Source: Arthrobacter sp. C2 (lineage in GTDB: Bacteria > Actinomycetota > Actinomycetes > Actinomycetales > Micrococcaceae). Taken from it: a DNA stretch of 64,000 nucleotides. Under the pieces are notes generated by a model. That model worked only from the letters and a program-made list of their open reading frames with translations, ran no database searches and was not told the DNA's origin. Below, one piece after another: positions 1 to 64,000 of the stretch. The position numbers and the translations under genes are program-made. The stretch is from contig CP042428.1 in assembly GCA_024207135.1 (NCBI GenBank), positions 2,232,001-2,296,000 of the forward strand. The letters run 5' to 3'. Position 1 is the stretch's first letter, and each line of letters opens with the position of its first letter.

Positions 1-955
1 GCAGCGACCCCGTGATGAAAATGCCCACCGCCATGCTGTAGTACGCGATGCCCGTCCTGCGATTGCTGCCCACCGATTGGTACATGTTGCGCCCGTACCA
101 CCGCCTGTACCGCACCTTTCCGGGGCGTTCTCTTTTCAGCTTCAAGAAGCCGTGGACAAAGCACGCCAGCGCGAAGCCCAGGGCGACAAGCACCGGCACG
201 ATCCACATTTCGTAGTCGAACCCCATGGCCCAACTCATCACCAGCACCGGGGCAAGAAAGTACACAAAGAGCGGACCGAAAAGCATCCAGGCCCAGGCAC
301 GGGCCCGGGTCCCGGCATAGGCAGCGGCTTCCCGTTCGAATTCGGTGGGCTCGCTGTCGAAGACTTGCGGACCGGGCGCGACTTCGCGAACCACCCGCCG
401 GTCGGGTTGCGGCGAGGCCCCGTTCTTGGCCAGGTGCGCGGCGTAGACCTTGTCGCGCTCCATGCGCAGTTTGCGGGCGTGGAGCAGGCCATGGATCGCC
501 AAGGCGATGGCCACCCACATCCCCACCAGGATGCTCGATACCCGGGCGATGTCGTGGTCACCGGCCATGAAGGCGGAAATCACGGTGAAGACCGCACCGG
601 CCACCGCAATCCCGATGGCGGCAGCCTTGTCTCCCCGGATCGACTGGTCTGCCACGGTAAAGGCCACCGATGGCTTGGCCGGGCGCAGTGCCGCCAATCC
701 GGCGACAGCCCCGGAAATGAGCAGGACCACGATGCCCAGACCGGTCAGCACGGCTGTTCCCCACGGATCCACGTCGGTGAGCCGACGCACCAGCAAAGCG
801 GCTGCCGAAGCCAGGAAGAGCCCCGCGCCGTAAAGCATGAAGTGGAAGATCCGGATGCGCCGTTCCACGAATCCGAGTGCCATGTGCTGGAATTCGTTGG
901 CATCGGGGATCCGGGGATCCTCGATCGTGGGGTCGTACCTGCGGGGCAGGGGCAT
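1..955 (-). CDS. Multi-spanning membrane protein, unknown function (partial)
   Basis: The frame is open from the ATG at 955 to the window edge, so at least 318 residues are visible and the C-terminus is missing. An AGGGAAAG ribosome site lies about ten bases before the ATG. The N-terminal 30 residues are charged and soluble. Hydrophobic stretches follow at about residues 38-58, 68-90, 112-130, 138-157, 217-238 and 250-268, separated by a polar loop rich in Arg and Glu. I recognise no catalytic motif or family. It is divergent from the hemerythrin gene with about 190 bases between them. The call as a real gene rests on reading length, codon-position GC and the start site; function is unknown. 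Confidence 0.7.
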   Translation of the reverse strand, partial: MPLPRRYDPTIEDPRIPDANEFQHMALGFVERRIRIFHFMLYGAGLFLASAAALLVRRLTDVDPWGTAVLTGLGIVVLLISGAVAGLAALRPAKPSVAFTVADQSIRGDKAAAIGIAVAGAVFTVISAFMAGDHDIARVSSILVGMWVAIALAIHGLLHARKLRMERDKVYAAHLAKNGASPQPDRRVVREVAPGPQVFDSEPTEFEREAAAYAGTRARAWAWMLFGPLFVYFLAPVLVMSWAMGFDYEMWIVPVLVALGFALACFVHGFLKLKRERPGKVRYRRWYGRNMYQSVGSNRRTGIAYYSMAVGIFITGSL

Positions 956-1149
956 GTAATGAATCTTTCCCTGGGTCTGGGGATGAGGCGGCGGCCCTTG
1001 CAGTGCCTGGTCCACCGATACATGCTACACGCGGTTTACCCATCGATTCGCGTTTTTCTGCCGGCACAAGCGCATGTTCCCAGGGATCCTCGGGAGGACG
1101 AACGTGCCTATGCTGGGGATCCCATCGTGGATTCGGGCAAGGAGACGTC

Positions 1150-1620
1150 GTGGAACAACAGACACTGGGTGCAGCGCTCGAGGCGGAGCACCGCGAAATC
1201 GATGGCGGGATCGAGGCGTATCTGGCCGCGACCGGAACCGCGCAGGATCAGTCCGAGACACTGATGCGCTCCCTGGCCGGACTTCGCCGCCACATCTACC
1301 TGGAGGAAGAGTTCCTCTTCCCGCCGATGAAGAGGCGCGGGTTGATGGGGCCGATCTTCGCCATGGAACGCGAACACGGCCAGCTGTGGAACACCATGGC
1401 CGAAATCGACAGCTTGATCGAACACGGAGACGCCCCCGGCACCCGCACCGCTTGCGCCGAGTTGCTCGGGCTTCTAGACAAGCACAACGCCATGGAGGAA
1501 AAGGTCATTTACGCCCAGGCCGATGAGCTGTTGGACGAAACCGCGTCCTCGGCCTTGGGCGATTTCCTAGGTTCCGGGGCCTTTCCCGAAGACTGGTCGC
1601 CGCGCTCGGCCCGCGGCTGA
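1150..1620 (+). CDS. Hemerythrin (HHE) domain protein
   Basis: A 156-residue, single-domain four-helix-bundle protein of the hemerythrin HHE cation-binding family. It is expected to bind a di-iron centre and to sense or buffer O2, NO or iron in the cytoplasm. The metal ligands are in the expected spacing: His14, His48 with Glu52 (HxxxE), His76, and His112 with Glu116 (HxxxE). The GTG at 1150 is chosen because AAGGAG sits five bases before it and homologous residues start there; the frame stays open upstream without any ribosome site. It stands alone, between a divergent membrane protein and the DUF4232 gene. The physiological ligand cannot be read from the sequence. Confidence 0.85.
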   Translation: MEQQTLGAALEAEHREIDGGIEAYLAATGTAQDQSETLMRSLAGLRRHIYLEEEFLFPPMKRRGLMGPIFAMEREHGQLWNTMAEIDSLIEHGDAPGTRTACAELLGLLDKHNAMEEKVIYAQADELLDETASSALGDFLGSGAFPEDWSPRSARG

Positions 1621-1668
1621 CCCGCCGGTGGAGCCGCACCCCGAGCCAGCTCGGATAGGCTCGGTGGC

Positions 1669-2847
1669 ATGGGACAACACGGAAAAACAGCCATCGGCAC
1701 CGCATGGATCGTTGCCGGGGCAGGAATCCTCTGGCTGTTCAGCGGCGCGCTGAACGGATGGATGCTCGCCCACCAGGTCCGCCTGCCTGCCCAGTTCACC
1801 CGGATGCTTTTTCCCGAGACGATCGCCATGCGAACCTGGCAATCGGCCCAGCCGTGGCCGATCCTGCTTTCCCTGTTTTCCGTCCTGGCATTGATGGCCT
1901 TTACGCTCCTGCTGCTGCGGGGAGCCGGCATGCGTGCGGGCAAGCAAGCCGGAGATCAACCCATCGGATTCCTTGCCGCGTGGATGTCCATCGTGCTTGC
2001 CGGTTTCGCCGCGGCCGCTTTTGCCTCCCTCGGCTACGTCATTGCCTCCTGGCCGCCGGCACGGTTGGCGTGGTTGCTGGACGGTGTCCAGCCCGCGTTG
2101 CTTGCAGCCGGCTACTGGGGAATCATCTGGGGTTGGCTGCCCGCGCTGGCGGGAACCCTGGCCATGAGATCCCCCAAGCGGCTCCCCGGCCCGAAGGCCG
2201 CGCGGCGGCAGCCCGATGCCATGCCGTTGTTGGTGTCCGGACTGCTCGCGGTGATACTTGTCGTCACGATCCCCGCCGCCCACAACGACACCGCGGAAAC
2301 CCAAACCCCGCTGGCCGCGCCCCCGCCGCCCGACGCGCCCTCGCCAACCCCGTACGGCTGGCCGGATCGGTCGGACGCCTTCCAACCGGCCGGGGAAAAC
2401 TGGTGTCCGGGCGAAGGCGTGTCCATCTCATGGCATGAACCGGAAGGGGCCACGGGACACCGAGGGATGGGCTTCGACCTGACGAATACCGGGACCGGTC
2501 CTTGCGTCGTGGAGTCCTACCCAGACATCGCCTTCAACAACGCCGAAGGGTGGGCCATCGACGTGCTATTGGTCCATGGCGGTTCGTTCATGACCGATGA
2601 TGCCGGGGTCTCGGCCATCACCCTGTTGCCCGGTCAAAGCGCGCGGGCCTTCCTGGGCTGGAACGCCATGGCGGCAGCGGGCGACGTGCGCACCGGGACC
2701 ATGCTGGTCGCACCCTACGCAGGGACTTTGCGCCATAGTTCGCCGGTGGACCTGGACATCATCGACGGCGGTGCCGTGTCGGTCACCGCTTGGGAACTCG
2801 TCACGGATCCAGCCGGCACTAAGGACAACACCCGCCAAAACCCCTAG
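1669..2847 (+). CDS. Membrane protein with C-terminal DUF4232 domain
   Basis: A 392-residue protein. About five hydrophobic segments fall in the first 225 residues (near 7-27, 58-80, 102-125, 145-165 and 205-222). A proline-rich linker follows, then a C-terminal extracytoplasmic domain. That domain, beginning near Cys244, has the pattern of DUF4232, an Ig-like domain common in actinobacterial secreted and lipoproteins, with a second Cys near residue 280. It starts 48 bases after the hemerythrin gene and may be read with it. Its TAG stop lies inside a hairpin that also follows the tRNA gene on the other strand. DUF4232 has no established biochemical role, so no function is assigned. Confidence 0.8.
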   Translation: MGQHGKTAIGTAWIVAGAGILWLFSGALNGWMLAHQVRLPAQFTRMLFPETIAMRTWQSAQPWPILLSLFSVLALMAFTLLLLRGAGMRAGKQAGDQPIGFLAAWMSIVLAGFAAAAFASLGYVIASWPPARLAWLLDGVQPALLAAGYWGIIWGWLPALAGTLAMRSPKRLPGPKAARRQPDAMPLLVSGLLAVILVVTIPAAHNDTAETQTPLAAPPPPDAPSPTPYGWPDRSDAFQPAGENWCPGEGVSISWHEPEGATGHRGMGFDLTNTGTGPCVVESYPDIAFNNAEGWAIDVLLVHGGSFMTDDAGVSAITLLPGQSARAFLGWNAMAAAGDVRTGTMLVAPYAGTLRHSSPVDLDIIDGGAVSVTAWELVTDPAGTKDNTRQNP

Positions 2848-2861
2848 GGTTCCGGCGGGTG
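2829..2861. terminator. Bidirectional terminator-like hairpin
   Basis: The arms CACCCGCC (2829-2836) and GGCGGGTG (2854-2861) pair perfectly. The loop contains a second complementary pair, AACCC/GGGTT. The hairpin lies at the 3' end of the DUF4232 gene on the plus strand and directly after the tRNA-Ala on the minus strand. There is no T-run, so termination is inferred from position. Confidence 0.5.
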
Positions 2862-2869
2862 CCGATGTG

Positions 2870-2942
2870 TGGAGCATAGCGGAATCGAACCGCTGACCTC
2901 TTCGATGCGAACGAAGCGCTCTACCAACTGAGCTAATGCCCC
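2870..2942 (-). tRNA. tRNA-Ala (anticodon CGC)
   Basis: A 73-nt cloverleaf can be folded by eye. The acceptor stem is GGGGCAT/ATGCTCC and has the G3-U70 wobble that is the main alanine identity element. The D stem is GCTC/GAGC and the anticodon stem is CTTCG/CGAAG around the loop TTCGCAT. The T stem is AGCGG/CCGCT around TTCGATT, and the discriminator base is A. The anticodon CGC (2907-2909 on the complement) reads GCG codons, which suits this GC-rich genome. The 3' CCA is not encoded. Confidence 0.97.
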
Positions 2943-3020
2943 GTGTCATGGCTTGGAGCCGCAACATTTTCAGCCTAAACCCGTGGCGACCCGCATGCAA
3001 AATCGATTCTCTCCAGGCGC

Positions 3021-3269
3021 CTATTCCTCGTCGCCGTCGGCGGCCCCCGCCTCGATGGATTCGCGCGCCACGGTGTACTGGCGCTGGATGTAGGCTTCAA
3101 GTTCGCTGCGCTCCACCCGCCAGACTCCGCGACCGCCGATCTTGATGGCCGGCAGGTCCCCGCTGCGTACCAATGATCGCACCTGCGGCAGGTTTACATT
3201 CAACTCGTCGGCGACATCTTCTAGACGCATGAACCTCATGTATTGAAGGCTACCCGTTTCCGGGTTCAC
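3021..3269 (-). CDS. Excisionase/MerR-type helix-turn-helix protein
   Basis: A small protein of up to 82 residues whose core is a single winged HTH of the excisionase (AlpA/MerR-like) type. The recognition region reads LEDVADELNVNLPQVRSLV, followed by a wing with a GRGVWRV motif. The tail is acidic. Such one-domain HTH proteins are common in actinobacterial chromosomes and are not evidence of a prophage here: no integrase is nearby. Internal Met residues at 11 and 14 are equally plausible starts, the latter beginning exactly at the domain; none has a clear ribosome site. It is transcribed in the same direction as the tRNA. Confidence 0.75.
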   Translation of the reverse strand: MNPETGSLQYMRFMRLEDVADELNVNLPQVRSLVRSGDLPAIKIGGRGVWRVERSELEAYIQRQYTVARESIEAGAADGDEE

Positions 3270-3346
3270 CGAGGCGGTCCAGGTCGCTTCTGTGGATAAC
3301 GGATGCTGGTTTCACTGGGCTCGGGACCTCCCGGGGGCAAAAAACT

Positions 3347-3395
3347 AGAGTGGTCCGCGGTGACTCCAAGTTTTGGAATCTTTGCGGACCACTCT
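3347..3395. repeat. 12-bp perfect inverted repeat with nested stem
   Basis: AGAGTGGTCCGC (3347-3358) pairs perfectly with GCGGACCACTCT (3384-3395). Inside the 25-base loop, TCCAA (3365-3369) pairs with TTGGA (3373-3377). It sits in the 361-base gene-free stretch between the HTH gene (start 3269) and the Lrp gene (3631), about 80 bases upstream of the HTH start. It could be a structured leader of the HTH transcript, an operator, or the remnant of a mobile end. I see no other feature in the rest of that stretch. Confidence 0.6.
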
Positions 3396-3630
3396 GACGT
3401 TTCGACCAGGGGCCTTGTGGGCCGGCCTGTAGCGCGGCCTGGATCCAGTCCCGCTGCAAGGGTCTGCTCCCCGTAGCTTGTGACCTTGGTTGAGCTTCTA
3501 ACAACCACTAAAGCAACAACCGGGCATACCGTGCAACACAGTTGGGTATCACTGATCATTTTGACTAACATGGAGTGGTAGCTACCGAACAACTTGGTCA
3601 GTCTGACCGAACCTAGGCGAAGGAGCCGGA

Positions 3631-4107
3631 ATGACGCCGGAATCGTACCAACTGGATGATACGGACAGGCGCATTCTCTTGGCCTTGGACGAGGATCCCC
3701 GCGTTCCCACCATGATGCTGGCGCAGCGCCTGGGGCTGGCTCGAGGAACCGTCCAGACACGCATGGAGCGCCTGGCCAGTTCCGGCGCCTTGCGCCCGAA
3801 TTCGAGCCGCGTGAAGCCCGCCTCGGTTGGACGCGGCGTATCGGCCGTCGTCAGCGCCGAGCTGGACCAGTCGCACCTGGATGAGGCCATCGCGGCGTTG
3901 AGCCTCATTCCCGAGGTCCTGGAATGCGTGGCCCCGGCCGGGGACACCGACCTGCTGATCCGGGCAGTTGCCACCGATCCGGATGACCTCTATCGGGTCA
4001 GCGAGGAAATCCGGCTGTGCCCGGGGATAACCCGGACCTCCACCTCGATGATCCTGCGCGACGTGATCCCCTACCGCACCACCGCGCTGCTCGACCACCT
4101 GAGCTGA
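3631..4107 (+). CDS. Lrp/AsnC-family transcriptional regulator
   Basis: A 158-residue regulator. The N-terminal HTH (residues about 7-55) has the AsnC-type pattern LDDTDRRILLALDEDPR and a recognition helix around LARGTVQTRMERL. The C-terminal RAM (ligand-binding) domain runs from about 68 to 145, with the typical GDTDLL strand. Family members bind amino acids and act as dimers or octamers. An AAGGAG six bases before the ATG fixes the start. The RidA-type gene follows on the same strand after about 110 bases, so it may be a target or co-transcribed. The effector is unknown. Confidence 0.88.
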   Translation: MTPESYQLDDTDRRILLALDEDPRVPTMMLAQRLGLARGTVQTRMERLASSGALRPNSSRVKPASVGRGVSAVVSAELDQSHLDEAIAALSLIPEVLECVAPAGDTDLLIRAVATDPDDLYRVSEEIRLCPGITRTSTSMILRDVIPYRTTALLDHLS

Positions 4108-4214
4108 CCGGCCGAAACATGCCCGGCAAGGGTTCCATTGACCTTGCCCTTGATGCCCTAGTCTTTTTCCGGGCGGTGTTTTGCCGTCCGCACCATATTT
4201 GGTTGAGGAGCATC

Positions 4215-4610
4215 ATGGGCACTTCGGGACTTACGAACATCGACGTTGCAGGCATCACCACCGGGGCCAGCCCGTTTCCGAGCGCCACCCGCGCCGGAGA
4301 CCTGGTTTTCGTTTCCGGCATGGTCGCCAAGGACGAAAACAAGGTCTTGGTCGGAGCCGGAGACATCTACGCGCAAACGGTCCAGACGCTCAAAAACCTG
4401 CACACCGTGCTGGCCGCCCATGGTCTCGGTCTGGACGCGGTCGCCACCGCCACGGTCTACATCAACGACGCGGCCATGGCCGGGGAATACAACCGTGCCT
4501 GGGTCGACACCTTCGGCAGCCACCGTCCCTCGCGTGCCACCATCGTTGCGCCGCTGCTCGCTCCCGAGCTGTTGGTCGAGGTTCAGGCCACCGCCTGGGC
4601 GGGCAACTAG
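4215..4610 (+). CDS. RidA/YjgF-family enamine/imine deaminase
   Basis: A 131-residue RidA (YjgF/YER057c/UK114) protein. Family members hydrolyse reactive enamine/imine intermediates such as 2-aminoacrylate made by PLP enzymes, acting as cytoplasmic trimers. The conserved Arg in the PSRATI motif, which binds the carboxylate, is present near residue 107, and the VFVSGMVA strand near the N-terminus is typical. GAGGAG four bases before the ATG supports the start. The Lrp/AsnC gene just upstream suggests a link to amino acid metabolism. Whether it is a true RidA or one of the Rid2-7 groups cannot be decided by eye. The next 176 bases, before the convergent dehydrogenase, hold nothing I can name. 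Confidence 0.85.
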   Translation: MGTSGLTNIDVAGITTGASPFPSATRAGDLVFVSGMVAKDENKVLVGAGDIYAQTVQTLKNLHTVLAAHGLGLDAVATATVYINDAAMAGEYNRAWVDTFGSHRPSRATIVAPLLAPELLVEVQATAWAGN

Positions 4611-4786
4611 GCACCCGCAGAACATGAACCTGCAGGGAAGCGAAGGACCGACCCCAACCACTGGTTGGAACCGGTCCGTCGTGTCCCCGGCGCACTCGGG
4701 GAAACGCGGTACCCGAGGGCACAAGCGTCACGACCCCACCGATCCCGGCCCCGGCGGCCCGGCTCGGCCCATGCCGCGCGGGGAGC

Positions 4787-5923
4787 CTACTTCTCCACAG
4801 CCAGGCGCCCGATGATCAGGCGCATGATCTCGTTGCTGCCTTCAAGGATCTGGTGCACTCGCAGGTCACGGACGATCTTCTCGATCCCGTATTCGGACAA
4901 GTAACCATATCCGCCGTGCAGTTGCAGGGCAGTGTTTGCGGCGTTGAAGCCGGCGTCGGTGGCCACCAGCTTGGCCATCGCGCACAGCCGGACGGTGTCC
5001 TTGGTGCCGCGTTCCAAGGCGTCCGCGGCGCGCCAGATCATGGTCCGGGCGATTTCGAGTTCGGTTTCCATATCAGCGATCGCAAAGAGCAGCGCCTGCT
5101 GCCCGATCAGCGGTGCCCCGAAGGCCTCGCGCTCCTTCAGGTAGGCGATGGACTTGTCCAGCGCCGCCTGGCCGCCACCGACCGAGCACGCCCCGATGTT
5201 CACCCGGCCCCCGTTCAGGCCCTTCATGGCGATACCGAAGCCGGTGCCCTCCTCGCCCAGCCGGTTGCCCACGGGAACCCGGACGTCTTCCATGACCACC
5301 TGGCGGGTGGGCTGCGCGTTCCAGCCCATCTTCGCCTCCAACGCGCCGAAGGACAGCCCCGCGGATTCGCCCGGGACGATGAACGCGGTGATCCCGGCAC
5401 CGCCGGTGTCGGCGGTGCGGGCCATCACCAGGTACATGCCCGAGGCCCCCGCTCCGGAGATGAACTGCTTGGTCCCGTTGAGCACGTAGTGTTCGCCGTC
5501 GAGCACGGCCCGGGTGCTCAGCGCCGCGGCGTCGGAGCCCGCCCCGGGTTCGGTCAGGCAGTAGCTGCCCAGCATCTCCATGGTGCACAGCTGCGGAACC
5601 CAGGCCGCACGCTGCTCGTCGTTGCCGAAGCGGTCGATCATCCACGCGACCATGTTGTGGATGGAGATGTAGGCGGCGATCGTCGGGTCGGACTTGGACA
5701 GCTCCTCGAAGATCAGTGCGGCATCCAGCCGGCTCATGCCCGATCCCCCGAAGTCCTCGCGGACATAGATCCCGCCCATCCCCAGTTCCCCGGCCTGTGC
5801 CAGCACATCGACGGGGAAATGGTGGTCCCGGTCCCAGGCCGCGGCATGCGGTGCGATGTTCTCGGCGGCGAAGTCGGCCACCATCTCGACAATGGCCTTT
5901 TGGTCTTCGGTGAGTTCAAACAT
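4787..5923 (-). CDS. Acyl-CoA dehydrogenase (isobutyryl-CoA/short-branched type)
   Basis: A 378-residue flavoenzyme of the acyl-CoA dehydrogenase family with the N-, middle and C-terminal domains at full length. FAD-contact motifs (YCLTEPGAGSD; FISGAG) are present. The catalytic base is Glu361 in the LEGSNEIMR motif, the position used by short- and branched-chain enzymes of the isobutyryl-CoA dehydrogenase (ACAD8/MmgC) type. It oxidises an acyl-CoA and passes electrons to ETF, whose two subunits are encoded just upstream in the same operon. The ATG at 5923 has AGGAG at a good distance; the frame continues upstream without a start signal. The substrate (valine-derived versus another acyl-CoA) is inferred from family resemblance. 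Confidence 0.9.
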   Translation of the reverse strand: MFELTEDQKAIVEMVADFAAENIAPHAAAWDRDHHFPVDVLAQAGELGMGGIYVREDFGGSGMSRLDAALIFEELSKSDPTIAAYISIHNMVAWMIDRFGNDEQRAAWVPQLCTMEMLGSYCLTEPGAGSDAAALSTRAVLDGEHYVLNGTKQFISGAGASGMYLVMARTADTGGAGITAFIVPGESAGLSFGALEAKMGWNAQPTRQVVMEDVRVPVGNRLGEEGTGFGIAMKGLNGGRVNIGACSVGGGQAALDKSIAYLKEREAFGAPLIGQQALLFAIADMETELEIARTMIWRAADALERGTKDTVRLCAMAKLVATDAGFNAANTALQLHGGYGYLSEYGIEKIVRDLRVHQILEGSNEIMRLIIGRLAVEK

Positions 5924-5979
5924 TCTCGGCTCCTGGGTCGTCGATGGCGGGCGGGCGGATGGTCGGAAGTGTTGCCTGG

Positions 5980-6912
5980 CTACTTCCCGACCTTGCCGGT
6001 CAGCGAGGCCAGGGGACGCAGGAAGACCGGTTGGGCCAGGAACCAGACGCCCACGATCACCACGATGGACACCGCGAAGATGATGAGTCCGGTCCAGGAA
6101 GTGGAGTCGTTGGCTGCATACATGTGGTTCAGGTTGCGCAGCACGCCGGTGGCCAGCACCAGGGCCACGTGCACCACGGTGAAGGCCACGAAGTAGATCA
6201 TGACCGGGAAGTGCAGGGCGCGGGCCAGTTCCATCGGGTATGCCTTGTTCAGTGCGGCGGCCTTCTTGGGCCAGGCACCGGACATGCGCAGCCCGGTGGC
6301 GATCGCCAGCGGGGCGGCGATGAAGACGGTCACGAAGTAGGTCAGCACCTGCAGGGCGTTGTAGTTGACCCAGCCGGTTTCGGTCGGCCAGTCCAGGGAC
6401 AGGTACTGCAGCCCGGCGGACAAGGCGTTGGGGAAGATGTCCCAGCTGGTGGGCACGATCCTCACCCACTGCCCGGAAATAAAGAGCACGATGATGAAGA
6501 TGATGCCGTTAAGCACCCACAGGGCATCGAGGGTCAGGTGGAACCAGAGGTCCAGGCTGATCCGCGCCGGGGCGCCCTTGGTGCGGATCAGGCCCTTGTT
6601 GTTGCGCACCCAGTGGGCGGCGGGTCGGGTATTGGTGCGCACCTGCCAGCCGGTGCGCACGATCAGCACCAGGAAGAACACGTTAAGGAAGTGCTGCCAG
6701 CCCAGCCAGGCAGGGAACCCGACCGGGGCGCCGTCGGGCAGCGCCGAGTGCCCGGTGTAGGTGTCCAACCAGGTCTTGACCGATTCGAGGCTTACCAGCC
6801 AGCGGGCCACGAAGACGGCGATGACCAGCAGGACGACCAGGGACCCGGCGATGATGCCGGCGCGTGCCCATTTGTTGGTGGCCTGCTTTTTGGGGGTGGA
6901 CCGGGCCGTCAT
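5980..6912 (-). CDS. Cytochrome b561/b6-type membrane protein
   Basis: A 310-residue integral membrane protein with a short basic N-terminus and six hydrophobic spans, resembling di-haem cytochrome b561 or formate-dehydrogenase gamma-type subunits. Candidate haem-ligand histidines lie in helices: WQHF near residue 75, WFHLTLD near 128, and ALHF plus VVHVAL in the penultimate span. The start at 6912 is chosen because GAGG precedes it and the longer frame would overlap etfA. It lies between etfA and an acyl-CoA dehydrogenase with about 50-base gaps. The context suggests it moves electrons between ETF and the menaquinone pool; that role is inference. Confidence 0.78.
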   Translation of the reverse strand: MTARSTPKKQATNKWARAGIIAGSLVVLLVIAVFVARWLVSLESVKTWLDTYTGHSALPDGAPVGFPAWLGWQHFLNVFFLVLIVRTGWQVRTNTRPAAHWVRNNKGLIRTKGAPARISLDLWFHLTLDALWVLNGIIFIIVLFISGQWVRIVPTSWDIFPNALSAGLQYLSLDWPTETGWVNYNALQVLTYFVTVFIAAPLAIATGLRMSGAWPKKAAALNKAYPMELARALHFPVMIYFVAFTVVHVALVLATGVLRNLNHMYAANDSTSWTGLIIFAVSIVVIVGVWFLAQPVFLRPLASLTGKVGK

Positions 6913-6964
6913 TTGTGGTGCCTCGCGTTCGTGGTTGGGGTCGTCATCGGATGCGTCCCGGGTG

Positions 6965-7933
6965 CTAGGTCCGGGACTTGAGCAGCTCAATCACCTGCGG
7001 AACCAGCGTAAAGACATCTCCGACGATCCCCAAGTCGGCGATGTCAAAGATCGGGGCGTCCTCGTCCTTGTTGATCGCCACGATGGTCTTGGCCGTCTGC
7101 ATCCCGGCGCGGTGCTGGATGGCCCCGGAGATGCCCAGTGCCACGTAGAGCTGCGGGGAGACGGATACGCCGGTCTGCCCGACCTGCGAGGTCTGGGCGA
7201 TGTAGCCGGCGTCGACCGCTGCCCGGGAGGCGCCCACGGCGCCGCCAAGTGCGTCGGCTAGCTGTTCGACCAGCACGAAGTTTTCCGCCGAGCCCAGGCC
7301 GCGCCCGCCGGAGACCACGGTGGCGGCCCCGCGCAGTTCGGGCCGCGCGGAGCCTTCCGGGGCATCGGCAAATGCGGTCACGGTGGCGCTGCGGGTGGCA
7401 GGCGGCTCCAGGACCACCGCGTTGAGCGTTCCGGCGGCCGGGGCCGCGGACTCGTCGATGGCCCCGGAGCGCAACGTGATGATGGGCAGGGCGCCGGAGA
7501 CCTGGGCGTGGACGGTGTAGCCGCCGCCGAAGACCGAGTGCTCGGTGACGATGCCGGCATCCGTGGGTGCTGCGTCCACGACGTCGGCCAGCAGGCCGCC
7601 GCCGGTGCGCACGGCCAGGCGTGCGGCGGCCTCGCGCCCGTCGACGGAGGCTGCCACGAGCACCGCGGCCGGTGCGTGGGCGGCCACGGCGTCGGCAAGG
7701 GCGTCGACCAGCGGGGTGATGAGTGTGCCGTTGGCCCCGGGAACCTGGACCGCGTGGATCACGGCGGCGCCGAGGTCGGCCAGCTGCGCCGCGGCGGCCG
7801 GGCCCAAGGCGGTCTCGGAGGCGGTGACGGCCACGGGGGTGCCGAGCCGGGCGGCCACGGCCAGCAGGCCGCGGGCCGAGGCGGCCAGGTGTCCGGTGTG
7901 GGTCAGTTCAACCAGTGCCAGGATGTTTGCCAT
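6965..7933 (-). CDS. etfA: Electron transfer flavoprotein subunit alpha
   Basis: A 322-residue ETF alpha subunit. The N-terminal Rossmann-like domain (about 1-190) pairs with EtfB. The C-terminal FAD-binding domain holds the family signature: VSGGRGLGS, then [15 protein letters not shown] and [10 protein letters not shown] near the end. ETF carries electrons from acyl-CoA dehydrogenases to the respiratory chain. It follows etfB by 14 bases and precedes the cytochrome b561 gene by 52, so all four genes form one transcript. Confidence 0.95.
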
Positions 7934-7947
7934 GGAATGGTCCTTCG

Positions 7948-8712
7948 CTAGATCAGGCGCCGGGAGGCGAGGAAGTCGACGAGTTCGGCGGCGGCGTTCC
8001 CGTCGTCGGTGATCTTGGCCCCCGCGGTTCGGGCCGGGCGCTGGGCGACATCAAGCACGGTGCTGGCCGCACTGGTCTCCCCGCCGAGATCGGTGGCGGA
8101 CAGGGTTTCCACGGGCTTGCGCTTGGCGCCCAGGATGCCCTTGAAGTTGGGGAAGCGGGCCTCGTCGAAGCGTTCGGTCACGGTGATGATGGCCGGGTAG
8201 CTCGCAACGACCTCCTGGGTGCCGGATTCGTTCTGCCGACGGCCGCTGATCGAGTCGCTGCCGATCTCCGCGGATACCAGGGAGCCGAGCATGGGCAGGG
8301 AAAGATGCTCGGCGACCATGGCCGGGAGCATGCCGGCGCGCCCGTCGGTGGACTCGTTGCCGGCGATGACCAGGTCCGCACCGGTCTCGCGCAGGGCGGC
8401 GGCCAGCATCCTGGCGGTGAGCACCAGGTCGGCCCCGGCCAGGGCGTCGTCCAGCACGTGGATCCCGGAGTCGGCGCCCATCGACAGGGCCTTGCGGATG
8501 GACTTGGAGGTGTCGGCCGGCCCCATGGACACGACCACCACCTCGGTGGACTTGTCCTGGTCCTTGACCGTCAGGGCCAGTTCCAGGGCGCGCTCGGTGA
8601 TCTCGTCGATCACCGGGTCGCTTGCCTCCCGGTCCACCCGTCCGCTGCCCGGATCCAGGATCCGTTCCTCGGCGGTGTCCGGAACCTGCTTGATCAAAAC
8701 CGCGATCTTCAT
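7948..8712 (-). CDS. etfB: Electron transfer flavoprotein subunit beta
   Basis: A 254-residue ETF beta subunit, first gene of the etfB-etfA-cytochrome-dehydrogenase operon. It begins with the typical [12 protein letters not shown] and contains the [10 protein letters not shown] and [18 protein letters not shown] segments of the adenosine-nucleotide-binding beta subunit. The ATG at 8712 has AAGGGA upstream; an in-frame ATG 11 codons earlier lacks one and lengthens the protein beyond the family norm. A near-perfect inverted repeat lies about 65 bases before the start and probably binds the regulator of the operon. Confidence 0.94.
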
Positions 8713-8776
8713 CCGTATTCCCTTCCCGGGTGCCGTGTCGTTCACTCATTCGCGACTCTACTGGGAAGGGCCAAAA

Positions 8777-8798
8777 TTTACTAGGTCTTCCTACTAAA
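8777..8798. promoter_or_regulatory. Palindromic operator candidate upstream of etfB
   Basis: TTTAcTAGG (8777-8785) and CCTAcTAAA (8790-8798) form an inverted repeat with a four-base centre and a single C/C mismatch. Flanking GGCCAA (8769-8774) and TTGGCC (8799-8804) nearly extend it. It lies in the etfB promoter region, so a TetR-type fatty-acid or branched-chain regulator is a likely binder (inference). No regulator gene adjoins it. Confidence 0.5.
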
Positions 8799-8888
8799 TT
8801 GGCCGTCGCGGTGTTAGCCGCCCTTATCCTTGATTCGGCGCCTGGCCTGCACCGGTGAGGTTTCTCGTAGGGTACCGGGAAATGCGAA

Positions 8889-8920
8889 GACCTTCCCCCG
8901 CGCCAAGGCAGGGGAAGGTC
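8889..8920 (-). terminator. Terminator hairpin after idi
   Basis: GACCTTCCCC (8889-8898) and GGGGAAGGTC (8911-8920) form a perfect ten-base stem 22 bases past the idi stop codon. No strong T-run follows. Confidence 0.6.
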
Positions 8921-8942
8921 GGCGGACGGTGCCGGGCAGCGA

Positions 8943-9473
8943 TCAGGGGCGGGTGCCATCCAGTGAGCCCTGGGCGATCTGCTCCAGCAGCCACGGGGAG
9001 AAGGCGAAGGGCGCGGCCAGCGCGGCGGTCTTCAGCGCCTGGGGCTCGACCCACGCGTACTCGGCGACCTCCTCCGGGTTGGGGGCCAGCTCGGAGGTGA
9101 TCAGCGCGGAGAAGACCGGGCAGATCTCGTTCTCGACGATTCCCGAGGCGTCCACGGCCCGGTAGGCGAAGTCCGGAAGCAGCGGGGCGATCGAGGAGAT
9201 GGTGGTGCCCAGTTCCTGCTCGGCGCGCCTGGCGATGGCCTCGGGAAAGGATTCCCCCTCCCCCGGGTGCCCGCAGAACGAGTTGGTCCACACCCCTGCC
9301 CAGGTTTTCTTGGACAGGGCGCGCCGGGTCATCAGGATCCGGCCCTGGCCATCGTAGAGGTGGCAGGAGAAGGCCAGGTGCAAGGGCGTGTGTGCGGTGT
9401 GCACGAGCGCCTTGGATGCCGTTCCGATGCGGGTGCCGTCGTTGGCCAACAACACCACAAGTTCCTCGCTCAT
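8943..9473 (-). CDS. idi: Isopentenyl-diphosphate delta-isomerase type I
   Basis: A 176-residue Nudix-fold isomerase that interconverts isopentenyl and dimethylallyl diphosphate in isoprenoid synthesis. The type I signatures are present: LHLAFSCHLYD near residue 31, RALSKKTWAGVWTNSFCGHP with the catalytic Cys near 67, and a second acidic motif ending in ENEICPVF. Glu residues for the metal site (EGES and EQELG) are visible. The gene stands alone, with its own terminator and a purine-rich AAGAGAG before the ATG. Length matches the bacterial family. Confidence 0.95.
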   Translation of the reverse strand: MSEELVVLLANDGTRIGTASKALVHTAHTPLHLAFSCHLYDGQGRILMTRRALSKKTWAGVWTNSFCGHPGEGESFPEAIARRAEQELGTTISSIAPLLPDFAYRAVDASGIVENEICPVFSALITSELAPNPEEVAEYAWVEPQALKTAALAAPFAFSPWLLEQIAQGSLDGTRP

Positions 9474-9573
9474 GACTCTCTTTCTTCGAAGGTGGCGGGG
9501 CCATGCCCCTCAGCCTCAATCATCCCATGCCCGCACGGGACCGGATCATGGCGCATTTCGGGCTTAACGGGGC

Positions 9574-9619
9574 GGCTGCCGGTTTGGCGGGGAACATGCC
9601 TCCCGCCAAACCGGCAGCC
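9574..9619 (-). terminator. Strong terminator hairpin after the APC permease
   Basis: An 18-base perfect stem: 9574-9591 (GGCTGCCGGTTTGGCGGG) pairs with 9602-9619 around a ten-base loop. It begins 26 bases downstream of the permease stop codon and ends the puo operon. Confidence 0.8.
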
Positions 9620-9644
9620 ACCAGGGGTCTTGCCGGGCCAACGC

Positions 9645-11171
9645 CTACAGCATGCGCTTGAGCGTCTCGCCCTTGAAGAACCCGGGTTGGCGGATGCGCA
9701 TGTACAACATCACGGCCACGCCCAGGACCAGCACGCCCATGCCCAGGATGAACACCATGCCCAGCCCCGCGATGTTGGAGCCCGAGCCGTAGTCCGGGTC
9801 CATGGAATCGCGTGCGGTGCTCGCGAACATCACCAGCAGGATCACCCCGCCCACCAGCGGGGCCAGGAACTTGAAGAAGAAGCCGCGCACGGTGTCGAAC
9901 GCCTCGCGGCGGAAGTACCAGACGCAGGCCAGTGCGGTGACTCCGTAGTAGAAGCAGATCATCAGGCCCAGGGCCGTGATGGTGTCCCACAAGGCGTTTT
10001 CGCTCAGCAACCGGGTGACCACGTAGAACACCGCGGCCGCCGAGCCGGCGGTGATGGTGGCCGTGGACGGGGACATGAAGCGCGGGGAAACCTTGCCGAA
10101 GCGCTCGGGCAGCGCCTTGTAGTAGCCCATGGCCAGGATGGTGCGGGCCGGTGACACCAGGGTGGACTGCAGCGAAGCCGCCGAGGAGGACAGGATCGCC
10201 AGCGACATCAGGATCGCAAACGGGCCCATGATCGGTCCGGCCAGCACCGCGAAGATCGATTCCTGGTTCTCCGGGTTGCCGGCACCCAGGCCGGTCTCGC
10301 CGATGCCCGCGTAGGAGATCACGGCCAGCGAGATCACCATGTAGATGCCCATGATGATCAGGATCGTCAGCGTGGCGGCGCGGCCCGGGACCTTGGCGGG
10401 GTTCGTGGTTTCCTCGTTCATCGTCAGGGTGACGTCCCAGCCCCAGAAGATGAAGATCGACAGCGAGACGCCGGCGGCGAAGGCCCCGAAGGAATGCACG
10501 GCCATCGGGTTGAACCAGTCCAGCGCGATCGGGGTCGGGTCGAAGGCGGTGCCGTTGTTCACGTGGCTGAACGCGGCCACGGCGAACCAGGTGAGCACCA
10601 CGAGCTGGAAGGCGACCAGCGCGTATTGGAAGGCCTTGGTGGTCTGCATGCCGCGGTAGGAGATCCAGCAGGCGGCGGCGATGAACACCAGCGTCGTGGG
10701 GATGTTGACCCACAGGTTGCGCGTCAGCTCCGCGATGGCGTCGTTGCCGGTGAGCTGGGCGATCAGCAGGTAGAAGAAGTCCACCGCGACCGCGGCCAGG
10801 TTGGAGAGCACGATGATGGTCGCGGCGATCAGGCCCCAGCCACCCATCCAGCCGATCCAGGGGCCGAAGGCGCGGGTGGCCCAGGTGAAGGAGGTGCCGG
10901 AGTCCGGCATCGCGGAGTTCAGCTCGCGGTAGCCCAGGGCCACCAGCAGCATCGGCAGGAAACCGGCCAGGAAGATCGCCGGCAACTGGGTGCCGACCTC
11001 GGCGACCGTCGGACCCAGGGCAGCGGTCAGGGTGTAGGCGGGGGCAATGCAGGAGACGCCGATGACCACGGCACCAAGCACGCCGACGGTGCCCTTGGAC
11101 AGGCCCTTGTCGCCCAGGCCTGATTCGGCCGCCGGTGTGGCGCGGGATTCGGTCGCTGTGTCACGACTCAT
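9645..11171 (-). CDS. APC-superfamily amino acid/polyamine permease
   Basis: A 508-residue permease with a charged N-terminal tail of about 25 residues and twelve hydrophobic spans. The first span carries the GVSCIAPAYTLTAALGP pattern typical of APC transporters, with the unwound substrate site in TM1. It follows the putrescine oxidase and universal stress protein genes in one operon, so putrescine or a related amine is the likely substrate (inference from context). An intercistronic hairpin precedes it and may lower its expression. The start at 11171 gives the usual length. Confidence 0.85.
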   Translation of the reverse strand: MSRDTATESRATPAAESGLGDKGLSKGTVGVLGAVVIGVSCIAPAYTLTAALGPTVAEVGTQLPAIFLAGFLPMLLVALGYRELNSAMPDSGTSFTWATRAFGPWIGWMGGWGLIAATIIVLSNLAAVAVDFFYLLIAQLTGNDAIAELTRNLWVNIPTTLVFIAAACWISYRGMQTTKAFQYALVAFQLVVLTWFAVAAFSHVNNGTAFDPTPIALDWFNPMAVHSFGAFAAGVSLSIFIFWGWDVTLTMNEETTNPAKVPGRAATLTILIIMGIYMVISLAVISYAGIGETGLGAGNPENQESIFAVLAGPIMGPFAILMSLAILSSSAASLQSTLVSPARTILAMGYYKALPERFGKVSPRFMSPSTATITAGSAAAVFYVVTRLLSENALWDTITALGLMICFYYGVTALACVWYFRREAFDTVRGFFFKFLAPLVGGVILLVMFASTARDSMDPDYGSGSNIAGLGMVFILGMGVLVLGVAVMLYMRIRQPGFFKGETLKRML

Positions 11172-11193
11172 GGTTGTATTCCTTCATCCAGGC

Positions 11194-11237
11194 GGTGCCG
11201 CGCTTCCCGCCTGGCGGGCAGGGGAAAGCGCGGCACC
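11194..11237 (-). promoter_or_regulatory. Intercistronic hairpin before the permease gene
   Basis: GGTGCCGCGCTT (11194-11205) pairs perfectly with AAGCGCGGCACC (11226-11237), and CCGCC/GGCGG nests inside. It fills the gap between the universal stress protein stop and the permease start, so it may be a partial terminator or an RNA-stabilising stem that sets relative expression. Confidence 0.5.
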
Positions 11238-11256
11238 CTCATGCGGGGAGTTGGTG

Positions 11257-12135
11257 CTAGGAGCGGGCCGTTTCGGGCTTGTGGTTCTTGGGAACCACAA
11301 CCAGCGGGACCGGGAGGGTCCGCAGCATGCGTTGGGCGGTGGTGCCCAGGAAGAGCCGGCGCTTGCGCGCCAGGCGGCTCGAGCCGACGACGGCGATTTC
11401 GCCGTCCACCCAGTCGAGTTCGGCGATGGCGTCGTCGATGCCCGTGCCGGAGGCCACGGTGATCTCGGCGCTGAGGCCGAGTTCCTCCACGATGGCGGCG
11501 GCCGCGGCCCGGGTGCGCTCTATGGAGCCTGCCGCTTCCGCGGAACCGGCCGTGGCATGGTCCTGGGCCACCAGGGACACCACGCGCAGCGCCAGCTCCT
11601 GGTTGCTTGCCGCCGTTGCTGCGGCCTGCACCACGGCGCGGGCACCGGGGCGGGTGCCGACGAATGCGGTGATCCGGCTGAGCTTGCCCCCGGCCCTTTC
11701 CAGGGACGCGACGGCACCGGGGGTGCTCATGGCCACCGGGAACGGCGAGGCGTGCAGCAGCGAGCTGGCCACCGAGCCCGGGACAAAGAACCCTGCCACG
11801 TGGCGCTTGCGCCCGCCGAGCACGATGGCCCGGGCGCCGGTTTCCTTGGCCATGGCGATCAATCCGGCGGCCGGGGAGGAGACCGCGCGGGCGACGACCC
11901 GGGCGGTGGGACCGGCCGGAACCAGGTTGAGCGCTTCCTTGGCCCAGGCGTCAACCTGGTCAGCCAGGATGGAGGAGTATCCGTGGTCGCTGCCCGGGTA
12001 GGTGGCCGAGAACGGGGTGTCCTCGGGCAGGACCATGGCGATGTCCAGGTGGGCCGCGGGCCCGCCCAGCGCCGCGGCGAGCGCGATGGCCTCCGCGCCG
12101 CGGGCGTCGGCGGTGTATCCAACGAGATAGCGCAT
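11257..12135 (-). CDS. Tandem universal stress protein (two USP domains)
   Basis: A 292-residue cytoplasmic protein with two UspA domains, roughly residues 1-140 and 150-285. Both carry the ATP-binding loop pattern G-x2-G-x9-G-(S/T): the first around VLGGRKRHVAGFFVPGS, the second around VGSSRLARKRRLFLGTT. USPs bind ATP or partner proteins and are stress-linked; the exact role here is not known. The ATG lies five bases after the putrescine oxidase stop, so translation is probably coupled. Its place between an amine oxidase and an amine permease suggests a modulatory role in that pathway. Confidence 0.88.
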   Translation of the reverse strand: MRYLVGYTADARGAEAIALAAALGGPAAHLDIAMVLPEDTPFSATYPGSDHGYSSILADQVDAWAKEALNLVPAGPTARVVARAVSSPAAGLIAMAKETGARAIVLGGRKRHVAGFFVPGSVASSLLHASPFPVAMSTPGAVASLERAGGKLSRITAFVGTRPGARAVVQAAATAASNQELALRVVSLVAQDHATAGSAEAAGSIERTRAAAAAIVEELGLSAEITVASGTGIDDAIAELDWVDGEIAVVGSSRLARKRRLFLGTTAQRMLRTLPVPLVVVPKNHKPETARS

Positions 12136-12140
12136 GGAAC

Positions 12141-13565
12141 CTAGGCGTCCATCGAGGTCAGGGTGCCGAACTTGGAGATGACTCCGTCGTACCCCGGGTC
12201 GTCGGCGGTGCCGTCCACCGCGGCGACGATGCGGGCGGCCGTGCGCCGTCCCATGCGCACGGCGCCGTCCACGTGCTGGTAGCCCTCGCCGGCCAGATCC
12301 GAGGAGGAGAAGTAGATCGGGCCGACGTTCTTGTTCTGGTCCGGCCCGAAGCGGAACAGCCCGCCCAGGTCGTAGCTGGTGGCGTAGGCGCCGCGGGTCC
12401 ATTCCTCGGCGGCGAAATCGGAGAGGTAGAAGACCTTCGCCTCCAGTGCCTTCGGGCCCAGGTACGTGGCCATGTCCTGGAGGATGGTTTCCTTGCGCTC
12501 GGCCTCGGAGAGCTCGAACATCGCGTCGGCCTGCAAGTCGGAGATGAAGCCGACCAGGGTGCCGGTGCTTTCCTCGTGGTAGGTGTTGTCATAGATTTCC
12601 TGCACGATCGAGGTCGGCCCGAAGCAGGTGCCCGCGAGGCCCTCTTCGCGCCAGAACGGGGTCTCGTAGACGGCGTGGACCTTGATGACCAGGCCCATGG
12701 ACTGGTGCTGGTGGGCCACGTGCTGGCGGCGCGGCAGCGGCGGGTTGTAGGAGATGCGCGAGTACAGGTTCGGCGGGACGGCGACGATGACCTTCTTGGC
12801 ATTGACGGTCACGTCGGCACCATGGGCGGTCACGCCCTCCTCGGACCAGTCGAGCTTGAGCACCGGGTTGTTCAGGTAGACGTCGGTGCCCAGGCGCTGG
12901 GCCACGGCGATCGAGACCCCCTGCATGGTGCCGACCATGCGGCGGTCGAGGATGAAGTCCTCGTCGACCAGGTTGGTGAAGGAGCCGGCGGAGGATGACA
13001 TCAACAGTGCCTGCAGCGCGGAAAAGGTGTGGGCCGGCTTGGTGAGCATGCCGCCGGCGATGAACAGGCCGACGTTGTTGCAGGCCACCTCGTCGTCGGA
13101 GAGGGTGCGCAGCCAGTGGTGGAAGGAGACCATGTCCAGTTCTTCGGCCTGCGGGTGCTCCCACGGAGCGTCCGGGTCGACCTGAGCGGTAAGGCGGTCC
13201 ATCTCGGCGATGAGTTTGTTCATTTCGGCGACGGTGGATTCGGCCACCGGGAAGTCCGCGCCGGTGTAGACGGTGCGGGTGCCGTCTGCCGCCATGTAGA
13301 CCGAGGCGCCTGCCTTGTAGCGCTCGAAGGTCTCGATGCCCAGTTCCTCGATCAGCGAGTACAGGCCGGTCTGGTCGGGGGAAATCCACTGGCCGCCGAT
13401 CTCGATGGTGGCCCCGTCCATGTCCTGGCTCCAGGTGCGGCCGCCGACACGGTCGCGGGCCTCGAGCACTGCGACGGTCTTTCCCGCCTTGCGCAGCTCG
13501 TAGGCTGCGGTCAGGCCCGAGGGGCCGGCTCCGATGATGACGACGTCGCGATCCAGGGTTGTCAT
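12141..13565 (-). CDS. puo: Putrescine oxidase (FAD-dependent amine oxidase)
   Basis: A 474-residue flavin amine oxidase that oxidatively deaminates putrescine to 4-aminobutanal with H2O2 release. The N-terminal FAD fold has VVIIGAGPSGLTAAYELRK near residues 7-25, followed by LEARDRVGGRTW. The C-terminal flavin-contact region near 430 (SSDLAGEGYQHVDGAVRMG) is of the monoamine-oxidase type. Long stretches, such as DEEVACNN-like and FIAGGMLTKPAH, match what I recall of the Rhodococcus and Kocuria putrescine oxidases. No signal peptide is seen, so it is cytoplasmic. First gene of an operon with a USP and a permease, divergent from a TetR gene and under a strong palindrome. Another primary amine as substrate is possible. 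Confidence 0.85.
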   Translation of the reverse strand: MTTLDRDVVIIGAGPSGLTAAYELRKAGKTVAVLEARDRVGGRTWSQDMDGATIEIGGQWISPDQTGLYSLIEELGIETFERYKAGASVYMAADGTRTVYTGADFPVAESTVAEMNKLIAEMDRLTAQVDPDAPWEHPQAEELDMVSFHHWLRTLSDDEVACNNVGLFIAGGMLTKPAHTFSALQALLMSSSAGSFTNLVDEDFILDRRMVGTMQGVSIAVAQRLGTDVYLNNPVLKLDWSEEGVTAHGADVTVNAKKVIVAVPPNLYSRISYNPPLPRRQHVAHQHQSMGLVIKVHAVYETPFWREEGLAGTCFGPTSIVQEIYDNTYHEESTGTLVGFISDLQADAMFELSEAERKETILQDMATYLGPKALEAKVFYLSDFAAEEWTRGAYATSYDLGGLFRFGPDQNKNVGPIYFSSSDLAGEGYQHVDGAVRMGRRTAARIVAAVDGTADDPGYDGVISKFGTLTSMDA

Positions 13566-13588
13566 GATGTCCACTTCTTCCGGTGTTC

Positions 13589-13609
13589 TAAATGAATGAC
13601 GTTCATTTA
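13589..13609. promoter_or_regulatory. TetR-type operator between puo and tetR
   Basis: TAAATGAA (13589-13596) and TTCATTTA (13602-13609) form a perfect eight-base inverted repeat around TGACG. It lies 24 bases before the putrescine oxidase start and 68 before the TetR gene. It is the probable autoregulatory site of that repressor. The AT-rich sequence stands out against the local GC content. Confidence 0.75.
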
Positions 13610-13676
13610 CTAGACTGGTTTCCATGGTAGGCCATGTTGTGCAGTATTGTGAAGTGGGCCACGTCAGGAGCGGAAC

Positions 13677-14351
13677 TTGAAGCAAGAACCAGCATCTTCC
13701 ACGGCCGCGCCGCGCCGCCGCGCCGGGCGCCCGAGGTCTGGGGTCCTGGACCGGGAGCTCATTGCGCGGGCGGCGCTGAAGCTCGTGGTGGCGGGCGGAT
13801 ACTCCACCTTGACCATGTCGGCACTGGCGAAGTCGCTGTCGGTCTCCCCTTCGGCGCTGTACAACCACGTGGAGTCCAAGCAGGAGATCATGCAGTGGAT
13901 CCAGGAAATCGTGATGGACGGGGTCGATTCGACCGTGTTCGAGACCCTGCCGCTGGATGAGGCGCTCACGGCCTGGGCGGTGACCTACCGCGACATCTTC
14001 GCCGGGCACGCGCCGCTGATCCCGCTGATCGCGGTGCTGCCGGTCTCGGGGTCCCCGCGCACGCTGGAAATGTATGAAAAGGTCGCGGCCGGGTTCACCC
14101 GCGCCGGCTGGAAGCAGGAAGACATCATTCCCGCCATCGTGGCCCTGGAATCATTCATCTTCGGCTCGGCCCTCGATGCCACCGCACCGCTGGACATCTT
14201 CGACCCCGGGGAAAACGCCGGAGGCATCCCGAATTTCGAGGGCGCCCTGGAGGCGCAGCGGGCCACCGGGCGCAACAGTGCCGACGCCGCGTTCCGCGCC
14301 GGGCTGCGCGCCATCGTCAACGGCCTGATGGCAGCTTCCCGGACCACATAG
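13677..14351 (+). CDS. TetR/AcrR-family repressor of the puo operon
   Basis: A 224-residue TetR regulator. A basic N-terminal arm is followed by the HTH at about residues 25-72, with the recognition helix ending SPSALYNHVESKQEIM. The all-helical C-terminal domain is of the TetR_C_33-like type and would bind a small ligand, likely an amine or aldehyde (inference). The start is a TTG at 13677: AGGAG lies six bases before it and no ATG is in frame nearby. Divergent from puo, with a perfect palindrome between them. Confidence 0.88.
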   Translation: MKQEPASSTAAPRRRAGRPRSGVLDRELIARAALKLVVAGGYSTLTMSALAKSLSVSPSALYNHVESKQEIMQWIQEIVMDGVDSTVFETLPLDEALTAWAVTYRDIFAGHAPLIPLIAVLPVSGSPRTLEMYEKVAAGFTRAGWKQEDIIPAIVALESFIFGSALDATAPLDIFDPGENAGGIPNFEGALEAQRATGRNSADAAFRAGLRAIVNGLMAASRTT

Positions 14352-14389
14352 CCGCCCGTCAAACCGCGAATAAGCGATAAGCTGGCTCC

Positions 14390-14629
14390 ATGAGCGAAAC
14401 CCCTGGAACCCGAACGAACCCCGTGGTGCGGTTCCTTTCGCGGATGACCGCCAAGAACTGGATCGCGATCGCAGGTGCCGTCGCGGTGCTGGTCTTCATC
14501 CTGCAGAACCGCCAGCGGGTCCGCATCGAGCTGCTGTTCCTTGATCTGAACGCACCGCTGTGGATTTCCCTGGGCGCGGTGCTGCTCATTGGCTGGGCCA
14601 TCGGGCGCTTCTCGTTCCGCAAGCGCTAA
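14390..14629 (+). CDS. LapA-domain (DUF1049) small membrane protein
   Basis: A 79-residue protein with two transmembrane segments (about 24-42 and 55-73). The conserved FILQNRQRVRIELLF loop between them defines the lipopolysaccharide-assembly protein A / DUF1049 family. In actinobacteria, which lack LPS, the function is not established. The gene stands alone with a strong terminator after it. Confidence 0.85.
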   Translation: MSETPGTRTNPVVRFLSRMTAKNWIAIAGAVAVLVFILQNRQRVRIELLFLDLNAPLWISLGAVLLIGWAIGRFSFRKR

Positions 14630-14661
14630 GGCGCTGCCCGGGTGTTGCTCGGGCGCAAAAA

Positions 14662-14708
14662 AGCCCCGTCGGTCCGACACCTTTTCGAAGGTGCGTCGCG
14701 ACGGGGCT
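14662..14708. terminator. Bidirectional terminator hairpin
   Basis: AGCCCCGTCG (14662-14671) pairs with CGACGGGGCT (14699-14708). The loop contains a CACCTT/AAGGTG stem (14679-14692). An A-run precedes it, which becomes a T-run on the minus strand. It separates the convergent LapA-type gene and the 127-residue hypothetical. Confidence 0.8.
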
Positions 14709-14732
14709 GCAAGCAGGAAGGGCGGGTCGCCC

Positions 14733-15116
14733 CTAGAACGAGGTGCCCATGATGCCCACGAGGGACTCCGGATCACCGTAGTTGAAAATGACCCAGCCCA
14801 GTGCGCCGATGAAGGCGGTCGAGGCAACGGCCCAGACGCCGGTGAGCTTGGCCATGAACCGGATTTCCTGGCGGCTGACCGGAAGCCGGTCCGCCGAGTA
14901 GTCGCCGGCAACCTTGCCGAAACGCTCGGCCGGGGTGACCGCGGCCATGGCGTTGAGGCTCACCAGGAAGTTCGAGGCGGTGTCGATGCTGCCGTCGACA
15001 AGGCGGGCGCGGGTCAGGTTGTTCTTGCGGTCCTGGGTCATCTCGACGATGTTCGAGCCGTGACGTGCCAGCAAGATGTCTTCGCCCAGTGGCATTGCCT
15101 TGTGCAGCAACCGCAT
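14733..15116 (-). CDS. Hypothetical membrane-anchored protein
   Basis: A 127-residue protein with no recognised family. The first 85 residues are soluble and mixed-charge. One clear hydrophobic helix lies at about residues 92-112 near the C-terminus, so a tail-anchored topology is likely. AAGGGG before the ATG at 15116 supports the start. The bidirectional terminator at 14662-14708 follows. The gene is divergent from the next hypothetical; the gap contains an AT-rich stretch that may hold both promoters. Confidence 0.6.
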   Translation of the reverse strand: MRLLHKAMPLGEDILLARHGSNIVEMTQDRKNNLTRARLVDGSIDTASNFLVSLNAMAAVTPAERFGKVAGDYSADRLPVSRQEIRFMAKLTGVWAVASTAFIGALGWVIFNYGDPESLVGIMGTSF

Positions 15117-15292
15117 TCCCTACCCCTTTTTCAGTTCGCGGGGAAAGAAATCAGCACCCGCCCAAGACTCGTTCGTTGTAGCATCAAGATTACGTGCGCT
15201 TTTGCGCCCGGGTGCGCTATTATGCGCTTTCGGTTGGCAAGCTCACAGGGTGTTGTGGCCTGGGCCGCGCAAAAGCCGTGGCGGGCGGCACA

Positions 15293-15613
15293 ATGCGTCC
15301 AAACGCCCCGGACCGGACCCCGGCGGCTCCGCTGCCGCGCGGCCAGGCTTGGACGATGATCGCCACCAATGTCGACCCGCGCTACGTATCGGAAGAGGAC
15401 CCGCAGCCGGTCTACCGGGTGGATTTCCGGGACGAAAACGGCGCAAGCGACGAGTGGCGGTTGGTCGGCGCCGACGACGTCCATGAGGTGCTCCGGTGGG
15501 CGCACGTTCACGCGGCAGGCAGAACGGCTTCCATTTGCGCCGAATTCACCTACGTCGGGGGCGGCGAAATAACGGTGGCGCTGGTCCGCTTGGCCGGGCC
15601 GGACCCGGCCTGA
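15293..15613 (+). CDS. Hypothetical protein, about 106 residues
   Basis: A small acidic soluble protein I cannot place in a family. It ends in a beta-rich segment (SICAEFTYVGGGEITVALVRL) and contains a VDFRDENG strand-loop motif. The ATG at 15293 is preferred over the long upstream extension, which is basic and low in coding character; an ATG at 15356 (residue 22) is an alternative. The stop lies 17 bases from the convergent DUF456 gene. Confidence 0.5.
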   Translation: MRPNAPDRTPAAPLPRGQAWTMIATNVDPRYVSEEDPQPVYRVDFRDENGASDEWRLVGADDVHEVLRWAHVHAAGRTASICAEFTYVGGGEITVALVRLAGPDPA

Positions 15614-15629
15614 GCCCGGCAGGCCTGGC

Positions 15630-16130
15630 TCAGCGCGTGGTGAAGTGCACGATCACACCGATCATCCACACCGACGAGGCCATGGCCGCGCAGCCGAATT
15701 CGACCAGGACACCGATCCCCATGGCCTTGAGCGCGGATCCCGAGGCCCGCAACGCGGCGGGAAAATCCTTGCGCCGCCCGTATTCCCCCAGCACCAGCCC
15801 CAGTGCGAAGCCGATGAACAGGCCCAGCACGGGAATGACGAACATGCCCACCACGGCCAGCGCGATGGCCAGGGCAATGGACCCGCGCGGGATCTTCTGC
15901 TGCTTGAGGTTCCGGCCGGTGAGCACCGTCGAGGCGCTCCAGCCGGCGAGCGCCAGGCCCATGCCGATCCCGGCGCACCACCAGGCGGCGGGACTGCCCA
16001 GGATCCAGCCCCAGGCCAGCAGCGTGCCGATGGCCAACAAGCTTCCGGGGAGCACCGGAACGATGGTTCCCACGACGGCGACCGCCAGGAGCAACCCGGC
16101 AACAACGGTGGTGATGACTTGGATATCCAC
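15630..16130 (-). CDS. DUF456-domain membrane protein
   Basis: A 166-residue protein with the DUF456 layout: glycine-rich hydrophobic helices paired at about residues 5-45, 52-72, 88-120 and 135-160. It has the PVLPGSLLAIG loop near the N-terminus and GLFIGFALGLVLGEY in the middle. Glycine-zipper-like spacing is typical of the family, whose function is unknown. The GTG start at 16130 is chosen because the family begins there; it lacks a strong ribosome site. Confidence 0.8.
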   Translation of the reverse strand: MDIQVITTVVAGLLLAVAVVGTIVPVLPGSLLAIGTLLAWGWILGSPAAWWCAGIGMGLALAGWSASTVLTGRNLKQQKIPRGSIALAIALAVVGMFVIPVLGLFIGFALGLVLGEYGRRKDFPAALRASGSALKAMGIGVLVEFGCAAMASSVWMIGVIVHFTTR

Positions 16131-16198
16131 AAGTGCAAGTCTTGCATCCGCCAGGCCCGTCACGGAGGGGCGCGCCGAACCCGGGGCAGGAAAGCGGC

Positions 16199-16387
16199 TC
16201 AGTCGTCGACGATGGCCCAGCTGCCCGCGGGCTTGTATTCGCTGTCGTAGATGTCTTCGCCGGCACCGGGATCCATGGGGTAGTTCTTGAGGTTCCCGGC
16301 CCAGTAGCGCAGCGCACGGGAGATTTCCGCCTCGGGGTCCAGTTTCATCGCCTCGGTGCCCATGTCGACTTCGAAAATGAATCTCAT
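16199..16387 (-). CDS. Small hypothetical protein, 62 residues
   Basis: A short acidic protein of unknown family. It starts with a beta-strand-like MRFIFEVDMG and contains an aromatic-rich middle (RALRYWAGNLKNY). The ATG at 16387 has GGGGAG seven bases upstream, better than the longer in-frame alternative, and codon usage is typical of the neighbours. It is in line with the DUF456 gene 68 bases downstream and may be co-transcribed. Confidence 0.55.
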   Translation of the reverse strand: MRFIFEVDMGTEAMKLDPEAEISRALRYWAGNLKNYPMDPGAGEDIYDSEYKPAGSWAIVDD

Positions 16388-16530
16388 CTGTCCGCTCCCC
16401 TTGGATCGGTGCAATGCCCGCTTGGTGGCACCGCTGCCTGTGTTTTCCCATCCTAGGCGCCATATCGGCGGATGTGCCACGACGAAACGCGGGGACGAAA
16501 GGCGGCGGCGGGGAAAACCAGCAATGGAAG

Positions 16531-16543
16531 ATTGTTGAACAAT
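16531..16543. promoter_or_regulatory. Operator of the pxp operon (ATTGTT-G-AACAAT)
   Basis: A perfect 13-base palindrome, ATTGTTGAACAAT, 53 bases before pxpA and overlapping a plausible -35 region. The 14-mer TTGTTGAACAATCC recurs exactly at 34903-34916 upstream of the Nramp-like gene, and a variant lies at 34927-34937. The FadR-type GntR regulator encoded at the end of the pxp operon is the likely binder (inference). Confidence 0.7.
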
Positions 16544-16596
16544 CCGCGTTCATAGTGCATCCTTAAGGGAACCACAACACGAGACGGGGGTCACAA

Positions 16597-17355
16597 ATGC
16601 CTTACATCGACCTGAATTCCGACGTCGGGGAATCCTTCGGCAACTGGGTGATGGGCGACGACGCCGCCATTTTCACCTCCGTATCCTCGGCAAACGTTGC
16701 CTGCGGATTCCACGCGGGCGACCCCAGCGTCATCGCCCAGACCTGCCGCGACGCCGTTGCCGCAGGGGTGACCATCGGTGCGCACGTGGGCTACCGGGAC
16801 CTGGCCGGCTTCGGCCGCCGCTTCCTGGACTGCTCCCCCGTCGAGCTGGCCGACGACGTGCTCTACCAGCTTGGCGCCCTCGAGGCCCTGGCCCGCGCGG
16901 CCGGCTCCTCCATCAAGTACGTCAAGCCGCACGGCGCCCTCTACAACACCATCGTGCACCACGAGACCCACGCCCAGGCCGTCGTCGACGCCATCCGCGC
17001 CTTCGGCTCCGAGTTGCCGGTGCTGCTGCTGCCCGGATCCGTCGCCCTGGCCAAGGCCGAGGCAGCGGGCCTGCGCCCGGTCGCCGAGGCCTTCGCCGAC
17101 CGGAACTACACCCCCGCCGGCACCCTGGTCTCGCGCCGCGAGGCCAACGCGGTGCTGCACGACCCGGCAACCGTCACCGCCAACATGATCCGCCTGGCCA
17201 CCGAGAAGACCATCGTGACCATCGACGGCTCGGTCATCCCCATGGACGCCGAGAGCATCTGCGTGCACGGCGACACCGCCGGGGCCGTCGCCATGGCCGC
17301 CGCGGTGCGTGCGGGACTGGAATCCGCCGGTGTCACCATCAAGAGCTTCGCATGA
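16597..17355 (+). CDS. pxpA: 5-oxoprolinase subunit PxpA (LamB/YcsF family)
   Basis: A 252-residue LamB/YcsF protein. In E. coli and B. subtilis this subunit works with PxpB and PxpC in ATP-dependent ring opening of 5-oxoproline to glutamate. Signature stretches are present: [11 protein letters not shown] at the N-terminus, [28 protein letters not shown], and the C-terminal ICVHGD. It opens the operon; its TGA overlaps the ATG of the pxpB-pxpC fusion (ATGA). A palindrome upstream ties it to the Nramp-like locus. Because a biotin carboxylase subunit shares the operon, the true substrate may be another lactam. Confidence 0.92.
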
Positions 17356-18980
17356 GCGTGGTCGCCACCCGCTTCGCCGGAACCCGGTCGGTGCTCGTGG
17401 AGCTCTCCGACCTCGATTCGGTGCTGGCCCTTGACGCACTGCTGGGGGCCAGCCCGCTGCCCGGGCAACTCGATGTGCTGGCCGCGGCAAGCACCGTGTT
17501 CATCAAGGCCGACTCCTGGGCCAATGCGCGGAAGATCGCCGCCACCGTGCGCACCCTGGAGCTCGGTGCCGCCCCGGACAACGCCGGCACCGAGGTTCAA
17601 GTGCCCGTGCACTACGACGGGGAAGACCTCGCCGAGGTCGCCGAACTGACCGGGCTCAGCGTCGAGGGCGTCGTCAACGCCCATTCGCAGCAGCTGTGGC
17701 GGGCTGCCTTTGGCGGCTTCGCCCCGGGCTTCGCCTACCTGCTGGGCGAGAACCAGGTGCTGAACGTGCCGCGCCGTTCCACCCCGCGCAAGGTCGTGCC
17801 CTCCGGCGCCGTCGCGCTGGCCGGGGACTACTCGGCGGTGTACCCGCGCCGGTCCCCCGGCGGCTGGCAGCTGATCGGCCACACCGACGCCGTGCTCTGG
17901 GACCTGGACCGCGAAAATCCCGCGCTGATCCGCCCGCAGGACCGGGTGCGCTTCGTCCCGAGCCGCACCAGCCTGAGGCTGGCCCCCGCGCCGCGTCCCG
18001 CAGCCGTCCCCCGGACCGCGACCGCGACCGGCAACATGCTCGAGATCCTGGACCCCGGGCTGCAGTCCCTGGTCCAGGACCTGGGCCGCCCCGGCTACGG
18101 CGAGCTGGGCGTGTCGGCGGCGGGCGCCGCGGACACCGCCTCCGCCGCGCAGGCCAACCGGCTCGTGGGCAACCGCACCACCGAGGCCGTCATCGAGAAC
18201 CTGCTCGGTGCCATGAGCCTGCGCGCCCACGGGGACGCCGTCATTGCGGTCTCCGGCGCCACCGCCACCCTCCGTGTGGACCCGGTGGACGGGGACGAGT
18301 TCCATGGAGAGCGCGAAATCCCCATGGACACGCCCTTTGCGCTCCTCGACGGCGAGGTGCTGAGTCTGGACCCCGGGGGCAACGGGCTGCGCAGCTACCT
18401 GGCGGTGCGCGGCGGGATCGATGTGGCACCGGTGCTCGGCTCGCGCTCCACCGACTCGATGTCCGGCATCGGCCCGGCCCCGCTCACGCCGGGCACCCGG
18501 CTGCCGGTCGGCGCGATCCACGGGGCCCATGTGGTGGGCAACCCCGAGCCCTCCCCGCTGCCGGTTCCCGACGCCCAGGGCATCTACACGCTGCGCATCA
18601 GCGAGGGCCCCCGCGGGGACTGGTTCGGTGAAGCGGGCCTGGCCCGGCTCACCGGCCAGGCCTGGACGGTCTCGGCCGATTCCAACCGTGTCGGCGTCCG
18701 CCTGGCCCTGGGCCGGGACGCCGAACCGCTCCAGCGCATCCGCGAGGGCGAACTGGCCTCGGAGGGCGTCGCCGTCGGCGCCCTGCAGGTCCCGCCTTCC
18801 GGGCTGCCGGTGCTCTTTTTGGCAGACCACCCGGTCACCGGCGGCTACCCGGTCATCGCCGGGGTCGTCGCCGAGGACCTGCCCGCCGCGGCCCAGCTGC
18901 CGCCCGGGGCCAGAATCCGCTTTGAACTTGTCACTCCCACCCAGTCCGGCACTTCCACCGACGAAGGAACCCACGCATGA
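17352..18980 (+). CDS. PxpB-PxpC fusion (AHS1-AHS2 domains)
   Basis: A 542-residue fusion. Residues about 1-205 match PxpB/KipI (AHS1), with [11 protein letters not shown] near 115 and [17 protein letters not shown] near 150. Residues about 225-530 match PxpC/KipA (AHS2), starting [20 protein letters not shown]. The same two domains in this order form the carboxyltransferase half of urea carboxylase. The alanine/proline-rich linker (205-224) fits a fusion joint. Both ends overlap neighbours by ATGA, with pxpA before and the biotin carboxylase protein after. Role: either 5-oxoprolinase with PxpA, or the carboxyltransferase of a biotin enzyme, or both. Confidence 0.9.
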
Positions 18981-20719
18981 AAAAAGTACTGATCGCCAAC
19001 CGCGGGGAAATCGCCGTCCGCATTGCCCGCGCCTGTGCCGACGCATCCCTGGTTTCCGTGGCCGTCTACTCCGACCCGGACGCCGACGCGTTGCACGTGC
19101 GCCGCAGCGATGAGGCCTACGCGCTGAACGGGGCGGCCAGTTCCGAGACCTACCTGGACATCGACAAGATCCTTGACATTGCCGCCCGCTCGGGCGCCGA
19201 CGCGGTGCACCCGGGCTATGGCTTCCTGGCAGAGAACGCCGACTTCGCCCAGGCCGTCATGGACGCCGGGCTGACCTGGATCGGCCCGAGCCCCGATTCG
19301 ATCCGCGCACTGGGCAACAAGGTCACCGCCCGGGAGATCGCCGTGCGCGCCAACGCCCCGCTGGTGCCGGGCACCGACGGCCCGGTGGCATCGGGCGCCG
19401 AGGTCCGCGCCTTTGCCGAGGAATTCGGGCTGCCGGTGGCCATCAAGGCCGCCTTCGGCGGAGGCGGGCGCGGCATCAAGATCGTGCGCAACTTCGAGGA
19501 AATCGACGATGCCTTCGACTCCGCCGTGCGCGAGGCCATCGTGGCCTTCGGCCGCGGCGAGTGCTACGTGGAACGCTTCCTGGACAAGCCCCGCCACGTC
19601 GAGGCCCAGGTGCTGGCCGACACCCACGGCAATGTCGTGGTCGTCGGCACCCGCGACTGCTCGCTGCAGCGCCGCCACCAGAAGCTCGTCGAGGAGGCCC
19701 CCGCGCCGTTCCTGACCGATGAGCAGCGCGCCTCCATCCATTCCTCGGCCAAGGCCATCTGCCGCGAGGCCGGCTACCACGGCGCCGGAACCGTCGAGTA
19801 CCTGGTGGCCCCGGACGGGCTGATCTCCTTCCTGGAGGTCAACACCCGGCTGCAGGTCGAGCACCCGATCACCGAGGAAACCACGGGCGTGGACCTGGTG
19901 GCCGAGCAGTTCCGCATTGCCTCCGGCGATGCCCTGTCGATCACCGAGGATCCGGACCCCACGGGCCACTCCTTCGAGTTCCGGCTCAACGCCGAGGACC
20001 CTGCCCGCGGCTTCCTGCCGGGCCCCGGCCGCATCACCGCCTTCGAGGCGCCCACCGGCCCGGGCATCCGCGTCGATTCGGGCGTGCGCACCGGCTCGGT
20101 GATCCCCCCGCACTACGACTCGCTGATGGCCAAGCTGATCGTCACCGGCGCCACCCGCGCCCAGGCGCTGCGCCGTGCCAAGGTCGCCCTGGACGAGATG
20201 GTCATCGCCGGCGTTCCCTCGGTGCTGCCGTTCCACCGTGCGGTGGTGCGCAACGCCGATTTCGCCAACAACGAGCGCTACGGGGTCTACACCACCTGGA
20301 TCGAATCCGAGTTCGCCGACGAGCTGGCTTCCAGCCCCGAGATCGCCGCGGCGGAGCCGGGCTCGGCGCGCGAGACCCTGACCATCGAGGTGGACGGCAA
20401 GGCCATGAACATCGGCCTTCCGGCCTCGCTGGTGGACTCGATCCGCCACGGCGGCACCGGCGCCGCCGTCGACGCGGCAGCCGAGAACATCGCGGCGGCG
20501 GCCGACGAATCGACCTTGGCCGCCCCGATGAACGGAAACCTGGTCAAGTGGGTCGCCGAGGACGGCGCCGCCGTGGCCGAGGGCGACACCGTGGCGGTCC
20601 TCGAGGCCATGAAGATGGAATCGAACATCACCGCCCACCGAGCCGGCACGTTCGGCCGCGGAACCCAGGAACCGGGGACCGCGATCGCCCGCGGCGAAGC
20701 ACTCGGGAGCATCGCTTAA
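18977..20719 (+). CDS. Biotin carboxylase-BCCP fusion subunit
   Basis: A 580-residue protein with a full biotin carboxylase module (about 1-450) and a C-terminal biotinyl domain (about 510-580). ATP-grasp features are visible: [10 protein letters not shown], the glycine-rich [12 protein letters not shown] loop near 160, [11 protein letters not shown], and the catalytic [11 protein letters not shown] near 290. Biotin would be attached to Lys546 in EAMKMES. No carboxyltransferase domain is present in the protein or as an AccD-type gene nearby. The AHS1-AHS2 fusion directly upstream (ATGA overlap) can supply it, as in urea carboxylase. A general acyl-CoA carboxylase alpha chain misplaced here is the alternative. 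Confidence 0.9.
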
Positions 20720-20760
20720 CGCTTGCCGTTTCCGCGGAAGGGTTCGATTAGATTGAGAGG

Positions 20761-21447
20761 ATGCCAGTGAACGCCTTGTTATCGTCCCTGCCCCTGGCCG
20801 AGGGGTCAACCCACGCGCACACCGGAGCGTGGGTAGCCGCGGTGCTGCGCTCACGGATCGCCGAGGGCCAGCTGCTGCCCGGCGCCAAGCTTTCCGAGCA
20901 GGCGCTTTCGGCCGCCATGGGGGTTTCGCGCAACACGCTGCGCGAGGCCTTCGCGGTGCTTGACCACGAGCTGGTCATCACCCGGATCCCCAACCGCGGC
21001 GTCTTCGTCTCCTCCCCCGGGCCCGAGGGCGTGCGGGAGATCTATGCGGTGCGCCGGATGATCGAGCCCGCCGCGGTGCTCTGGGGGCCGGATCTGGACG
21101 TCGCGGCCCTGGCAGCCATCATCGTGGACGCGCGTGCCGCGCTGGAGGAGGGAAACATCGCCAAGATGGCCGATGCCAACCAGTGCTTCCACGAGGAACT
21201 GGTCCGGGCCACCGGCAGCGTGCACCTGCAGGAACTCATGACCAAGGTCCTGGCGCAGATGCGCCTGGTCTTCCATGCCATGGGGGACGCCCCCGACTTC
21301 CACTCGCACTATGTGGAGCTGAACGCCGCACTGGTGGAACTGCTGCAATCCGGCAAGCGCGAGCAGGCAGCGGAGGAAATGCGCGGGTACCTGGATCGCG
21401 CGGAGGCCGAGTTGCTCTCGCATCTGGGCGACTCCGAAGGAAACTGA
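20761..21447 (+). CDS. GntR-family regulator with FCD domain
   Basis: A 228-residue FadR-subfamily GntR regulator. The N-terminal winged HTH (about 22-88) has the LRSRIAEGQLLPGAKLSEQ and MGVSRNTLREAFAVL patterns. The C-terminal FCD helical domain (about 97-220) would bind a carboxylate ligand through a metal; His residues near 142 and 182 are candidates. It follows the biotin carboxylase gene by 41 bases on the same strand and is the likely regulator of the pxp operon. GAGAGG abuts the ATG; the GTG two codons later (20767) has better spacing and may be the true start. Confidence 0.88.
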   Translation: MPVNALLSSLPLAEGSTHAHTGAWVAAVLRSRIAEGQLLPGAKLSEQALSAAMGVSRNTLREAFAVLDHELVITRIPNRGVFVSSPGPEGVREIYAVRRMIEPAAVLWGPDLDVAALAAIIVDARAALEEGNIAKMADANQCFHEELVRATGSVHLQELMTKVLAQMRLVFHAMGDAPDFHSHYVELNAALVELLQSGKREQAAEEMRGYLDRAEAELLSHLGDSEGN

Positions 21448-21466
21448 GCTTCCCCGCCGGGCAGGC

Positions 21467-22231
21467 CTACATGTTCATGGTGACCTTGGCGTCCTTGCGC
21501 AGCACCGCGACGTAGTCCTTGACCGCTGCGGCCTCCTTCTGGAGCTTGAGCTGCTGCTCGAGCTCGGGTTTCATCGTCTTGTAGCTCGGTGCCTTGGGCG
21601 CGTCCTTGTCGGTGGTCGCCTGCTTCTTGAACTGGTCGAGCACCACCTGGTACGCGGCCTTGGTTTCCTTCTCGGAGGGCCGGAAATCTCCCACTTCCTT
21701 GGAGATCAACCGCTCGACCTCGAGCTGGGTCTTCAACTGCGCGCGCACCGCGTCCTCGTTCAGGCCCTGGGCATCCATGGTCGCCAGGAATTCCTTGGTA
21801 TCCATGTCGTTGGACTTGGCCACGTCCCCCAATGCCGCGTCAAGGTCCTTGGAGGTGGCAAAGACCTTCTTCTTGGCCGCCTGCTGGATCAGCAGTTCGG
21901 TGTTCACCAAGCCTTCTGCCGTCTGCTTGCGCAATTGCTCTTGGTCGAGTTCCTCGCCGGAGAGCTGCGCCTGCTGCAAGACCTGGGCGAATTGACCTTC
22001 ATAGATCCGGGTGAAGTCGGCCTTGGTGATTTCCTCGCCGTTGACGGTGGCAACGATTTCGGGGACCCCGGCGAGGTCAGGGGTCGGGCTTGCGGCATCT
22101 GTCGGTGCCGCCTCGGCGGCCGCGCTGCTGGAGGCGGGGGCCGCTTCCGGTTCGGCCGTGGCACTGCACCCGGTCATGAACGACAACGAGGCAACAAGGG
22201 CCATGGAAAGAACCCACTTTTTCTGCAACAT
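21467..22231 (-). CDS. SurA N-terminal domain lipoprotein
   Basis: A 254-residue exported lipoprotein. The signal peptide ends in a lipobox (MTGC, Cys22). A low-complexity Ala/Ser/Glu linker precedes a SurA_N-type chaperone domain (about 55-200) starting near IVATVNGEEITKADF. The C-terminal part is helical and Lys-rich. The parvulin PPIase domain of full-length SurA/PrsA is not apparent, so chaperone activity is likelier than isomerase activity. It is convergent with the GntR gene and on the same strand as, but probably separate from, the ABC transporter genes. Confidence 0.82.
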   Translation of the reverse strand: MLQKKWVLSMALVASLSFMTGCSATAEPEAAPASSSAAAEAAPTDAASPTPDLAGVPEIVATVNGEEITKADFTRIYEGQFAQVLQQAQLSGEELDQEQLRKQTAEGLVNTELLIQQAAKKKVFATSKDLDAALGDVAKSNDMDTKEFLATMDAQGLNEDAVRAQLKTQLEVERLISKEVGDFRPSEKETKAAYQVVLDQFKKQATTDKDAPKAPSYKTMKPELEQQLKLQKEAAAVKDYVAVLRKDAKVTMNM

Positions 22232-22343
22232 AAACTCCCAGCATTTGGATCGATGCTTGGAACACTAACAGGCGAAACAGGGCGGCCGCTGGACGCCGGC
22301 GGGTGCAAGCGGCCGGAAGACCTGCACCCACGGGGCACCGCCG

Positions 22344-23153
22344 CTAGATCACGTTTTCCAGGAAGGCGCGGGTGCGTTCGTGGCTGGGGTTGCCAAGCAC
22401 CTCGGCAGGTGAACCGGATTCCACCACGACGCCGCCGTCCATGAACACCACCTCGTCGGCCACGTTGCGCGCGAACCCGATCTCGTGGGTCACCACAATC
22501 ATGGTCATGCCGCTGGCGGCCAGCTTCTGCATCACGTCCAGCACATCTCCCACCAGTTCCGGGTCAAGTGCGCTGGTCGGCTCGTCAAAGAGCATCAGTT
22601 TCGGTTCCATGGCCAGCGCCCGGGCAATGGCCACCCGTTGCTGCTGGCCGCCGGAGAGCTTGGCCGGGTGCAGGGTGGCCTTGTCTCCCAGCCCCACCTG
22701 TTCCAGCAGCTCGTGGGCCTGGGCGATGGCTTGCGCCTTGGGGATCCTCTTGATGCCGATGGGCGCGGCGATGATGTTTTCCAGTGCGGTCAGGTGCGGG
22801 AAGAGGTTGAAGCGCTGGAACACCATTCCGATGCCTCGGCGTTGCCGTGCGACCTCGCGCGGCTTCATCTCGTGGAGCTTGCCATTGCGCTGGGCGTAGC
22901 CGATGAGTTCGCCGTCGAAGTTGATCCTTCCGCCATCGATGCGTTCAAGGTGGTTGATGCAGCGCAGAAAAGTGGACTTTCCCGAGCCCGAAGGCCCAAG
23001 CAGGCACATGACTTGTCCGGCATCGACCTGCAGGTCGATGCCCTTGAGCACCTGGAGCTGGCCGTAGCTCTTGCGCACCCCCTGGGCCTGGACCAGCGGC
23101 AAGCGGTTCTCGTCGGTGCGGACCGGGGACGGGGATTCAAGGATTGAATTCAT
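22344..23153 (-). CDS. Polar amino acid ABC transporter ATPase
   Basis: A 269-residue ATP-binding subunit of the GlnQ/HisP class. It has Walker A GPSGSGKST near 54-62, the Q-loop in VFQRFNLFPHLTALEN, the signature LSGGQQQRVAIARAL, Walker B LMLFDEPTSALDPE and the H-switch THE. The ATG overlaps the permease stop by ATGA, so the two are translationally coupled. The N-terminal 18 residues precede the first strand and are variable. Last gene of the decarboxylase-transporter operon. Confidence 0.93.
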   Translation of the reverse strand: MNSILESPSPVRTDENRLPLVQAQGVRKSYGQLQVLKGIDLQVDAGQVMCLLGPSGSGKSTFLRCINHLERIDGGRINFDGELIGYAQRNGKLHEMKPREVARQRRGIGMVFQRFNLFPHLTALENIIAAPIGIKRIPKAQAIAQAHELLEQVGLGDKATLHPAKLSGGQQQRVAIARALAMEPKLMLFDEPTSALDPELVGDVLDVMQKLAASGMTMIVVTHEIGFARNVADEVVFMDGGVVVESGSPAEVLGNPSHERTRAFLENVI

Positions 23154-24121
23154 GATCTGTTTCCTTCCTGGCTGCGGCGTACGCGATGGGCAAGAGCCAC
23201 GGCCCGGCCGATGGGTGTGGGTCCCAGGGTGCGGCTGCCGCGGCCGTAGTGGCGTTCGAGGTAGTACTGCGGCACCGACAGGATGGAGGTCAGCGCCAGG
23301 TACCAGATGCTCACCACGATCAGCAGTTCCACCTGGTGAAGGTTCTGCGAGGAGATGCGCGCGGCCACCGTGTACAGCTCGGCCACGGCGATCAGTGAGA
23401 GCAGTGCGGTGTCCTTGAGCATGGAAATCGTCTCGTTGCCCATGGGCGGGATGATGACCCGCATGGCCTGCGGCAGTTCCACCTTGAACAAGGTGAACAG
23501 CGGGGTCATGCCCAGCGAGTAGCAGGCTTCCTTTTGTCCTTGGTCGACGGAGAGCATTCCGGCGCGCACGATCTCCGCGGTGTAGGCGGCCTGGTTGGTG
23601 GTCAGGGCGATCACGCCGGCCACGAAGGCCGGGATCAGTGCGTTGGTGTCCACGGTGAAGACCGTGAAGTCGGTGAAGGGAACCCCCAGTGACAGCTGCT
23701 TGTAGAGCAGTCCCAGGTAACCCCAGAACACGATCTGAACCAGCAGCGGCGTGCCGCGAAAAATCCAGACATACAGCCAGGCGACGGAGTTCAGCACCGG
23801 ATTGGCGGAGAGCCGCATCAGCGCCAGCACGATCCCCAGGATCGTGGACAACACCATGGTGATGATTGTCAGCGCCACGGTGAGCACCGCGCCGGCCACG
23901 ATCCGGTCGCTGAAGAGATACTTGGCGATCGTGGGGTGGTCGATGTTGGGATTCTGCCACAGCGAGGTTCCCACCCCGAGCAGGGCCAGCAGGATCAGGG
24001 ATGCCAGGACCCAGCGACCGGGGTGGCGCAGCGGGACGGCCACGATGTCGTGGGCACCGGGTTCCGCCGCCACGATGGCCCCGGGTGCGGGCCGCCGGTG
24101 CACGGTGCTATTTCCCGCCAT
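23150..24121 (-). CDS. Polar amino acid ABC transporter permease
   Basis: A 323-residue HisM/GlnP-type permease. A 35-residue cytoplasmic lead is followed by five or six spans. The start of the transport domain has the VALTIITMVLSTILGI pattern, RGTPLLVQI follows span 2, and the EAA loop reads QKEACYSLGMTPLFTLFKVELPQAMR. A single permease gene in the operon suggests a homodimer. It overlaps the ATPase gene by four bases, and its start lies inside the end of the binding-protein gene (14 bases). Confidence 0.92.
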   Translation of the reverse strand: MAGNSTVHRRPAPGAIVAAEPGAHDIVAVPLRHPGRWVLASLILLALLGVGTSLWQNPNIDHPTIAKYLFSDRIVAGAVLTVALTIITMVLSTILGIVLALMRLSANPVLNSVAWLYVWIFRGTPLLVQIVFWGYLGLLYKQLSLGVPFTDFTVFTVDTNALIPAFVAGVIALTTNQAAYTAEIVRAGMLSVDQGQKEACYSLGMTPLFTLFKVELPQAMRVIIPPMGNETISMLKDTALLSLIAVAELYTVAARISSQNLHQVELLIVVSIWYLALTSILSVPQYYLERHYGRGSRTLGPTPIGRAVALAHRVRRSQEGNRS

Positions 24122-25049
24122 TGTTCACACCGGCCTCGGTCACGGCGAAGTCGACCAGGTCGTACTTTTCCATGAGCTGGGCGTAGGTGCCGTCCTCGAC
24201 CAGCGATTGCAGTGCCAGGCGCAACGCCTCGGTGAGGTCCTTGTTTTCCTTCAGCAGGCCGATGCCGGTGTAGACCGGGTTGTAGCCGTTGGGGAATTCG
24301 GGGTCCTTGACCAGTTCGAAGAGCTTTCCGTCTCCCGCCGTGGCCGCGGCATAGGTGGCGACCGAGGCATCCACGACGTCGGCGACGGCCTTGCCCGAGC
24401 GCACGGCGGTTTGGGCATCAAGCTCGCTGGGCAGCTGCACCAGCTCGATCGGGGCCTTGCCGGCTTCCTGGCATTTCTTGGCGAAGGAGGCCAGGTACTC
24501 GCCCTGCACCGTCGCCTTCTGGACGGCAACCGGTTTGCCGCACAAGTCGATGATGGATCCGATCCCGTCGGGGTTGCCCGCGTTGACCAGGATCTTGAAT
24601 CCTGCGTGGAAATAGTCCACGAAATTCAACACCTTCTGGCGTTCGGCGGTGTCGTTCATCCCGGCGAAGATGATGTCGTTCTTCCCTGCCTGCAGGGACG
24701 GTATCGAGGAGTCGAAGGCCTGCTGCTGGAAGTTGAACTTGACCCCCAGCTTGCCGCCCATGGCCTGGGAGAGGTCGTAGTCAAGGCCGGTGGGGTTGTT
24801 GTTCTCGTCCAGCATTTCCATGGGCGGGTTGGGGATGTCGGCGGCCACGTTGATGGCCCCGGCATCCTTGTATTTTGCCGGCAGGGCCGCTGCGGCGGCT
24901 GCATCGACCTCGACGCTCACCTGCGGTGCCGGGGTTCCCGCGGTTACCGGGTCATCGACGGAGCAGCCGGTGAGGGCCAGCCCCAGGGCCAGGGTGGCGG
25001 CCGAAAGAGTGATCAGGCCGGGACGGTTCTTGTGCGATGTGGTGTTCAT
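24108..25049 (-). CDS. Amino acid ABC transporter substrate-binding lipoprotein
   Basis: A 313-residue family 3 solute-binding protein. The signal peptide ends in lipobox LTGC (Cys29). The mature part has the two-lobe periplasmic-binding fold: AINVAADIPNPPMEML at the start of lobe 1, GLDYDLSQAMGGKLG, and the hinge region around FKILVNAGNP. The ATG at 25049 starts the signal peptide cleanly. It follows the LysA-type decarboxylase by about 60 bases. The ligand is unknown; context favours a basic or diamino acid. Confidence 0.92.
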   Translation of the reverse strand: MNTTSHKNRPGLITLSAATLALGLALTGCSVDDPVTAGTPAPQVSVEVDAAAAAALPAKYKDAGAINVAADIPNPPMEMLDENNNPTGLDYDLSQAMGGKLGVKFNFQQQAFDSSIPSLQAGKNDIIFAGMNDTAERQKVLNFVDYFHAGFKILVNAGNPDGIGSIIDLCGKPVAVQKATVQGEYLASFAKKCQEAGKAPIELVQLPSELDAQTAVRSGKAVADVVDASVATYAAATAGDGKLFELVKDPEFPNGYNPVYTGIGLLKENKDLTEALRLALQSLVEDGTYAQLMEKYDLVDFAVTEAGVNNGGK

Positions 25050-25109
25050 GGCGGTGCGGTTTCCTTTGGGCGTGGGAGGCAAACAGGAATGCATGGGGGT
25101 GCGGATTGG

Positions 25110-26414
25110 TTACCAGCGGCGCAGCAGGGCCGGCTGTTGGGTGCGCAGCAGGTCCTCGTAGGTTTCCCTGGCGACCGCGAGCGTGGAGGAGCCGTCGGCG
25201 CAGAAGACGACCGGCGGCTTGCACGCTCCGTTGTAGTTGTTGGCCAGGGTGTAGGCGTAGGCGCCGGTGGCCGGCATGGCCACCAGGTCTCCGACCTGCG
25301 GGTCGGCCAGCAGCACGCCCGCGGACATGAGGTCGCCCGATTCGCACTGGCGCCCCACCACGTCGGCGATGACGGTGGGTTCGGCCCCGATCTTGGTGGC
25401 CATCACGGCCTCGTAGCGCTGGCCGGTCAGTGCGATGTCCATGTTGTCGGCCATGCCGCCATCGATGGCGACAAAGGTCTTGCCCGTGGTCTTGACCGTG
25501 TTGACCGAATACAGCGTGATGCCGGCGCGGGCCACGAGCGAGCGGCCTGGTTCGATGATGAGCTTCGCATCGGCGGGGAGCAGCCGGTCGGCCGCCTCGG
25601 TCAGGGCATCCAGGTAGGCCTCGACGCTGGGGGCGATCTCGTCATAGGTGTATTTCACGCCCAGTCCCCCACCCAGGTCGTAGGTGTCGAAGGTGCCGAA
25701 CTCGGCAACGGATTTCACGGCCTGCGCGAACGGCTCGGTTTCCAGCACCTGGGAGCCGATGTGGACGTGGATGCCCTCGAAGTGCAGCAGCGGGTGCTTG
25801 GCGATGCGTTCGATGGCGCGGGTAATATCCGCGGGGGGAAGCCCGAACTTCGAGTCGCTGCCGCCGGTGACCTGCGAGGCGTGGGTAGCCGGGGTGATGC
25901 CCGGGATCATGCGAAGCAGGACACGCTGTTCCCTGGTGGCCATGGCCTCGAGCCGGTCCAGGTCGTCGAAGTTGTCCACGATGATTGCCCGGATTCCCGC
26001 AGCCAGCGCCATCTGGATTTCCTGGTCGGACTTGGCATTGCCGTGCAGGTAGATGTTCGAGGGGCTGACCCCGGCGGTCAGCGCCATCATGAGCTCCCCG
26101 CCGCCGGCCACGTCGACGCTGAGGCCCTCGGCCTGGGCGATGGCGTACATGGCAACACACGGCAGGGACTTGGAGGCGAAAAGCACCTCGGAGTTCGGGC
26201 GCCGGGAGCCCAGGCCCTGGACGAAGCGGCGGATCTGCCGGCGCAGCCCGGTCTCGTCCATGATGTAGGCCGGGGTCCCGTACTGGCGGGCCAGTTCGCT
26301 GACCGATACCCCGCCAATGGACAGTTCCCCGGTGTCGGAGACGGTTGATTCTTCCGGAAGGATGTCCATCAACAAGTTGAGGTCGGGGTGCTGCAGCTGC
26401 TGGGTCACTGTCAT
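25110..26414 (-). CDS. lysA: Diaminopimelate decarboxylase family enzyme
   Basis: A 434-residue fold-III PLP decarboxylase. The PLP lysine is Lys82 in the FASKS motif; HVHIGSQ, the GGGLG phosphate loop, the EPGRS motif and the partner-subunit catalytic segment GRQCESGD are all present. These mark meso-diaminopimelate or closely related decarboxylases (lysine formation). It heads an operon with a complete amino acid importer and is divergent from a PucR-type regulator. That is unlike the usual argS-lysA-hom-thrC setting of actinobacterial lysine biosynthesis. It may therefore be a second, catabolic copy or act on another diamino acid. The symbol reflects family, not proven role. Confidence 0.85.
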   Translation of the reverse strand: MTVTQQLQHPDLNLLMDILPEESTVSDTGELSIGGVSVSELARQYGTPAYIMDETGLRRQIRRFVQGLGSRRPNSEVLFASKSLPCVAMYAIAQAEGLSVDVAGGGELMMALTAGVSPSNIYLHGNAKSDQEIQMALAAGIRAIIVDNFDDLDRLEAMATREQRVLLRMIPGITPATHASQVTGGSDSKFGLPPADITRAIERIAKHPLLHFEGIHVHIGSQVLETEPFAQAVKSVAEFGTFDTYDLGGGLGVKYTYDEIAPSVEAYLDALTEAADRLLPADAKLIIEPGRSLVARAGITLYSVNTVKTTGKTFVAIDGGMADNMDIALTGQRYEAVMATKIGAEPTVIADVVGRQCESGDLMSAGVLLADPQVGDLVAMPATGAYAYTLANNYNGACKPPVVFCADGSSTLAVARETYEDLLRTQQPALLRRW

Positions 26415-26533
26415 GGTGGTGTGCCGTGCTTTCTGGTGTTTCCGGCCGGCCCTTGCCTCGGCAAGATCCGGGAACGAATGTGATCTGCGTCAACTGTAGG
26501 ATTGGCAACGTCGAAAAAGTTCGTAGTGAAAAC

Positions 26534-26547
26534 CAAGCTTTAGCTTG
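26534..26547. promoter_or_regulatory. Palindrome in the divergent lysA/PucR promoter region
   Basis: CAAGCT-TT-AGCTTG is a perfect six-base-arm palindrome in the 186-base divergent gap, 54 bases before the proposed PucR-type start. It is a plausible operator for that regulator; nothing else in the gap is recognisable. Confidence 0.35.
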
Positions 26548-26600
26548 CATGTTTGTCCGATCCGCTAAAGACGCGGTCGGGACGAAAGGAATGGATCTCG

Positions 26601-28217
26601 TTGAAAAGCTCCGGAGCACCATTGACGTTGGCCGGGCTCCTGGAAAGCCTCGGAGCCCCGCTGCTGACGCCGCTCACCGGCCTCCAGGGCCTTGACGCCT
26701 CGATCTCCGTCCCGGTCATCCACGACCAGCTGGATCCACTGCCCGAGACTCCCGGGGGCATCCTGCTGTTGGTGGGAGTCGGCCCATGCGACCCCGACCT
26801 GGCCGCCCTCCTGGGGCGGGCGGCCGAGAACGGCTTCGTCGCGGTCGTGCTCAAGAGCCATGGGCAGGAACCCGATGCAGCGCAACTGGCCGGCGCCGGC
26901 CTGCCCGTCTTGGTCGTGGATGACCAGGTCCCCTGGCTGCACCTGGACAACCTCATCACGGCGGTGACCCGGGGCCGCCCCGCAGGCGGCAGAACCGCCA
27001 GCGCCCATGGCGAGGACCTGTTCGTGTTGGCCAACGCCCTGGCCACGGCCACCGACGGTGCTGTGGCAATCGAGGACCTGGACCAAAACATCCTGGCCTA
27101 CTCGAACCTCGAGCGGCACGTGGTCGATCCTTTGCGGCGCAGCGGCATCCTGGCCCGGCAGGTGCCCGAAATGGAGAAAAACGCCGCCCAGTACCGTGCC
27201 GTGATGCTCACCGAATCGGTGGTCCATTTCCCCTACGATCCGCTCGACGGCGAGTTGCCCCGTTGCGCGGCGCCGGTGCGCGCGGGCCGGCAGATGCTCG
27301 GTTCGATCTGGGTGATCGAGGACAAGACGCCGCTGGGACCGGACGGCGAGGCGGCACTCCTGGAAGTCGCCCGGCTGGCGGCCATCCACATCCTGCGCTC
27401 GCAGAACGCGGTGGACCTGGAGCGCCAGGTGCGCACCGAATGGTTGCGCTCGGCGCTCGAGGGCCACGGTTCCGATCCAGGGACCTCGGCACGTTTCGGG
27501 CTCATGGACGGGATGGCCCCGGTGCTTCTCGGTTTCACCTTCGCCCCGGACCCCGCGGCCCAACGTCCCAGCCATGCGCTGCCGCTGACCCGCCAGCTGG
27601 CCGTTGCCGCGGAGCAGTACTGCTCGATCTTCCACCCCAACGTCTCCTCGGTGGAATCCGGGCGCATGGTCTATGTCCTGGTTCCGGCCATCGGCACCGA
27701 GCAGGCGGCCATGCGCCTGGCCGGCGGGGCCTCCACCGCGCTGGCTGCCCGCTTGGGTTTCCCGGTGGATATCGCCGTGAGCTCCGTGGAACCGGGCGCC
27801 CCGGGCCTGCCCGAATTGCGGAAGGAGCTCGATGAGGTGGTGCAGGTGTTGGAGATCCCCGGTTCACGCGGAGCTGCCGGACGTGTGGTCGGCTCCAGGG
27901 ACGTGAATGCGGCACTGCTGCTGGACCAGCTCGCGCGCATCATGGAAGCGCGACCCCGGCTGGTGCATCCGGGTGTGCGGGAGCTGCTGGAACACGACGC
28001 CGTTTCGGGCACGGAGTACCGTGCGAGCCTATCCGCCTATTTTGCCGCGACCGGAGACGTGGCGGCCGCTGCCCGGGCGCTGAACGTGCACCCGAACACG
28101 CTGCGTTACCGGCTCAAGCGCGCCACCGAGCTCTTCGGGCTGGACTTCTCAACCGGCGACGAGCAACTGGCCCTTTGGGTGCAGCTGCGCGTGGCGAAAG
28201 CGCCTGCGCCCCGGTAG
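26601..28217 (+). CDS. PucR-type transcriptional regulator
   Basis: About 538 residues. The N-terminal third resembles the PucR ligand-sensing domain (TLAGLLESLGAPLLTPLTG, then GILLLVGVG). The middle is GAF-like (AIEDLDQNILAYSN). The C-terminal PucR HTH (HTH_30) contains AARALNVHPNTLRYRLKRATELFGLD. Such regulators control purine, amino acid or proline catabolism. The TTG at 26601 is chosen because AAGGA precedes it at a suitable distance; another TTG at 26553 is possible. Divergent from the decarboxylase-transporter operon, which it probably controls. Confidence 0.85.
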   Translation: MKSSGAPLTLAGLLESLGAPLLTPLTGLQGLDASISVPVIHDQLDPLPETPGGILLLVGVGPCDPDLAALLGRAAENGFVAVVLKSHGQEPDAAQLAGAGLPVLVVDDQVPWLHLDNLITAVTRGRPAGGRTASAHGEDLFVLANALATATDGAVAIEDLDQNILAYSNLERHVVDPLRRSGILARQVPEMEKNAAQYRAVMLTESVVHFPYDPLDGELPRCAAPVRAGRQMLGSIWVIEDKTPLGPDGEAALLEVARLAAIHILRSQNAVDLERQVRTEWLRSALEGHGSDPGTSARFGLMDGMAPVLLGFTFAPDPAAQRPSHALPLTRQLAVAAEQYCSIFHPNVSSVESGRMVYVLVPAIGTEQAAMRLAGGASTALAARLGFPVDIAVSSVEPGAPGLPELRKELDEVVQVLEIPGSRGAAGRVVGSRDVNAALLLDQLARIMEARPRLVHPGVRELLEHDAVSGTEYRASLSAYFAATGDVAAAARALNVHPNTLRYRLKRATELFGLDFSTGDEQLALWVQLRVAKAPAPR

Positions 28218-28299
28218 TCCCCGGGCCCTGCACAACGATGAGGCAACGTTGTTCCACGTCCCCTGTCCCGCTGCGTCCCGCGGGCGCAGACTGGGTTCC

Positions 28300-28812
28300 A
28301 TGACATGGATGGAGACACCGGTTCCTGGATTGGCCGCTTGCAGACGGGGCCTGTTGGTGGCCACCCTGGGGGCGGGTGCCCTGCTCGGACTGCCGGGGTG
28401 TTCGTTGATGCTGCATTCCTCCGGTCCCTGCATGCCACCCGGCTACATGTTGGATTCCCTCGTCGTTGCCCCGGGCGGGACATTGCGCGTTTCGGCTCCG
28501 GCAGCCACGTGCAATCCGCGCTATGGCGAGGCAGCAAGAGTACGGATCGATCTGGTCGACGCCCGCCAAGAGGTCCTGCTCAGCGAGCTCGCCCCAATGT
28601 CGGACGACGGATCCTTCAGCCATGTGCTGGACATCCCGGCTACCCTGAAACCAGGCACCTACGGCATCTCGGCGGCTCCCGATTCCGTGGACTGGTGCGA
28701 CGACACCGGACACAACAATCGGGTGGAGAATCCCGGTTTCGGGGACAGCGGGTTGAGCGCGGTGCGTGCCGCCTGTGCCACGCCCCATGTGGCCGTCCGC
28801 GTGACCGGCTAG
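28300..28812 (+). CDS. Hypothetical lipoprotein, about 170 residues
   Basis: The signal sequence has a CRRG charged region, a hydrophobic core (LLVATLGAGALLGL) and lipobox LPGC near residue 35. The mature domain is beta-rich with several cysteines (SGPCMPPGY, ATCNPRY, DWCDD, RAACATP) that could form disulfides. I do not recognise the family; the layout resembles small Ig-like secreted actinobacterial proteins. The ATG at 28300 is the start that gives a proper signal peptide. It follows the PucR-type gene by 82 bases and is convergent with an MFS gene. Confidence 0.65.
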   Translation: MTWMETPVPGLAACRRGLLVATLGAGALLGLPGCSLMLHSSGPCMPPGYMLDSLVVAPGGTLRVSAPAATCNPRYGEAARVRIDLVDARQEVLLSELAPMSDDGSFSHVLDIPATLKPGTYGISAAPDSVDWCDDTGHNNRVENPGFGDSGLSAVRAACATPHVAVRVTG

Positions 28813-28839
28813 CCTCGCGGCCGCAGGTGCCCGCCAAGG

Positions 28840-30090
28840 CTAGCTGGCACTGTGCCCGCGGGCCTTCACAGCCGGATCCGGTTCGACCCGCTCCAGGGCG
28901 TGCGGCAGGAACCTGCGCGAGTTCGTCCCGATGAAGGCCAGGGACACCATGGCCAGGATCATCATGGCGAGCATGATCCAGGCGCCGTCGGCCCATTGCG
29001 CGGCCACGGCGACCGCGGTCGGGGCCAGGAATCCCACGTAGGCCAGCGTGTAGAAGAACCCGGTGAGCTTGCCCAGCTCGTGGGCCGCGGCCAGCCGCTG
29101 AATCTCCAGCAACCCGCCGACCATCAGCAGCCCGTTTCCGCAGCCCAGCACTGCCGATGCCACCAGTCCCAGCGCGGGGCTCGGGACAAGGATCGCCGCC
29201 AGCAAGGCGGACAGGCCCACGAAAACAACGACGGTGCCGGTGAGCAGCGAGCGGGCGGAAACCACGGTGTCCAGCCGGCGGGCCAGCGGCTGGATCAGCA
29301 CGCTGCAGCCCAGCGTGATGGCCACCGCTGCCGTGGCATAGGCCAGCCGGCCCTCCCCCAGCCCCGGGATGATGGCGGGAACGACGGCAAATCCGGTGGT
29401 TCCCGCGGCAAACACCCACACCGCCGCGGGCGCCACCACCAGCCGGAACCGCTTGCGGGCCTCGGGATGGGCCACCCGGGCCTCCTCGCCGGGATGGCTG
29501 GCTTGTCCTGCGGCACGGGTCTCCGGCAGCCTGGCCACCACGAAGAGCACCGGAACGCACAGGGCAATGTGCACCGCGTACGGGAGGATCGCCGGGGCCG
29601 GTGCATTGTTGGCCAGCAGCCCGCCGACCACCGGGCCGAACCAGAATCCCGCGCTGGTCAACAACGAGGCGCGCCGGGCTCCCGAGCCGGCGGCCGAGTG
29701 CAGGTCCCACGGCGCCTGGGACAGTTCCTTGACCCAACTGGTGGCCGCGGCCATGGCCAGGCCCGTGGCAACACCCGCCATGAAACGGCCGGTGAACAGG
29801 GGCAGGGTCCCGAAGACCGAGCCCATCATCGCCACGTTGGCGGCCATCGACAGGACCACGGCAAAGAGGGTGATGTGCTTGCGGCCGGTACGGTCCGAAT
29901 AGCGGCCGCCCAACAGCAGCGCCGGCACCAGGCCCAGGACGTAGATGCCCAGCATCGAGGTGACCATGACCTCGGAGAACCCGCGCTCCTGCCGGTAGAA
30001 GACCAGCAGGGAGACGAACTGGTTGGCGCCCCAACCGACCATCATCAGGCTCAGTGCTGCGGGGAACCAGGGCTTGGCTGGGCGGGACAT
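28840..30090 (-). CDS. MFS transporter
   Basis: A 416-residue major facilitator protein with twelve predicted spans. The MFS loop 2-3 signature GGRYSDRTGRKHITL lies near residue 60, with a weaker repeat in the second half (PLARRLDTV). The N-terminus runs straight into the first span. The substrate cannot be inferred: neighbours are a lipoprotein and, divergent, a purine salvage pair. It is transcribed towards the lipoprotein gene; 27 bases separate the stops. Confidence 0.85.
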   Translation of the reverse strand: MSRPAKPWFPAALSLMMVGWGANQFVSLLVFYRQERGFSEVMVTSMLGIYVLGLVPALLLGGRYSDRTGRKHITLFAVVLSMAANVAMMGSVFGTLPLFTGRFMAGVATGLAMAAATSWVKELSQAPWDLHSAAGSGARRASLLTSAGFWFGPVVGGLLANNAPAPAILPYAVHIALCVPVLFVVARLPETRAAGQASHPGEEARVAHPEARKRFRLVVAPAAVWVFAAGTTGFAVVPAIIPGLGEGRLAYATAAVAITLGCSVLIQPLARRLDTVVSARSLLTGTVVVFVGLSALLAAILVPSPALGLVASAVLGCGNGLLMVGGLLEIQRLAAAHELGKLTGFFYTLAYVGFLAPTAVAVAAQWADGAWIMLAMMILAMVSLAFIGTNSRRFLPHALERVEPDPAVKARGHSAS

Positions 30091-30412
30091 GGCTGTGATC
30101 GCGATCCTTCAGGGCGTGGTGGCACAAGTGCTTGCTGGCCAGTGTTTCATGGTTGCACGCCACCGACGGGGTTGATGACCTGGTGCATCGCCGCCCCGGT
30201 GGGCATCGCGGTGTTCGGTTCGGCCCGGTCCCCTCGTTGCACCGCGACAACCACGGACCGCCGGCTCGGGATCGTTCCCGTCCGCGCGGGCGAACCGGGC
30301 TCCTGGACCCCGGATTCGTCCACGGGTTGCCGAAGGCCCCCGGACGCCGCCGGCCAGCACCCGCGGTCGGCCGAAGCCCGGGTGCCCGGTAGGCTTGATA
30401 CCTGATTCCGCG

Positions 30413-30463
30413 AAGGCTCCCCCGGGCAACGGCGCACCACGCGCCCCCGGCCGAGGGAGCCTT
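30413..30463. repeat. Inverted repeat in the 414-base gap before the nucleoside hydrolase gene
   Basis: AAGGCTCCC (30413-30421) pairs with GGGAGCCTT (30455-30463), and the loop holds CCGGG/CCCGG-type complementarity. It ends 41 bases before the start codon, so it may structure the leader. The remaining gap (30091-30412) has no convincing ORF or other element. Confidence 0.45.
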
Positions 30464-30504
30464 GCGCGTGGCCAACCCACCGACCAACAGCAGGGGCAAC
30501 ATAC

Positions 30505-31494
30505 ATGGACAGCAGCATCGACACGCGACCGTTCTTCCTGGATTGCGACACCGGGATCGATGACGCGCTGGCCCTGGCCTACCTGCTGGGGGCCGGGGCC
30601 AACCTGGTGGGCATCGGCTCGGTCGCCGGAAACACCAGCGCGGCGCAGGGCGCGGTCAACACGCAGAACCTGCTGGCCCTCTCCGGCCACGCGGGAATCC
30701 CTGTCGCGCTGGGCCACCACGACGCGCAGGCCCGCCCGTACGGCGGCGGGGCACCCCACGTGCACGGGATCAACGGCATCGGCGAGGTCCGGCTTCCCGA
30801 CGCGGGCCTGGAGCTTGCGCCCGAGTCCGCGCCCGAGATGCTGGTGCGGCTGGCCCGGGAGCACGCCGGGGAATTGCGCGTCATCGCCATCGGCCCGCTG
30901 ACCAACATCGCTTCTGCGCTGCGCCTGGACCCGGAGCTGCCCTCCCTGGTGAAGGAACTGACCATCATGGGCGGTGCGGCCCTGGCCCCGGGCAACATCA
31001 CCCCCGCGTCCGAGGCCAACATCCACAATGATCCCGAGGCCGCCGCCGAGGTCTTTGCCGCCGGGTGGGAGATCGTGCTGGTGCCGCTGGATGTGACCAT
31101 GGACCACGTGCTGGAGGAACACGACCTCGAGACCCTGGCGGCCAGCCCGTCACCGGCCGTGCAGGCCGTCGCGGCGATGCTCGGCTACTATTTCGACTTC
31201 TACCGCAGCGTCTTTGGCCGGCGCTGCTCGGTCATGCACGACCCGCTGGCCGCGGCCATCGCGATCGGGAAGGTGCGGCCGGCCTCCGCGCCGTACGCAC
31301 GCGTGGTCGTGGACGCCACCGACGGGCCGGGGCGCGGGCAGACCATCTGCGATCTGCGCGGACGCTACAAGGGCCACCCCAAGCCGGAGGGCGCGCGCTG
31401 CCGCGTGGTGCTGGCTGCCACCGGGGACGCCATCGGGGAGATCATGCGCGGCACCCTGGCGCTGGCCGACGCACCATTGGCGGCCCGCCCGTGA
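30505..31494 (+). CDS. Nucleoside hydrolase
   Basis: A 329-residue inosine-uridine-preferring-type nucleoside hydrolase (IunH family) that splits ribonucleosides into base and ribose. The calcium-binding signature D-x-D-x-x-x-DD is at Asp13, Asp15, Asp19 and Asp20 (DCDTGIDDA). The central IGPLTNIA, NIHNDPEAA and C-terminal HDPLAAA motifs are intact. The last three bases overlap the GTG of the adenine deaminase gene (GTGA), so nucleoside cleavage and base deamination are coupled. Purine nucleosides are the likely substrate. Confidence 0.93.
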   Translation: MDSSIDTRPFFLDCDTGIDDALALAYLLGAGANLVGIGSVAGNTSAAQGAVNTQNLLALSGHAGIPVALGHHDAQARPYGGGAPHVHGINGIGEVRLPDAGLELAPESAPEMLVRLAREHAGELRVIAIGPLTNIASALRLDPELPSLVKELTIMGGAALAPGNITPASEANIHNDPEAAAEVFAAGWEIVLVPLDVTMDHVLEEHDLETLAASPSPAVQAVAAMLGYYFDFYRSVFGRRCSVMHDPLAAAIAIGKVRPASAPYARVVVDATDGPGRGQTICDLRGRYKGHPKPEGARCRVVLAATGDAIGEIMRGTLALADAPLAARP

Positions 31495-32486
31495 AACTGC
31501 CCGTTGCCGAACTGCACATACACCTGGAAGGGACGCTGGAGCCCGAGACCATCCTGCGCCTGGCCGGGCAGAACAACATCGACCTGCCCTGGCCTTCGCT
31601 TCAGGAGCTGCGCGCGCAGTACAACTTCAGCAACCTGCAGTCCTTCCTGGACCTGTTCTACGCGAACATGGCGGTGCTGCGCACCGCTGCGGACTTCCAG
31701 GAGATCACCACCGCCTACCTGCACCGGGCCCACGCATCCGGGGTGCGGCACGTTGAGCTGTTCTTCGATCCCCAGGCCCACCTCGAGCGCGGCCTGGCAC
31801 TTGCCGAGGTGATCGCCGGGATCCGTGCGGGCCTCGACGCGGGCCTGGCCCGCTGGGGCATCACGCACCGGCTCATCGCCTGCTTCTGGCGCCATGCCCC
31901 CGCCGAATCGGCGATGGAGATCCTGCGCACCCTGGTGCAGGAAAGGCACGCCATCGACGGCATCGGGCTGGATTCCTCGGAACTCGGCTACCCACCGATC
32001 CTGTTCCAGGAGGTCTTCGCCTACGCCCGCGAACACGGCTTGCACGTCGTGGCCCATGCCGGCGAGGAAGGCCCGGCCGAGTACATCGTCCAGGCCCTTG
32101 ACCTGCTGAAGGTCGAGCGCATCGACCACGGAATCCGCTGCCTCGAGGACCCGGCCCTGGTTCAACGGCTGGTGAAAGAGCAGATGCCGCTGACCGTGTG
32201 CCCTCTGTCGAACGTGCGGCTGCGAACGGTTGACACCATGGCCGAGCATCCGCTGCGGCGGATGCTGGAGGCGGGGCTGAAGGTATCGATCCACTCGGAT
32301 GACCCCGCCTACTTCGGCGGCTACCTGGACGCGAACCTTGCCGCGGTCATCGGGCAGTTCGAGCTGAGCCGCGAGGAGCAGGCGGTGCTGGCCCGGAACT
32401 CGATCGAGTCCTCCTTCCTGGAGGAGCCGGCGAAGGCGCGCCTGTGCGCCGAGGTGGACGCCTGGCTGGCCGCCGAACACCTGTAG
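31491..32486 (+). CDS. Adenine deaminase (adenosine deaminase-like fold)
   Basis: A 331-residue amidohydrolase. Metal ligands are His9 and His11 (HIHLEG), a later HAGEEG histidine, and the SDDP aspartate near residue 265. The EGTLEPE and LDSSELGYPP segments are those of the bacterial/fungal adenine aminohydrolases. True adenosine deaminases have an HVHLDG start and a DLAGDE-type motif instead. It would convert adenine to hypoxanthine. The GTG start overlaps the nucleoside hydrolase stop, which releases the base. Older annotations usually say adenosine deaminase. Confidence 0.85.
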   Translation: MKLPVAELHIHLEGTLEPETILRLAGQNNIDLPWPSLQELRAQYNFSNLQSFLDLFYANMAVLRTAADFQEITTAYLHRAHASGVRHVELFFDPQAHLERGLALAEVIAGIRAGLDAGLARWGITHRLIACFWRHAPAESAMEILRTLVQERHAIDGIGLDSSELGYPPILFQEVFAYAREHGLHVVAHAGEEGPAEYIVQALDLLKVERIDHGIRCLEDPALVQRLVKEQMPLTVCPLSNVRLRTVDTMAEHPLRRMLEAGLKVSIHSDDPAYFGGYLDANLAAVIGQFELSREEQAVLARNSIESSFLEEPAKARLCAEVDAWLAAEHL

Positions 32487-32499
32487 CGGGCGGTTAAGG

Positions 32500-32546
32500 G
32501 CGCCCGGGAAGCGAGCGGCTGGGAACCACGGTCGCTTCCCGGGCGC
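32500..32546. terminator. 15-bp terminator hairpin
   Basis: GCGCCCGGGAAGCGA (32500-32514) pairs perfectly with 32532-32546, starting 13 bases after the deaminase stop codon. It is the first of four inverted repeats in the gap between the convergent genes. Confidence 0.75.
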
Positions 32547-32595
32547 GGGATGCGCGGCCGTCGGGTTCTGGGGGGAGAACCGGGCCGCGCGTCCC
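32547..32595. terminator. Second terminator-like hairpin
   Basis: GGGATGCGCGGCC (32547-32559) pairs with GGCCGCGCGTCCC (32583-32595) with one G-T pair, and GGTTCT/AGAACC (32564-32569, 32576-32581) nests inside. It immediately abuts the first hairpin. Confidence 0.6.
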
Positions 32596-32703
32596 AAGGG
32601 CGGTGATGGGGAGGGGCGGCATGCCGCCTCCGGCGCCCTTTGCGGCACCAGTGAAGTCCCTGCATGGGGGAGCAGGAAATTCCCTGGCGGATCGAGGACC
32701 ACG

Positions 32704-32725
32704 GCCGGCTCCCGCTGGAGCCGGC
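32704..32725 (-). terminator. Terminator-like hairpin after the DUF1445 gene
   Basis: GCCGGCTCC (32704-32712) and GGAGCCGGC (32717-32725) form a perfect nine-base stem with a four-base loop, 19 bases beyond the DUF1445 stop codon. A 14-base palindrome (GGCGGCATGCCGCC) lies between it and the other hairpins. Confidence 0.6.
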
Positions 32726-32744
32726 TCGTGGAAGAGCTGCCTTG

Positions 32745-33560
32745 CTAGGGCACCAGGTAGTTGCTGTCGCGGGCGTCGGTGATGAGCATGTGCCCGGGCG
32801 CGTGGCCGATGGCCAGCGCGGGCTTGGATTCCATGACCGCCGCCTGCGGAGTGACCCCGCAGGCCCAGAACACCGGGATGTGCCCGGCGGGAATGTCCAC
32901 CGGATCCCCGAAGTCCGGCTTGGACAGGTCGGTGATGCCAAGTTCCTCGGGGTTGCCGATGTGCACCGGGGCCCCGTGCACGGCCGGGTAGCGGGACGTG
33001 ATGCGCACGGCATCGGACACCTGGGAGGCGGGGATCGGGCGCATCGACACCACCATGGGTCCGGACATCGACCCGGCGGAGGCGCTGCGGATGTTCGACT
33101 TGTACATCGGCACGTTCACGCCCTGGTCGATGTGGGCGATCTTGATGCCGCCCTCCATCAATGCGGTCTCGAAGGTGAACGAGCAGCCCACGATGAAGGT
33201 GACCAGGTCATCGCGCCAGTACTCGGACAGGTCGGTGGGTTCTGCGACCTTCACGCCGTTTTCGTAGACCACGTACTTCGGCACGTCGGTGCGGATGTCC
33301 CCGCCTTTCAGCAGTTCCCCGCTGGTCTCCCCCGCGTCCAGCACGCCCAGGATAGGGCAGGACTTGGGGTTGCGCTGGGCAAAGAGCAACACGTCGAAGG
33401 CCTGGTCCCTGGGCACGATGATCAGGTTGGCCTGCGCGTAGCCCAGGGAGAACCCGGCGGTCGGCACGGCCAACCCGCTGCGGAACAGTTCACGTGCCCG
33501 GGCCGGGGAAAGAGCGGCTCGTTCCCCGGTTCCGGGTGTTGGCGAATTGGCGGGTGTCAT
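32745..33560 (-). CDS. DUF1445 putative hydro-lyase (YcsI family)
   Basis: A 271-residue protein of the YcsI/DUF1445 family, annotated as putative hydro-lyases and related to mammalian D-glutamate cyclase. Typical stretches are visible: TAGFSLGYAQANLIIVP near 34-50, FIVGCSFTFETAL, PMYKSNIRSA, and the C-terminal FWACGVTPQAA with a conserved Cys. D-glutamate cyclase produces 5-oxoproline from D-glutamate, so a link with the pxp operon is chemically sensible. It follows the Nramp-like gene in one operon. In B. subtilis ycsI and ycsG lie next to the pxpA/B/C homologues. Confidence 0.88.
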   Translation of the reverse strand: MTPANSPTPGTGERAALSPARARELFRSGLAVPTAGFSLGYAQANLIIVPRDQAFDVLLFAQRNPKSCPILGVLDAGETSGELLKGGDIRTDVPKYVVYENGVKVAEPTDLSEYWRDDLVTFIVGCSFTFETALMEGGIKIAHIDQGVNVPMYKSNIRSASAGSMSGPMVVSMRPIPASQVSDAVRITSRYPAVHGAPVHIGNPEELGITDLSKPDFGDPVDIPAGHIPVFWACGVTPQAAVMESKPALAIGHAPGHMLITDARDSNYLVP

Positions 33561-33618
33561 GGTTGCTGGAGTCCTTCCGGAGGGGTGGATGTGGCTGGCG
33601 GGCTGTGGGGCGTTCGGG

Positions 33619-34836
33619 CTAGGCCCAGAGCTTGGAGAGGCCCGCCAGGGAGTTCCAGCCGAGGAAGAGCGTCAAAAGCCAGGTGGCCACGCCGATGCCG
33701 AGCAGCCACTTGGGGTACACGTAGCCCTGCAGCAGGTCGCGGCGGCGCCAGGCCGCATAGAGCAGGACCGCGAAGCCGACGGGCAGGATCAGTCCGTTGA
33801 AAGCGCCGGCGAAGATCAGCAGCGTCTGCGGGGCCTGGCCCAGGAAGAGGTAGATGACCGCGCACACCGCGATGAACGCGACGGTGATCAGGTTGCGGGT
33901 GCGTTCGGGGGTGGTGGACTTCGTGATGAAGGAAACCGAGGTGTAGGCGGCACCGATGACGGAAGTCAGGGCCGCGGCCCAGAGGATCACGCCGAAGGAA
34001 CGCATGCCGATATCGCCCGCGGCGATGCCGAAGGCCTCGGCGGCCTTGTTGTTCGTGGTCAGCACGGCTCCGCCGGCGACGACTCCAAGGATGGCCAGGA
34101 AGAGCAGCACGCGCATGATGCCGGTGACGATGATGCTCAGGATGGAGGTCTTGGTGATGTCCTTGATGTTCTCGATGCCGGCGGCGCCGGAGTCGAGCAT
34201 GCGGTGGGCGCCGGCGTATGTGATGTAGCCGCCGACGGTGCCGCCGATCAGCGTGGTGATGATCAGGAAGCTGATGTTTTCCGGAAGGACGGCGTTCTTC
34301 AGGGCCTCGCCCACCGGGGGTGCGGCGACGATGGCCACGTAGAGCATCAACAGGATCATGATCGCGCCGAGCATCACCACGATCTTGTCCAGTGCCATGC
34401 CGGCTCGCTTGGACAGGAAGATCAGGATCGCCACGACGGCGGAGATGATGCCGCCGATCTTGGGATCGAGCCCCATCATGGCGTTCATGCCCAGGCCTGT
34501 GCCGGCGATGTTGCCGATGTTGAAGACCATTCCGCCGATGAAGACCAGGGCGGCCAGGACCCAGCCGATGCCCGGCAGGACCTTGTTGCCGAGCTCCTGG
34601 GCGCGCAGACCCGAGACGCCAATGATGCGCCACACGTTCAGCTGGACGGCGATGTCCACCAGGATGGAAACGACAATCGCGAAGGCGAAGGAGGCGCCGA
34701 TCTGGACGGTGAATTCGGTGGTCTGGGTGATGAAGCCGGGCCCGATGGCGCTGGTGGCCATGAGGAACATGGCGCCCAGCATTGCGGTGCGCCTGGCTGA
34801 AGTGCTGAGCTTCGGTTTCGTGCTAGGAGTGGCCAT
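33619..34836 (-). CDS. Nramp-family transporter (YcsG-like)
   Basis: About 405 residues with eleven hydrophobic spans and the Nramp/LeuT-type first helix (MATSAIGPGFITQTT), similar in layout to B. subtilis YcsG. The canonical metal-binding DPGN of true Mn2+/Fe2+ Nramp proteins is not present in this helix, so an organic substrate is possible. The ATG at 34836 is preferred; ATGs at 34848 and 34896 are alternatives. Two copies of the operator found before pxpA precede it. It heads an operon with the DUF1445 gene and is likely the importer for the lactam/glutamate-derivative pathway. Confidence 0.85.
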   Translation of the reverse strand: MATPSTKPKLSTSARRTAMLGAMFLMATSAIGPGFITQTTEFTVQIGASFAFAIVVSILVDIAVQLNVWRIIGVSGLRAQELGNKVLPGIGWVLAALVFIGGMVFNIGNIAGTGLGMNAMMGLDPKIGGIISAVVAILIFLSKRAGMALDKIVVMLGAIMILLMLYVAIVAAPPVGEALKNAVLPENISFLIITTLIGGTVGGYITYAGAHRMLDSGAAGIENIKDITKTSILSIIVTGIMRVLLFLAILGVVAGGAVLTTNNKAAEAFGIAAGDIGMRSFGVILWAAALTSVIGAAYTSVSFITKSTTPERTRNLITVAFIAVCAVIYLFLGQAPQTLLIFAGAFNGLILPVGFAVLLYAAWRRRDLLQGYVYPKWLLGIGVATWLLTLFLGWNSLAGLSKLWA

Positions 34837-34902
34837 GATTCCATCCATCGGGTTGCGGGTGACTGCTGTCACAGGTGGGAGCGATGAGAAGTACACTACA
34901 GG

Positions 34903-34937
34903 TTGTTGAACAATCCTGGCAATAGGTTGTTCAACAA
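34903..34937. promoter_or_regulatory. Twin operators TTGTT-N-AACAA upstream of the Nramp-like gene
   Basis: TTGTTGAACAA (34903-34913) and TTGTTCAACAA (34927-34937) are two perfect palindromes with centres 24 bases apart. The first, with its CC flank, is identical over 14 bases to the site before pxpA (TTGTTGAACAATCC). They lie 67 and 91 bases upstream of the start, in the promoter zone. Confidence 0.75.
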
Positions 34938-35008
34938 TTTATCCTGGGCATCCCCTCCCCCGACGCCGAAGGAAACCCGCGGATTGCACCCGAACCCGGA
35001 CACGACGA

Positions 35009-35050
35009 GGCCCTTCCCTGCGCCGCGGTTCGCCGGCGCAGGGAAGGGCC
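35009..35050 (-). terminator. 17-bp terminator hairpin after the DUF1540 gene
   Basis: A perfect 17-base stem, 35009-35025 with 35034-35050 (arm starting GGCCCTTCCCTGCGCCG), and an eight-base loop. It begins 15 bases downstream of the DUF1540 stop and insulates the Nramp-like promoter. Confidence 0.8.
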
Positions 35051-35064
35051 CAAACAGCCGCGGC

Positions 35065-35358
35065 TCAGGCGCCGTGCTCGTACGTGAGACAGTCCGCATT
35101 GTCCGCGCCGGGCCCCACGCGCACCGATTCCGCCGCACACATCAAGTGGTCATTGTGGGTGCATTCCATGCGCTGGCAGGCACCCACCGAGGCCAGGATC
35201 TTGGGCAGGCCGCCGTGCACGCCGGTGTCGATGAACGTCGCGCATTGCGCGTGGTCGGCATTTCCGCCGATGGTGATGCCGGATGCCCCGCAATGGGTGT
35301 GGTCATTGAACGAGCAATTGGACACGGAACATTCGGTAACGGGCACGGTGACTGTCAT
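35065..35358 (-). CDS. DUF1540 cysteine-rich protein (two repeats)
   Basis: A 97-residue protein made of two DUF1540 modules. Each has spaced cysteines: TECSVSNCSFNDHTHC and a later HAQC in the first; GACQRMECTHNDHLMC and NADC in the second. The Cys/His pattern looks like a structural metal site, but family function is not known. The ATG at 35358 is supported by GAGGAG; the longer frame has no signal. It is divergent from guaB1 across a 241-base gap in which I see no further element. Confidence 0.85.
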   Translation of the reverse strand: MTVTVPVTECSVSNCSFNDHTHCGASGITIGGNADHAQCATFIDTGVHGGLPKILASVGACQRMECTHNDHLMCAAESVRVGPGADNADCLTYEHGA

Positions 35359-35590
35359 GATGCACTCCTCGAACCGGCGGTCTCGCGGATTTCGAACCGC
35401 TCTAGGTACCACGGTAACCCCAAACCGTGCCCGGAAATTAGTGCTGTTTATGGGTCCTAATCGGGAGGGTCGCTACCCTCGGGTAAACGATTGCGGGGCG
35501 CGATTCCATGCGCGGAACATGCCCGAATCCCGATCGCGCACCCCGCCTACGGTGATGCACCTCACGCGCGGGACGTGCGTGCGGCTGTAG

Positions 35591-37057
<1,467 letters not shown>

Positions 37058-37064
37058 CCCAAGG

Positions 37065-37559
37065 CTACAGCCAGGGCACCGCTCCCTGGCTGTGCTCGAA
37101 GACCAGCGACGTCTGGGTGGTGGCCACCGCCGGGTTTGCCGACAGGTTGTCGAGCACGAACTGGCGCACGTCCTTCGAGTCGCGCACCGCCACGTGGATC
37201 AGGAAATCGTCGGCGCCGCCCAGGAAGAACAGCTGCGTGACCCCGGGCTTGGCGCGCATTTCTTCGGCAAAGGAGGACATCAGGTGGCGGGCGCCGGGGC
37301 GGATCTTCACGAAGATCAGCGCCTCGAGCGCGTGGCCGAGCACCTCGGGGTCGATTTCCAGGGTGAAGCGGCGGATGACGCCCGCCGAGCGCAAGGCGTT
37401 GAGCCGGGCCAGGCAGGTAGAGGGGGCGATGCCCAGTTCCTCGGCAAGCGAGTTGTTGGTGCGGCGCGCATTCTCCGTGAGCATGCGCAGCAGCCCGCGG
37501 TCGATGTCGTCCAGCTCCACGGGGTTGGACTGGCGAATATTCCTTTGAGTGATGGCCAT
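37065..37559 (-). CDS. Lrp/AsnC-family transcriptional regulator
   Basis: A regulator of about 164 residues. The HTH (about 15-62) reads ELDDIDRGLLRMLTENARR and SLAEELGIAPSTCLARLNAL. A RAM domain follows, with FFLGGADDFLIHVAV. It resembles actinobacterial Lrp/AldR-type amino acid sensors. The ATG at 37559 is the first close to the domain; a GTG seven codons upstream is possible, and neither has a strong ribosome site. Its stop lies eight bases from the convergent guaB1 stop. The target is not evident: the DedA gene upstream is on the same strand. Confidence 0.87.
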   Translation of the reverse strand: MAITQRNIRQSNPVELDDIDRGLLRMLTENARRTNNSLAEELGIAPSTCLARLNALRSAGVIRRFTLEIDPEVLGHALEALIFVKIRPGARHLMSSFAEEMRAKPGVTQLFFLGGADDFLIHVAVRDSKDVRQFVLDNLSANPAVATTQTSLVFEHSQGAVPWL

Positions 37560-37711
37560 GCCGGTACCCAGCTTTCGCACTAAAACATTGGTTCCCTGAA
37601 TCGTACCGACGAATATTTGCCAAAGCGCCCAACGCGCCGCAGGAAGAACACGACGGTGCGCCAGCTCCTTGACTGGACTTCATGGCCGGGCCGATTGCGG
37701 GAGCCTGCGCG

Positions 37712-38164
37712 TCAGGAGTTTTGCCGGCGGTAGCGGATCCACGCCAGGGTCGTAATCGCCAGCACCAAGGCTCCCGCCACGATCCACTGCCAGCCGAGGG
37801 CCAGCCATGCGTAGATCACGGCCATGCCCACGGTGGAATAGATGGTGGCCCAGATCAGGCAGCCGACGACGACCGCCGGGAGGTAGCGCAGCACCGGCAT
37901 CCGGGCGACACCCGCGCTGGCGTTGACCGCGGTCTGGATGCCCACGGTCATGAAGGACAGCGGGATCGCGAAGATGCCCCAGCGCTGGATGAAGCGTTCG
38001 GCCCGCTGGTAGATCGGCCCGGTGAGCACATGCTGGAACCGGGTGTGCTTCACCCCGGCGGCGATGCCGCGGCCCAGCCAGTAGGTGGTGTTTGCACGGG
38101 CCATGGAAAGCAAAAAGAGAAACGCAAAGGCCCATCCAAAAGGCGCGTCTCTTAACCAGTCCAT
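37712..38164 (-). CDS. DedA/VTT-domain membrane protein
   Basis: A 150-residue, four-span protein of the SNARE-associated (VTT/DedA) family. It has the N-terminal ARANTTYWLGRG segment and the re-entrant motif region with basic and glutamate residues (RAERFIQRWGIFAIPLSFMTVGIQT). DedA proteins are implicated in lipid scrambling and proton-coupled transport. The length is shorter than E. coli DedA (about 220), as often in actinobacteria. It stands alone. Confidence 0.8.
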   Translation of the reverse strand: MDWLRDAPFGWAFAFLFLLSMARANTTYWLGRGIAAGVKHTRFQHVLTGPIYQRAERFIQRWGIFAIPLSFMTVGIQTAVNASAGVARMPVLRYLPAVVVGCLIWATIYSTVGMAVIYAWLALGWQWIVAGALVLAITTLAWIRYRRQNS

Positions 38165-38243
38165 GAGCTCCAGCCTATCTGTGCCGGGTCATGGAGCCGG
38201 ACTTTCGTGAGCCGCCATACATCGAACGGCCAGTGCGTATTTC

Positions 38244-39530
38244 CTAGGGAACCGAGCGGATGTTGCGCACCAGCAAGGCACCGAAGATGCCGATGATGGC
38301 TGCCACGATGAACAGGGCCGTATAGCCACCGAGCACCTTCACCGAAACGAACGCCAGCGCGGGGGCAATGACCTGGGGCAGGGAGTTGGCCACGTTGATC
38401 ACGCCCATGTCCTTGCCCCGGGACTTGGCCGAGGGCAGCACCTGGGTCAGCAGCGCAAAGTCCACGGCCAGGTACGCGCCGAAACCGAGCCCCAGCACCG
38501 CGGCACCGATGATGGCGCCGGTGAAGTTCTGCGACACGGCAATGATCAGTGCGGAGCAGGCCACCACGATCGAGGAGACGATCACGAAGATCTTACGCTT
38601 CCCGCTCCTGTCGCTGATCGGCCCCAGGATCACTGCGCTGATGATCACCATGACCGCGTAGATGCCGGTCAGCACCAGCACCCCGCCGGCGGGATCCGGG
38701 TGCTTGACGACGTCGGTGAGGAAGAAGAGCAGGTAGACGATGGTCATTTGGTTGCCGGTGTTCATCATGAACCGGGTCAACCAGGCCCACCCGAAGTCGC
38801 GGTGGGTCAGCGGGTTGATCCAGAAGCCCTTGGCGAACTCCAGCAGGTTGAAGGCGGGGCGGAACTCGCGTGGCAGCTGCGGGTCGTTGGACCGCAGCAC
38901 GTAGGGGATCACGGAAACCAGCAGGGCCGCGGCGCAGATCATGTAGCCCACGGCGATGTTCCCGGTGATGGCGAAGCCCACCACCGCGCCCAGCAGGATG
39001 CCCACGGTCTGGCCCATGGCGGCCAGCCCGCCGATGCCCCCGCGCCGGCGCTCCGGAACGCGGTCCGGGATGGTGGCGGTGACGGCCGAATAGGCGGCGT
39101 TGGCGCCGGCCTGCAGCCCGCACCAGCCCAGCAGCATCAGCGCGACGGTGGTGGCCCCGGAGAGCATCAGCAGCGAGGCGGCGCCAAGGATGGCCCCGGC
39201 CAGGATCCACGGCGAGCGGCGTCCCATCTTGGAGACCGTGCGGTCCGAGAGCGCGCCGAAGAGCGGGTTGGCCACCAGTGCCACCGAGGCGCCGCAGGCG
39301 GTGACCAGCGAGAGGATCGCTTCCTTGGACCCGGCATCGATCGCCGTGGCCTGCAGCCCCAGCAACACATTGATGGGGGCGAAGAAGACGATGTTGATGC
39401 CGATGTTGATCGCCACGACCGAGGCCACCCAGCTGCGGGCGACGTCCTTGGTCGGCGTGCGCAGGGCCTCGGGGAGCCCCGCCTCGCCGCCGCCGGCAAG
39501 GGCCGTGGGATCGTTGGGTGTGCGCGCCAA
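38244..39530 (-). CDS. MFS transporter
   Basis: A 428-residue MFS protein with a 30-residue soluble N-terminus and twelve spans. Signature loops are NPLFGALSDRTVSKMGRRSPW near residue 87 and GPISDRSGKRKIF in the second half. The layout resembles the GPH/UMF-like group, but the substrate is unknown. The start is a TTG at 39530, directly abutting the TAG of a 32-residue ORF on the same strand, so translation of the two could be coupled. No regulatory gene adjoins. Confidence 0.87.
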   Translation of the reverse strand: MARTPNDPTALAGGGEAGLPEALRTPTKDVARSWVASVVAINIGINIVFFAPINVLLGLQATAIDAGSKEAILSLVTACGASVALVANPLFGALSDRTVSKMGRRSPWILAGAILGAASLLMLSGATTVALMLLGWCGLQAGANAAYSAVTATIPDRVPERRRGGIGGLAAMGQTVGILLGAVVGFAITGNIAVGYMICAAALLVSVIPYVLRSNDPQLPREFRPAFNLLEFAKGFWINPLTHRDFGWAWLTRFMMNTGNQMTIVYLLFFLTDVVKHPDPAGGVLVLTGIYAVMVIISAVILGPISDRSGKRKIFVIVSSIVVACSALIIAVSQNFTGAIIGAAVLGLGFGAYLAVDFALLTQVLPSAKSRGKDMGVINVANSLPQVIAPALAFVSVKVLGGYTALFIVAAIIGIFGALLVRNIRSVP

Positions 39531-39629
39531 CTAGATCATGCCCGAGAGCATGCCGGCTCCGGTCCCCACGAGCAGGGCCCCGATGAGCAGCCAGGTGATC
39601 ACTTTGACACGTTTGCGAATCGATTCCAT
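39531..39629 (-). CDS. 32-residue single-span membrane peptide upstream of the MFS gene
   Basis: An ATG-started frame of 32 codons encodes a basic head (MESIRKRVKV) and one hydrophobic helix (residues about 11-29, with AGxGxG spacing). Its TAG is immediately followed by the TTG start of the MFS transporter with no gap, the arrangement expected for a coupled leader or a small accessory subunit. No good ribosome site precedes its ATG, which lowers confidence. Alternatively it is only a translated leader, or non-coding. Confidence 0.4.
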   Translation of the reverse strand: MESIRKRVKVITWLLIGALLVGTGAGMLSGMI

Positions 39630-39733
39630 AGTGCGTTTATCGTAGGCGAGTTTTGCTCCGAACGCCCCTTTGACGACACCTGTCTTGCGCGTACCGCGCA
39701 TGCTTTCGGACCGGGGCAGATTACGCTACTGGC

Positions 39734-40567
39734 ATGAGCAAAAGCGGATCCGAGCAAATGTTGTGGGCACCGCGCCACAGCGGCTGGAATCTGGCCCACC
39801 ATTTGGTGCCGTCCTTTGTGTTGCTGGCCTTCCTGGCGGGCACCGGGGTGTACGCGCTGCTGCACGAGCGGCCGGTGCTTTCCACCGGGCTGCTGGCCAG
39901 CGCCCTGGCCGTGCTGATGGGCGTGGTGGCGGCCTATCGCCGCCCGACCGAGGACCAGGCGGCCGCGACCGCGGCGGTCGGAACCAGCACGGGACCGCGG
40001 GCAGCCACGTGCTTCCCGATGTTCCGGACCTCCCCGCAGTGGGCCGCCGCGGTGATGGGCCTGGCCGTGGTGATCCTGGTGGCCACCGTGGCGCTGAGCG
40101 CACGGCTGCTGATCATCCACAGCTACGACCCGATGGTACTGATCGTCCTGCTGACGGTCTTCCTGCTCGGGATCGGGGTCTATGTCTTGAACCGCGGGAT
40201 CCGCATGGCGCGCATTGCCGCCGCATCCCAGGATCCCGGGGTCTACCTCACCCGCAGCCGCATCGTGCTTTATTCCTCGCGCGGAACCCGGGAAATCTAC
40301 TGGAACGACCTCGAGGGCATCGAGCCAACCGATCCGGCCCGCCACCGGCCACTGGGCAGGCGCGGCCCTGCCTGGATCGTGGTGCGTCCCCGGGCCGGGG
40401 AGGCCGTCGGAGCCAAGTCCCTGGTGATCCTGGTCCACGAGCTCACCGCCAACCCGGACCAGCTGATGCGCACCCTGGAGCATTACTGGGTCAACCCGGC
40501 GGACCGGGCCGAGCTCGGGACGGCCGCGGCGCTGGAGCGCGTGCGGGGATTCACCTCGCAGTCCTAG
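39734..40567 (+). CDS. Membrane protein with PH-like domain, unknown function
   Basis: A 277-residue protein with four hydrophobic spans: two near 25-67 and two near 103-152. A cytoplasmic C-terminal domain of about 110 residues has beta-strands (GVYLTRSRIVLYSSRGTREIYW) suggestive of a bacterial PH domain. No catalytic residues are recognised. The stop codon overlaps that of the convergent Rieske gene by two bases. It is divergent from the 32-residue ORF and MFS gene. Confidence 0.75.
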   Translation: MSKSGSEQMLWAPRHSGWNLAHHLVPSFVLLAFLAGTGVYALLHERPVLSTGLLASALAVLMGVVAAYRRPTEDQAAATAAVGTSTGPRAATCFPMFRTSPQWAAAVMGLAVVILVATVALSARLLIIHSYDPMVLIVLLTVFLLGIGVYVLNRGIRMARIAAASQDPGVYLTRSRIVLYSSRGTREIYWNDLEGIEPTDPARHRPLGRRGPAWIVVRPRAGEAVGAKSLVILVHELTANPDQLMRTLEHYWVNPADRAELGTAAALERVRGFTSQS

Positions 40568-40929
40568 TTCCCGCCGGCGGCCGTTCCCGGATGCAGCAGC
40601 ACCCGCCCGGCAAGGACCTGGACCTTGTGGGTGCGGGCATCGCGGACGGCCGGCAGGCACAGCACCTTCCCGTCGCGCAGGCAAAAGCGCGAGGAATGCA
40701 AGGGGCATTCGACCTCGTCGTCCTCGATCCAGCCCTCGGACAGGGACGCGACCTCGTGCGGGCATTCATCATCCAGCGCGTAGTAAACCCCGGAGTCGGC
40801 GCGAAAGAGCCCTATGTCCTCCGGGTATCCGCTGGTTTCCGCGGGGACCAGCAGGGCCGTGCCCGGTTCGAGCAGGTCCTCGCCACCCAGGTCGACGGCC
40901 GGCAAACCGGGGCTTTTTTCGGTGTCCAT
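40564..40929 (-). CDS. Rieske-type [2Fe-2S] ferredoxin, biotin operon
   Basis: A 121-residue Rieske domain protein. Cluster ligands are Cys56/His58 (CPH) and Cys75/His78 (CPLH), the C-x-H...C-x2-H pattern. It is a soluble electron carrier like the ferredoxin component of multi-component oxygenases. It is the last gene of the bioB...reductase series, 114 bases after the FAD reductase, which would reduce it; the P450 two genes further up would be the acceptor (inference). The ATG at 40929 is chosen; a TTG at 41019 would extend the protein by a basic, poorly coding stretch. It is about half identical by eye to the Rieske protein at 48360-48698. Confidence 0.88.
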   Translation of the reverse strand: MDTEKSPGLPAVDLGGEDLLEPGTALLVPAETSGYPEDIGLFRADSGVYYALDDECPHEVASLSEGWIEDDEVECPLHSSRFCLRDGKVLCLPAVRDARTHKVQVLAGRVLLHPGTAAGGN

Positions 40930-41043
40930 GTGATTCGCGCACCTCTCCGTCGGGAGGGCAGCCCGGGAGAACCGGCCGCCACTGCCCCCAGTCTTGCCCT
41001 TCCGCGCACCGGCGGGCAAGGGGCACGAAGGAAGGGCCGGGAG

Positions 41044-42255
41044 TCAGCGGGCCAGTTTCTTCAGCGGGACTTCGGGGTCGGCAAGCGCTTCGGGCGGAAC
41101 AATGATGCCGCGGTCGATGATGCGCCGGGCCGCCCGGATCATCAGCCCGCCGTCGATCGCCGCGGCCCCGAGCATCCGCCCGTCCGCGGCAACGTTGAAG
41201 GCGGCCACCGGTTCCCCCTCTTTCAGGCGCAGGATGGTGGTGCCCTCGGCGTTCATGTCCCCCACACCCTCGACGTGGGTGCCGTGGCGGTCGGACCAGA
41301 ACCACGAGGCACCGTGCACCGGTGGTTCCTGGCCCAGGATCGCCGCGGCCGCGGTGGCCCCGGTGTTCATGGCGTGTTCCCAGTGCTCTCCGCGCCGTTG
41401 CAGCGTCCCGTCGGCGGACCGGGTGCGGGCCATGTCCCCCACCGCGTAGATCCCCGGGTGCGAAGTGCGCTGGTGCTCGTCGACCAGCACGCCGTTGTCG
41501 GTCGCCAGGCCTGCGCCCTGGGCGAGGGCGGTGTTGGGGATGATGCCGATGCCCACGAGCACCTCGTCGCATTCGAGGACCCGGCCGTCGGCCAGCTCGA
41601 TCCGGCGGCCCGCCCCGGTTCGCGTGATGCCCGCGGGCGTGCCGTGGACGACGGTGATGCCCGCACCGGAGTGCATGGCGTGCAGGCGTCGCGCCAGCTC
41701 TGGGCCCACGGCGGGCACCAGCGGGGTCTCGACGGGGTCGATCAGCGTGACCTCTGCCCCGAGGGCGAGGGCCGAGGAGGCGACCTCGGCGCCGATGAGT
41801 CCGGCCCCGACGATGGCCAGCCGGATGCCCGGGGCGAGCTTGCCGCGCAGCGTGTCTGCATCGGCGCGGCTGCGCAGCACCAGCACCGAGTCCAGGTCGC
41901 CGCCGGCCACCGGCAACGGACGGGCGGAGCCGCCGGTGGCCAGCACCAGGATGTCGGCGTGCAGTTTCCTGCCGTCCTGCAGTTCCACGCCCAGCGGTTC
42001 GATCGCCAGCGCGTGCACCGTGGCGCGGAGAAGTCCGACCCGGTGTTCGGAGAACCAGGAGGCCGGCGCCAGTTCGATGCCCGCGGCGTCCTTGTCCCCC
42101 AGCAGGTAGGCCTTGCTCAGCGGTGGGCGGTCGTAGGGAATCCCGGCGGGGTCGATGAGGTCGATGGTCCCGGTGAAGCCGCGCGTGCGCAGGTTCTGCG
42201 CGACGGTGAACCCGGCCAGGCCGCCGCCAACGATCAGGATGGATTCAATGCTCAT
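41044..42255 (-). CDS. FAD-dependent ferredoxin reductase, biotin operon
   Basis: A 403-residue flavoprotein of the BphA4/putidaredoxin-reductase class. It has an N-terminal FAD fold (ILIVGGGLAGFTVAQNLR), the IPYDRPPLSKAYL motif, a central NAD(P)H fold (LAIVGAGLIGAEVAS), ATGG in the FAD site and the second FAD motif IYAVGDMAR. A small C-terminal reductase domain follows. Such enzymes pass electrons from NAD(P)H to a [2Fe-2S] ferredoxin, here the Rieske protein next downstream. The ATG at 42255 overlaps the end of the 33-residue His-rich ORF; an ATG at 42288 is an alternative. Operon context points to a P450 electron chain. Confidence 0.9.
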   Translation of the reverse strand: MSIESILIVGGGLAGFTVAQNLRTRGFTGTIDLIDPAGIPYDRPPLSKAYLLGDKDAAGIELAPASWFSEHRVGLLRATVHALAIEPLGVELQDGRKLHADILVLATGGSARPLPVAGGDLDSVLVLRSRADADTLRGKLAPGIRLAIVGAGLIGAEVASSALALGAEVTLIDPVETPLVPAVGPELARRLHAMHSGAGITVVHGTPAGITRTGAGRRIELADGRVLECDEVLVGIGIIPNTALAQGAGLATDNGVLVDEHQRTSHPGIYAVGDMARTRSADGTLQRRGEHWEHAMNTGATAAAAILGQEPPVHGASWFWSDRHGTHVEGVGDMNAEGTTILRLKEGEPVAAFNVAADGRMLGAAAIDGGLMIRAARRIIDRGIIVPPEALADPEVPLKKLAR

Positions 42256-42346
42256 GGTTGTGTGGTGCCGATCCGTGGATGTGGTCATGGACGTTCAGTG
42301 CTGCGTGCTGGCACGAGTTTGTGCCCGACTGCTGCCCTCCCATCAT
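42245..42346 (-). CDS. 33-residue His-rich mini-protein between bioD and the reductase
   Basis: A frame of 33 codons that starts MMGGQQSG, has one Cys (SCQH) and seven His in its last 20 residues, and ends HNHEH. Its ATG overlaps the bioD stop by ATGA, exactly as bioA, P450 and bioD overlap the genes before them, and its own stop overlaps the reductase start by 11 bases. Thus it removes the only sizeable gap in the core operon. The composition suggests binding of Fe, Zn, Ni or Cu. No family is known to me. It may instead be untranslated spacer, since no ribosome site is seen beyond coupling. Confidence 0.5.
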   Translation of the reverse strand: MMGGQQSGTNSCQHAALNVHDHIHGSAPHNHEH

Positions 42347-43128
42347 CCCGCGCGGGCGGGCTCCGCCACAAAGCGGGGACGGCCGTCCGTGGTGTCCGGG
42401 GCAACGTGCAACGGCGCTTCGACGAGCACCGAGGCCAGTTTCCGGCCCGCCGCGTGCAGGATCAGCTGACTGTGCGCCGGGTTGGCCACGGCTCCGGCTG
42501 GTGGGCCGTCGGCCCAGGCCCAGCCGTGGCGCCCGGCCAGCGCGCGCAAATTCGACCGGTTCCGCTGCTGCAGTGCGGTGGGGTCGGCCGGGAAGCTTCC
42601 CGGCACCAGCACCCCGCGGGCAAAGCCGCGCGCCGCGGCGGCTTCCAGGGTCAGCGCCGTGTGGTTCAACGTCCCCAGGTCCGGGCGGGTGGCCACCACC
42701 AACCGGGCACCCAGCCCGCGGCCAATATCCGCGATGGTTTCCCCCGCCAGGGTCAAGGGCACCAGCAGGCCGCCGGCGCCCTCGATGAGCAGCACATCGT
42801 GCCACTTGGCCAGCGCCCGGGCGCGACGCAGATGGTCGGCCAGGGTGGGCAGCGCCGCGGCGGCTGCCGGGCCCCCTGCGTGCAGCGCGGCATCCACCGG
42901 GGCCATCGGATCTTTCAGCCGCACTCCCTCGGACAGGGTGAGCTCCGGCGGGTTCCCCAGCCAGGACCCGATCGCGTGCACATCCCCGCCCTGCCCCGGT
43001 TCCACGCCGGTTTGGGCGGGCTTGTAGATGGCCCCCGAATGCCCCGCATCCAGGGCTCCGGCGGCCAGGGCCGCGGTGAGGACGGTCTTGCCGACGTCGG
43101 TGTCGGTCCCGGTGACGGCGACGATCAT
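42343..43128 (-). CDS. bioD: Dethiobiotin synthetase
   Basis: A 261-residue ATP-dependent carboxylase that converts 7,8-diaminopelargonate, CO2 and ATP to dethiobiotin. The P-loop is GTDTDVGKT (residues 7-15). The substrate-site region YKPAQTG and the EGAGGLLVPL motif are intact. The ATG overlaps the P450 stop by four bases (ATGA). Slightly longer than E. coli BioD, with a C-terminal extension of about 30 residues. Confidence 0.95.
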   Translation of the reverse strand: MIVAVTGTDTDVGKTVLTAALAAGALDAGHSGAIYKPAQTGVEPGQGGDVHAIGSWLGNPPELTLSEGVRLKDPMAPVDAALHAGGPAAAAALPTLADHLRRARALAKWHDVLLIEGAGGLLVPLTLAGETIADIGRGLGARLVVATRPDLGTLNHTALTLEAAAARGFARGVLVPGSFPADPTALQQRNRSNLRALAGRHGWAWADGPPAGAVANPAHSQLILHAAGRKLASVLVEAPLHVAPDTTDGRPRFVAEPARAG

Positions 43129-44297
43129 GCCGCCACCCCCGCACCCGGCCACGAGCTGAACACGGTACGCGGCCACTGGAAGGAGAGCAGGTGCATCCAG
43201 TCCGGTTCCCCGCCGGCCGGGTTGAGCCCCGGCAGCGCGCGGGCCGCGGTGTGCAGCACCACCTCGGTTTCCATCCGTGCCAGCCCCGCGCCGAGGCAGC
43301 GGTGGATCCCGAACCCGAAGGCCAGGGAATCATCGTCCCCGTCCTCCATCAGGGCACCGCCCGAGAGCCGGAGCACCAGCTGCTCCCCGGCGGCAAAGCG
43401 CACACCATCCAGCTCGATGTCGGCCCGCACCACCCGGCGCCAGGTCGGCACCGAGGACGCGCGCGCCAGCGACCGGGCCACCAGCTGTGCGGCCGCGGAT
43501 TCCTGCGCGCAGGAATCCCAGCGGCCCCCGTGCAGCGCGGCGGCCAGCGTCGTGGAGATGAGCATCGCGGTGGTCTCCTGTCCGGCAATGGTCAGGAAGT
43601 AGCCCAGTGAGCGGATCCGGTCCAGGTCCACCCCGCCTTGGTGCAGCGCCGCATAGAGGTTTCCGTCGTCGCGGGCCACGGCCTGCGCGACCGAGGTGCG
43701 CAGCCACGCGTGGAATCCGGCGGCGCTGGCGGCAAGTTCCCGCTGCCGGGCGGCGTCGGGCCAGCCCCAGAAGAGCTCCAGGGAATCGAGGCTCCAGGCC
43801 TTGAGGTCGGCGGCGGGCGGGACCGGGATCCCGGTGAGCCGGGCCATGACCTCGGGCGGGATGACCGCGGCCAGGTGCGCGGCCAGGTCGACGCGGGCGC
43901 CGTTGCGGTAGTCGGCGGCCAGTGCGGCGCAGATCCCGGCCACGCGTGCCCGGATGGGCTCCGCCTGGGCGGCGACCCTGGCGGGGCTGAAGAAGCGTGC
44001 CACGATGCGGCGGACCGCCAGGTGCGCTGCCCCGCCGGCGCTGGCCAGCACCGGGGGCAGGAAGAAGCGTTCGGCGGCCAGGACGCGCAGGGCCGCGGGT
44101 TCGAGGTCGATGGCGGTGTCCAGGGCGTTGGCCGGGGTGAAATCCTCGGGGCGCTGCAGGATCCGGCGCACCAGGGCGGGGTCCTCGATGCTGCGGTAGC
44201 GGTTGTTGACCGCCTCGGGGTAGGTGCCGGGCAGGGCCGTGGCCAGCGGCGCGGACGTTGGGGCAACGGCCGTGGACCCGGCAAAGGGACAGCTCAT
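43125..44297 (-). CDS. Divergent cytochrome P450 of the biotin operon (BioI-like role)
   Basis: A 390-residue soluble P450. The haem-thiolate Cys334 lies in FGFGIHRCLGAGLAR. The I-helix oxygen-binding motif AGQETT is at 238-243, and the C-helix HLAVRRIVARFFSP is canonical. Two normally conserved parts are unusual: the K-helix ExxR motif is not seen (the matching stretch around 272-283 reads VARSLARASSV), and the meander before the haem loop is shortened. It overlaps bioF and bioD by ATGA on both sides. B. subtilis BioI cleaves fatty acyl-ACP to pimeloyl-ACP, and a similar job here would explain the missing pimelate genes. That role is inference. Confidence 0.85.
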   Translation of the reverse strand: MSCPFAGSTAVAPTSAPLATALPGTYPEAVNNRYRSIEDPALVRRILQRPEDFTPANALDTAIDLEPAALRVLAAERFFLPPVLASAGGAAHLAVRRIVARFFSPARVAAQAEPIRARVAGICAALAADYRNGARVDLAAHLAAVIPPEVMARLTGIPVPPAADLKAWSLDSLELFWGWPDAARQRELAASAAGFHAWLRTSVAQAVARDDGNLYAALHQGGVDLDRIRSLGYFLTIAGQETTAMLISTTLAAALHGGRWDSCAQESAAAQLVARSLARASSVPTWRRVVRADIELDGVRFAAGEQLVLRLSGGALMEDGDDDSLAFGFGIHRCLGAGLARMETEVVLHTAARALPGLNPAGGEPDWMHLLSFQWPRTVFSSWPGAGVAA

Positions 44298-45508
44298 GAT
44301 TCTTCCTCCAGGATGGTGGCGGCAATGGTGTGCAGCGCGGCGAGCAGCTCGCGCCGGTGGTGGTTGGCGTGGGCGGTGATCCGCAGCCGGGACACCCCGT
44401 CGGGCACGGACGGGGGCCGGAAGCAGGCCACGGCGATGCCGCGGGCGCGCAGGGCCGCGGCGGTGCGCACCGCGGTGGCGGCGTTGGCCATGGTGATCGA
44501 GTGCACCGCGCCGGCGCCCCGCTCGATGCGCCCGGAAAGATGCGGCACCGCGGACAGTGTGTCGTGCACAAGGGCGGCGTTGCGTTCCAGCCGTCCCAGC
44601 AGTTGCGCGTCGGCCAGTTCCAAGGCGGCCAGTGCGGCGCCGGCCGCGGCCGGGGCCAGCGCGGTGTCAAAGAGGAAGCTGCGGGCGGTGTTCACCAGGT
44701 GCTCGCGCAGCAACCCCGCCGTTTCCCCGCCCAGCAGCACCACCCCGCCCTGGGAGCCCAGGGCCTTGGAGAGCGTGGCGGTGGCGATGACGTGCCCGGA
44801 ACCTGCCAGCCCGGCGGCACGCAGCGCCGAGCCGTTGCGCGTGGCGGCCAGCGAGTGGGCCTCGTCGACGAGAAGCAGCGCGCCGAACTCGGCGCACAGC
44901 GCATCCGCGGCGGCCAGGTCGGCGGCATCCCCCAGCACCGAATAGAGGGATTCGAGCACCAGCGCCACGCGCGGGGCCGGTGCCGGCGAGTCGCGGTTCG
45001 CCTCGAGCAGCGCCCTGGCGGCGTCGAGGTCGTTGTGCGCGGCTGTGGCCACCCTGGCCCCGGAGAGGCGGGCGCCGTCGATCAGGCTGGCGTGGGCATG
45101 GGCGTCGAGGATGAAGTGGCTGCCCGGTCCGCCCAGGGCCTGCAGGACACCGATGTTGGCGGTGTAGCCGCTGGAAAAGACCAGCGCGGTGTTCCTGCCG
45201 GTGTAGGCGCACAGCGCCTCCTCGAGCGCGCTGTGCACCGCCACGGTGCCGGTGGCCACGCGGCTGGCGGCGGCACCGGCTCCGTGGCGGGCCGCGGCCT
45301 CCCCGGAGGCGGCACGCACCGCCGGGTGCGTACCCAGGCCCAGGTAGTCGTTGGAGGCCAGGTCCACCAGGTGCCCGCGATCGCTCTCCACCCGGTGCAG
45401 CCCGCGGGCCGCGCGCACCCGTGCCCGCCCGCCCAGCCACGTTCCCCACGCCTCCGGAACGGCCGCGGGCGCATCGGCGGCCGGGGCAAGGCTAGGGGCC
45501 GTGGACAT
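44294..45508 (-). CDS. bioF: 8-amino-7-oxononanoate synthase
   Basis: A 404-residue PLP enzyme of the alpha-oxoamine synthase family that condenses pimeloyl-thioester with L-alanine. The PLP lysine is in TLSKALGSQGG near residue 240. The glycine-rich SNDYLGLG, the aromatic/histidine stacking site HASLIDG and the DEAHS aspartate are present. Its start overlaps the bioA end by 17 bases and its stop overlaps the P450 start by four. Its need for a pimeloyl donor links it to the P450 next door. Confidence 0.93.
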   Translation of the reverse strand: MSTAPSLAPAADAPAAVPEAWGTWLGGRARVRAARGLHRVESDRGHLVDLASNDYLGLGTHPAVRAASGEAAARHGAGAAASRVATGTVAVHSALEEALCAYTGRNTALVFSSGYTANIGVLQALGGPGSHFILDAHAHASLIDGARLSGARVATAAHNDLDAARALLEANRDSPAPAPRVALVLESLYSVLGDAADLAAADALCAEFGALLLVDEAHSLAATRNGSALRAAGLAGSGHVIATATLSKALGSQGGVVLLGGETAGLLREHLVNTARSFLFDTALAPAAAGAALAALELADAQLLGRLERNAALVHDTLSAVPHLSGRIERGAGAVHSITMANAATAVRTAAALRARGIAVACFRPPSVPDGVSRLRITAHANHHRRELLAALHTIAATILEEES

Positions 45509-46868
45509 GGTCCACCGCCGCGACAAGGGCGGCGCCCAGCAGCCGGATCTCCTCCGCGCCGCTGGTGTAGGGCGGCATCACGTAGACCAAATCGCGGAAG
45601 GGGCGCACCCATGCCCCGTGGCGCACCGCGGCCGCGGTCACCTCCGCCACGCGCACCTGCTCGTGCAGCTGGATGACGCCGACCCCGCCCAGCACCCGCA
45701 CGTCCTTCACGCAGGGCAACACGGCGGCCGGGGCGAGGGCCTCGCGCAGCCCGGCATACAGTGCGGAAACCTGGCCGCTCCAGGGTGCGTCGGCGGCGCG
45801 CGGGTTGCCTCCGCCGGTGAGCAGTTCGAGGGAGGCATTGGCCACCGCGCAGGCCAGCGGGTTGCCCATGAACGTGGGCCCGTGCAGCAGCGCCGAGCCG
45901 TTGCCGTGCGCCCCGTCCAGGGCGCCGGCGACCTTCGGGGTGCAGAGCATCGCGGCCAGGCTCAGGTAGCCGCCGGTCAGCGCCTTGCCCACGCACATCA
46001 CGTCCGGCACCACGCCCGCCCATTCACTGGCGAACAGCTTCCCGGTGCGCCCGAAGCCGGTGGCGATCTCATCGAGCACCAGCAGCAGGTCGTGTGCGTC
46101 GGCGATCTCGCGCAGCACGCGCAGCGCCGCCGGGGCGTAGGCGTACATGCCCCCGGCGCCCTGCAGGACGGGCTCGGCAATGATCCCGGCCAGTTCCGGG
46201 GCATGGGCCGCGGCCAGCGCGCGGGATTCGGTTTCCCAGGCGGCAAATTCGACCACGTCGAATTCCCAGCTGCCCTCCTCGGTCAGCCGGGCGGCCGGCG
46301 GCCGGGGCAGGAAGAGCTGTTCGGCCCCGGGCCGGGAGAAGGCGGCGTGCATGCCGTCCACCGGGTCGCAGACACCCATCGCCGCGAAGGTGTCCCCGTG
46401 GTAGCCGCCGCGCAGCGCCGCAAAGCGCTGCTTTCCGCTGTGCCCGCGGGCGTGCTGGTATTGCAGCACGACCTTGAGCGAGACCTCCACGGAGATCGAG
46501 CCGGAATCGGCCAGGAACACGTGGGCCAGCTCGCCCGGGGCCATGGCCACGAGCCGCTCGGCCAGTTCCACGGCCGGGGCGTGGGTCAGCCCGCCGAACA
46601 TCACGTGGCTGAACGAGTCGATCTGCGCATGGGCAGCGGCATCCAGCACCGGGTTGCGGTAGCCGTGCACCATCGACCACCAGGAGCCCATGCCGTCGAT
46701 GACCTCATGGCTGCCGCTGGCGTCCTCGAGGGTGAGCCGCACGCCGCTGGCACCGGTGACCGCGTAGCGGGCGCCTGCATCGAGGGAAGCGTAGGGGTGC
46801 CAGAGCAGTCCTGCGTCCCGTGCCAGCAGGTCCTGTCCCTGGCTCACCAAGGACGTTGCGGCGCTCAT
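45492..46868 (-). CDS. bioA: Adenosylmethionine-8-amino-7-oxononanoate aminotransferase
   Basis: A 458-residue class III PLP aminotransferase converting KAPA to DAPA with S-adenosylmethionine as amino donor. Typical motifs are LLWHPYAS near residue 22, [13 protein letters not shown] (the BioA-specific WW/Y region), the [11 protein letters not shown] aspartate and the PLP lysine in [10 protein letters not shown]. The ATG overlaps the bioB stop by ATGA. Length and motif set match actinobacterial BioA. Confidence 0.95.
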
Positions 46869-48100
46869 GCGTTGGGGCTTTCGCCGGTTCCTGCACCGCG
46901 GCGGCGCAGCACCGGTTCGGCGCCTTGGGCCGGGCCGCAACCCAGGGAAGCGCCCGCACCGCAGCCGGAACCGCAGGCACTGCCGCAGCCGGCGGGTTCG
47001 CTCGCTGCGGCAGGGGCTTCGTCGGCCCGGTGGCGCAGGCGTGCGGCAAGCTCCGCCGGGTCGGTGTCCTCCTGGCCCAGGATCACGAACCCGGCATCAG
47101 AGATCATTTCCAGGTCGCGGCGCGCATCCTGGCCCTCGGACGTGAGGTAGTCGCCGAGGAACAAGGAGTTTGCCACGGCCAGCGCGGTGGCCTGCAGGGT
47201 GCGCAGGTGCATTTCGCGGCCGCCGGCCATGCGCAGCTCGGCGGCCGGGGCGGCGAGACGGACCAGGGAGAGGATCCGCAGGCAGGCCATCGGCGTCAGG
47301 TGCCAGGTCCCGGCAAGCGGGGTGCCGTCAAAGGGCATCAGGAAGTTCACCGGGATGGAGTCGGCCTCCAGCTCGCGCAGCGCGAAGACGGCCTCGACGA
47401 GCTGCTCGGGGGTCTCGCCCATGCCCACAATGAGCCCCGAGCACGGGGAGAGCCCGGCGTCCTTGGCCGCCCCGACGGTGTCCACGCGCTCGGCGAAGGT
47501 GTGGGTCGAGCAGATCTCCGGGTAGAGGGACTCTGCGGTGTTCAGGTTGTGGTTGTAGGCATCGGCCCCGGAGGCGGCAAGCCGTTGGGCCTGCCCGGCC
47601 TTGAGGATGCCCAGGCAGGCGCAGACCTCCACCTGCGGGTGCTCGTCCTTGATCTGGCCGATCATGGTGGCCACGCGGTCCACGTCGCGGTCGCTGGGGC
47701 CCTTGCCGGAGGCGACCATGCACACGCGCGAGGCTCCGCCGGCGATGCCGAGCCCGGCCTGATGCACCGCTTCCTCGGGCTTGAGCCAGGTGTACTTGAG
47801 GATCTCGGCCTTGGAGCCCAGACGCTGGGAGCAGTAGGTGCAGTCCTCGGGGCAGAGCCCCGATTTGAGGTTGACCAGGTAGTTGACCTTCACGGTGTTG
47901 CCGAAGTGCCTGCGGCGCAGGGTTCCGGCCGCGGCAACCAGCCCGAGCGTGTCCTGGTCCTGGGTCTGCAGGACGGCGAGGGCTTCGTCGGCGGTGAGCC
48001 GGTGGCCGGCGTCGATGCGGGCGGCCAGGTCTGCTGCGTCCAGGATCCCGGCGGTGGTGGCAGGTACAGCGGGGGCGGGGATGGTATCGGTCGTGGTCAT
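46865..48100 (-). CDS. bioB: Biotin synthase with a cysteine-rich C-terminal tail
   Basis: A 411-residue radical SAM enzyme that inserts sulfur into dethiobiotin. The SAM [4Fe-4S] ligands are Cys83, Cys87 and Cys90 (CPEDCTYC). Residues of the auxiliary [2Fe-2S] cluster are present ([22 protein letters not shown]; a conserved Arg in LRMAGGRE). Beyond the usual end near residue 355 there is a tail with Cys372, Cys376, Cys380 and Cys388 (C-x3-C-x3-C-x7-C), which could hold another metal or sulfur site. The ATG at 48100 is chosen; the longer frame would run through the operator region. First gene of the biotin operon. Confidence 0.95.
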
Positions 48101-48176
48101 GGCGGGGCCTTCCGGTCGGGCGCTTCTCGGCGGTGCCAGGGCAACAGGTCCATGCGTTGGCAGCCCGAACAACCCA

Positions 48177-48233
48177 TTGAACACCGTTCAATCATTCCCG
48201 GATCACACTACACGCCAATTGAACACCGTTCAA
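48177..48233. promoter_or_regulatory. Two BioQ-type operators upstream of bioB
   Basis: TTGAACACCGTTCAA occurs at 48177-48191 and again at 48219-48233, identical 15-base palindromes with centres 42 bases apart (four helical turns) and a shared CAAT CAT flank. They match the TGAAC-N3-GTTCA-like box known for the actinobacterial TetR-type biotin repressor BioQ. They lie 77-133 bases before bioB. No bioQ gene is in the window. Confidence 0.85.
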
Positions 48234-48291
48234 TCATCTCGGCTTCACCGCGATTGGCCGGCATGCCTCCGTCGGCGCCCGCAAACGGCAA

Positions 48292-48344
48292 GGGCCCGTC
48301 CAGATCGAGCCAAGAACAAATTCCTGGCGCCACCGGACGGGCCC
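48292..48344 (-). terminator. Terminator hairpin after the second Rieske gene
   Basis: GGGCCCGTCC (48292-48301) pairs with GGACGGGCCC (48335-48344), 15 bases downstream of the Rieske stop. It separates that gene from the BioQ boxes and bioB, so the upstream Rieske gene is probably a separate transcript. Confidence 0.65.
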
Positions 48345-48359
48345 CTTGGGCCACAGTGC

Positions 48360-48698
48360 CTACACGGCCGGGGTGTCGGGGTAAAGCAGCAGCTCCCCGT
48401 CCTGGACCTCGATCTTGTGCGTGCGGGCAGCCACGGTAGCCGGCAGGCAGAGTGCGGTGCCGGACTTCAGGCAGAACTTCGCCGCGTGGACCGGGCATTC
48501 CACCTCGGTGCCCTCGATCCAACCGTCGGCCAACGAAGCGGTCTCGTGGGTGCACTCGTCGTTGATGGCATAGAAGTTCCCGTCCTCGGCGTGGAACACC
48601 GCGATGTCGTCCTTCGTGCCGTTGTCTTCGGACGGAATCACGATGGCTTCGCCTTCATCGATGCTGTCGACGGAACCGATGTTTATTGCCTCGCTCAT
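48360..48698 (-). CDS. Rieske-type [2Fe-2S] ferredoxin, paralogue
   Basis: A 112-residue Rieske protein with ligands Cys49/His51 (CTH) and Cys68/His71 (CPVH). Much of the sequence from NDECTHETASLADGWIEG to the C-terminus parallels the Rieske ferredoxin at 40564-40929. AGGAGG before the ATG at 48698 is a near-ideal ribosome site. It lies upstream of the biotin operon on the same strand but behind its own terminator. Its partner is unknown; it may serve another oxygenase or share the biotin-operon reductase. Confidence 0.9.
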   Translation of the reverse strand: MSEAINIGSVDSIDEGEAIVIPSEDNGTKDDIAVFHAEDGNFYAINDECTHETASLADGWIEGTEVECPVHAAKFCLKSGTALCLPATVAARTHKIEVQDGELLLYPDTPAV

Positions 48699-48870
48699 GA
48701 GGGTGCCTCCTGGTGTGCCCCGTCGCCTCCGCGCCTTGCGCGAAAGCGATGGATATAGGAAAAGATGTTGCTCCATCATCCCGCCTTTCGGCCCACGGCC
48801 CAACCGCCAAGGCTCAGTGAGTCCGCCGGGAAGATCCTGCACCCAAATTTCCCAAATACGTTTATATCTT

Positions 48871-48898
48871 CGGATAACACCGCATAAGGTACGGATAA
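48871..48898. repeat. Direct repeat CGGATAA, period 21
   Basis: CGGATAA occurs at 48871-48877 and 48892-48898 in an unusually AT-rich patch about 170-200 bases upstream of the second Rieske gene. A spacing of two helical turns suggests a regulator site. The 528-base gap (48699-49226) otherwise contains AT-rich promoter-like sequence for both divergent genes and the hairpin at 49126-49159. Confidence 0.35.
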
Positions 48899-49125
48899 TG
48901 TTTTTCAATCATCACGAACGGCGGCCGAAGAACGGCAGCCATCCGCAACGATAACCGATGTGAAATCAATTTCCGGCCACCGCCAGTATCACGATGTCGT
49001 AACACCGTTCCTGCCCCGTGATTACGCGGGCCAATCGATATCCACATGGTCACAAATCATGAAAAAACCCTCTTATCCCTCCTCCTTTCCCGCGACGGCT
49101 GTTAGCGTGAAGGCCTAAGTCTCAT

Positions 49126-49159
49126 CCGTTGCGAGAGGCTCACCAGCCGAGCGCAACGG
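49126..49159 (+). repeat. Leader hairpin before the betaine/proline transporter
   Basis: CCGTTGCG (49126-49133) pairs perfectly with CGCAACGG (49152-49159), and GGCT/AGCC (49137-49140, 49145-49148) forms an inner stem with a four-base loop. It would lie in the 5' leader of the transporter mRNA. It matches no riboswitch consensus I know. Confidence 0.4.
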
Positions 49160-49226
49160 CCACGTGAACAAGAATGCACAAATCGTGTTGCCGGTTCTTC
49201 TGCGCGACACGTGGATGGAACCTCGC

Positions 49227-50543
49227 ATGAACTCAGCACCAGGGACGGCTTCACCGGCCCTACGTGTCGCCAATGCCTACAAGGTGTTCGGACGTAGACC
49301 CCAAGAAGCGGTGAAGGCCCTCAAGGACGGCAAAACCCGCAAGGATGTGGCCGCGATGGGCACCGCGGCCGTCATTGACGCCTCGTTTGATGTCAAGCCG
49401 GGTGAAATCTTCGTCGTCATGGGACTGTCCGGCTCGGGCAAGTCGACGTTGATCCGGATGCTCAACGGCCTATGGCCCATGACCAGCGGCTCGGTCCACA
49501 TCGGCGACATAGACATTTCCAAGATCTCCGGCAAGCGCCTGCGTGAGGTTCGGCAAAAGAGCATATCGATGGTGTTCCAGCACTTCGCCTTGCTCCCGCA
49601 CCGCACCGTGCTGGAAAATGCCGCCTACGCCCTCGAGATCCAAGGCGTAGACAAGAAGAAGCGCACCGAACTGGCCACCGCGATGCTCGATACGGTGGGG
49701 CTCACCGGCTGGGGAGACAAGTACCCCGGACAGCTCTCCGGCGGCATGAAGCAGCGCGTCGGCTTGGCCCGGGCTTTGTGCTCGGAAACCGACATCCTGC
49801 TGATGGACGAGGCGTTCTCCGCACTCGACCCGCTGATCCGCCGCGACATGCAGGAACAACTCGCTTCCCTGCAGGCGGACCTGGGCAAGACCATCATCTT
49901 CATCACTCACGACCTGAACGAGGCTATGTTCCTCGGGGACCGCATCGCGGTGATGCGCGACGGGGAAATCGTGCAGATCGGCACCCCCGACGAGATCCTC
50001 ACCTCCCCCGCCAACGACTACGTGGCATCCTTCGTCCGCGACGTGGACCGCACCCGCGTGCTCACGGCCGGCGCTGTCATGGAGAATCCGCGCGCAGTCG
50101 TTTCGATCAGCGGCGGAGCACGCGCTGCCCTGTTGACCATGCGTGGGCAGCTGACCTCCGGCGCGTTTGTCATCGACCGCAACCGCAACTTCCGCGGCAT
50201 CGTCACCGACCGTGAGACCCAGGCCCTTGCCGACCGCGGCGGATCGGACCTCACCGAGATCCTGACCCGGACCGAGGACGCAATTTCCGCCGACACCGCG
50301 CTCAACGACCTCTTTGGCCGCGCAGTGGAAAGCAACACCCCCCTACCGGTCGTCGATGAGCAGGGACGGCTGGTCGGTGCCGTGGCCCGGGCAACGTTGT
50401 TGGCGGCCTTGGGCAACGTGCCGTCCACCACCAGCTCCATGGAGATCCTCGAGCCGGGCCAAACCGCCGGAAGCGACGACGGCAGCCAGAAACCAGGTAT
50501 TTTCACCCAGGAGCCATCCGGTGAAGAGGGAGGCACTCTCTAA
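49227..50543 (+). CDS. Glycine betaine/proline ABC transporter ATPase with CBS domains
   Basis: About 438 residues, of the ProV/OpuAA class. It has Walker A GLSGSGKST, the signature LSGGMKQRVGLARAL, Walker B ILLMDEAFSALDP, and the ProV-specific N-terminal insert after YKVFG. A CBS pair follows from about residue 265, where ionic-strength or c-di-AMP sensing is known in the family. The ATG at 49227 gives the family's usual N-terminus; a GTG at 49164 and an ATG at 49215 are alternatives. The stop overlaps the permease start (TAATG). Role: osmoprotectant uptake. Confidence 0.92.
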   Translation: MNSAPGTASPALRVANAYKVFGRRPQEAVKALKDGKTRKDVAAMGTAAVIDASFDVKPGEIFVVMGLSGSGKSTLIRMLNGLWPMTSGSVHIGDIDISKISGKRLREVRQKSISMVFQHFALLPHRTVLENAAYALEIQGVDKKKRTELATAMLDTVGLTGWGDKYPGQLSGGMKQRVGLARALCSETDILLMDEAFSALDPLIRRDMQEQLASLQADLGKTIIFITHDLNEAMFLGDRIAVMRDGEIVQIGTPDEILTSPANDYVASFVRDVDRTRVLTAGAVMENPRAVVSISGGARAALLTMRGQLTSGAFVIDRNRNFRGIVTDRETQALADRGGSDLTEILTRTEDAISADTALNDLFGRAVESNTPLPVVDEQGRLVGAVARATLLAALGNVPSTTSSMEILEPGQTAGSDDGSQKPGIFTQEPSGEEGGTL

Positions 50544-51388
50544 TGGACGACTTGTTCCGGATTCCCGTCGGCAAATGGGCGGAAACAGCCCTCGACTGGA
50601 TCATCGCCAACCTCGGCGCTTTTTTCGACGGCGTCAAGGCCTTCTTCGCCGAGTTCTACAACGGACTGGACTGGGTCCTGTCCACCCCTCCCTTCTGGGC
50701 CATCATCGTCGTTCTCGCGGCTCTGGCCTTCTGGCTCAAGGGCTGGAAACTGTCCTTGGGCACCATCATCGGGTTCCTGCTGATCTACGGCATGAACCAA
50801 TGGGACAACGCCATGGATTCGCTGGCCCTGGTACTCGTGGCCTCCCTGGTGGCAGTGATCATCTCCGTGCCTTTGGGAATAGCCGCAGCCAAGTCCACGG
50901 CCGTCTCCAGCGTCGTCAAGCCTGTCATGGACTTCCTTCAGACCATGCCGGCCTTCGTCTACCTGATTCCGGTGCTTTTGTTGCTGGGCATCGGACCGGT
51001 TCCCGGCATCGTGGCGACCATCGTGTTTGCCCTGGCGCCAGGCGCCCGTTTCACGGAACTGGGCATCCGCTCCGTGGACAGTGAAGTGGTCGAGGCCGGC
51101 CAGGCCTTTGGCGCTTCGCCCATGCGCATCCTGCGCCAGATCCAGATCCCGCTGGCGATGCCCACCATCATGGCGGGCATCAACCAGATCATCATGCTCT
51201 CCCTGTCGATGGTCGTCATTGCCGGCATGGTGGGTGCCGGCGGCCTCGGTGGCGCGGTCTACTCGGCCCTGACCGGGTTGAACACGCCGCTCGGTGTGGA
51301 ATCCGGCCTCGCCGTTGTCATCCTGGCGATCTTCCTCGATCGCATCACCGCTTCGCTGACCCACGTCAAGAAGCACGTCCCAGCGTAA
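50543..51388 (+). CDS. Glycine betaine/proline ABC transporter permease
   Basis: A 281-residue ProW/OpuAB-type permease. A long amphipathic N-terminal segment (about 1-45, WAETALDWIIANLG) is followed by six spans. The EAA loop reads EVVEAGQAFGASPMRILRQIQIPLAMPTIMAGINQ. It sits between the ATPase (TAATG overlap) and the binding protein in one operon. A single permease gene implies a homodimer in the importer. Confidence 0.93.
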   Translation: MDDLFRIPVGKWAETALDWIIANLGAFFDGVKAFFAEFYNGLDWVLSTPPFWAIIVVLAALAFWLKGWKLSLGTIIGFLLIYGMNQWDNAMDSLALVLVASLVAVIISVPLGIAAAKSTAVSSVVKPVMDFLQTMPAFVYLIPVLLLLGIGPVPGIVATIVFALAPGARFTELGIRSVDSEVVEAGQAFGASPMRILRQIQIPLAMPTIMAGINQIIMLSLSMVVIAGMVGAGGLGGAVYSALTGLNTPLGVESGLAVVILAIFLDRITASLTHVKKHVPA

Positions 51389-51446
51389 CCAGTTCCCCAT
51401 TTTGCGGCTCCCGCGAAGTTGGGGACCATCAAGAAAGGCAAATTTC

Positions 51447-52352
51447 ATGAAGAAGAAACTCGTATCATTCATGGCCCTGGCTGCCGCCTCGGCACTGGCC
51501 CTGACCGCCTGCGGATCCGGCGACGCCGGATCGGAAGCCTCTGGCTCACCGGGCGGAGACAAGAAGGAACTGACAATTGGCGTGTTCGCCGGCTGGGACG
51601 AAGGCATTGCCGTGTCCAACCTGTGGAAGAGCATCCTCGACAAGGAAGGCTACGATGTCACATTGACCACCGCCGATGCGGCACCGGTCTTCACGGGCAT
51701 CACCACCGGCGACTTCGACATGACCATGGATGTCTGGCTTCCGGACACCCACAAAACGTACCTGGAAAAGTACGGCGACAAGATGCAGGAACTGGGCACC
51801 TGGAACGAAAACGCCAAGCTGACAGTGGCCGTGAACAAGGACGCCGACATCACGTCCCTGGACGAGCTCGCCAGCAAGGCCGACATGTTCGACAACCGAA
51901 TCGTGGGCATCGACCCGGGTGCGGGGTTGACCGCCGCCATGAAGGACCGTGTCATCCCGGAATACGGCCTGGACAAGATGGAATTCGTGACATCCTCGAC
52001 CACGGCAATGCTGACCCAGCTGAAGAAGGCAACCACCGACGGGGACAACATCGCGGTGACGCTGTGGCGTCCGCACTGGGCCTATGACGCGTTCCCGATC
52101 AAGGACCTCGAAGACCCCAAGGGCGCCTTGGGTGCAGCCGAGCACATCAGCACCTACGGCAGCCTGACCTTCAAGGACGACTTCCCCACCGTTGCGGGCT
52201 GGATGAAGGACTTCAAGATGGATGACGAGAAGCTCTTCTCCCTGGAAAACGCCATGTTCAACCAGGACGAAACCCAGGACTACGGTCCGATCGTCGAGAA
52301 GTGGATCGGCGAAAACCAGGAATGGGTCGATTCGCTGACCGCGAAGAAGTAG
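51447..52352 (+). CDS. Glycine betaine/proline-type substrate-binding lipoprotein
   Basis: A 301-residue OpuAC/ProX-type binding protein with a lipobox LTAC at Cys22. After the signal peptide, ELTIGVFAGWDEGIAVSNLWK begins lobe 1. Aromatic residues that commonly form the cation-pi box for quaternary amines are present (GWDE, the MDVWLPDTH segment, TLWRPHWAYD). GAAAGG before the ATG supports the start. The terminator at 52373-52431 ends the operon. Ligand: a betaine, proline or choline derivative. Confidence 0.92.
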   Translation: MKKKLVSFMALAAASALALTACGSGDAGSEASGSPGGDKKELTIGVFAGWDEGIAVSNLWKSILDKEGYDVTLTTADAAPVFTGITTGDFDMTMDVWLPDTHKTYLEKYGDKMQELGTWNENAKLTVAVNKDADITSLDELASKADMFDNRIVGIDPGAGLTAAMKDRVIPEYGLDKMEFVTSSTTAMLTQLKKATTDGDNIAVTLWRPHWAYDAFPIKDLEDPKGALGAAEHISTYGSLTFKDDFPTVAGWMKDFKMDDEKLFSLENAMFNQDETQDYGPIVEKWIGENQEWVDSLTAKK

Positions 52353-52372
52353 CCGCGCAGCACCTGCTCCAG

Positions 52373-52431
52373 GGGCCCGGGCCGTCCGGGACACCGCCCA
52401 ACACCGCGGTGTCCTTGGAAGGCCCGGGCCC
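52373..52431 (+). terminator. Compound terminator hairpin after the betaine operon
   Basis: GGGCCCGGGCC (52373-52383) pairs with GGCCCGGGCCC (52421-52431), and a GGACACCGC/GCGGTGTCC stem lies within. It begins 20 bases after the binding-protein stop codon. Confidence 0.8.
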
Positions 52432-52488
52432 TTCGCCGTCTCCGTCCGGTCCTTCCGCGCGGCCTAAGGTGGGCACTAGACTCGGGCC

Positions 52489-53604
52489 ATGACGGCTCAT
52501 TGGCCTGTGGCCGGCCCCCGGATGGATCGCCGCACGGTATTGGCCCTTGGCGGAGCCCTCGGCCTGGCCGCCGTGGCCGGATGTTCCCGTCCGCAAAATC
52601 CCATCGGTACGGCCACGCCCGGCCCCGTGCCCACCGGCACAGATCCCCGGCGAATGCTCAAGGCCAGCGGCCTTGACACACCCTGGTCCTTGGTCCGCAC
52701 CGCGGACGGGCGCATCCTGGTCTCCGAGCGCGACACCGCCCGGATCCTGGCGCTCTCCCCCGACGGCGTCCTCGCGCCCCTGGTGCATCTGCCCCAGGTG
52801 GTCGCCGGTGGCGAAGCGGGGCTGCTGGGGCTCGAGATCATCGCCGCATCCGGCGAGGCTGAATGGCTCTACGCCTATCTGGGCACCGAAACCGACAACC
52901 GTGTGGTGCGCCTGGAGTTGCGCGGCTCCGGCGTCGGACCTGCCGAAGACATCCTCACCGGCATCCCCCGGGCCAACATCCACAACGGCGGGCGCCTCAA
53001 GAAGGGCCCGGACGGCCTGCTCTACATCGGCACCGGGGACGCCACCGACCAGGAGGCGGCCCAGGACCCGTCCCGGCTCAACGGCAAGATCCTGCGCATC
53101 AATCCCGACGGAAGCATCCCCGGGGCCAACCCCTTTGCCGGTTCCCCGGTCTATTCCTACGGGCACCGCAATGTCCAGGGGCTCGGCTGGGATTCGAGGG
53201 GCAGGCTGTGGGCCAGTGAGCTGGGCCCGGAGAAGAACGACGAGGTGAACCTGATCGAGCCTGGCAAGAACTACGGGTGGCCGGAGGCCACAGGGGTGGC
53301 CCACGACGCGCGTTTCGTCAACCCGATCCATGTGTGGCCCAGCCCCGCCGACGCCTCACCGAGTGCGCTGGCCGTTGCCGGGGACATTGCCTATGTGGCC
53401 TGCCTGCGCGGAGAGAGGCTGTGGGAGTTGCCGCTGCCGAACGGTGATCCGCCCGCCGGCGGAACACTGCCGGGAGCCCGTGCCTTGCTGTCCGGCCAGG
53501 AAGGCCGGCTGCGCGATGTGCTGGTGGTCGGGGATGAATTGTGGGTGGCGACCAACGAGGGCGAGGACTCGAGGATCATCGCCCTTGAGCTTCCCGTCGC
53601 CTAG
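52489..53604 (+). CDS. Aldose sugar dehydrogenase-like lipoprotein (GdhB/YliI beta-propeller)
   Basis: A 371-residue secreted protein. An N-terminal twin-arginine-like head (MDRRTVLALGG) and a lipobox VAGC suggest export as a lipoprotein. The mature part is the six-bladed propeller of the soluble PQQ-dependent glucose/aldose dehydrogenase family. Landmarks are the GLLGLEI strand, IHNGGRLKKGPDGLLYIGTGD, LRINPDGSIPGANPF, SYGHRNVQGLGWD, and a C-terminal LRDVLVVGDE. Whether PQQ is used is not clear; many actinobacterial members are untested. An in-frame ATG at 52522 may be the true start. Confidence 0.85.
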   Translation: MTAHWPVAGPRMDRRTVLALGGALGLAAVAGCSRPQNPIGTATPGPVPTGTDPRRMLKASGLDTPWSLVRTADGRILVSERDTARILALSPDGVLAPLVHLPQVVAGGEAGLLGLEIIAASGEAEWLYAYLGTETDNRVVRLELRGSGVGPAEDILTGIPRANIHNGGRLKKGPDGLLYIGTGDATDQEAAQDPSRLNGKILRINPDGSIPGANPFAGSPVYSYGHRNVQGLGWDSRGRLWASELGPEKNDEVNLIEPGKNYGWPEATGVAHDARFVNPIHVWPSPADASPSALAVAGDIAYVACLRGERLWELPLPNGDPPAGGTLPGARALLSGQEGRLRDVLVVGDELWVATNEGEDSRIIALELPVA

Positions 53605-53994
53605 TTACAGGTGGGCAACGATGCCCAAGACCTTGCTGAGGATGAAGCCGGCCACCAGTGCCGCGGCGGTCCAGTACAGGAAGCGCACCTGTGAACGGGG
53701 CTTTTCCAGCTGCCAGGAGCCGGTCTTGTCGTCCCGGTAATACACCAGGGCGTGGCCGTCGGGCGCCCGGGGGCTTTCCAGCACCAGCAGTTCGCTGCGG
53801 ACGGTGCCGTCGGAGGTGTGGAAGACCAGGCATTCCTGGCCCTCGAGCACCGCAATCTCATAGTCGGCGGTCTTCCATCCTGCATCCCGGCGGCGTTCGG
53901 CCAACGCGAAGCCATAGAATCCGGCCGCGGCAATCAGCGCCACCCACCCAATGAGGTCGAGTGCCGGGCCCAGGCTGGTCAGCAGGTCTTGCAC
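53605..53994 (-). CDS. Hypothetical membrane protein, two spans
   Basis: A 129-residue protein with one span at each end (about 13-32 and 105-126) and a soluble middle of about 70 residues rich in beta-strand character (IAVLEGQECLVFHTSDG). No family is recognised. Its TAA abuts the TAG of the sugar dehydrogenase gene on the other strand with no gap. Confidence 0.65.
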   Translation of the reverse strand: MQDLLTSLGPALDLIGWVALIAAAGFYGFALAERRRDAGWKTADYEIAVLEGQECLVFHTSDGTVRSELLVLESPRAPDGHALVYYRDDKTGSWQLEKPRSQVRFLYWTAAALVAGFILSKVLGIVAHL

Positions 53995-54058
53995 GTTCCC
54001 ATCTTATGGTCTGGAGCTTCCCGGCACAGTATCGGGTTGCCGACGCAACCCGGCGGAC

Positions 54059-55429
54059 CTACCTGCTGAAGGTCCCGAGCACCTCGTTCAGCGCCTCGGT
54101 GGACGAGGGGTGCGTGAAGATCGAATCGCGCAGCGTGGCCGAGGTGACGCCCTGGCGCATGGCCAGGGCGACCAGGTTGATGACCTCCTGCGAATCCACA
54201 TGCATCAGGGCAGCGCCAAGGACCAGGTCCGTGTTGGCATCGACCACGAACTTGATGATGCCGCGGGGATCGCCCACAATCTTGGGCCGCGGCATCGCGG
54301 CGATCTCGGCGACCTTCTTGACGGCGACCTTGATGTCCAGTCCCCGGGCACGGGCCGCCTCCTCGCTGAGCCCGACGCGCGCCAACGGCGGGGTGGTGAA
54401 GATGGTGGAGGGAACCGCCACGCGGTCGGCGGTGGAACGTGTTCCGGCGCCCAGGATCGCATCGGCGACGATCCTGTTGTCATCCAGGGAAACGTAGGTG
54501 AACTGGGGTCCGCCGTTCACGTCGCCCAGCGCGTACACGCCCTCGGCGGTCGTGCGGAGGTGCTCGTCCACCTTGATGGCCCCGGAATCCGTGCGCTCGA
54601 TTCCCGCGGAGGCCAGGTCCAACCCGTCGGTGGCCGGGGTGCGGCCCAGGGCGATGAGTACGGCGTCGGCCTCGATCTCGTGTGTCTGGCCGTCTTGCAC
54701 GTAGGAAACCCGGGCGCTGCCGGCGTCCTGTCCGATGCCCTGCACGCTGGCGCCGGTGCGGACCTCGACGCCCACATCCCCAAGCGCGCCGATGACCTCG
54801 GCGGCCACGTCTTCGTCTTCCTTTTTCAGCGCCCGGGGCCCGCGATCCAGCACCGTGACCTTCGATCCGAAGTGCGCGAACATGGATGCGAACTCCGTGC
54901 CGACGTATCCGCCGCCGACCACCACCAGGGATTTGGGCAACGGCGCGTGCTGCAGCGTCGTGGAGTCGTGGATCCGCCCGCCGATGCGCACGCCGCCGAG
55001 GTCCGGGACCTGCGGCACGGCTCCGGTGTTGATGATGATCCGTTTGGCGCCCAGCTCCAGGGTCTCGTCGCCGGCCTGGATCCTGATGCGGCGCGGGCCG
55101 ATGAAGGCGGCCCGCCCGGTGATGGTCATGACCGAATCAAGGTCATCGAGCATGGAGAAGTTCTTGGCCCGCATGGCGGCGGTGAGCTTGTCCCGGCGCT
55201 GCACGGCCGTGTCGAAGTAGCCGGGATCGAACCCGTTGCCGGTGCGGGTCTCCGCGTCGTGGATCAGGGCCTTGGTGGGAACGCAGCCGATGTTGATGCA
55301 GGTGCCGCCATACATCCGGTCCGAGGCCTCGACGATGGCCACGCGTTGCCCGGCGCGGGCCATGGTCCCGGCCAGGGTCTTTCCGCCCTTGCCCCAGCCG
55401 ATGACAATCAGATCCAGTTCGTGTTCCAT
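54059..55429 (-). CDS. RclA-like flavin disulfide reductase
   Basis: A 456-residue pyridine nucleotide-disulfide oxidoreductase. The FAD fold with GWGKGGKTLAG is at the N-terminus, with the redox pair Cys44/Cys49 in GGTCINIGCVPTK, an NAD(P) fold LVVVGGGYVGTEFAS, and the second FAD motif near GVYALGDVNGGPQFTYVSLDD. The C-terminal IFTHPSSTEALNEV holds the His-Glu pair. Many stretches parallel E. coli RclA, a copper-responsive hypothiocyanous acid/quinone reductase of the oxidative-chlorine defence. The TTG before the ATG gives an alternative start. It lies 138 bases downstream of nirK. Confidence 0.85.
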   Translation of the reverse strand: MEHELDLIVIGWGKGGKTLAGTMARAGQRVAIVEASDRMYGGTCINIGCVPTKALIHDAETRTGNGFDPGYFDTAVQRRDKLTAAMRAKNFSMLDDLDSVMTITGRAAFIGPRRIRIQAGDETLELGAKRIIINTGAVPQVPDLGGVRIGGRIHDSTTLQHAPLPKSLVVVGGGYVGTEFASMFAHFGSKVTVLDRGPRALKKEDEDVAAEVIGALGDVGVEVRTGASVQGIGQDAGSARVSYVQDGQTHEIEADAVLIALGRTPATDGLDLASAGIERTDSGAIKVDEHLRTTAEGVYALGDVNGGPQFTYVSLDDNRIVADAILGAGTRSTADRVAVPSTIFTTPPLARVGLSEEAARARGLDIKVAVKKVAEIAAMPRPKIVGDPRGIIKFVVDANTDLVLGAALMHVDSQEVINLVALAMRQGVTSATLRDSIFTHPSSTEALNEVLGTFSR

Positions 55430-55527
55430 CAAGCCGTCCTTGCTTCGGGAATTATCGTGTTGACTAGACTCGAGTGTGCTCCGCCGCGGTGCGGGCGGTC
55501 AAGAAACCAGGGTTCTTCACAGGCAAC

Positions 55528-55563
55528 CCGTTGAAACGCTGCTCCCAAGCCGTTGAAATGCTG
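55528..55563. repeat. Tandem 14-bp direct repeat between nirK and the rclA-like gene
   Basis: CCGTTGAAACGCTG (55528-55541) and CCGTTGAAATGCTG (55550-55563) differ at one base and repeat with a period of 22 bases. They lie just after the nirK stop and about 100-135 bases before the RclA-like start, suggesting a regulator-binding pair for that gene. Confidence 0.45.
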
Positions 55564-55567
55564 ACCT

Positions 55568-58279
55568 CTATTCGGCCACCTTGAACACGCCTTGGGCACC
55601 GCGTTCGGCATCGACCATAATGTGGGAAACGAAGGGATAGGTTCCTGCCTCGGGGAACCGGAGCTCCACGAATCCGCCCTGCGCCACGCCGAGCGCCAGC
55701 GCCTGGCTTCCGCCGCCCCCACCCTCGCGGTCATCGAGCAGGTAGTTTCCCTCGAGCCAGGTGGTGTCGAATTGCCCGCCGATCACGTGGAAGGAGGAGG
55801 CCCGGTTGGGCCCGACATCCAGCAGCCAGATCCGCACGCGTTCCCCGACCCTGGCCGGCAGCGGCCGGTGCACGTATTGCTTCGCGTAGCCGTTGAAGAC
55901 CACCAGGTCCGGCTTCTCCGCGGCCAGCTTCGCGGTGTCGACCTCAGCGCCCTGGGCGCCCAGATAGAACTCGGACTGGGCCAGCACGTAGGAGCGGTCC
56001 ACCTCGGGCAATCCCTCGGGCTCGATCACCACGGTGCCGAACATGCCGTTGGCGATGTGCGCGCTCATGGGCATGGTCGAGCAGTGGTACATCCAGATCC
56101 CCGCCCGGGTGGCGGTGAACGCGTAGCGCAGCGATTGGCCGGGCTGGATGGTGCGCATGGGCTCGTCCGGTGCCAGCGCACCGGCATGGAAGTCGATGGA
56201 GTGGCCCATGGTTCCGTCGTTGACCAGCGTGATCTCGAACCTGTCGCCGACCCGGCCGTGCAGCAGCGGGCCCGGCGCGGTGCCGTTGAAGGTCCAGAGT
56301 TTTTGCCGCACTCCCGGGGAGACCTCGGCAATTGCTTCCTGCGCGGTGAACGTGGCCTGGTGGACAACGGGCTTGCCGTCCTTCGGCCGTGGCGGAAGCA
56401 CGGGCAGCGACGCGTCATGCGCGGTGAAGGACGCATCGGGTTCTGCCATCAAGTCTAGCGGGGCGCCTGGGGCCAACGGGGCCTGGGACGCCGGCTGGTG
56501 CAAGGACCCGTGGCCCGGGTCAGCCGCTCCGGGATCGACGCCGGGTGCCGCGGGCGTGCCGGTGGCCTTGATGTCCAGCACCATGCCCATTTGCCTGTGG
56601 CCCACGATCGAACACCAGGCCGAGACATCGGAGGTGATGACTCCGGCGTCCACGGTGGCGCTTTGGCCCGGGGCCAGCCGACCGCTGTTTGCCCCGGTTG
56701 CCAGCACCAGGTCGTGCGTTTCGGTGGCATCGGTGTTGGTCAGCTCGATGACCAGATGCGTGCCGGCGGGAACCTCGATGCTGGAGGGGGTGAAGCGCAT
56801 GTCGGCGGCCTGGACCTCCACTGTCATGGTTTCGGCCGTGGTTGCCGGTGCCGCTGTGCCGGCTTCGGGAGGGGCGGGCGGTGCGGCGATGCCGGAGGCC
56901 GCCGGGTCGATGGCCACTCCCACCGCGATGGCCAGCACCACGGCGACGAGTCCGGCCATGGCCTGGCCAGCACGCTGGCCCGCGGGGCGCTCCCCTTCCG
57001 GTTCCAGGCGCACCCGTGGGGCCGGGGTTCCGGCGGGCAAGCCCAGGGCCTTGATGCCTGCGGCCGCCTTGGCCTTGGCACCGCGGTGGGCCCGCAGGGC
57101 CATAAAGAGCAGCAGGAGGAAGCTTGCCATGGCCACCAGGTACAGCCCCGAGCACAGCACCCGAACCAGCGAGGGAACCGGCAGCGCACACACCAGCAGC
57201 GCGGCATTCGCGGTGGACACGCGCAGCACCGCCCCGCGGTCCAGCACCGTGGTCGCGGCCCTGACCGGGGCCGGACCGCCACCCAGGACCACCGGCACCA
57301 GGTAGGACAGCGCACCGAGCAGCACCTGCGCGGCGAACCCGGCCACCAGGAACGGGGTGATGGAGGCAAACTGGCGGCCGACCACCTGCCAGTCGCCGGT
57401 GCCCAGCAGGGAAACGACCAGGGCCACCAGGCACCCGATCCACCAGCTGACAGCGCCCAGCACCGAGAGCGTGGAGAAGGTCTTCGGCGGCTTGTTCCGA
57501 GCGACCTGGATGAAGGAGGACGCCATCATGCCCAGGCCCGCGATGTAGCCGAGCAGGCCCGCCGCGGCCACGGGCAGGAGACCGAATCCGGCGCCGAGCG
57601 CCGCGGCCAGGGCGGAGGCAATGAGCACCGGCAGGGCCCGCCGGGAATTGGCCGCGGCCTGGTCGGCGATCCTGGTGCGCAGCATGGTGGGCCAGAGCGT
57701 GACCAGGGTTCCCGCCACCGTCAGGCCCACCCATCCCAGGACGTTGAGGAACGCGTGGGCCAGGGTGACCTGCTCATGGGTCGGCGAGCCGGTGCCATGG
57801 GCCAGCACGGTGCCCAGCACCGCCCCGACGGGCAGGAAGGCGGCCGCGGCGATGTAGTACTTCACGGTTGCGCCAAAGCGGGAAGGCAGGGCGCGCCGCA
57901 TGCGGGCGAGCAGGTCCACCCCGTGCCAGATCACGGCCCCTGCCACCAGTGCGGCCCCGGTCGCGGTGACGGGCCAGAAGCTGGACAGCACCCCGGTGAC
58001 CACCACGACGGTGCCGGCGTTGAGCATGAGAAGCCGCCAGTTCTGGGTGGCCCGGTCATGGGGCCGGGCCGGGGTGCGCAGCAGGGCGATGGCAAAGTAC
58101 TGGGACCAGACCAGGATCGCGTGGGAGATCGCGCCGAGCAGCAGCAGGTGGATCATGAGCCAGCGGGGCGCGGGGATCTGGCGGTGGACCAGCGTGGCAG
58201 CCACGAGGAGAACCAGCCAGAAGGACACCGGCAGATCGCGCATGGGCCAGAAGCCCCTGGAAGGGTTCTTGCTCATCAT
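55568..58279 (-). CDS. nirK: Membrane-fused copper nitrite reductase with extra cupredoxin domain
   Basis: A 903-residue protein with three parts. Residues about 15-455 form around a dozen membrane spans of NnrS/haem-copper-like character. A cupredoxin domain follows (about 485-572; type 1 ligands His522, Cys556, His561, Met564). A two-domain NirK makes up the rest (about 630-903). In NirK the type 1 ligands are His693, Cys733, His741 and Met746, the type 2 ligands His698, His732 and His886, and Asp696 and His831 supply the catalytic pair. All key residues are present, so nitrite reduction to NO outside the membrane is expected. The ATG overlaps the stop of the upstream membrane gene. Confidence 0.9.
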   Translation of the reverse strand: MMSKNPSRGFWPMRDLPVSFWLVLLVAATLVHRQIPAPRWLMIHLLLLGAISHAILVWSQYFAIALLRTPARPHDRATQNWRLLMLNAGTVVVVTGVLSSFWPVTATGAALVAGAVIWHGVDLLARMRRALPSRFGATVKYYIAAAAFLPVGAVLGTVLAHGTGSPTHEQVTLAHAFLNVLGWVGLTVAGTLVTLWPTMLRTRIADQAAANSRRALPVLIASALAAALGAGFGLLPVAAAGLLGYIAGLGMMASSFIQVARNKPPKTFSTLSVLGAVSWWIGCLVALVVSLLGTGDWQVVGRQFASITPFLVAGFAAQVLLGALSYLVPVVLGGGPAPVRAATTVLDRGAVLRVSTANAALLVCALPVPSLVRVLCSGLYLVAMASFLLLLFMALRAHRGAKAKAAAGIKALGLPAGTPAPRVRLEPEGERPAGQRAGQAMAGLVAVVLAIAVGVAIDPAASGIAAPPAPPEAGTAAPATTAETMTVEVQAADMRFTPSSIEVPAGTHLVIELTNTDATETHDLVLATGANSGRLAPGQSATVDAGVITSDVSAWCSIVGHRQMGMVLDIKATGTPAAPGVDPGAADPGHGSLHQPASQAPLAPGAPLDLMAEPDASFTAHDASLPVLPPRPKDGKPVVHQATFTAQEAIAEVSPGVRQKLWTFNGTAPGPLLHGRVGDRFEITLVNDGTMGHSIDFHAGALAPDEPMRTIQPGQSLRYAFTATRAGIWMYHCSTMPMSAHIANGMFGTVVIEPEGLPEVDRSYVLAQSEFYLGAQGAEVDTAKLAAEKPDLVVFNGYAKQYVHRPLPARVGERVRIWLLDVGPNRASSFHVIGGQFDTTWLEGNYLLDDREGGGGGSQALALGVAQGGFVELRFPEAGTYPFVSHIMVDAERGAQGVFKVAE

Positions 58280-59553
58280 TCTGGCTTCCGTAGAGTTATC
58301 GGTAGGCCGGAGCGCGGAGGTTGCGCTGCGGGGTTGGTGTCGGGCAATGGTCTTGCCACCTCCGGCGGGCCGATGCCCAGCAACTTGGGCGCAAGCAAGG
58401 ATTTGCCGGGTCCGGGAGGCTCAGCGGCAGGCGGCGCTGGTGCCACAGTCTTCGGCCGGGGCTCGCCCATCAGCACGGAGGCGACGGCCAGGACCAGGAA
58501 AAGCAGCAGAGCCAGGACGTTGGCCGCGCCCCCGGCGCGCCAGGCCCAGTCGTATCCCAGTCCGTTGCCGATCCACAGCCGCAACGCCAACCCCACCCAC
58601 AGCAAGGTCGCCGGGACCCACATCATCGGGCGATAGGGCAAGGGGCGGCGCAGGATCGCGGGAAGGATGCTCGAGGAGTGTGCAATGACCATCGAGATCG
58701 TGAATCCCAGGAACACTGCGTGGATGACGGTGTCGTAGGCGGCCCGGGTGGCAGGGAATCCGAAGCACCAGGTGATAGCGGCAACCAGCAGCCATCCGTA
58801 GCCGGCGAGGATGCAAGTGGCCATGAACCGGGTGGCTCCGGTGGCGCGGATGGTGCGGCGGGCAACGTCGTGGGCGGCCAGCCACAACACCAGCACGGCA
58901 AGGACCAGGCCGAACCCGACTGATCCCCACGCCGGGTTCAGCAACGAGGCCGCCACCGCGAAGGTGAGCAGCCAGGACAGCTGGAGCGCCCGGGTTCCGG
59001 CCAGCGGACCCGTGGAGATGCGTGCCAGTTCCACGCGCTCGCCCGCGATGCTCAGCACCAGGAAGGCTGCCAGCCAGGGCAGCAACAGGGCCATTTCCAC
59101 CCCGCCGAGCCACAGGATCGCGGCACCTGTGCCCAGTGCAGCACCCAGCAGCTGGATGAGCACGGAGTGGTCGCGCTGTCGGCGCCAGATCGGCAGGTAG
59201 ACCCACACCAGGGCCGCCATCCCGGCGAGCAGGCCCAGCTTTCCGGCGTAACGCGGCACGTTGGAAAGCAGCAGGAGAGATCCGACCCCCAGCAGCAGCG
59301 GGCTGAGGTAGCCGGCGCGCCGACCCAGGGCCACCGCGCGTTCAAGAGCGACCAAGGTTCCCACGAACCCCAGGGCCAGCACCATGCCGTGGACCTCGCT
59401 CCAGTGGGCTGCGTTCAGCGGAGCGGGCAAATCCAGGAGAAGCAAGGCTGCGTTCAGCCCGGCCAGCAGGCTCGCGGCAGCGGGCACCATGAACAGGGTG
59501 CGTGCCGGGATCGGCCGGGGCTTGGCTTGGATGGATTTTCGGGCGGCATTCAT
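58276..59553 (-). CDS. NnrS-like multi-span membrane protein
   Basis: A 425-residue protein with about twelve hydrophobic spans and a proline-rich cytoplasmic tail. It has conserved histidines at helix ends (WSEVHGMVLALGF near residue 53; DTVIHAVFLGFTISMVIAHSSSILPAI near 280), a pattern of the NnrS/haem-copper family involved in nitrosative stress or denitrification. Both ends overlap neighbours by ATGA: the regulator upstream and nirK downstream. It probably supports nirK function, for example in NO tolerance or copper/haem assembly (inference). Confidence 0.8.
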   Translation of the reverse strand: MNAARKSIQAKPRPIPARTLFMVPAAASLLAGLNAALLLLDLPAPLNAAHWSEVHGMVLALGFVGTLVALERAVALGRRAGYLSPLLLGVGSLLLLSNVPRYAGKLGLLAGMAALVWVYLPIWRRQRDHSVLIQLLGAALGTGAAILWLGGVEMALLLPWLAAFLVLSIAGERVELARISTGPLAGTRALQLSWLLTFAVAASLLNPAWGSVGFGLVLAVLVLWLAAHDVARRTIRATGATRFMATCILAGYGWLLVAAITWCFGFPATRAAYDTVIHAVFLGFTISMVIAHSSSILPAILRRPLPYRPMMWVPATLLWVGLALRLWIGNGLGYDWAWRAGGAANVLALLLFLVLAVASVLMGEPRPKTVAPAPPAAEPPGPGKSLLAPKLLGIGPPEVARPLPDTNPAAQPPRSGLPITLRKPE

Positions 59554-60257
59554 CCGGAGGGGGTTTCGCTGGCTGCGGCGCGCAGGTGCAGGGCGCACTG
59601 GCCGGGTGCCGAAAACGGCAACAGGGTGCTGGAGGAGCCGTCGAGTCCCATCTCTGCGAAGGCCCCCTGGATGATCCCCAGGTGGACGCCACAGACGATG
59701 TCCGGGTGCTTGCTGGCCGCTTCAATGAGCGGACAGCGGGTCAGCACCACGTGTTCGTTGGAGGCATCGGGTTCAGGGGCGAATCCGACTTCTTCAAGCA
59801 TGTCGACCAGGTGGGACCGGGCCGCCTCCGCCGGGCGGTCGCCATGGTGCTCGCCTTGTTGCTTGAGCGTCAGTTCCCTGCCCCAAACCTTGCCTGCACC
59901 CACCGCATCCTGGACCGGATGCGCACTTGTTTCATGCAACACGGTGGCCAGGGCGGAGGCCAGGGAGGCATAGGGCGAATGCTCGATGGGTTTCTTGGCT
60001 TCCCAGAGCCATGCGGGACGGCCACGGCCTTCCGAGACGGCGCGCTCGCGGCTCAGGTAGCCGTCGCGCAACAGATCCTCGAGATGAGCCCGGACGGTGT
60101 TTTCATGCAGCCCACAGGCGCGCGTGATGGCAGCGATCGTGGCGGGGGCCGATTGCGCTTCCAACAGCTCAAGGATCCGCAGGCGCGTGGGCGAGAGCGG
60201 GCGCCCGAAAGACGTGCGTCTGGTCCGGGCCGGTGAACGATCCGAGGGACCGGTCAC
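59550..60257 (-). CDS. SufR-type Fe-S transcriptional regulator of the nir operon
   Basis: A 235-residue regulator of the COG2345 class. An N-terminal winged HTH (about 22-85) contains TRLRILELLEA and ACGLHENTVRAHLEDLL. The C-terminal half holds Cys175, Cys189 and Cys221 (C-x13-C-x31-C) with His192 nearby, as expected for a [4Fe-4S] or [2Fe-2S] ligand set like SufR. Such clusters react with NO or O2, apt for control of a nitrite reductase. First gene of the operon; its stop overlaps the next gene by ATGA. It is divergent from the DUF2249 gene. Confidence 0.87.
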   Translation of the reverse strand: MTGPSDRSPARTRRTSFGRPLSPTRLRILELLEAQSAPATIAAITRACGLHENTVRAHLEDLLRDGYLSRERAVSEGRGRPAWLWEAKKPIEHSPYASLASALATVLHETSAHPVQDAVGAGKVWGRELTLKQQGEHHGDRPAEAARSHLVDMLEEVGFAPEPDASNEHVVLTRCPLIEAASKHPDIVCGVHLGIIQGAFAEMGLDGSSSTLLPFSAPGQCALHLRAAASETPSG

Positions 60258-60392
60258 GGGGTGGCCAAGGGAGCAAATGACAGGCGACGGCGACTACGAT
60301 TGTTTTCCACGTAGTTAACTGTAATAAAATGATTCGAAGGTTACCAGTCGACGCTGGAAACCGAGACCCCACTTGATCAAAGGAACCCCATC

Positions 60393-60713
60393 ATGGCTGA
60401 CATTGTTATCTCCTCCAGCAAGGAAGAAGCCGAGAAGCAGACCCAACCCGCGGCCCACGAGTGCGCCTGCGGCGATCATGATGCCGAACTTCCGGAGCTT
60501 GACGCCCGGTCCATCCCACACGCGATCCGCCACGCCACGATCTTTGGAGCCCTGGATTCCCTTGCCGCGGGTGCCGGCCTGGTCCTGGTGGCGCCGCACA
60601 ACCCCCTGCCGCTGCTGGACCAGCTCGAAAGCCGGGCGCCCGGCGCATTCGAGATCAGCTACCTCGAAGAGGGGCCGGAGGCCTGGCGCCTGCAACTGGT
60701 GCGCAAGGCCTAG
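60393..60713 (+). CDS. DUF2249-domain protein
   Basis: A 106-residue protein. The N-terminal 35 residues carry a CACGDHD Cys/His cluster, followed by a DUF2249 domain (about 35-104) with ELDARSIPHAIRHATIFGALDSL and LVAPHNPLPLLDQLE, a TusA-like fold. DUF2249 proteins often accompany hemerythrins and denitrification genes, and a redox or sulfur-relay role is suspected. The 135-base divergent gap to the SufR-type gene holds an AT-rich stretch with the palindrome AGTTAACT, a likely shared regulatory zone. Confidence 0.85.
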   Translation: MADIVISSSKEEAEKQTQPAAHECACGDHDAELPELDARSIPHAIRHATIFGALDSLAAGAGLVLVAPHNPLPLLDQLESRAPGAFEISYLEEGPEAWRLQLVRKA

Positions 60714-60812
60714 AAACCCCGGAGGAAGACCTATGGGGCCCGGCCGACACGGCCTGACCCCACAGCTCCGAGCCTTGGCACGCCCGATGCCGGCGCGCCA
60801 AGCATGCGTTCG

Positions 60813-61247
60813 CTATTGCCCGGCGCTGTCCGCTCCGGCGATATTGACCATCCAGTCGACGCCGAACTTGTCGGTGAGCATGCCGAACCAGTCGCCCCAC
60901 GGGGCCTGAGCGAGTTGCTCTCCGATCTTGGCTCCGTCGCTGAGCTTCTCCCAGTAATTTGTCAATTCTTCCTTGTCGTCGCCGCTGAGGGTGACGGAGA
61001 TGGCGGTTCCTCCCTTCCATTCCATGGAAGCGGGGGTGTCGGCGGCCATCAGGTTCAAGCCGTTGGGTGCACGCAGGTGCCCGTGCATGATCTTGTTGTT
61101 GTCGTCGTCCGGGTAGTCCGTCTTGGCGAACTCGAAGTCCGCGAAGGGACGAAGGTCCAGCTCGCCACCGAAGACCGACTGGTAGAACTCGAGCGCGGGA
61201 CGCGCCGTGTCGCGGAAGCTGATGTAGGGGTTGAGGATCGTGGCCAT
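60813..61247 (-). CDS. VOC-family (PhnB-like) protein
   Basis: A 144-residue vicinal-oxygen-chelate protein of the PhnB/3-demethylubiquinone-methyltransferase-like group. The start is TILNPYISFRDTARPALEFYQSVFGGEL; later landmarks are KIMHGHLRAPNGLNLMAAD and a C-terminal WGDWFGMLTDKFGVDWMVNI. The fold has paired beta-alpha-beta-beta-beta modules. The family rarely has known substrates. GGAG six bases before the ATG at 61247 fixes the start. It is divergent from a MarR regulator, which may control it. Confidence 0.87.
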   Translation of the reverse strand: MATILNPYISFRDTARPALEFYQSVFGGELDLRPFADFEFAKTDYPDDDNNKIMHGHLRAPNGLNLMAADTPASMEWKGGTAISVTLSGDDKEELTNYWEKLSDGAKIGEQLAQAPWGDWFGMLTDKFGVDWMVNIAGADSAGQ

Positions 61248-61480
61248 GGTGTTCTCCATCGTTTGGCGGGGTTCAACAACTAGCAATTCTGCCCGGCACA
61301 CCCGCTCCCCGGAACCCTTGCGGGCGGATGTTTGCCGGGTATCCGCCGGGAAACGGGCAGAGGCGAATGGTGCCGCGGCCCCGCCCGCTTCGAAGCAGGG
61401 CTTGGCAACGGTCGCCCCGATGCCGCACCACGGGAAATCCCGCGGCAACAAGGACGTCGAAGCGGAAAATCGCAACTAAA

Positions 61481-61993
61481 ATGAATGACATGACTTCACC
61501 GTTTTCCGATTCCCGCCCCGACCCGGGATCGGCCACCGACTCCACCGCACTCGATCCGCTGATCGAGGATGTGGAAAAAGAGTTCTCCATGATGGTCGTC
61601 AAGGCGCGTCAGGCCATCCGCAGGCGCGCCGCTTCCGTCCACCCGGAGCTCCAGCCCTTGGGCTACAAGGTGCTCTCCATCCTGGCCCGCGAGCAGGCCC
61701 AGCAACAGATCATCCTGGCCGAGGAACTCCAGGTGGACAAGGCCACCATGAGCCGGATGATCAAGTGGCTCGAGGCCAAGGAACTGGTGACCCGTGTCCC
61801 GGATCCGGATGACGGACGGGCCATGCTGGTCAGCATCACCGACGCGGCGCGGGCCGGTGTGATCGCCTCGAGCGCCGCTTCGCGCCAGCTGCTGCGCAAC
61901 CGGCTGATTTCCTGGGAACCCGAGGAAATCAAGCGTTTCTCGGACCTGCTGGCCCGGCTCAATGCCAACGACCAGCCCCAACACGGCAAATAA
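61481..61993 (+). CDS. MarR-family transcriptional regulator
   Basis: A 170-residue winged-helix regulator. The core runs from about residue 45: LQPLGYKVLSILAREQ, then the recognition helix VDKATMSRMIKWLEAKELV and a wing with RVPDPDDGRAMLVSIT. Its N-terminus is longer than usual (about 25 polar residues). The start is ATG 61481 or 61490. It is divergent from the VOC gene (233-base gap without other recognisable elements) and followed by a strong terminator, so it is a single-gene unit. No sensing cysteine in the OhrR position is seen. Confidence 0.87.
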   Translation: MNDMTSPFSDSRPDPGSATDSTALDPLIEDVEKEFSMMVVKARQAIRRRAASVHPELQPLGYKVLSILAREQAQQQIILAEELQVDKATMSRMIKWLEAKELVTRVPDPDDGRAMLVSITDAARAGVIASSAASRQLLRNRLISWEPEEIKRFSDLLARLNANDQPQHGK

Positions 61994-62013
61994 CTTGGCT
62001 CCATGGATTTCCC

Positions 62014-62046
62014 GGCCCCGGCCCTTCGCACAGAAGGGCCGGGGCC
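62014..62046 (+). terminator. Rho-independent terminator after marR
   Basis: GGCCCCGGCCCTTC (62014-62027) pairs perfectly with GAAGGGCCGGGGCC (62033-62046) around a five-base loop and is followed by TCTTTC. The rest of the 475-base gap to the OsmC gene (62047-62468) is less GC-rich and shows no convincing gene on either strand. Confidence 0.9.
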
Positions 62047-62468
62047 TCTTTCATGCCCAGCGCCAGAGGCGCCCGCTTGGTACCGAGGACCACACGTGCA
62101 TCAAGGCCGGAGTCTCCGGCACACCAGGCCGTCGAGCAGTTCGAAGATTATTCGCATACCTCCATTGAAGCGGCCATTCCCATTCGCCAAACAGCCTCAT
62201 GTCGCGGCACCAGCGGGCACTTGTTCGACGAAAGCCGATTTTGTCGTGACGATTTGTTAAGCACCCGCCTTGCCTCCGTGGTGCGGCTTCGGGAAGACTC
62301 ATCAGCAGAATCACGAGTTCCCGCCATTCACGACCCTGGTCGGCGGGACGGCAACCCTCTTCGTCATAGCGGGGTGCTCCAGGTGAAGATTCGACGCCGC
62401 CCAACCGGGCCGGCGTAAGTATGGCGTCGTGCGAGCGCATGCGCCAACCACGAAAGGATCCGTTTCCC

Positions 62469-63014
62469 ATGTCCGAAACCCTGATCGAAGACACCCTGGA
62501 CTCCGTTCGCGCCGAGAAGCTCACCGCAGCCGGCACCGCGTGGGGCGAGCGCATCTCGCAGAACACCGCCAGCGCTGCCCTGACCTTCAAGGCCAGCGGC
62601 GTGTCCACCGGATCGGTCTCCAGCGAGATTACCGCCGGCAAGCACCGCTTCATCGTCGACGAGCCCGAGGCACTGGCCGGGGACGACGTTGCAGCCAGCC
62701 CCGTCGAGTTCGCCTTGGGCGCGCTGATCTCCTGCCAGGTTGTGGTCTACCGCCTCTACGCGCACCAGTTGGGCCTGAAGATCGACTCGCTGGAAATCAA
62801 CGCCGATGCGGACCTGGATGTGCGCGGGCTGTTCGGCATCGAGAAGACCGTCCGCCCCGGCTTCGGCGAGGTCCGCCTCACCGTGAAGATCCAGGGCCCG
62901 GAAACCCGCGAGCGCTACGAAGAGCTCCAGGCTGCCGTGGACGAGCACTGCCCGGTTCTGGACATCTTCACCAACCCGACGCCGGTGAGCGTCGAATTGG
63001 TCACCGCAAGCTAG
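62469..63014 (+). CDS. OsmC/Ohr-family peroxide detoxification protein
   Basis: A 181-residue OsmC-family protein, a thiol-dependent hydroperoxide reductase. The two redox cysteines are Cys89 (ISCQVVVY, on the long central helix) and Cys161 (EHCPVLD). AASPVEFALGALISC and the C-terminal IFTNPTPVSVELV are typical. The Arg that activates the peroxidatic Cys may be in the N-terminal sheet. AAAGGA lies before the ATG at 62469. A single-gene unit with its own terminator. Confidence 0.88.
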   Translation: MSETLIEDTLDSVRAEKLTAAGTAWGERISQNTASAALTFKASGVSTGSVSSEITAGKHRFIVDEPEALAGDDVAASPVEFALGALISCQVVVYRLYAHQLGLKIDSLEINADADLDVRGLFGIEKTVRPGFGEVRLTVKIQGPETRERYEELQAAVDEHCPVLDIFTNPTPVSVELVTAS

Positions 63015-63034
63015 CGCCACCATGATCCGGCCGT

Positions 63035-63069
63035 GGGCCGGTGCCGATCGAGGGGATCGGCACCGGCCC
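63035..63069. terminator. 15-bp terminator hairpin between convergent genes
   Basis: GGGCCGGTGCCGATC (63035-63049) pairs perfectly with 63055-63069 around a five-base loop. It serves the OsmC gene and probably also the convergent propeller gene whose stop is at 63105. Confidence 0.85.
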
Positions 63070-63104
63070 GCGGCTCTTGGTTTCCACCCGCGCCCGGGTG
63101 CCGG

Positions 63105-64000
63105 TTATCCCTCGGTCGAGGTGATCTCGTTGGGCACCTCGGGCAGGTCGACGGTGCCGGACACCTTGCCGGCCTTCAGGTCCACGAGGTGTAGCTGCTT
63201 GCTTTCCGGCTCGGTGACATAGGCGATTGGGCCGGAAACGTGCACCGCCGGACGCGGCTGCTGCCAGTCGACCGGCTCCTCCCACGCCTCGACCACCGCG
63301 ATGGCCGTCTTTTCCTTGCCCGTCTTCACGTCGTAGACGTGCAGCTTGCCGTCGGTGCCCAGCAGCAGTGCGTCACCCGAGGCGCTGCGGGCCAGGGAGC
63401 GGAACGAGTAGCTGTAGTCGATGTCGATGAGTTTCAGGGAATTGGACGCGGTGTCCGTCAGCGAAAAGGTGCGCGGGCGTTCAAGCTCGGCGTCCTTGTC
63501 CGTCTTGTAGTCCCCGAGCACCACGGTGGAGGCCGCGGATCCGGCCTGGTTGCCGATCCGCCCGTACGCGTCCGGGGCGTCAAGCTTGGCAATCTTGTCG
63601 CCCTTGATGACCAGGATGCCGTCCTCGCAACCCACCACCATGGCCTCGTCCTTGGCGACAGCCTCGCCGTGGACACCCGGGCACTGCGTGGACTCGGACA
63701 CCGTGGTGCGTCGGTGTCCGGCGTCCGGGGCGGAGAGCAGCTTCACCGCGTTGACGGCCTCGGCATTGCCGTCGGTGACCATCAGCGTCCCGTCCCCGCG
63801 CCGCACGGCCACGCCGTGGTGGGCTTCGGGCAGTGCAACGTCGTCGGTGCGCGGCAGTTCATGGTTGGCGAGCTTGGCGGATTCGAAGATGTTGATCTTG
63901 CCGGTGGCGTCGTCAAAGAGGGCTGTGTGCCCGGCATGGACCACCGCGTGCCCGGGCTTCCCGGCCGGGAACACCAGCTCGGTCAGCGACGGTTCGGAGA
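63105..64000 (-). CDS. Beta-propeller protein, AztD-like (partial)
   Basis: The frame is open to the window end, so the N-terminus (probably a signal peptide) is missing; about 297 residues are seen. Repeated propeller-blade strands (LLLGTDGKLHVYDVKTGKEK; LHLVDLKAGKVSGTVDLP) are clear. Conserved His and Cys clusters, HAVVHAGHTALFDD, ALPEAHHGVAV and CPGVHGEAVAKDEAMVVGC, resemble the zinc-binding sites of the periplasmic zinc chaperone AztD. If so, aztABC-type zinc importer genes should lie just beyond 64000. The alternative is an unrelated secreted propeller. Confidence 0.7.
   Translation of the reverse strand, partial: SEPSLTELVFPAGKPGHAVVHAGHTALFDDATGKINIFESAKLANHELPRTDDVALPEAHHGVAVRRGDGTLMVTDGNAEAVNAVKLLSAPDAGHRRTTVSESTQCPGVHGEAVAKDEAMVVGCEDGILVIKGDKIAKLDAPDAYGRIGNQAGSAASTVVLGDYKTDKDAELERPRTFSLTDTASNSLKLIDIDYSYSFRSLARSASGDALLLGTDGKLHVYDVKTGKEKTAIAVVEAWEEPVDWQQPRPAVHVSGPIAYVTEPESKQLHLVDLKAGKVSGTVDLPEVPNEITSTEG

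Follow-up and report, generated by a model that had tools for sequence, protein, structure and literature searches.

The cytochrome P450 BioI (CYP107H1) of Bacillus subtilis was called unique to that organism in the accessible part of a 2025 paper (PMC12915131), and bioI is reported as dispensable in the source excerpts available. In Streptomyces, the P450 MkpG, described as a BioI homolog, has a BioF-like partner and is predicted to yield a pimelate-type product by acyl-chain cleavage, according to the available sections of its description (PMC13336041). CreJ, served by a ferredoxin and a reductase, catalyses the aliphatic oxidation of alkylphenols, as stated in the excerpt consulted (PMC9549646). 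The BioC of Mycobacterium smegmatis was reported to be Tam, encoded apart from the other bio genes and without a BioQ site, in the accessible portion of that work (PMC9302846). We found no statement on synthesis of the pimelate half in non-mycobacterial actinomycetes in the accessible parts of the literature consulted, nor any paper describing a P450 in bio operons of Micrococcales in the literature on biotin, P450s, and ExxR, which reached subscription journals to a limited extent.

We analysed a 64,000-nucleotide stretch of the Arthrobacter sp. C2 genome (the window) containing a run of genes for BioB, BioA, BioF, a P450, BioD, a 33-codon open reading frame (ORF), an FAD ferredoxin reductase, and a Rieske ferredoxin on one strand (Table 1). 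The first-pass annotation had proposed this order, and family models and coordinates agreed with it; bioB is the first gene of the operon. Its description of most junctions as ATGA overlaps fitted four of the seven (bioB/bioA, bioF/P450, P450/bioD, and bioD/33-codon ORF). At the remaining three, bioA and bioF overlap by 17 bp if the first ATG is taken as the bioF start, the 33-codon ORF overlaps the reductase gene, and a 114-bp gap separates the reductase from the Rieske gene. The ORF itself had no match in Pfam or NCBIfam and, beyond its own genome, aligned only in loci L048 and L116 (one strain) among the compared loci; given its near-absence from relatives' loci and the lack of a family match, it is probably not a gene. 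A second Rieske ferredoxin gene, omitted from the first-pass annotation and key to the neighbourhood, lies just upstream of bioB. A scan for promoters and terminators gave a result no better than chance.

Table 1. Features of the biotin operon and its flanks in Arthrobacter sp. C2 (positions in the window)
Feature	Position	Strand	Evidence
Downstream Rieske ferredoxin	40564..40929	-	Pfam Rieske 56.4 bits; PRK09965 93.4, below cut-off 113
FAD ferredoxin reductase, HcaD/AndAa-like	41044..42288	-	NF042949 296 bits, below cut-off 450
33-codon ORF, probably no gene	42245..42346	-	no family match
bioD, dethiobiotin synthase	42343..43128	-	TIGR00347 106.5 bits, cut-off 83.3; ATGA overlap with P450
Cytochrome P450, biotin-operon member	43125..44297	-	Pfam p450 (PF00067) 26.1 bits, cut-off 22.8, heme region only
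bioF, AON synthase	44294..45508	-	top model TIGR00858, 291 bits, below cut-off 426
bioA, DAPA aminotransferase	45492..46868	-	TIGR00508 477.6 bits, cut-off 405; ATGA overlap with bioB
bioB, biotin synthase, Cys-rich C-terminal tail	46865..48100	-	TIGR00433 378.6 bits, cut-off 225
BioQ-type palindrome TGAACACCGTTCA, copy 1, upstream of bioB	48178..48190	.	exact match
BioQ-type palindrome TGAACACCGTTCA, copy 2, upstream of bioB	48220..48232	.	exact match
Upstream Rieske ferredoxin, HcaC-like	48361..48698	-	PRK09965 114.8 bits, cut-off 113

The P450 was tightly linked to biotin genes. Among the matches listed for 120 Micrococcaceae genomes, it occurred in 34 of the 41 BioF-positive genomes (E ≤ 1e-50) versus 1 of the 79 BioF-negative ones, with three genomes whose P450 match fell into two pieces (G034, G096, and G113) each counted once as positive. 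The lone P450-positive, BioF-negative genome among these matches, G105, carried only bioD beside the P450, on a contig beginning 104 bp before the P450. The survey of gene order in this family proposed by the first-pass annotation placed the P450 beside bio genes in 35 of 35 loci among the matches listed, and the same held for all 80 loci kept from 134 relatives in a named-locus set. Gene order in these 80 was bioF-P450-bioD in 47 and bioF-bioD-P450 in 31, the other two being short contigs with a single bio gene. P450 and BioF distances correlated closely (r = 0.943, 77 loci); their co-occurrence arises in part because both share one operon. Three of the 30 P450 rows with loci (G007, G052, and G006) contained one stop within the aligned stretch, and these look like C-terminal-end stops, judging by ORF lengths. 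Three paralogous P450 loci (L082-L084) had no bio genes.

At class level, 14 of 296 genomes had a match to the P450 profile at E ≤ 1e-50; two other P450s of the Arthrobacter sp. C2 genome also scored within this limit. The P450 lay in or near bio genes in eight of the 14 and away from them in six, which counts against the explanation we favour below. Among the 12 genomes whose stretches were inspected, the P450 was beside or near bio genes at L223, L224, L227, L228, L229, and L232, and not near them at L225, L226, L230, L231, L233, and L234; in five of these (L223, L224, and L227-L229), which add to the loci counted above, distant homologs adjoined bio genes or lay within about 5 kb of them. 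The corresponding BioF search (185 of 296 genomes at E ≤ 1e-70, none over the cut-off) was left out of the argument because it was unspecific, matching the BioF-negative genome G039 and giving two matches in the Arthrobacter sp. C2 genome (G000).

The operon also appeared to be under the control of BioQ. The exact longer operator box occurred at four sites in the genome, two before bioB and two preceding bioY-like genes, and 43 of the 47 loci of order bioF-P450-bioD had a box close to their first bio gene. None of the 31 loci of order bioF-bioD-P450 had one, which counts against our favoured explanation. When up to one mismatch was allowed, the genome contained 14 matches to the pattern on one strand and 18 on the other, versus 9 and 8 for a reversed control; only exact matches were used. 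The P450 is thus a conserved member of the biotin operon and is probably regulated via BioQ.

The first-pass annotation had read the P450, the FAD reductase, and the Rieske protein as a complete electron chain that makes the pimeloyl precursor. Their shared strand, their close spacing in three close species, and the membership of the reductase and ferredoxin in families that function together speak for such a chain, as do two congeners (G074 and G022) in which the bio block lies between an upstream-type ferredoxin and a reductase, about 14 kb apart. Their distribution and synteny point the other way. The reductase and Rieske genes directly follow the operon only in Arthrobacter sp. C2 and two near species, namely 3 of 35 Micrococcaceae loci and 2 of the 80 named loci. 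Reductase orthologs occurred in 14 of 35 P450-positive versus 21 of 85 P450-less genomes among the matches listed, showing no clear association with the P450 (Fisher p = 0.12). In the congener G094, the ferredoxin and reductase genes stand next to each other without intervening bio genes, whereas here the 6.1-kb bioBAF-P450-D block separates the upstream ferredoxin from the reductase. Elsewhere the two make up a pair of their own: a similar ferredoxin adjoins the reductase in 10 of 14 relative loci, which were mostly the best rows of a 60-genome reductase list rather than a random sample. At L260, the pair sits inside a dioxygenase cluster beside the alpha and beta subunits (PF00848 and PF00866), and at L265 a gene resembling that of the downstream Rieske protein is paired with a reductase gene at a distance from the bio operon; the downstream and upstream Rieske proteins are paralogs. 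No dioxygenase subunit was recognised near the operon here (38.9-49.2 kb).

We therefore rejected the reductase and Rieske protein as dedicated partners on distribution and synteny, and regard the dedicated chain as highly improbable. The upstream Rieske and FAD reductase genes seem to be two halves of a split ferredoxin-reductase pair, and the electron-transfer genes seem to have come to adjoin the P450 through rearrangement rather than as its partners; we infer that the bio block filled the site rather than that the site was emptied of it. In 8 of the 80 loci, inspection of the called genes around the P450 showed no recognisable conserved ferredoxin or reductase, a weak result given a simple gene caller that sometimes picks the wrong strand.

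Next, we considered the P450 itself. It carries the heme-thiolate signature FGxGxHxCxG, whose Cys and Phe were invariant in all 80 relatives, as were the I-helix Glu-Thr and the C-helix His/Arg, and fold prediction confidently gave a P450 fold. The ExxR motif of the K helix is missing from the window P450, where R and A occupy the two positions; of the 80 relatives, 3 retained both residues, 5 the Glu alone, 1 the Arg alone, and 71 neither. The motif is therefore not missing throughout the clade, full ExxR being kept by members in Micrococcus and Kocuria. The meander of the biotin-operon P450s was shortened or replaced, in contrast to two other P450s of the Arthrobacter sp. C2 genome (L083 and L084), in which ExxR is retained and the meander is longer (W-to-Cys distance of 61 versus 48). 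With ExxR lost in most members and the usual meander lost as well, catalytic competence is questionable on sequence grounds. These losses would suit a heme or scaffold protein that has degenerated, no longer catalyses a reaction, and is kept for another role in the operon, as would the Pfam score barely above its cut-off and the presence of the model for P450-derived glycosyltransferase activators (TIGR04515) among the weak NCBIfam matches. The invariant residues, the three members with full ExxR, and the confident fold make this very unlikely; moreover, CYP157, with an incomplete ExxR, is said to be functional in the accessible part of PMC3990721. Since ExxR is not absolute for the superfamily, as CYP157 illustrates, fold and heme signature decide membership among the P450s.

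We then considered other sources of the pimeloyl precursor. The statement that no bioC or bioW lies in the window was borne out there, with no match to the BioC model in the window and no BioW anywhere in the genome; elsewhere, however, the genome encodes a Tam/BioC-type methyltransferase. The BioC equivalog TIGR02072 had 11 matches in the genome, none in the window and none over the cut-off (best 67.3 versus 184.95); it exceeded the cut-off in 0 of 120 Micrococcaceae genomes, with controls that included no mycobacterial genome. BioW (PF03744) was found in 0 of 120 genomes, including this one, with a positive B. subtilis control. Seven of the 41 BioF-positive genomes had no P450 among the matches listed and likewise no BioC-model or BioW match. 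Micrococcaceae therefore probably have a further source of pimeloyl, which argues against the P450 as the sole route.

One alternative would run through a Tam ortholog encoded in the genome (G000:C1:417182; NF010703 350 bits, cut-off 320), which could act as BioC together with some alpha/beta hydrolase in place of BioH, as the reported M. smegmatis precedent suggests (PMC9302846, available in part). The P450 would then carry out another oxidation, for example in the tailoring or salvage of biotin vitamers. The BioF-positive genomes without the P450 fit this alternative, and its presence in the other 34 of 41, among the matches listed, weighs against it. We also know of no later step of biotin synthesis that needs a P450, and consider this route rather unlikely.

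A second operator-controlled operon (G000:C1, about 774-779 kb) encodes, in what we take to be bioY2-ligase-thiolase-bioM-bioN, an acyl-CoA ligase and a thiolase that could make pimeloyl-CoA. An exact operator box precedes it, and its products match the AMP-binding and thiolase domains of Pfam. The ligase showed no association with BioF (8 of 19 ligase-positive genomes were BioF-positive, p = 0.44), and its place beside transport-type genes suggests a salvage role. On this distribution we rejected it as the pimelate source; such a route is very improbable.

The conserved, probably BioQ-regulated P450, together with the absence of BioC over the cut-off and of BioW, makes a role in forming the pimeloyl precursor the leading reading. 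That part of the first-pass proposal survives, and its dedicated redox partners are not supported. Our best guess, from sequence comparison, is that the P450 supplies the pimeloyl precursor. With its gene among bioB-A-F-D and BioQ-type operator boxes ahead of them, it would be dedicated to biotin synthesis in Micrococcales, and older, ExxR-bearing forms may serve some other Actinomycetes. As to reaction, substrate, and electron source, we infer that it most likely converts an acyl thioester by oxidation into the thioester of a C7 dicarboxylate (pimeloyl) for use by BioF, either by in-chain C-C cleavage, as in BioI, or by oxidising the terminal methyl group of a C7 acyl chain step by step, comparable to the alkyl side-chain oxidation by CreJ; general ferredoxins and reductases would supply the electrons. 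The FAD reductase and the two Rieske ferredoxins would form a dioxygenase-type set, and in this lineage the bio block would have come to lie between its members. We consider this explanation as a whole rather probable; the MkpG precedent speaks for it, and the reported dispensability of B. subtilis bioI against it. More tentatively, and with somewhat less than even confidence, this distinct clade may, within the biotin operon, have shortened its meander first, then lost ExxR in most members, and become the main pimeloyl-thioester synthase of Micrococcales, conserved and required instead of redundant, unlike BioI, perhaps through oxidation of the C7 terminal methyl.

A P450 kept in the biotin clusters of many Micrococcales genera offers a single named gene and protein to study, and a natural test of P450 function after loss of the ExxR Glu and Arg and of the ordinary meander. 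The ExxR-keeping members from Micrococcus and Kocuria and the fuller relatives near bio genes (L224 and L227-L229) provide a comparison set.

Compared with known systems, the Rieske and FAD reductase genes that flank the operon matched the HcaC/HcaD dioxygenase chain best, the upstream Rieske protein passing the equivalog cut-off of PRK09965 and the reductase and downstream Rieske protein falling below curated cut-offs. CYP157 of Streptomyces is likewise a P450 family with an incomplete ExxR, although its motifs keep the Glu (EVLW and EQSLW, in the accessible part of its description), whereas Glu was present in 8, Arg in 4, and both in 3 of the 80 biotin-operon P450s. The nearest solved structures by profile and fold were CreJ (PDB 5gwe and 5xjn) and the CYP116B heme domains (6ro8, 6laa, and 6kbh), at an identity of 26% or less. 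BioE also represents an O2-dependent route from long acyl-ACP to pimeloyl, as described in the available part of PMC12915131, but is a ferritin-like, non-heme diiron oxygenase. By its description (PMC13336041, available in part), MkpG resembles the window P450 as an actinomycete P450 with a BioF-like partner, and differs in belonging to a secondary-metabolite cluster for alpha-methyl-KAPA with its own ACP and ketosynthase. BioI (PDB 3ejb, 3ejd, and 3eje) is likewise encoded with bio genes, as was the biotin-operon P450 in 80 of 80 loci; however, the two share only 19-20% identity, well under the 40% rule for a common CYP family given in the accessible part of PMC3599690, and are not orthologs. 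Unlike BioI, the window P450 lacks ExxR and belongs to a lineage widely conserved with its operon.

The gene run reported in the first-pass annotation was recovered on the minus strand. Its order is bioB, bioA, bioF, the P450, bioD, the FAD ferredoxin reductase, Rieske ferredoxin, with ATGA overlaps at four of the seven junctions. A further Rieske ferredoxin gene lies 5' of bioB. The 33-codon ORF was not upheld as a gene: it had no family match and, among the loci compared, was found besides its own genome in one strain only.

Features in the window (G000:C1:2232001-2296000 of the single 4.56-Mb contig) and in related loci
Feature	Location	Strand	Content
P450	44297-43125	-	between bioF and bioD
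FAD ferredoxin reductase	42288-41044	-
Downstream Rieske ferredoxin	40929-40564	-
Upstream Rieske ferredoxin	48698-48361	-	5' of bioB
bioB C-terminus	46865-47000		tail rich in glycine and cysteine
277-aa ORF	39734-40567	+	no match in Pfam search
bioY2 operon	L195 (G000:C1:770500-786500), ~3841-8009	-	bioY-like transporter, AMP-binding ligase, thiolase, ABC ATPase, membrane protein
Congener G022, locus L265	G022:C5:236000-255500		two reductase-Rieske pairs, ~10 kb apart

The sequence of the BioB tail is reminiscent of an auxiliary iron-sulfur site. In two fetched loci (L224 and L228), small Cys-rich ORFs resembling BsaP adjoin bioB or the P450, and a counterpart of the 277-aa ORF adjoins the reductase in congeneric loci L265 and L266.

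Membership of the P450 in the biotin operon was confirmed by the gene-order survey. Bio genes adjoined the P450 in all 35 ortholog loci fetched from Micrococcaceae, with bioD as the sole bio gene in one of them (G105). They also did so in 80 of 80 loci from named genomes, a partly overlapping set retained from 134 relatives; two of these 80 loci were on short contigs with a single bio gene each. The nearest named relative by P450, Paeniglutamicibacter psychrophenolicus, was 95% identical; the genera represented also include Glutamicibacter, Arthrobacter, Citricoccus, Nesterenkonia, Kocuria, Micrococcus, Zhihengliuella, Rothia, Knoellia, Ornithinimicrobium, Salinibacterium, and Cryobacterium. 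The order was bioF-P450-bioD in 47 named loci and bioF-bioD-P450 in 31. Among 120 Micrococcaceae genomes, BioF (E ≤ 1e-50) was found in 41, a P450 ortholog (at least 45% identity) in 35, and both in 34 (Fisher p = 8e-22, uncorrected for kinship), and several genera (e.g., g15, g18, g7, g3, g4, and g21) contained both doubly positive and negative genomes. Joint gain or loss alone does not prove joint function, because the two genes share one operon. Distances of P450 and of BioF were correlated (r = 0.943 over 77 loci), as were those of BioF and BioA (0.931). A role for the P450 in biotin synthesis is well supported. Relatives keeping the ExxR motif, inside the clade with a short meander (L136, L142, and L156) and outside it with a full meander (L224, L227, L228, and L229), offer a ready-made series for studying ExxR loss.

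The proposal that the reductase and Rieske protein form the electron chain of the P450 is unlikely on synteny and distribution. Only three species, that of the window and two of its close relatives, carry both genes immediately after the bio operon (3/35 Micrococcaceae loci; 2/80 named loci), and 21 of the 35 genomes with reductase orthologs (at least 50% identity; 120 surveyed) had no P450 (p = 0.12). An upstream-type ferredoxin lay about 100 bp or less from the reductase in 10 of 14 fetched reductase loci, the exceptions being L258, L259, L261, and L266; in L260, the pair accompanies the alpha and beta subunits of a ring-hydroxylating enzyme, together with a short-chain dehydrogenase and a ligase. 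In the draft genome of congener G094 (L267), window segments 33001-42243 and 48361-53282 aligned to one continuous stretch lacking the 6.1 kb bioB-A-F-P450-D block and the downstream Rieske gene, with ferredoxin and reductase 112 bp apart and the bio operon on a different contig. An upstream-type ferredoxin precedes the bio block in congeners G074 and G022, where the nearest reductase is ~14 kb past bioD. Adjacent ferredoxin-reductase pairs are common across the family, so the simpler direction would be for the bio block to have inserted beside the ferredoxin and split the pair. The two pairs in L265 indicate that the reductase-Rieske pair duplicates and moves within the genus. The genome contains 13 Rieske-domain matches, several within long open frames, so that the ferredoxin-reductase pair could have other clients; the P450 may nevertheless have co-opted the flanking pair in these species.

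Two perfect copies of the palindrome TGAAC-N3-GTTCA, presumably a BioQ-type box, lie 5' of bioB. With up to one mismatch, the window contained three matches against 0.88 expected, a count reached by 5 of 100 shuffles. The exact TTGAAC-N3-GTTCA occurs at four genomic sites, two at bioB and one before each of two genes read here as bioY-like. A box was located near the first bio gene in 43 of 47 bioF-P450-bioD loci and in none of the 31 bioF-bioD-P450 loci. The latter (31/80; e.g., L139, L152, and L190) form an Arthrobacter-type group, and those inspected encode a BioB of another type (~35% identity), as though the type of BioB had switched in concert with its regulation. TetR-like genes, assigned on reading of gene calls, adjoin bioB in several relatives. 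In mycobacteria, according to PMC9302846, bioFD and bioB are under BioQ control.

The bioY2 operon, the second one under operator control, resembles B. subtilis yhfU-yhfT-yhfS plus bioMN. Its ligase was rejected as a pimeloyl source, as it did not track BioF (8 of 19 ligase-positive genomes were BioF-positive; p = 0.44). The reported absence of bioW extended to all 120 genomes (B. subtilis control positive). That of bioC held in part: no genome exceeded the BioC model cut-off, with a positive E. coli control and no mycobacterial one, but the window genome's top BioC-like match is a trans-aconitate methyltransferase (Tam), above Tam's own cut-off, and M. smegmatis BioC is reported to be Tam (PMC9302846). 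Seven BioF-positive genomes (G016, G061, G073, G083, G097, G103, and G114) had no P450 ortholog, BioC-model match, or BioW match, and their bio loci contained no P450 among the gene calls; a second pimeloyl source therefore probably exists within the family. For the P450 itself, we know of no other biotin pathway step that needs such an oxidant. For this reason, and by analogy with BioI and with Streptomyces MkpG as described in PMC13336041, the pimeloyl-forming step is its best-fitting predicted role.
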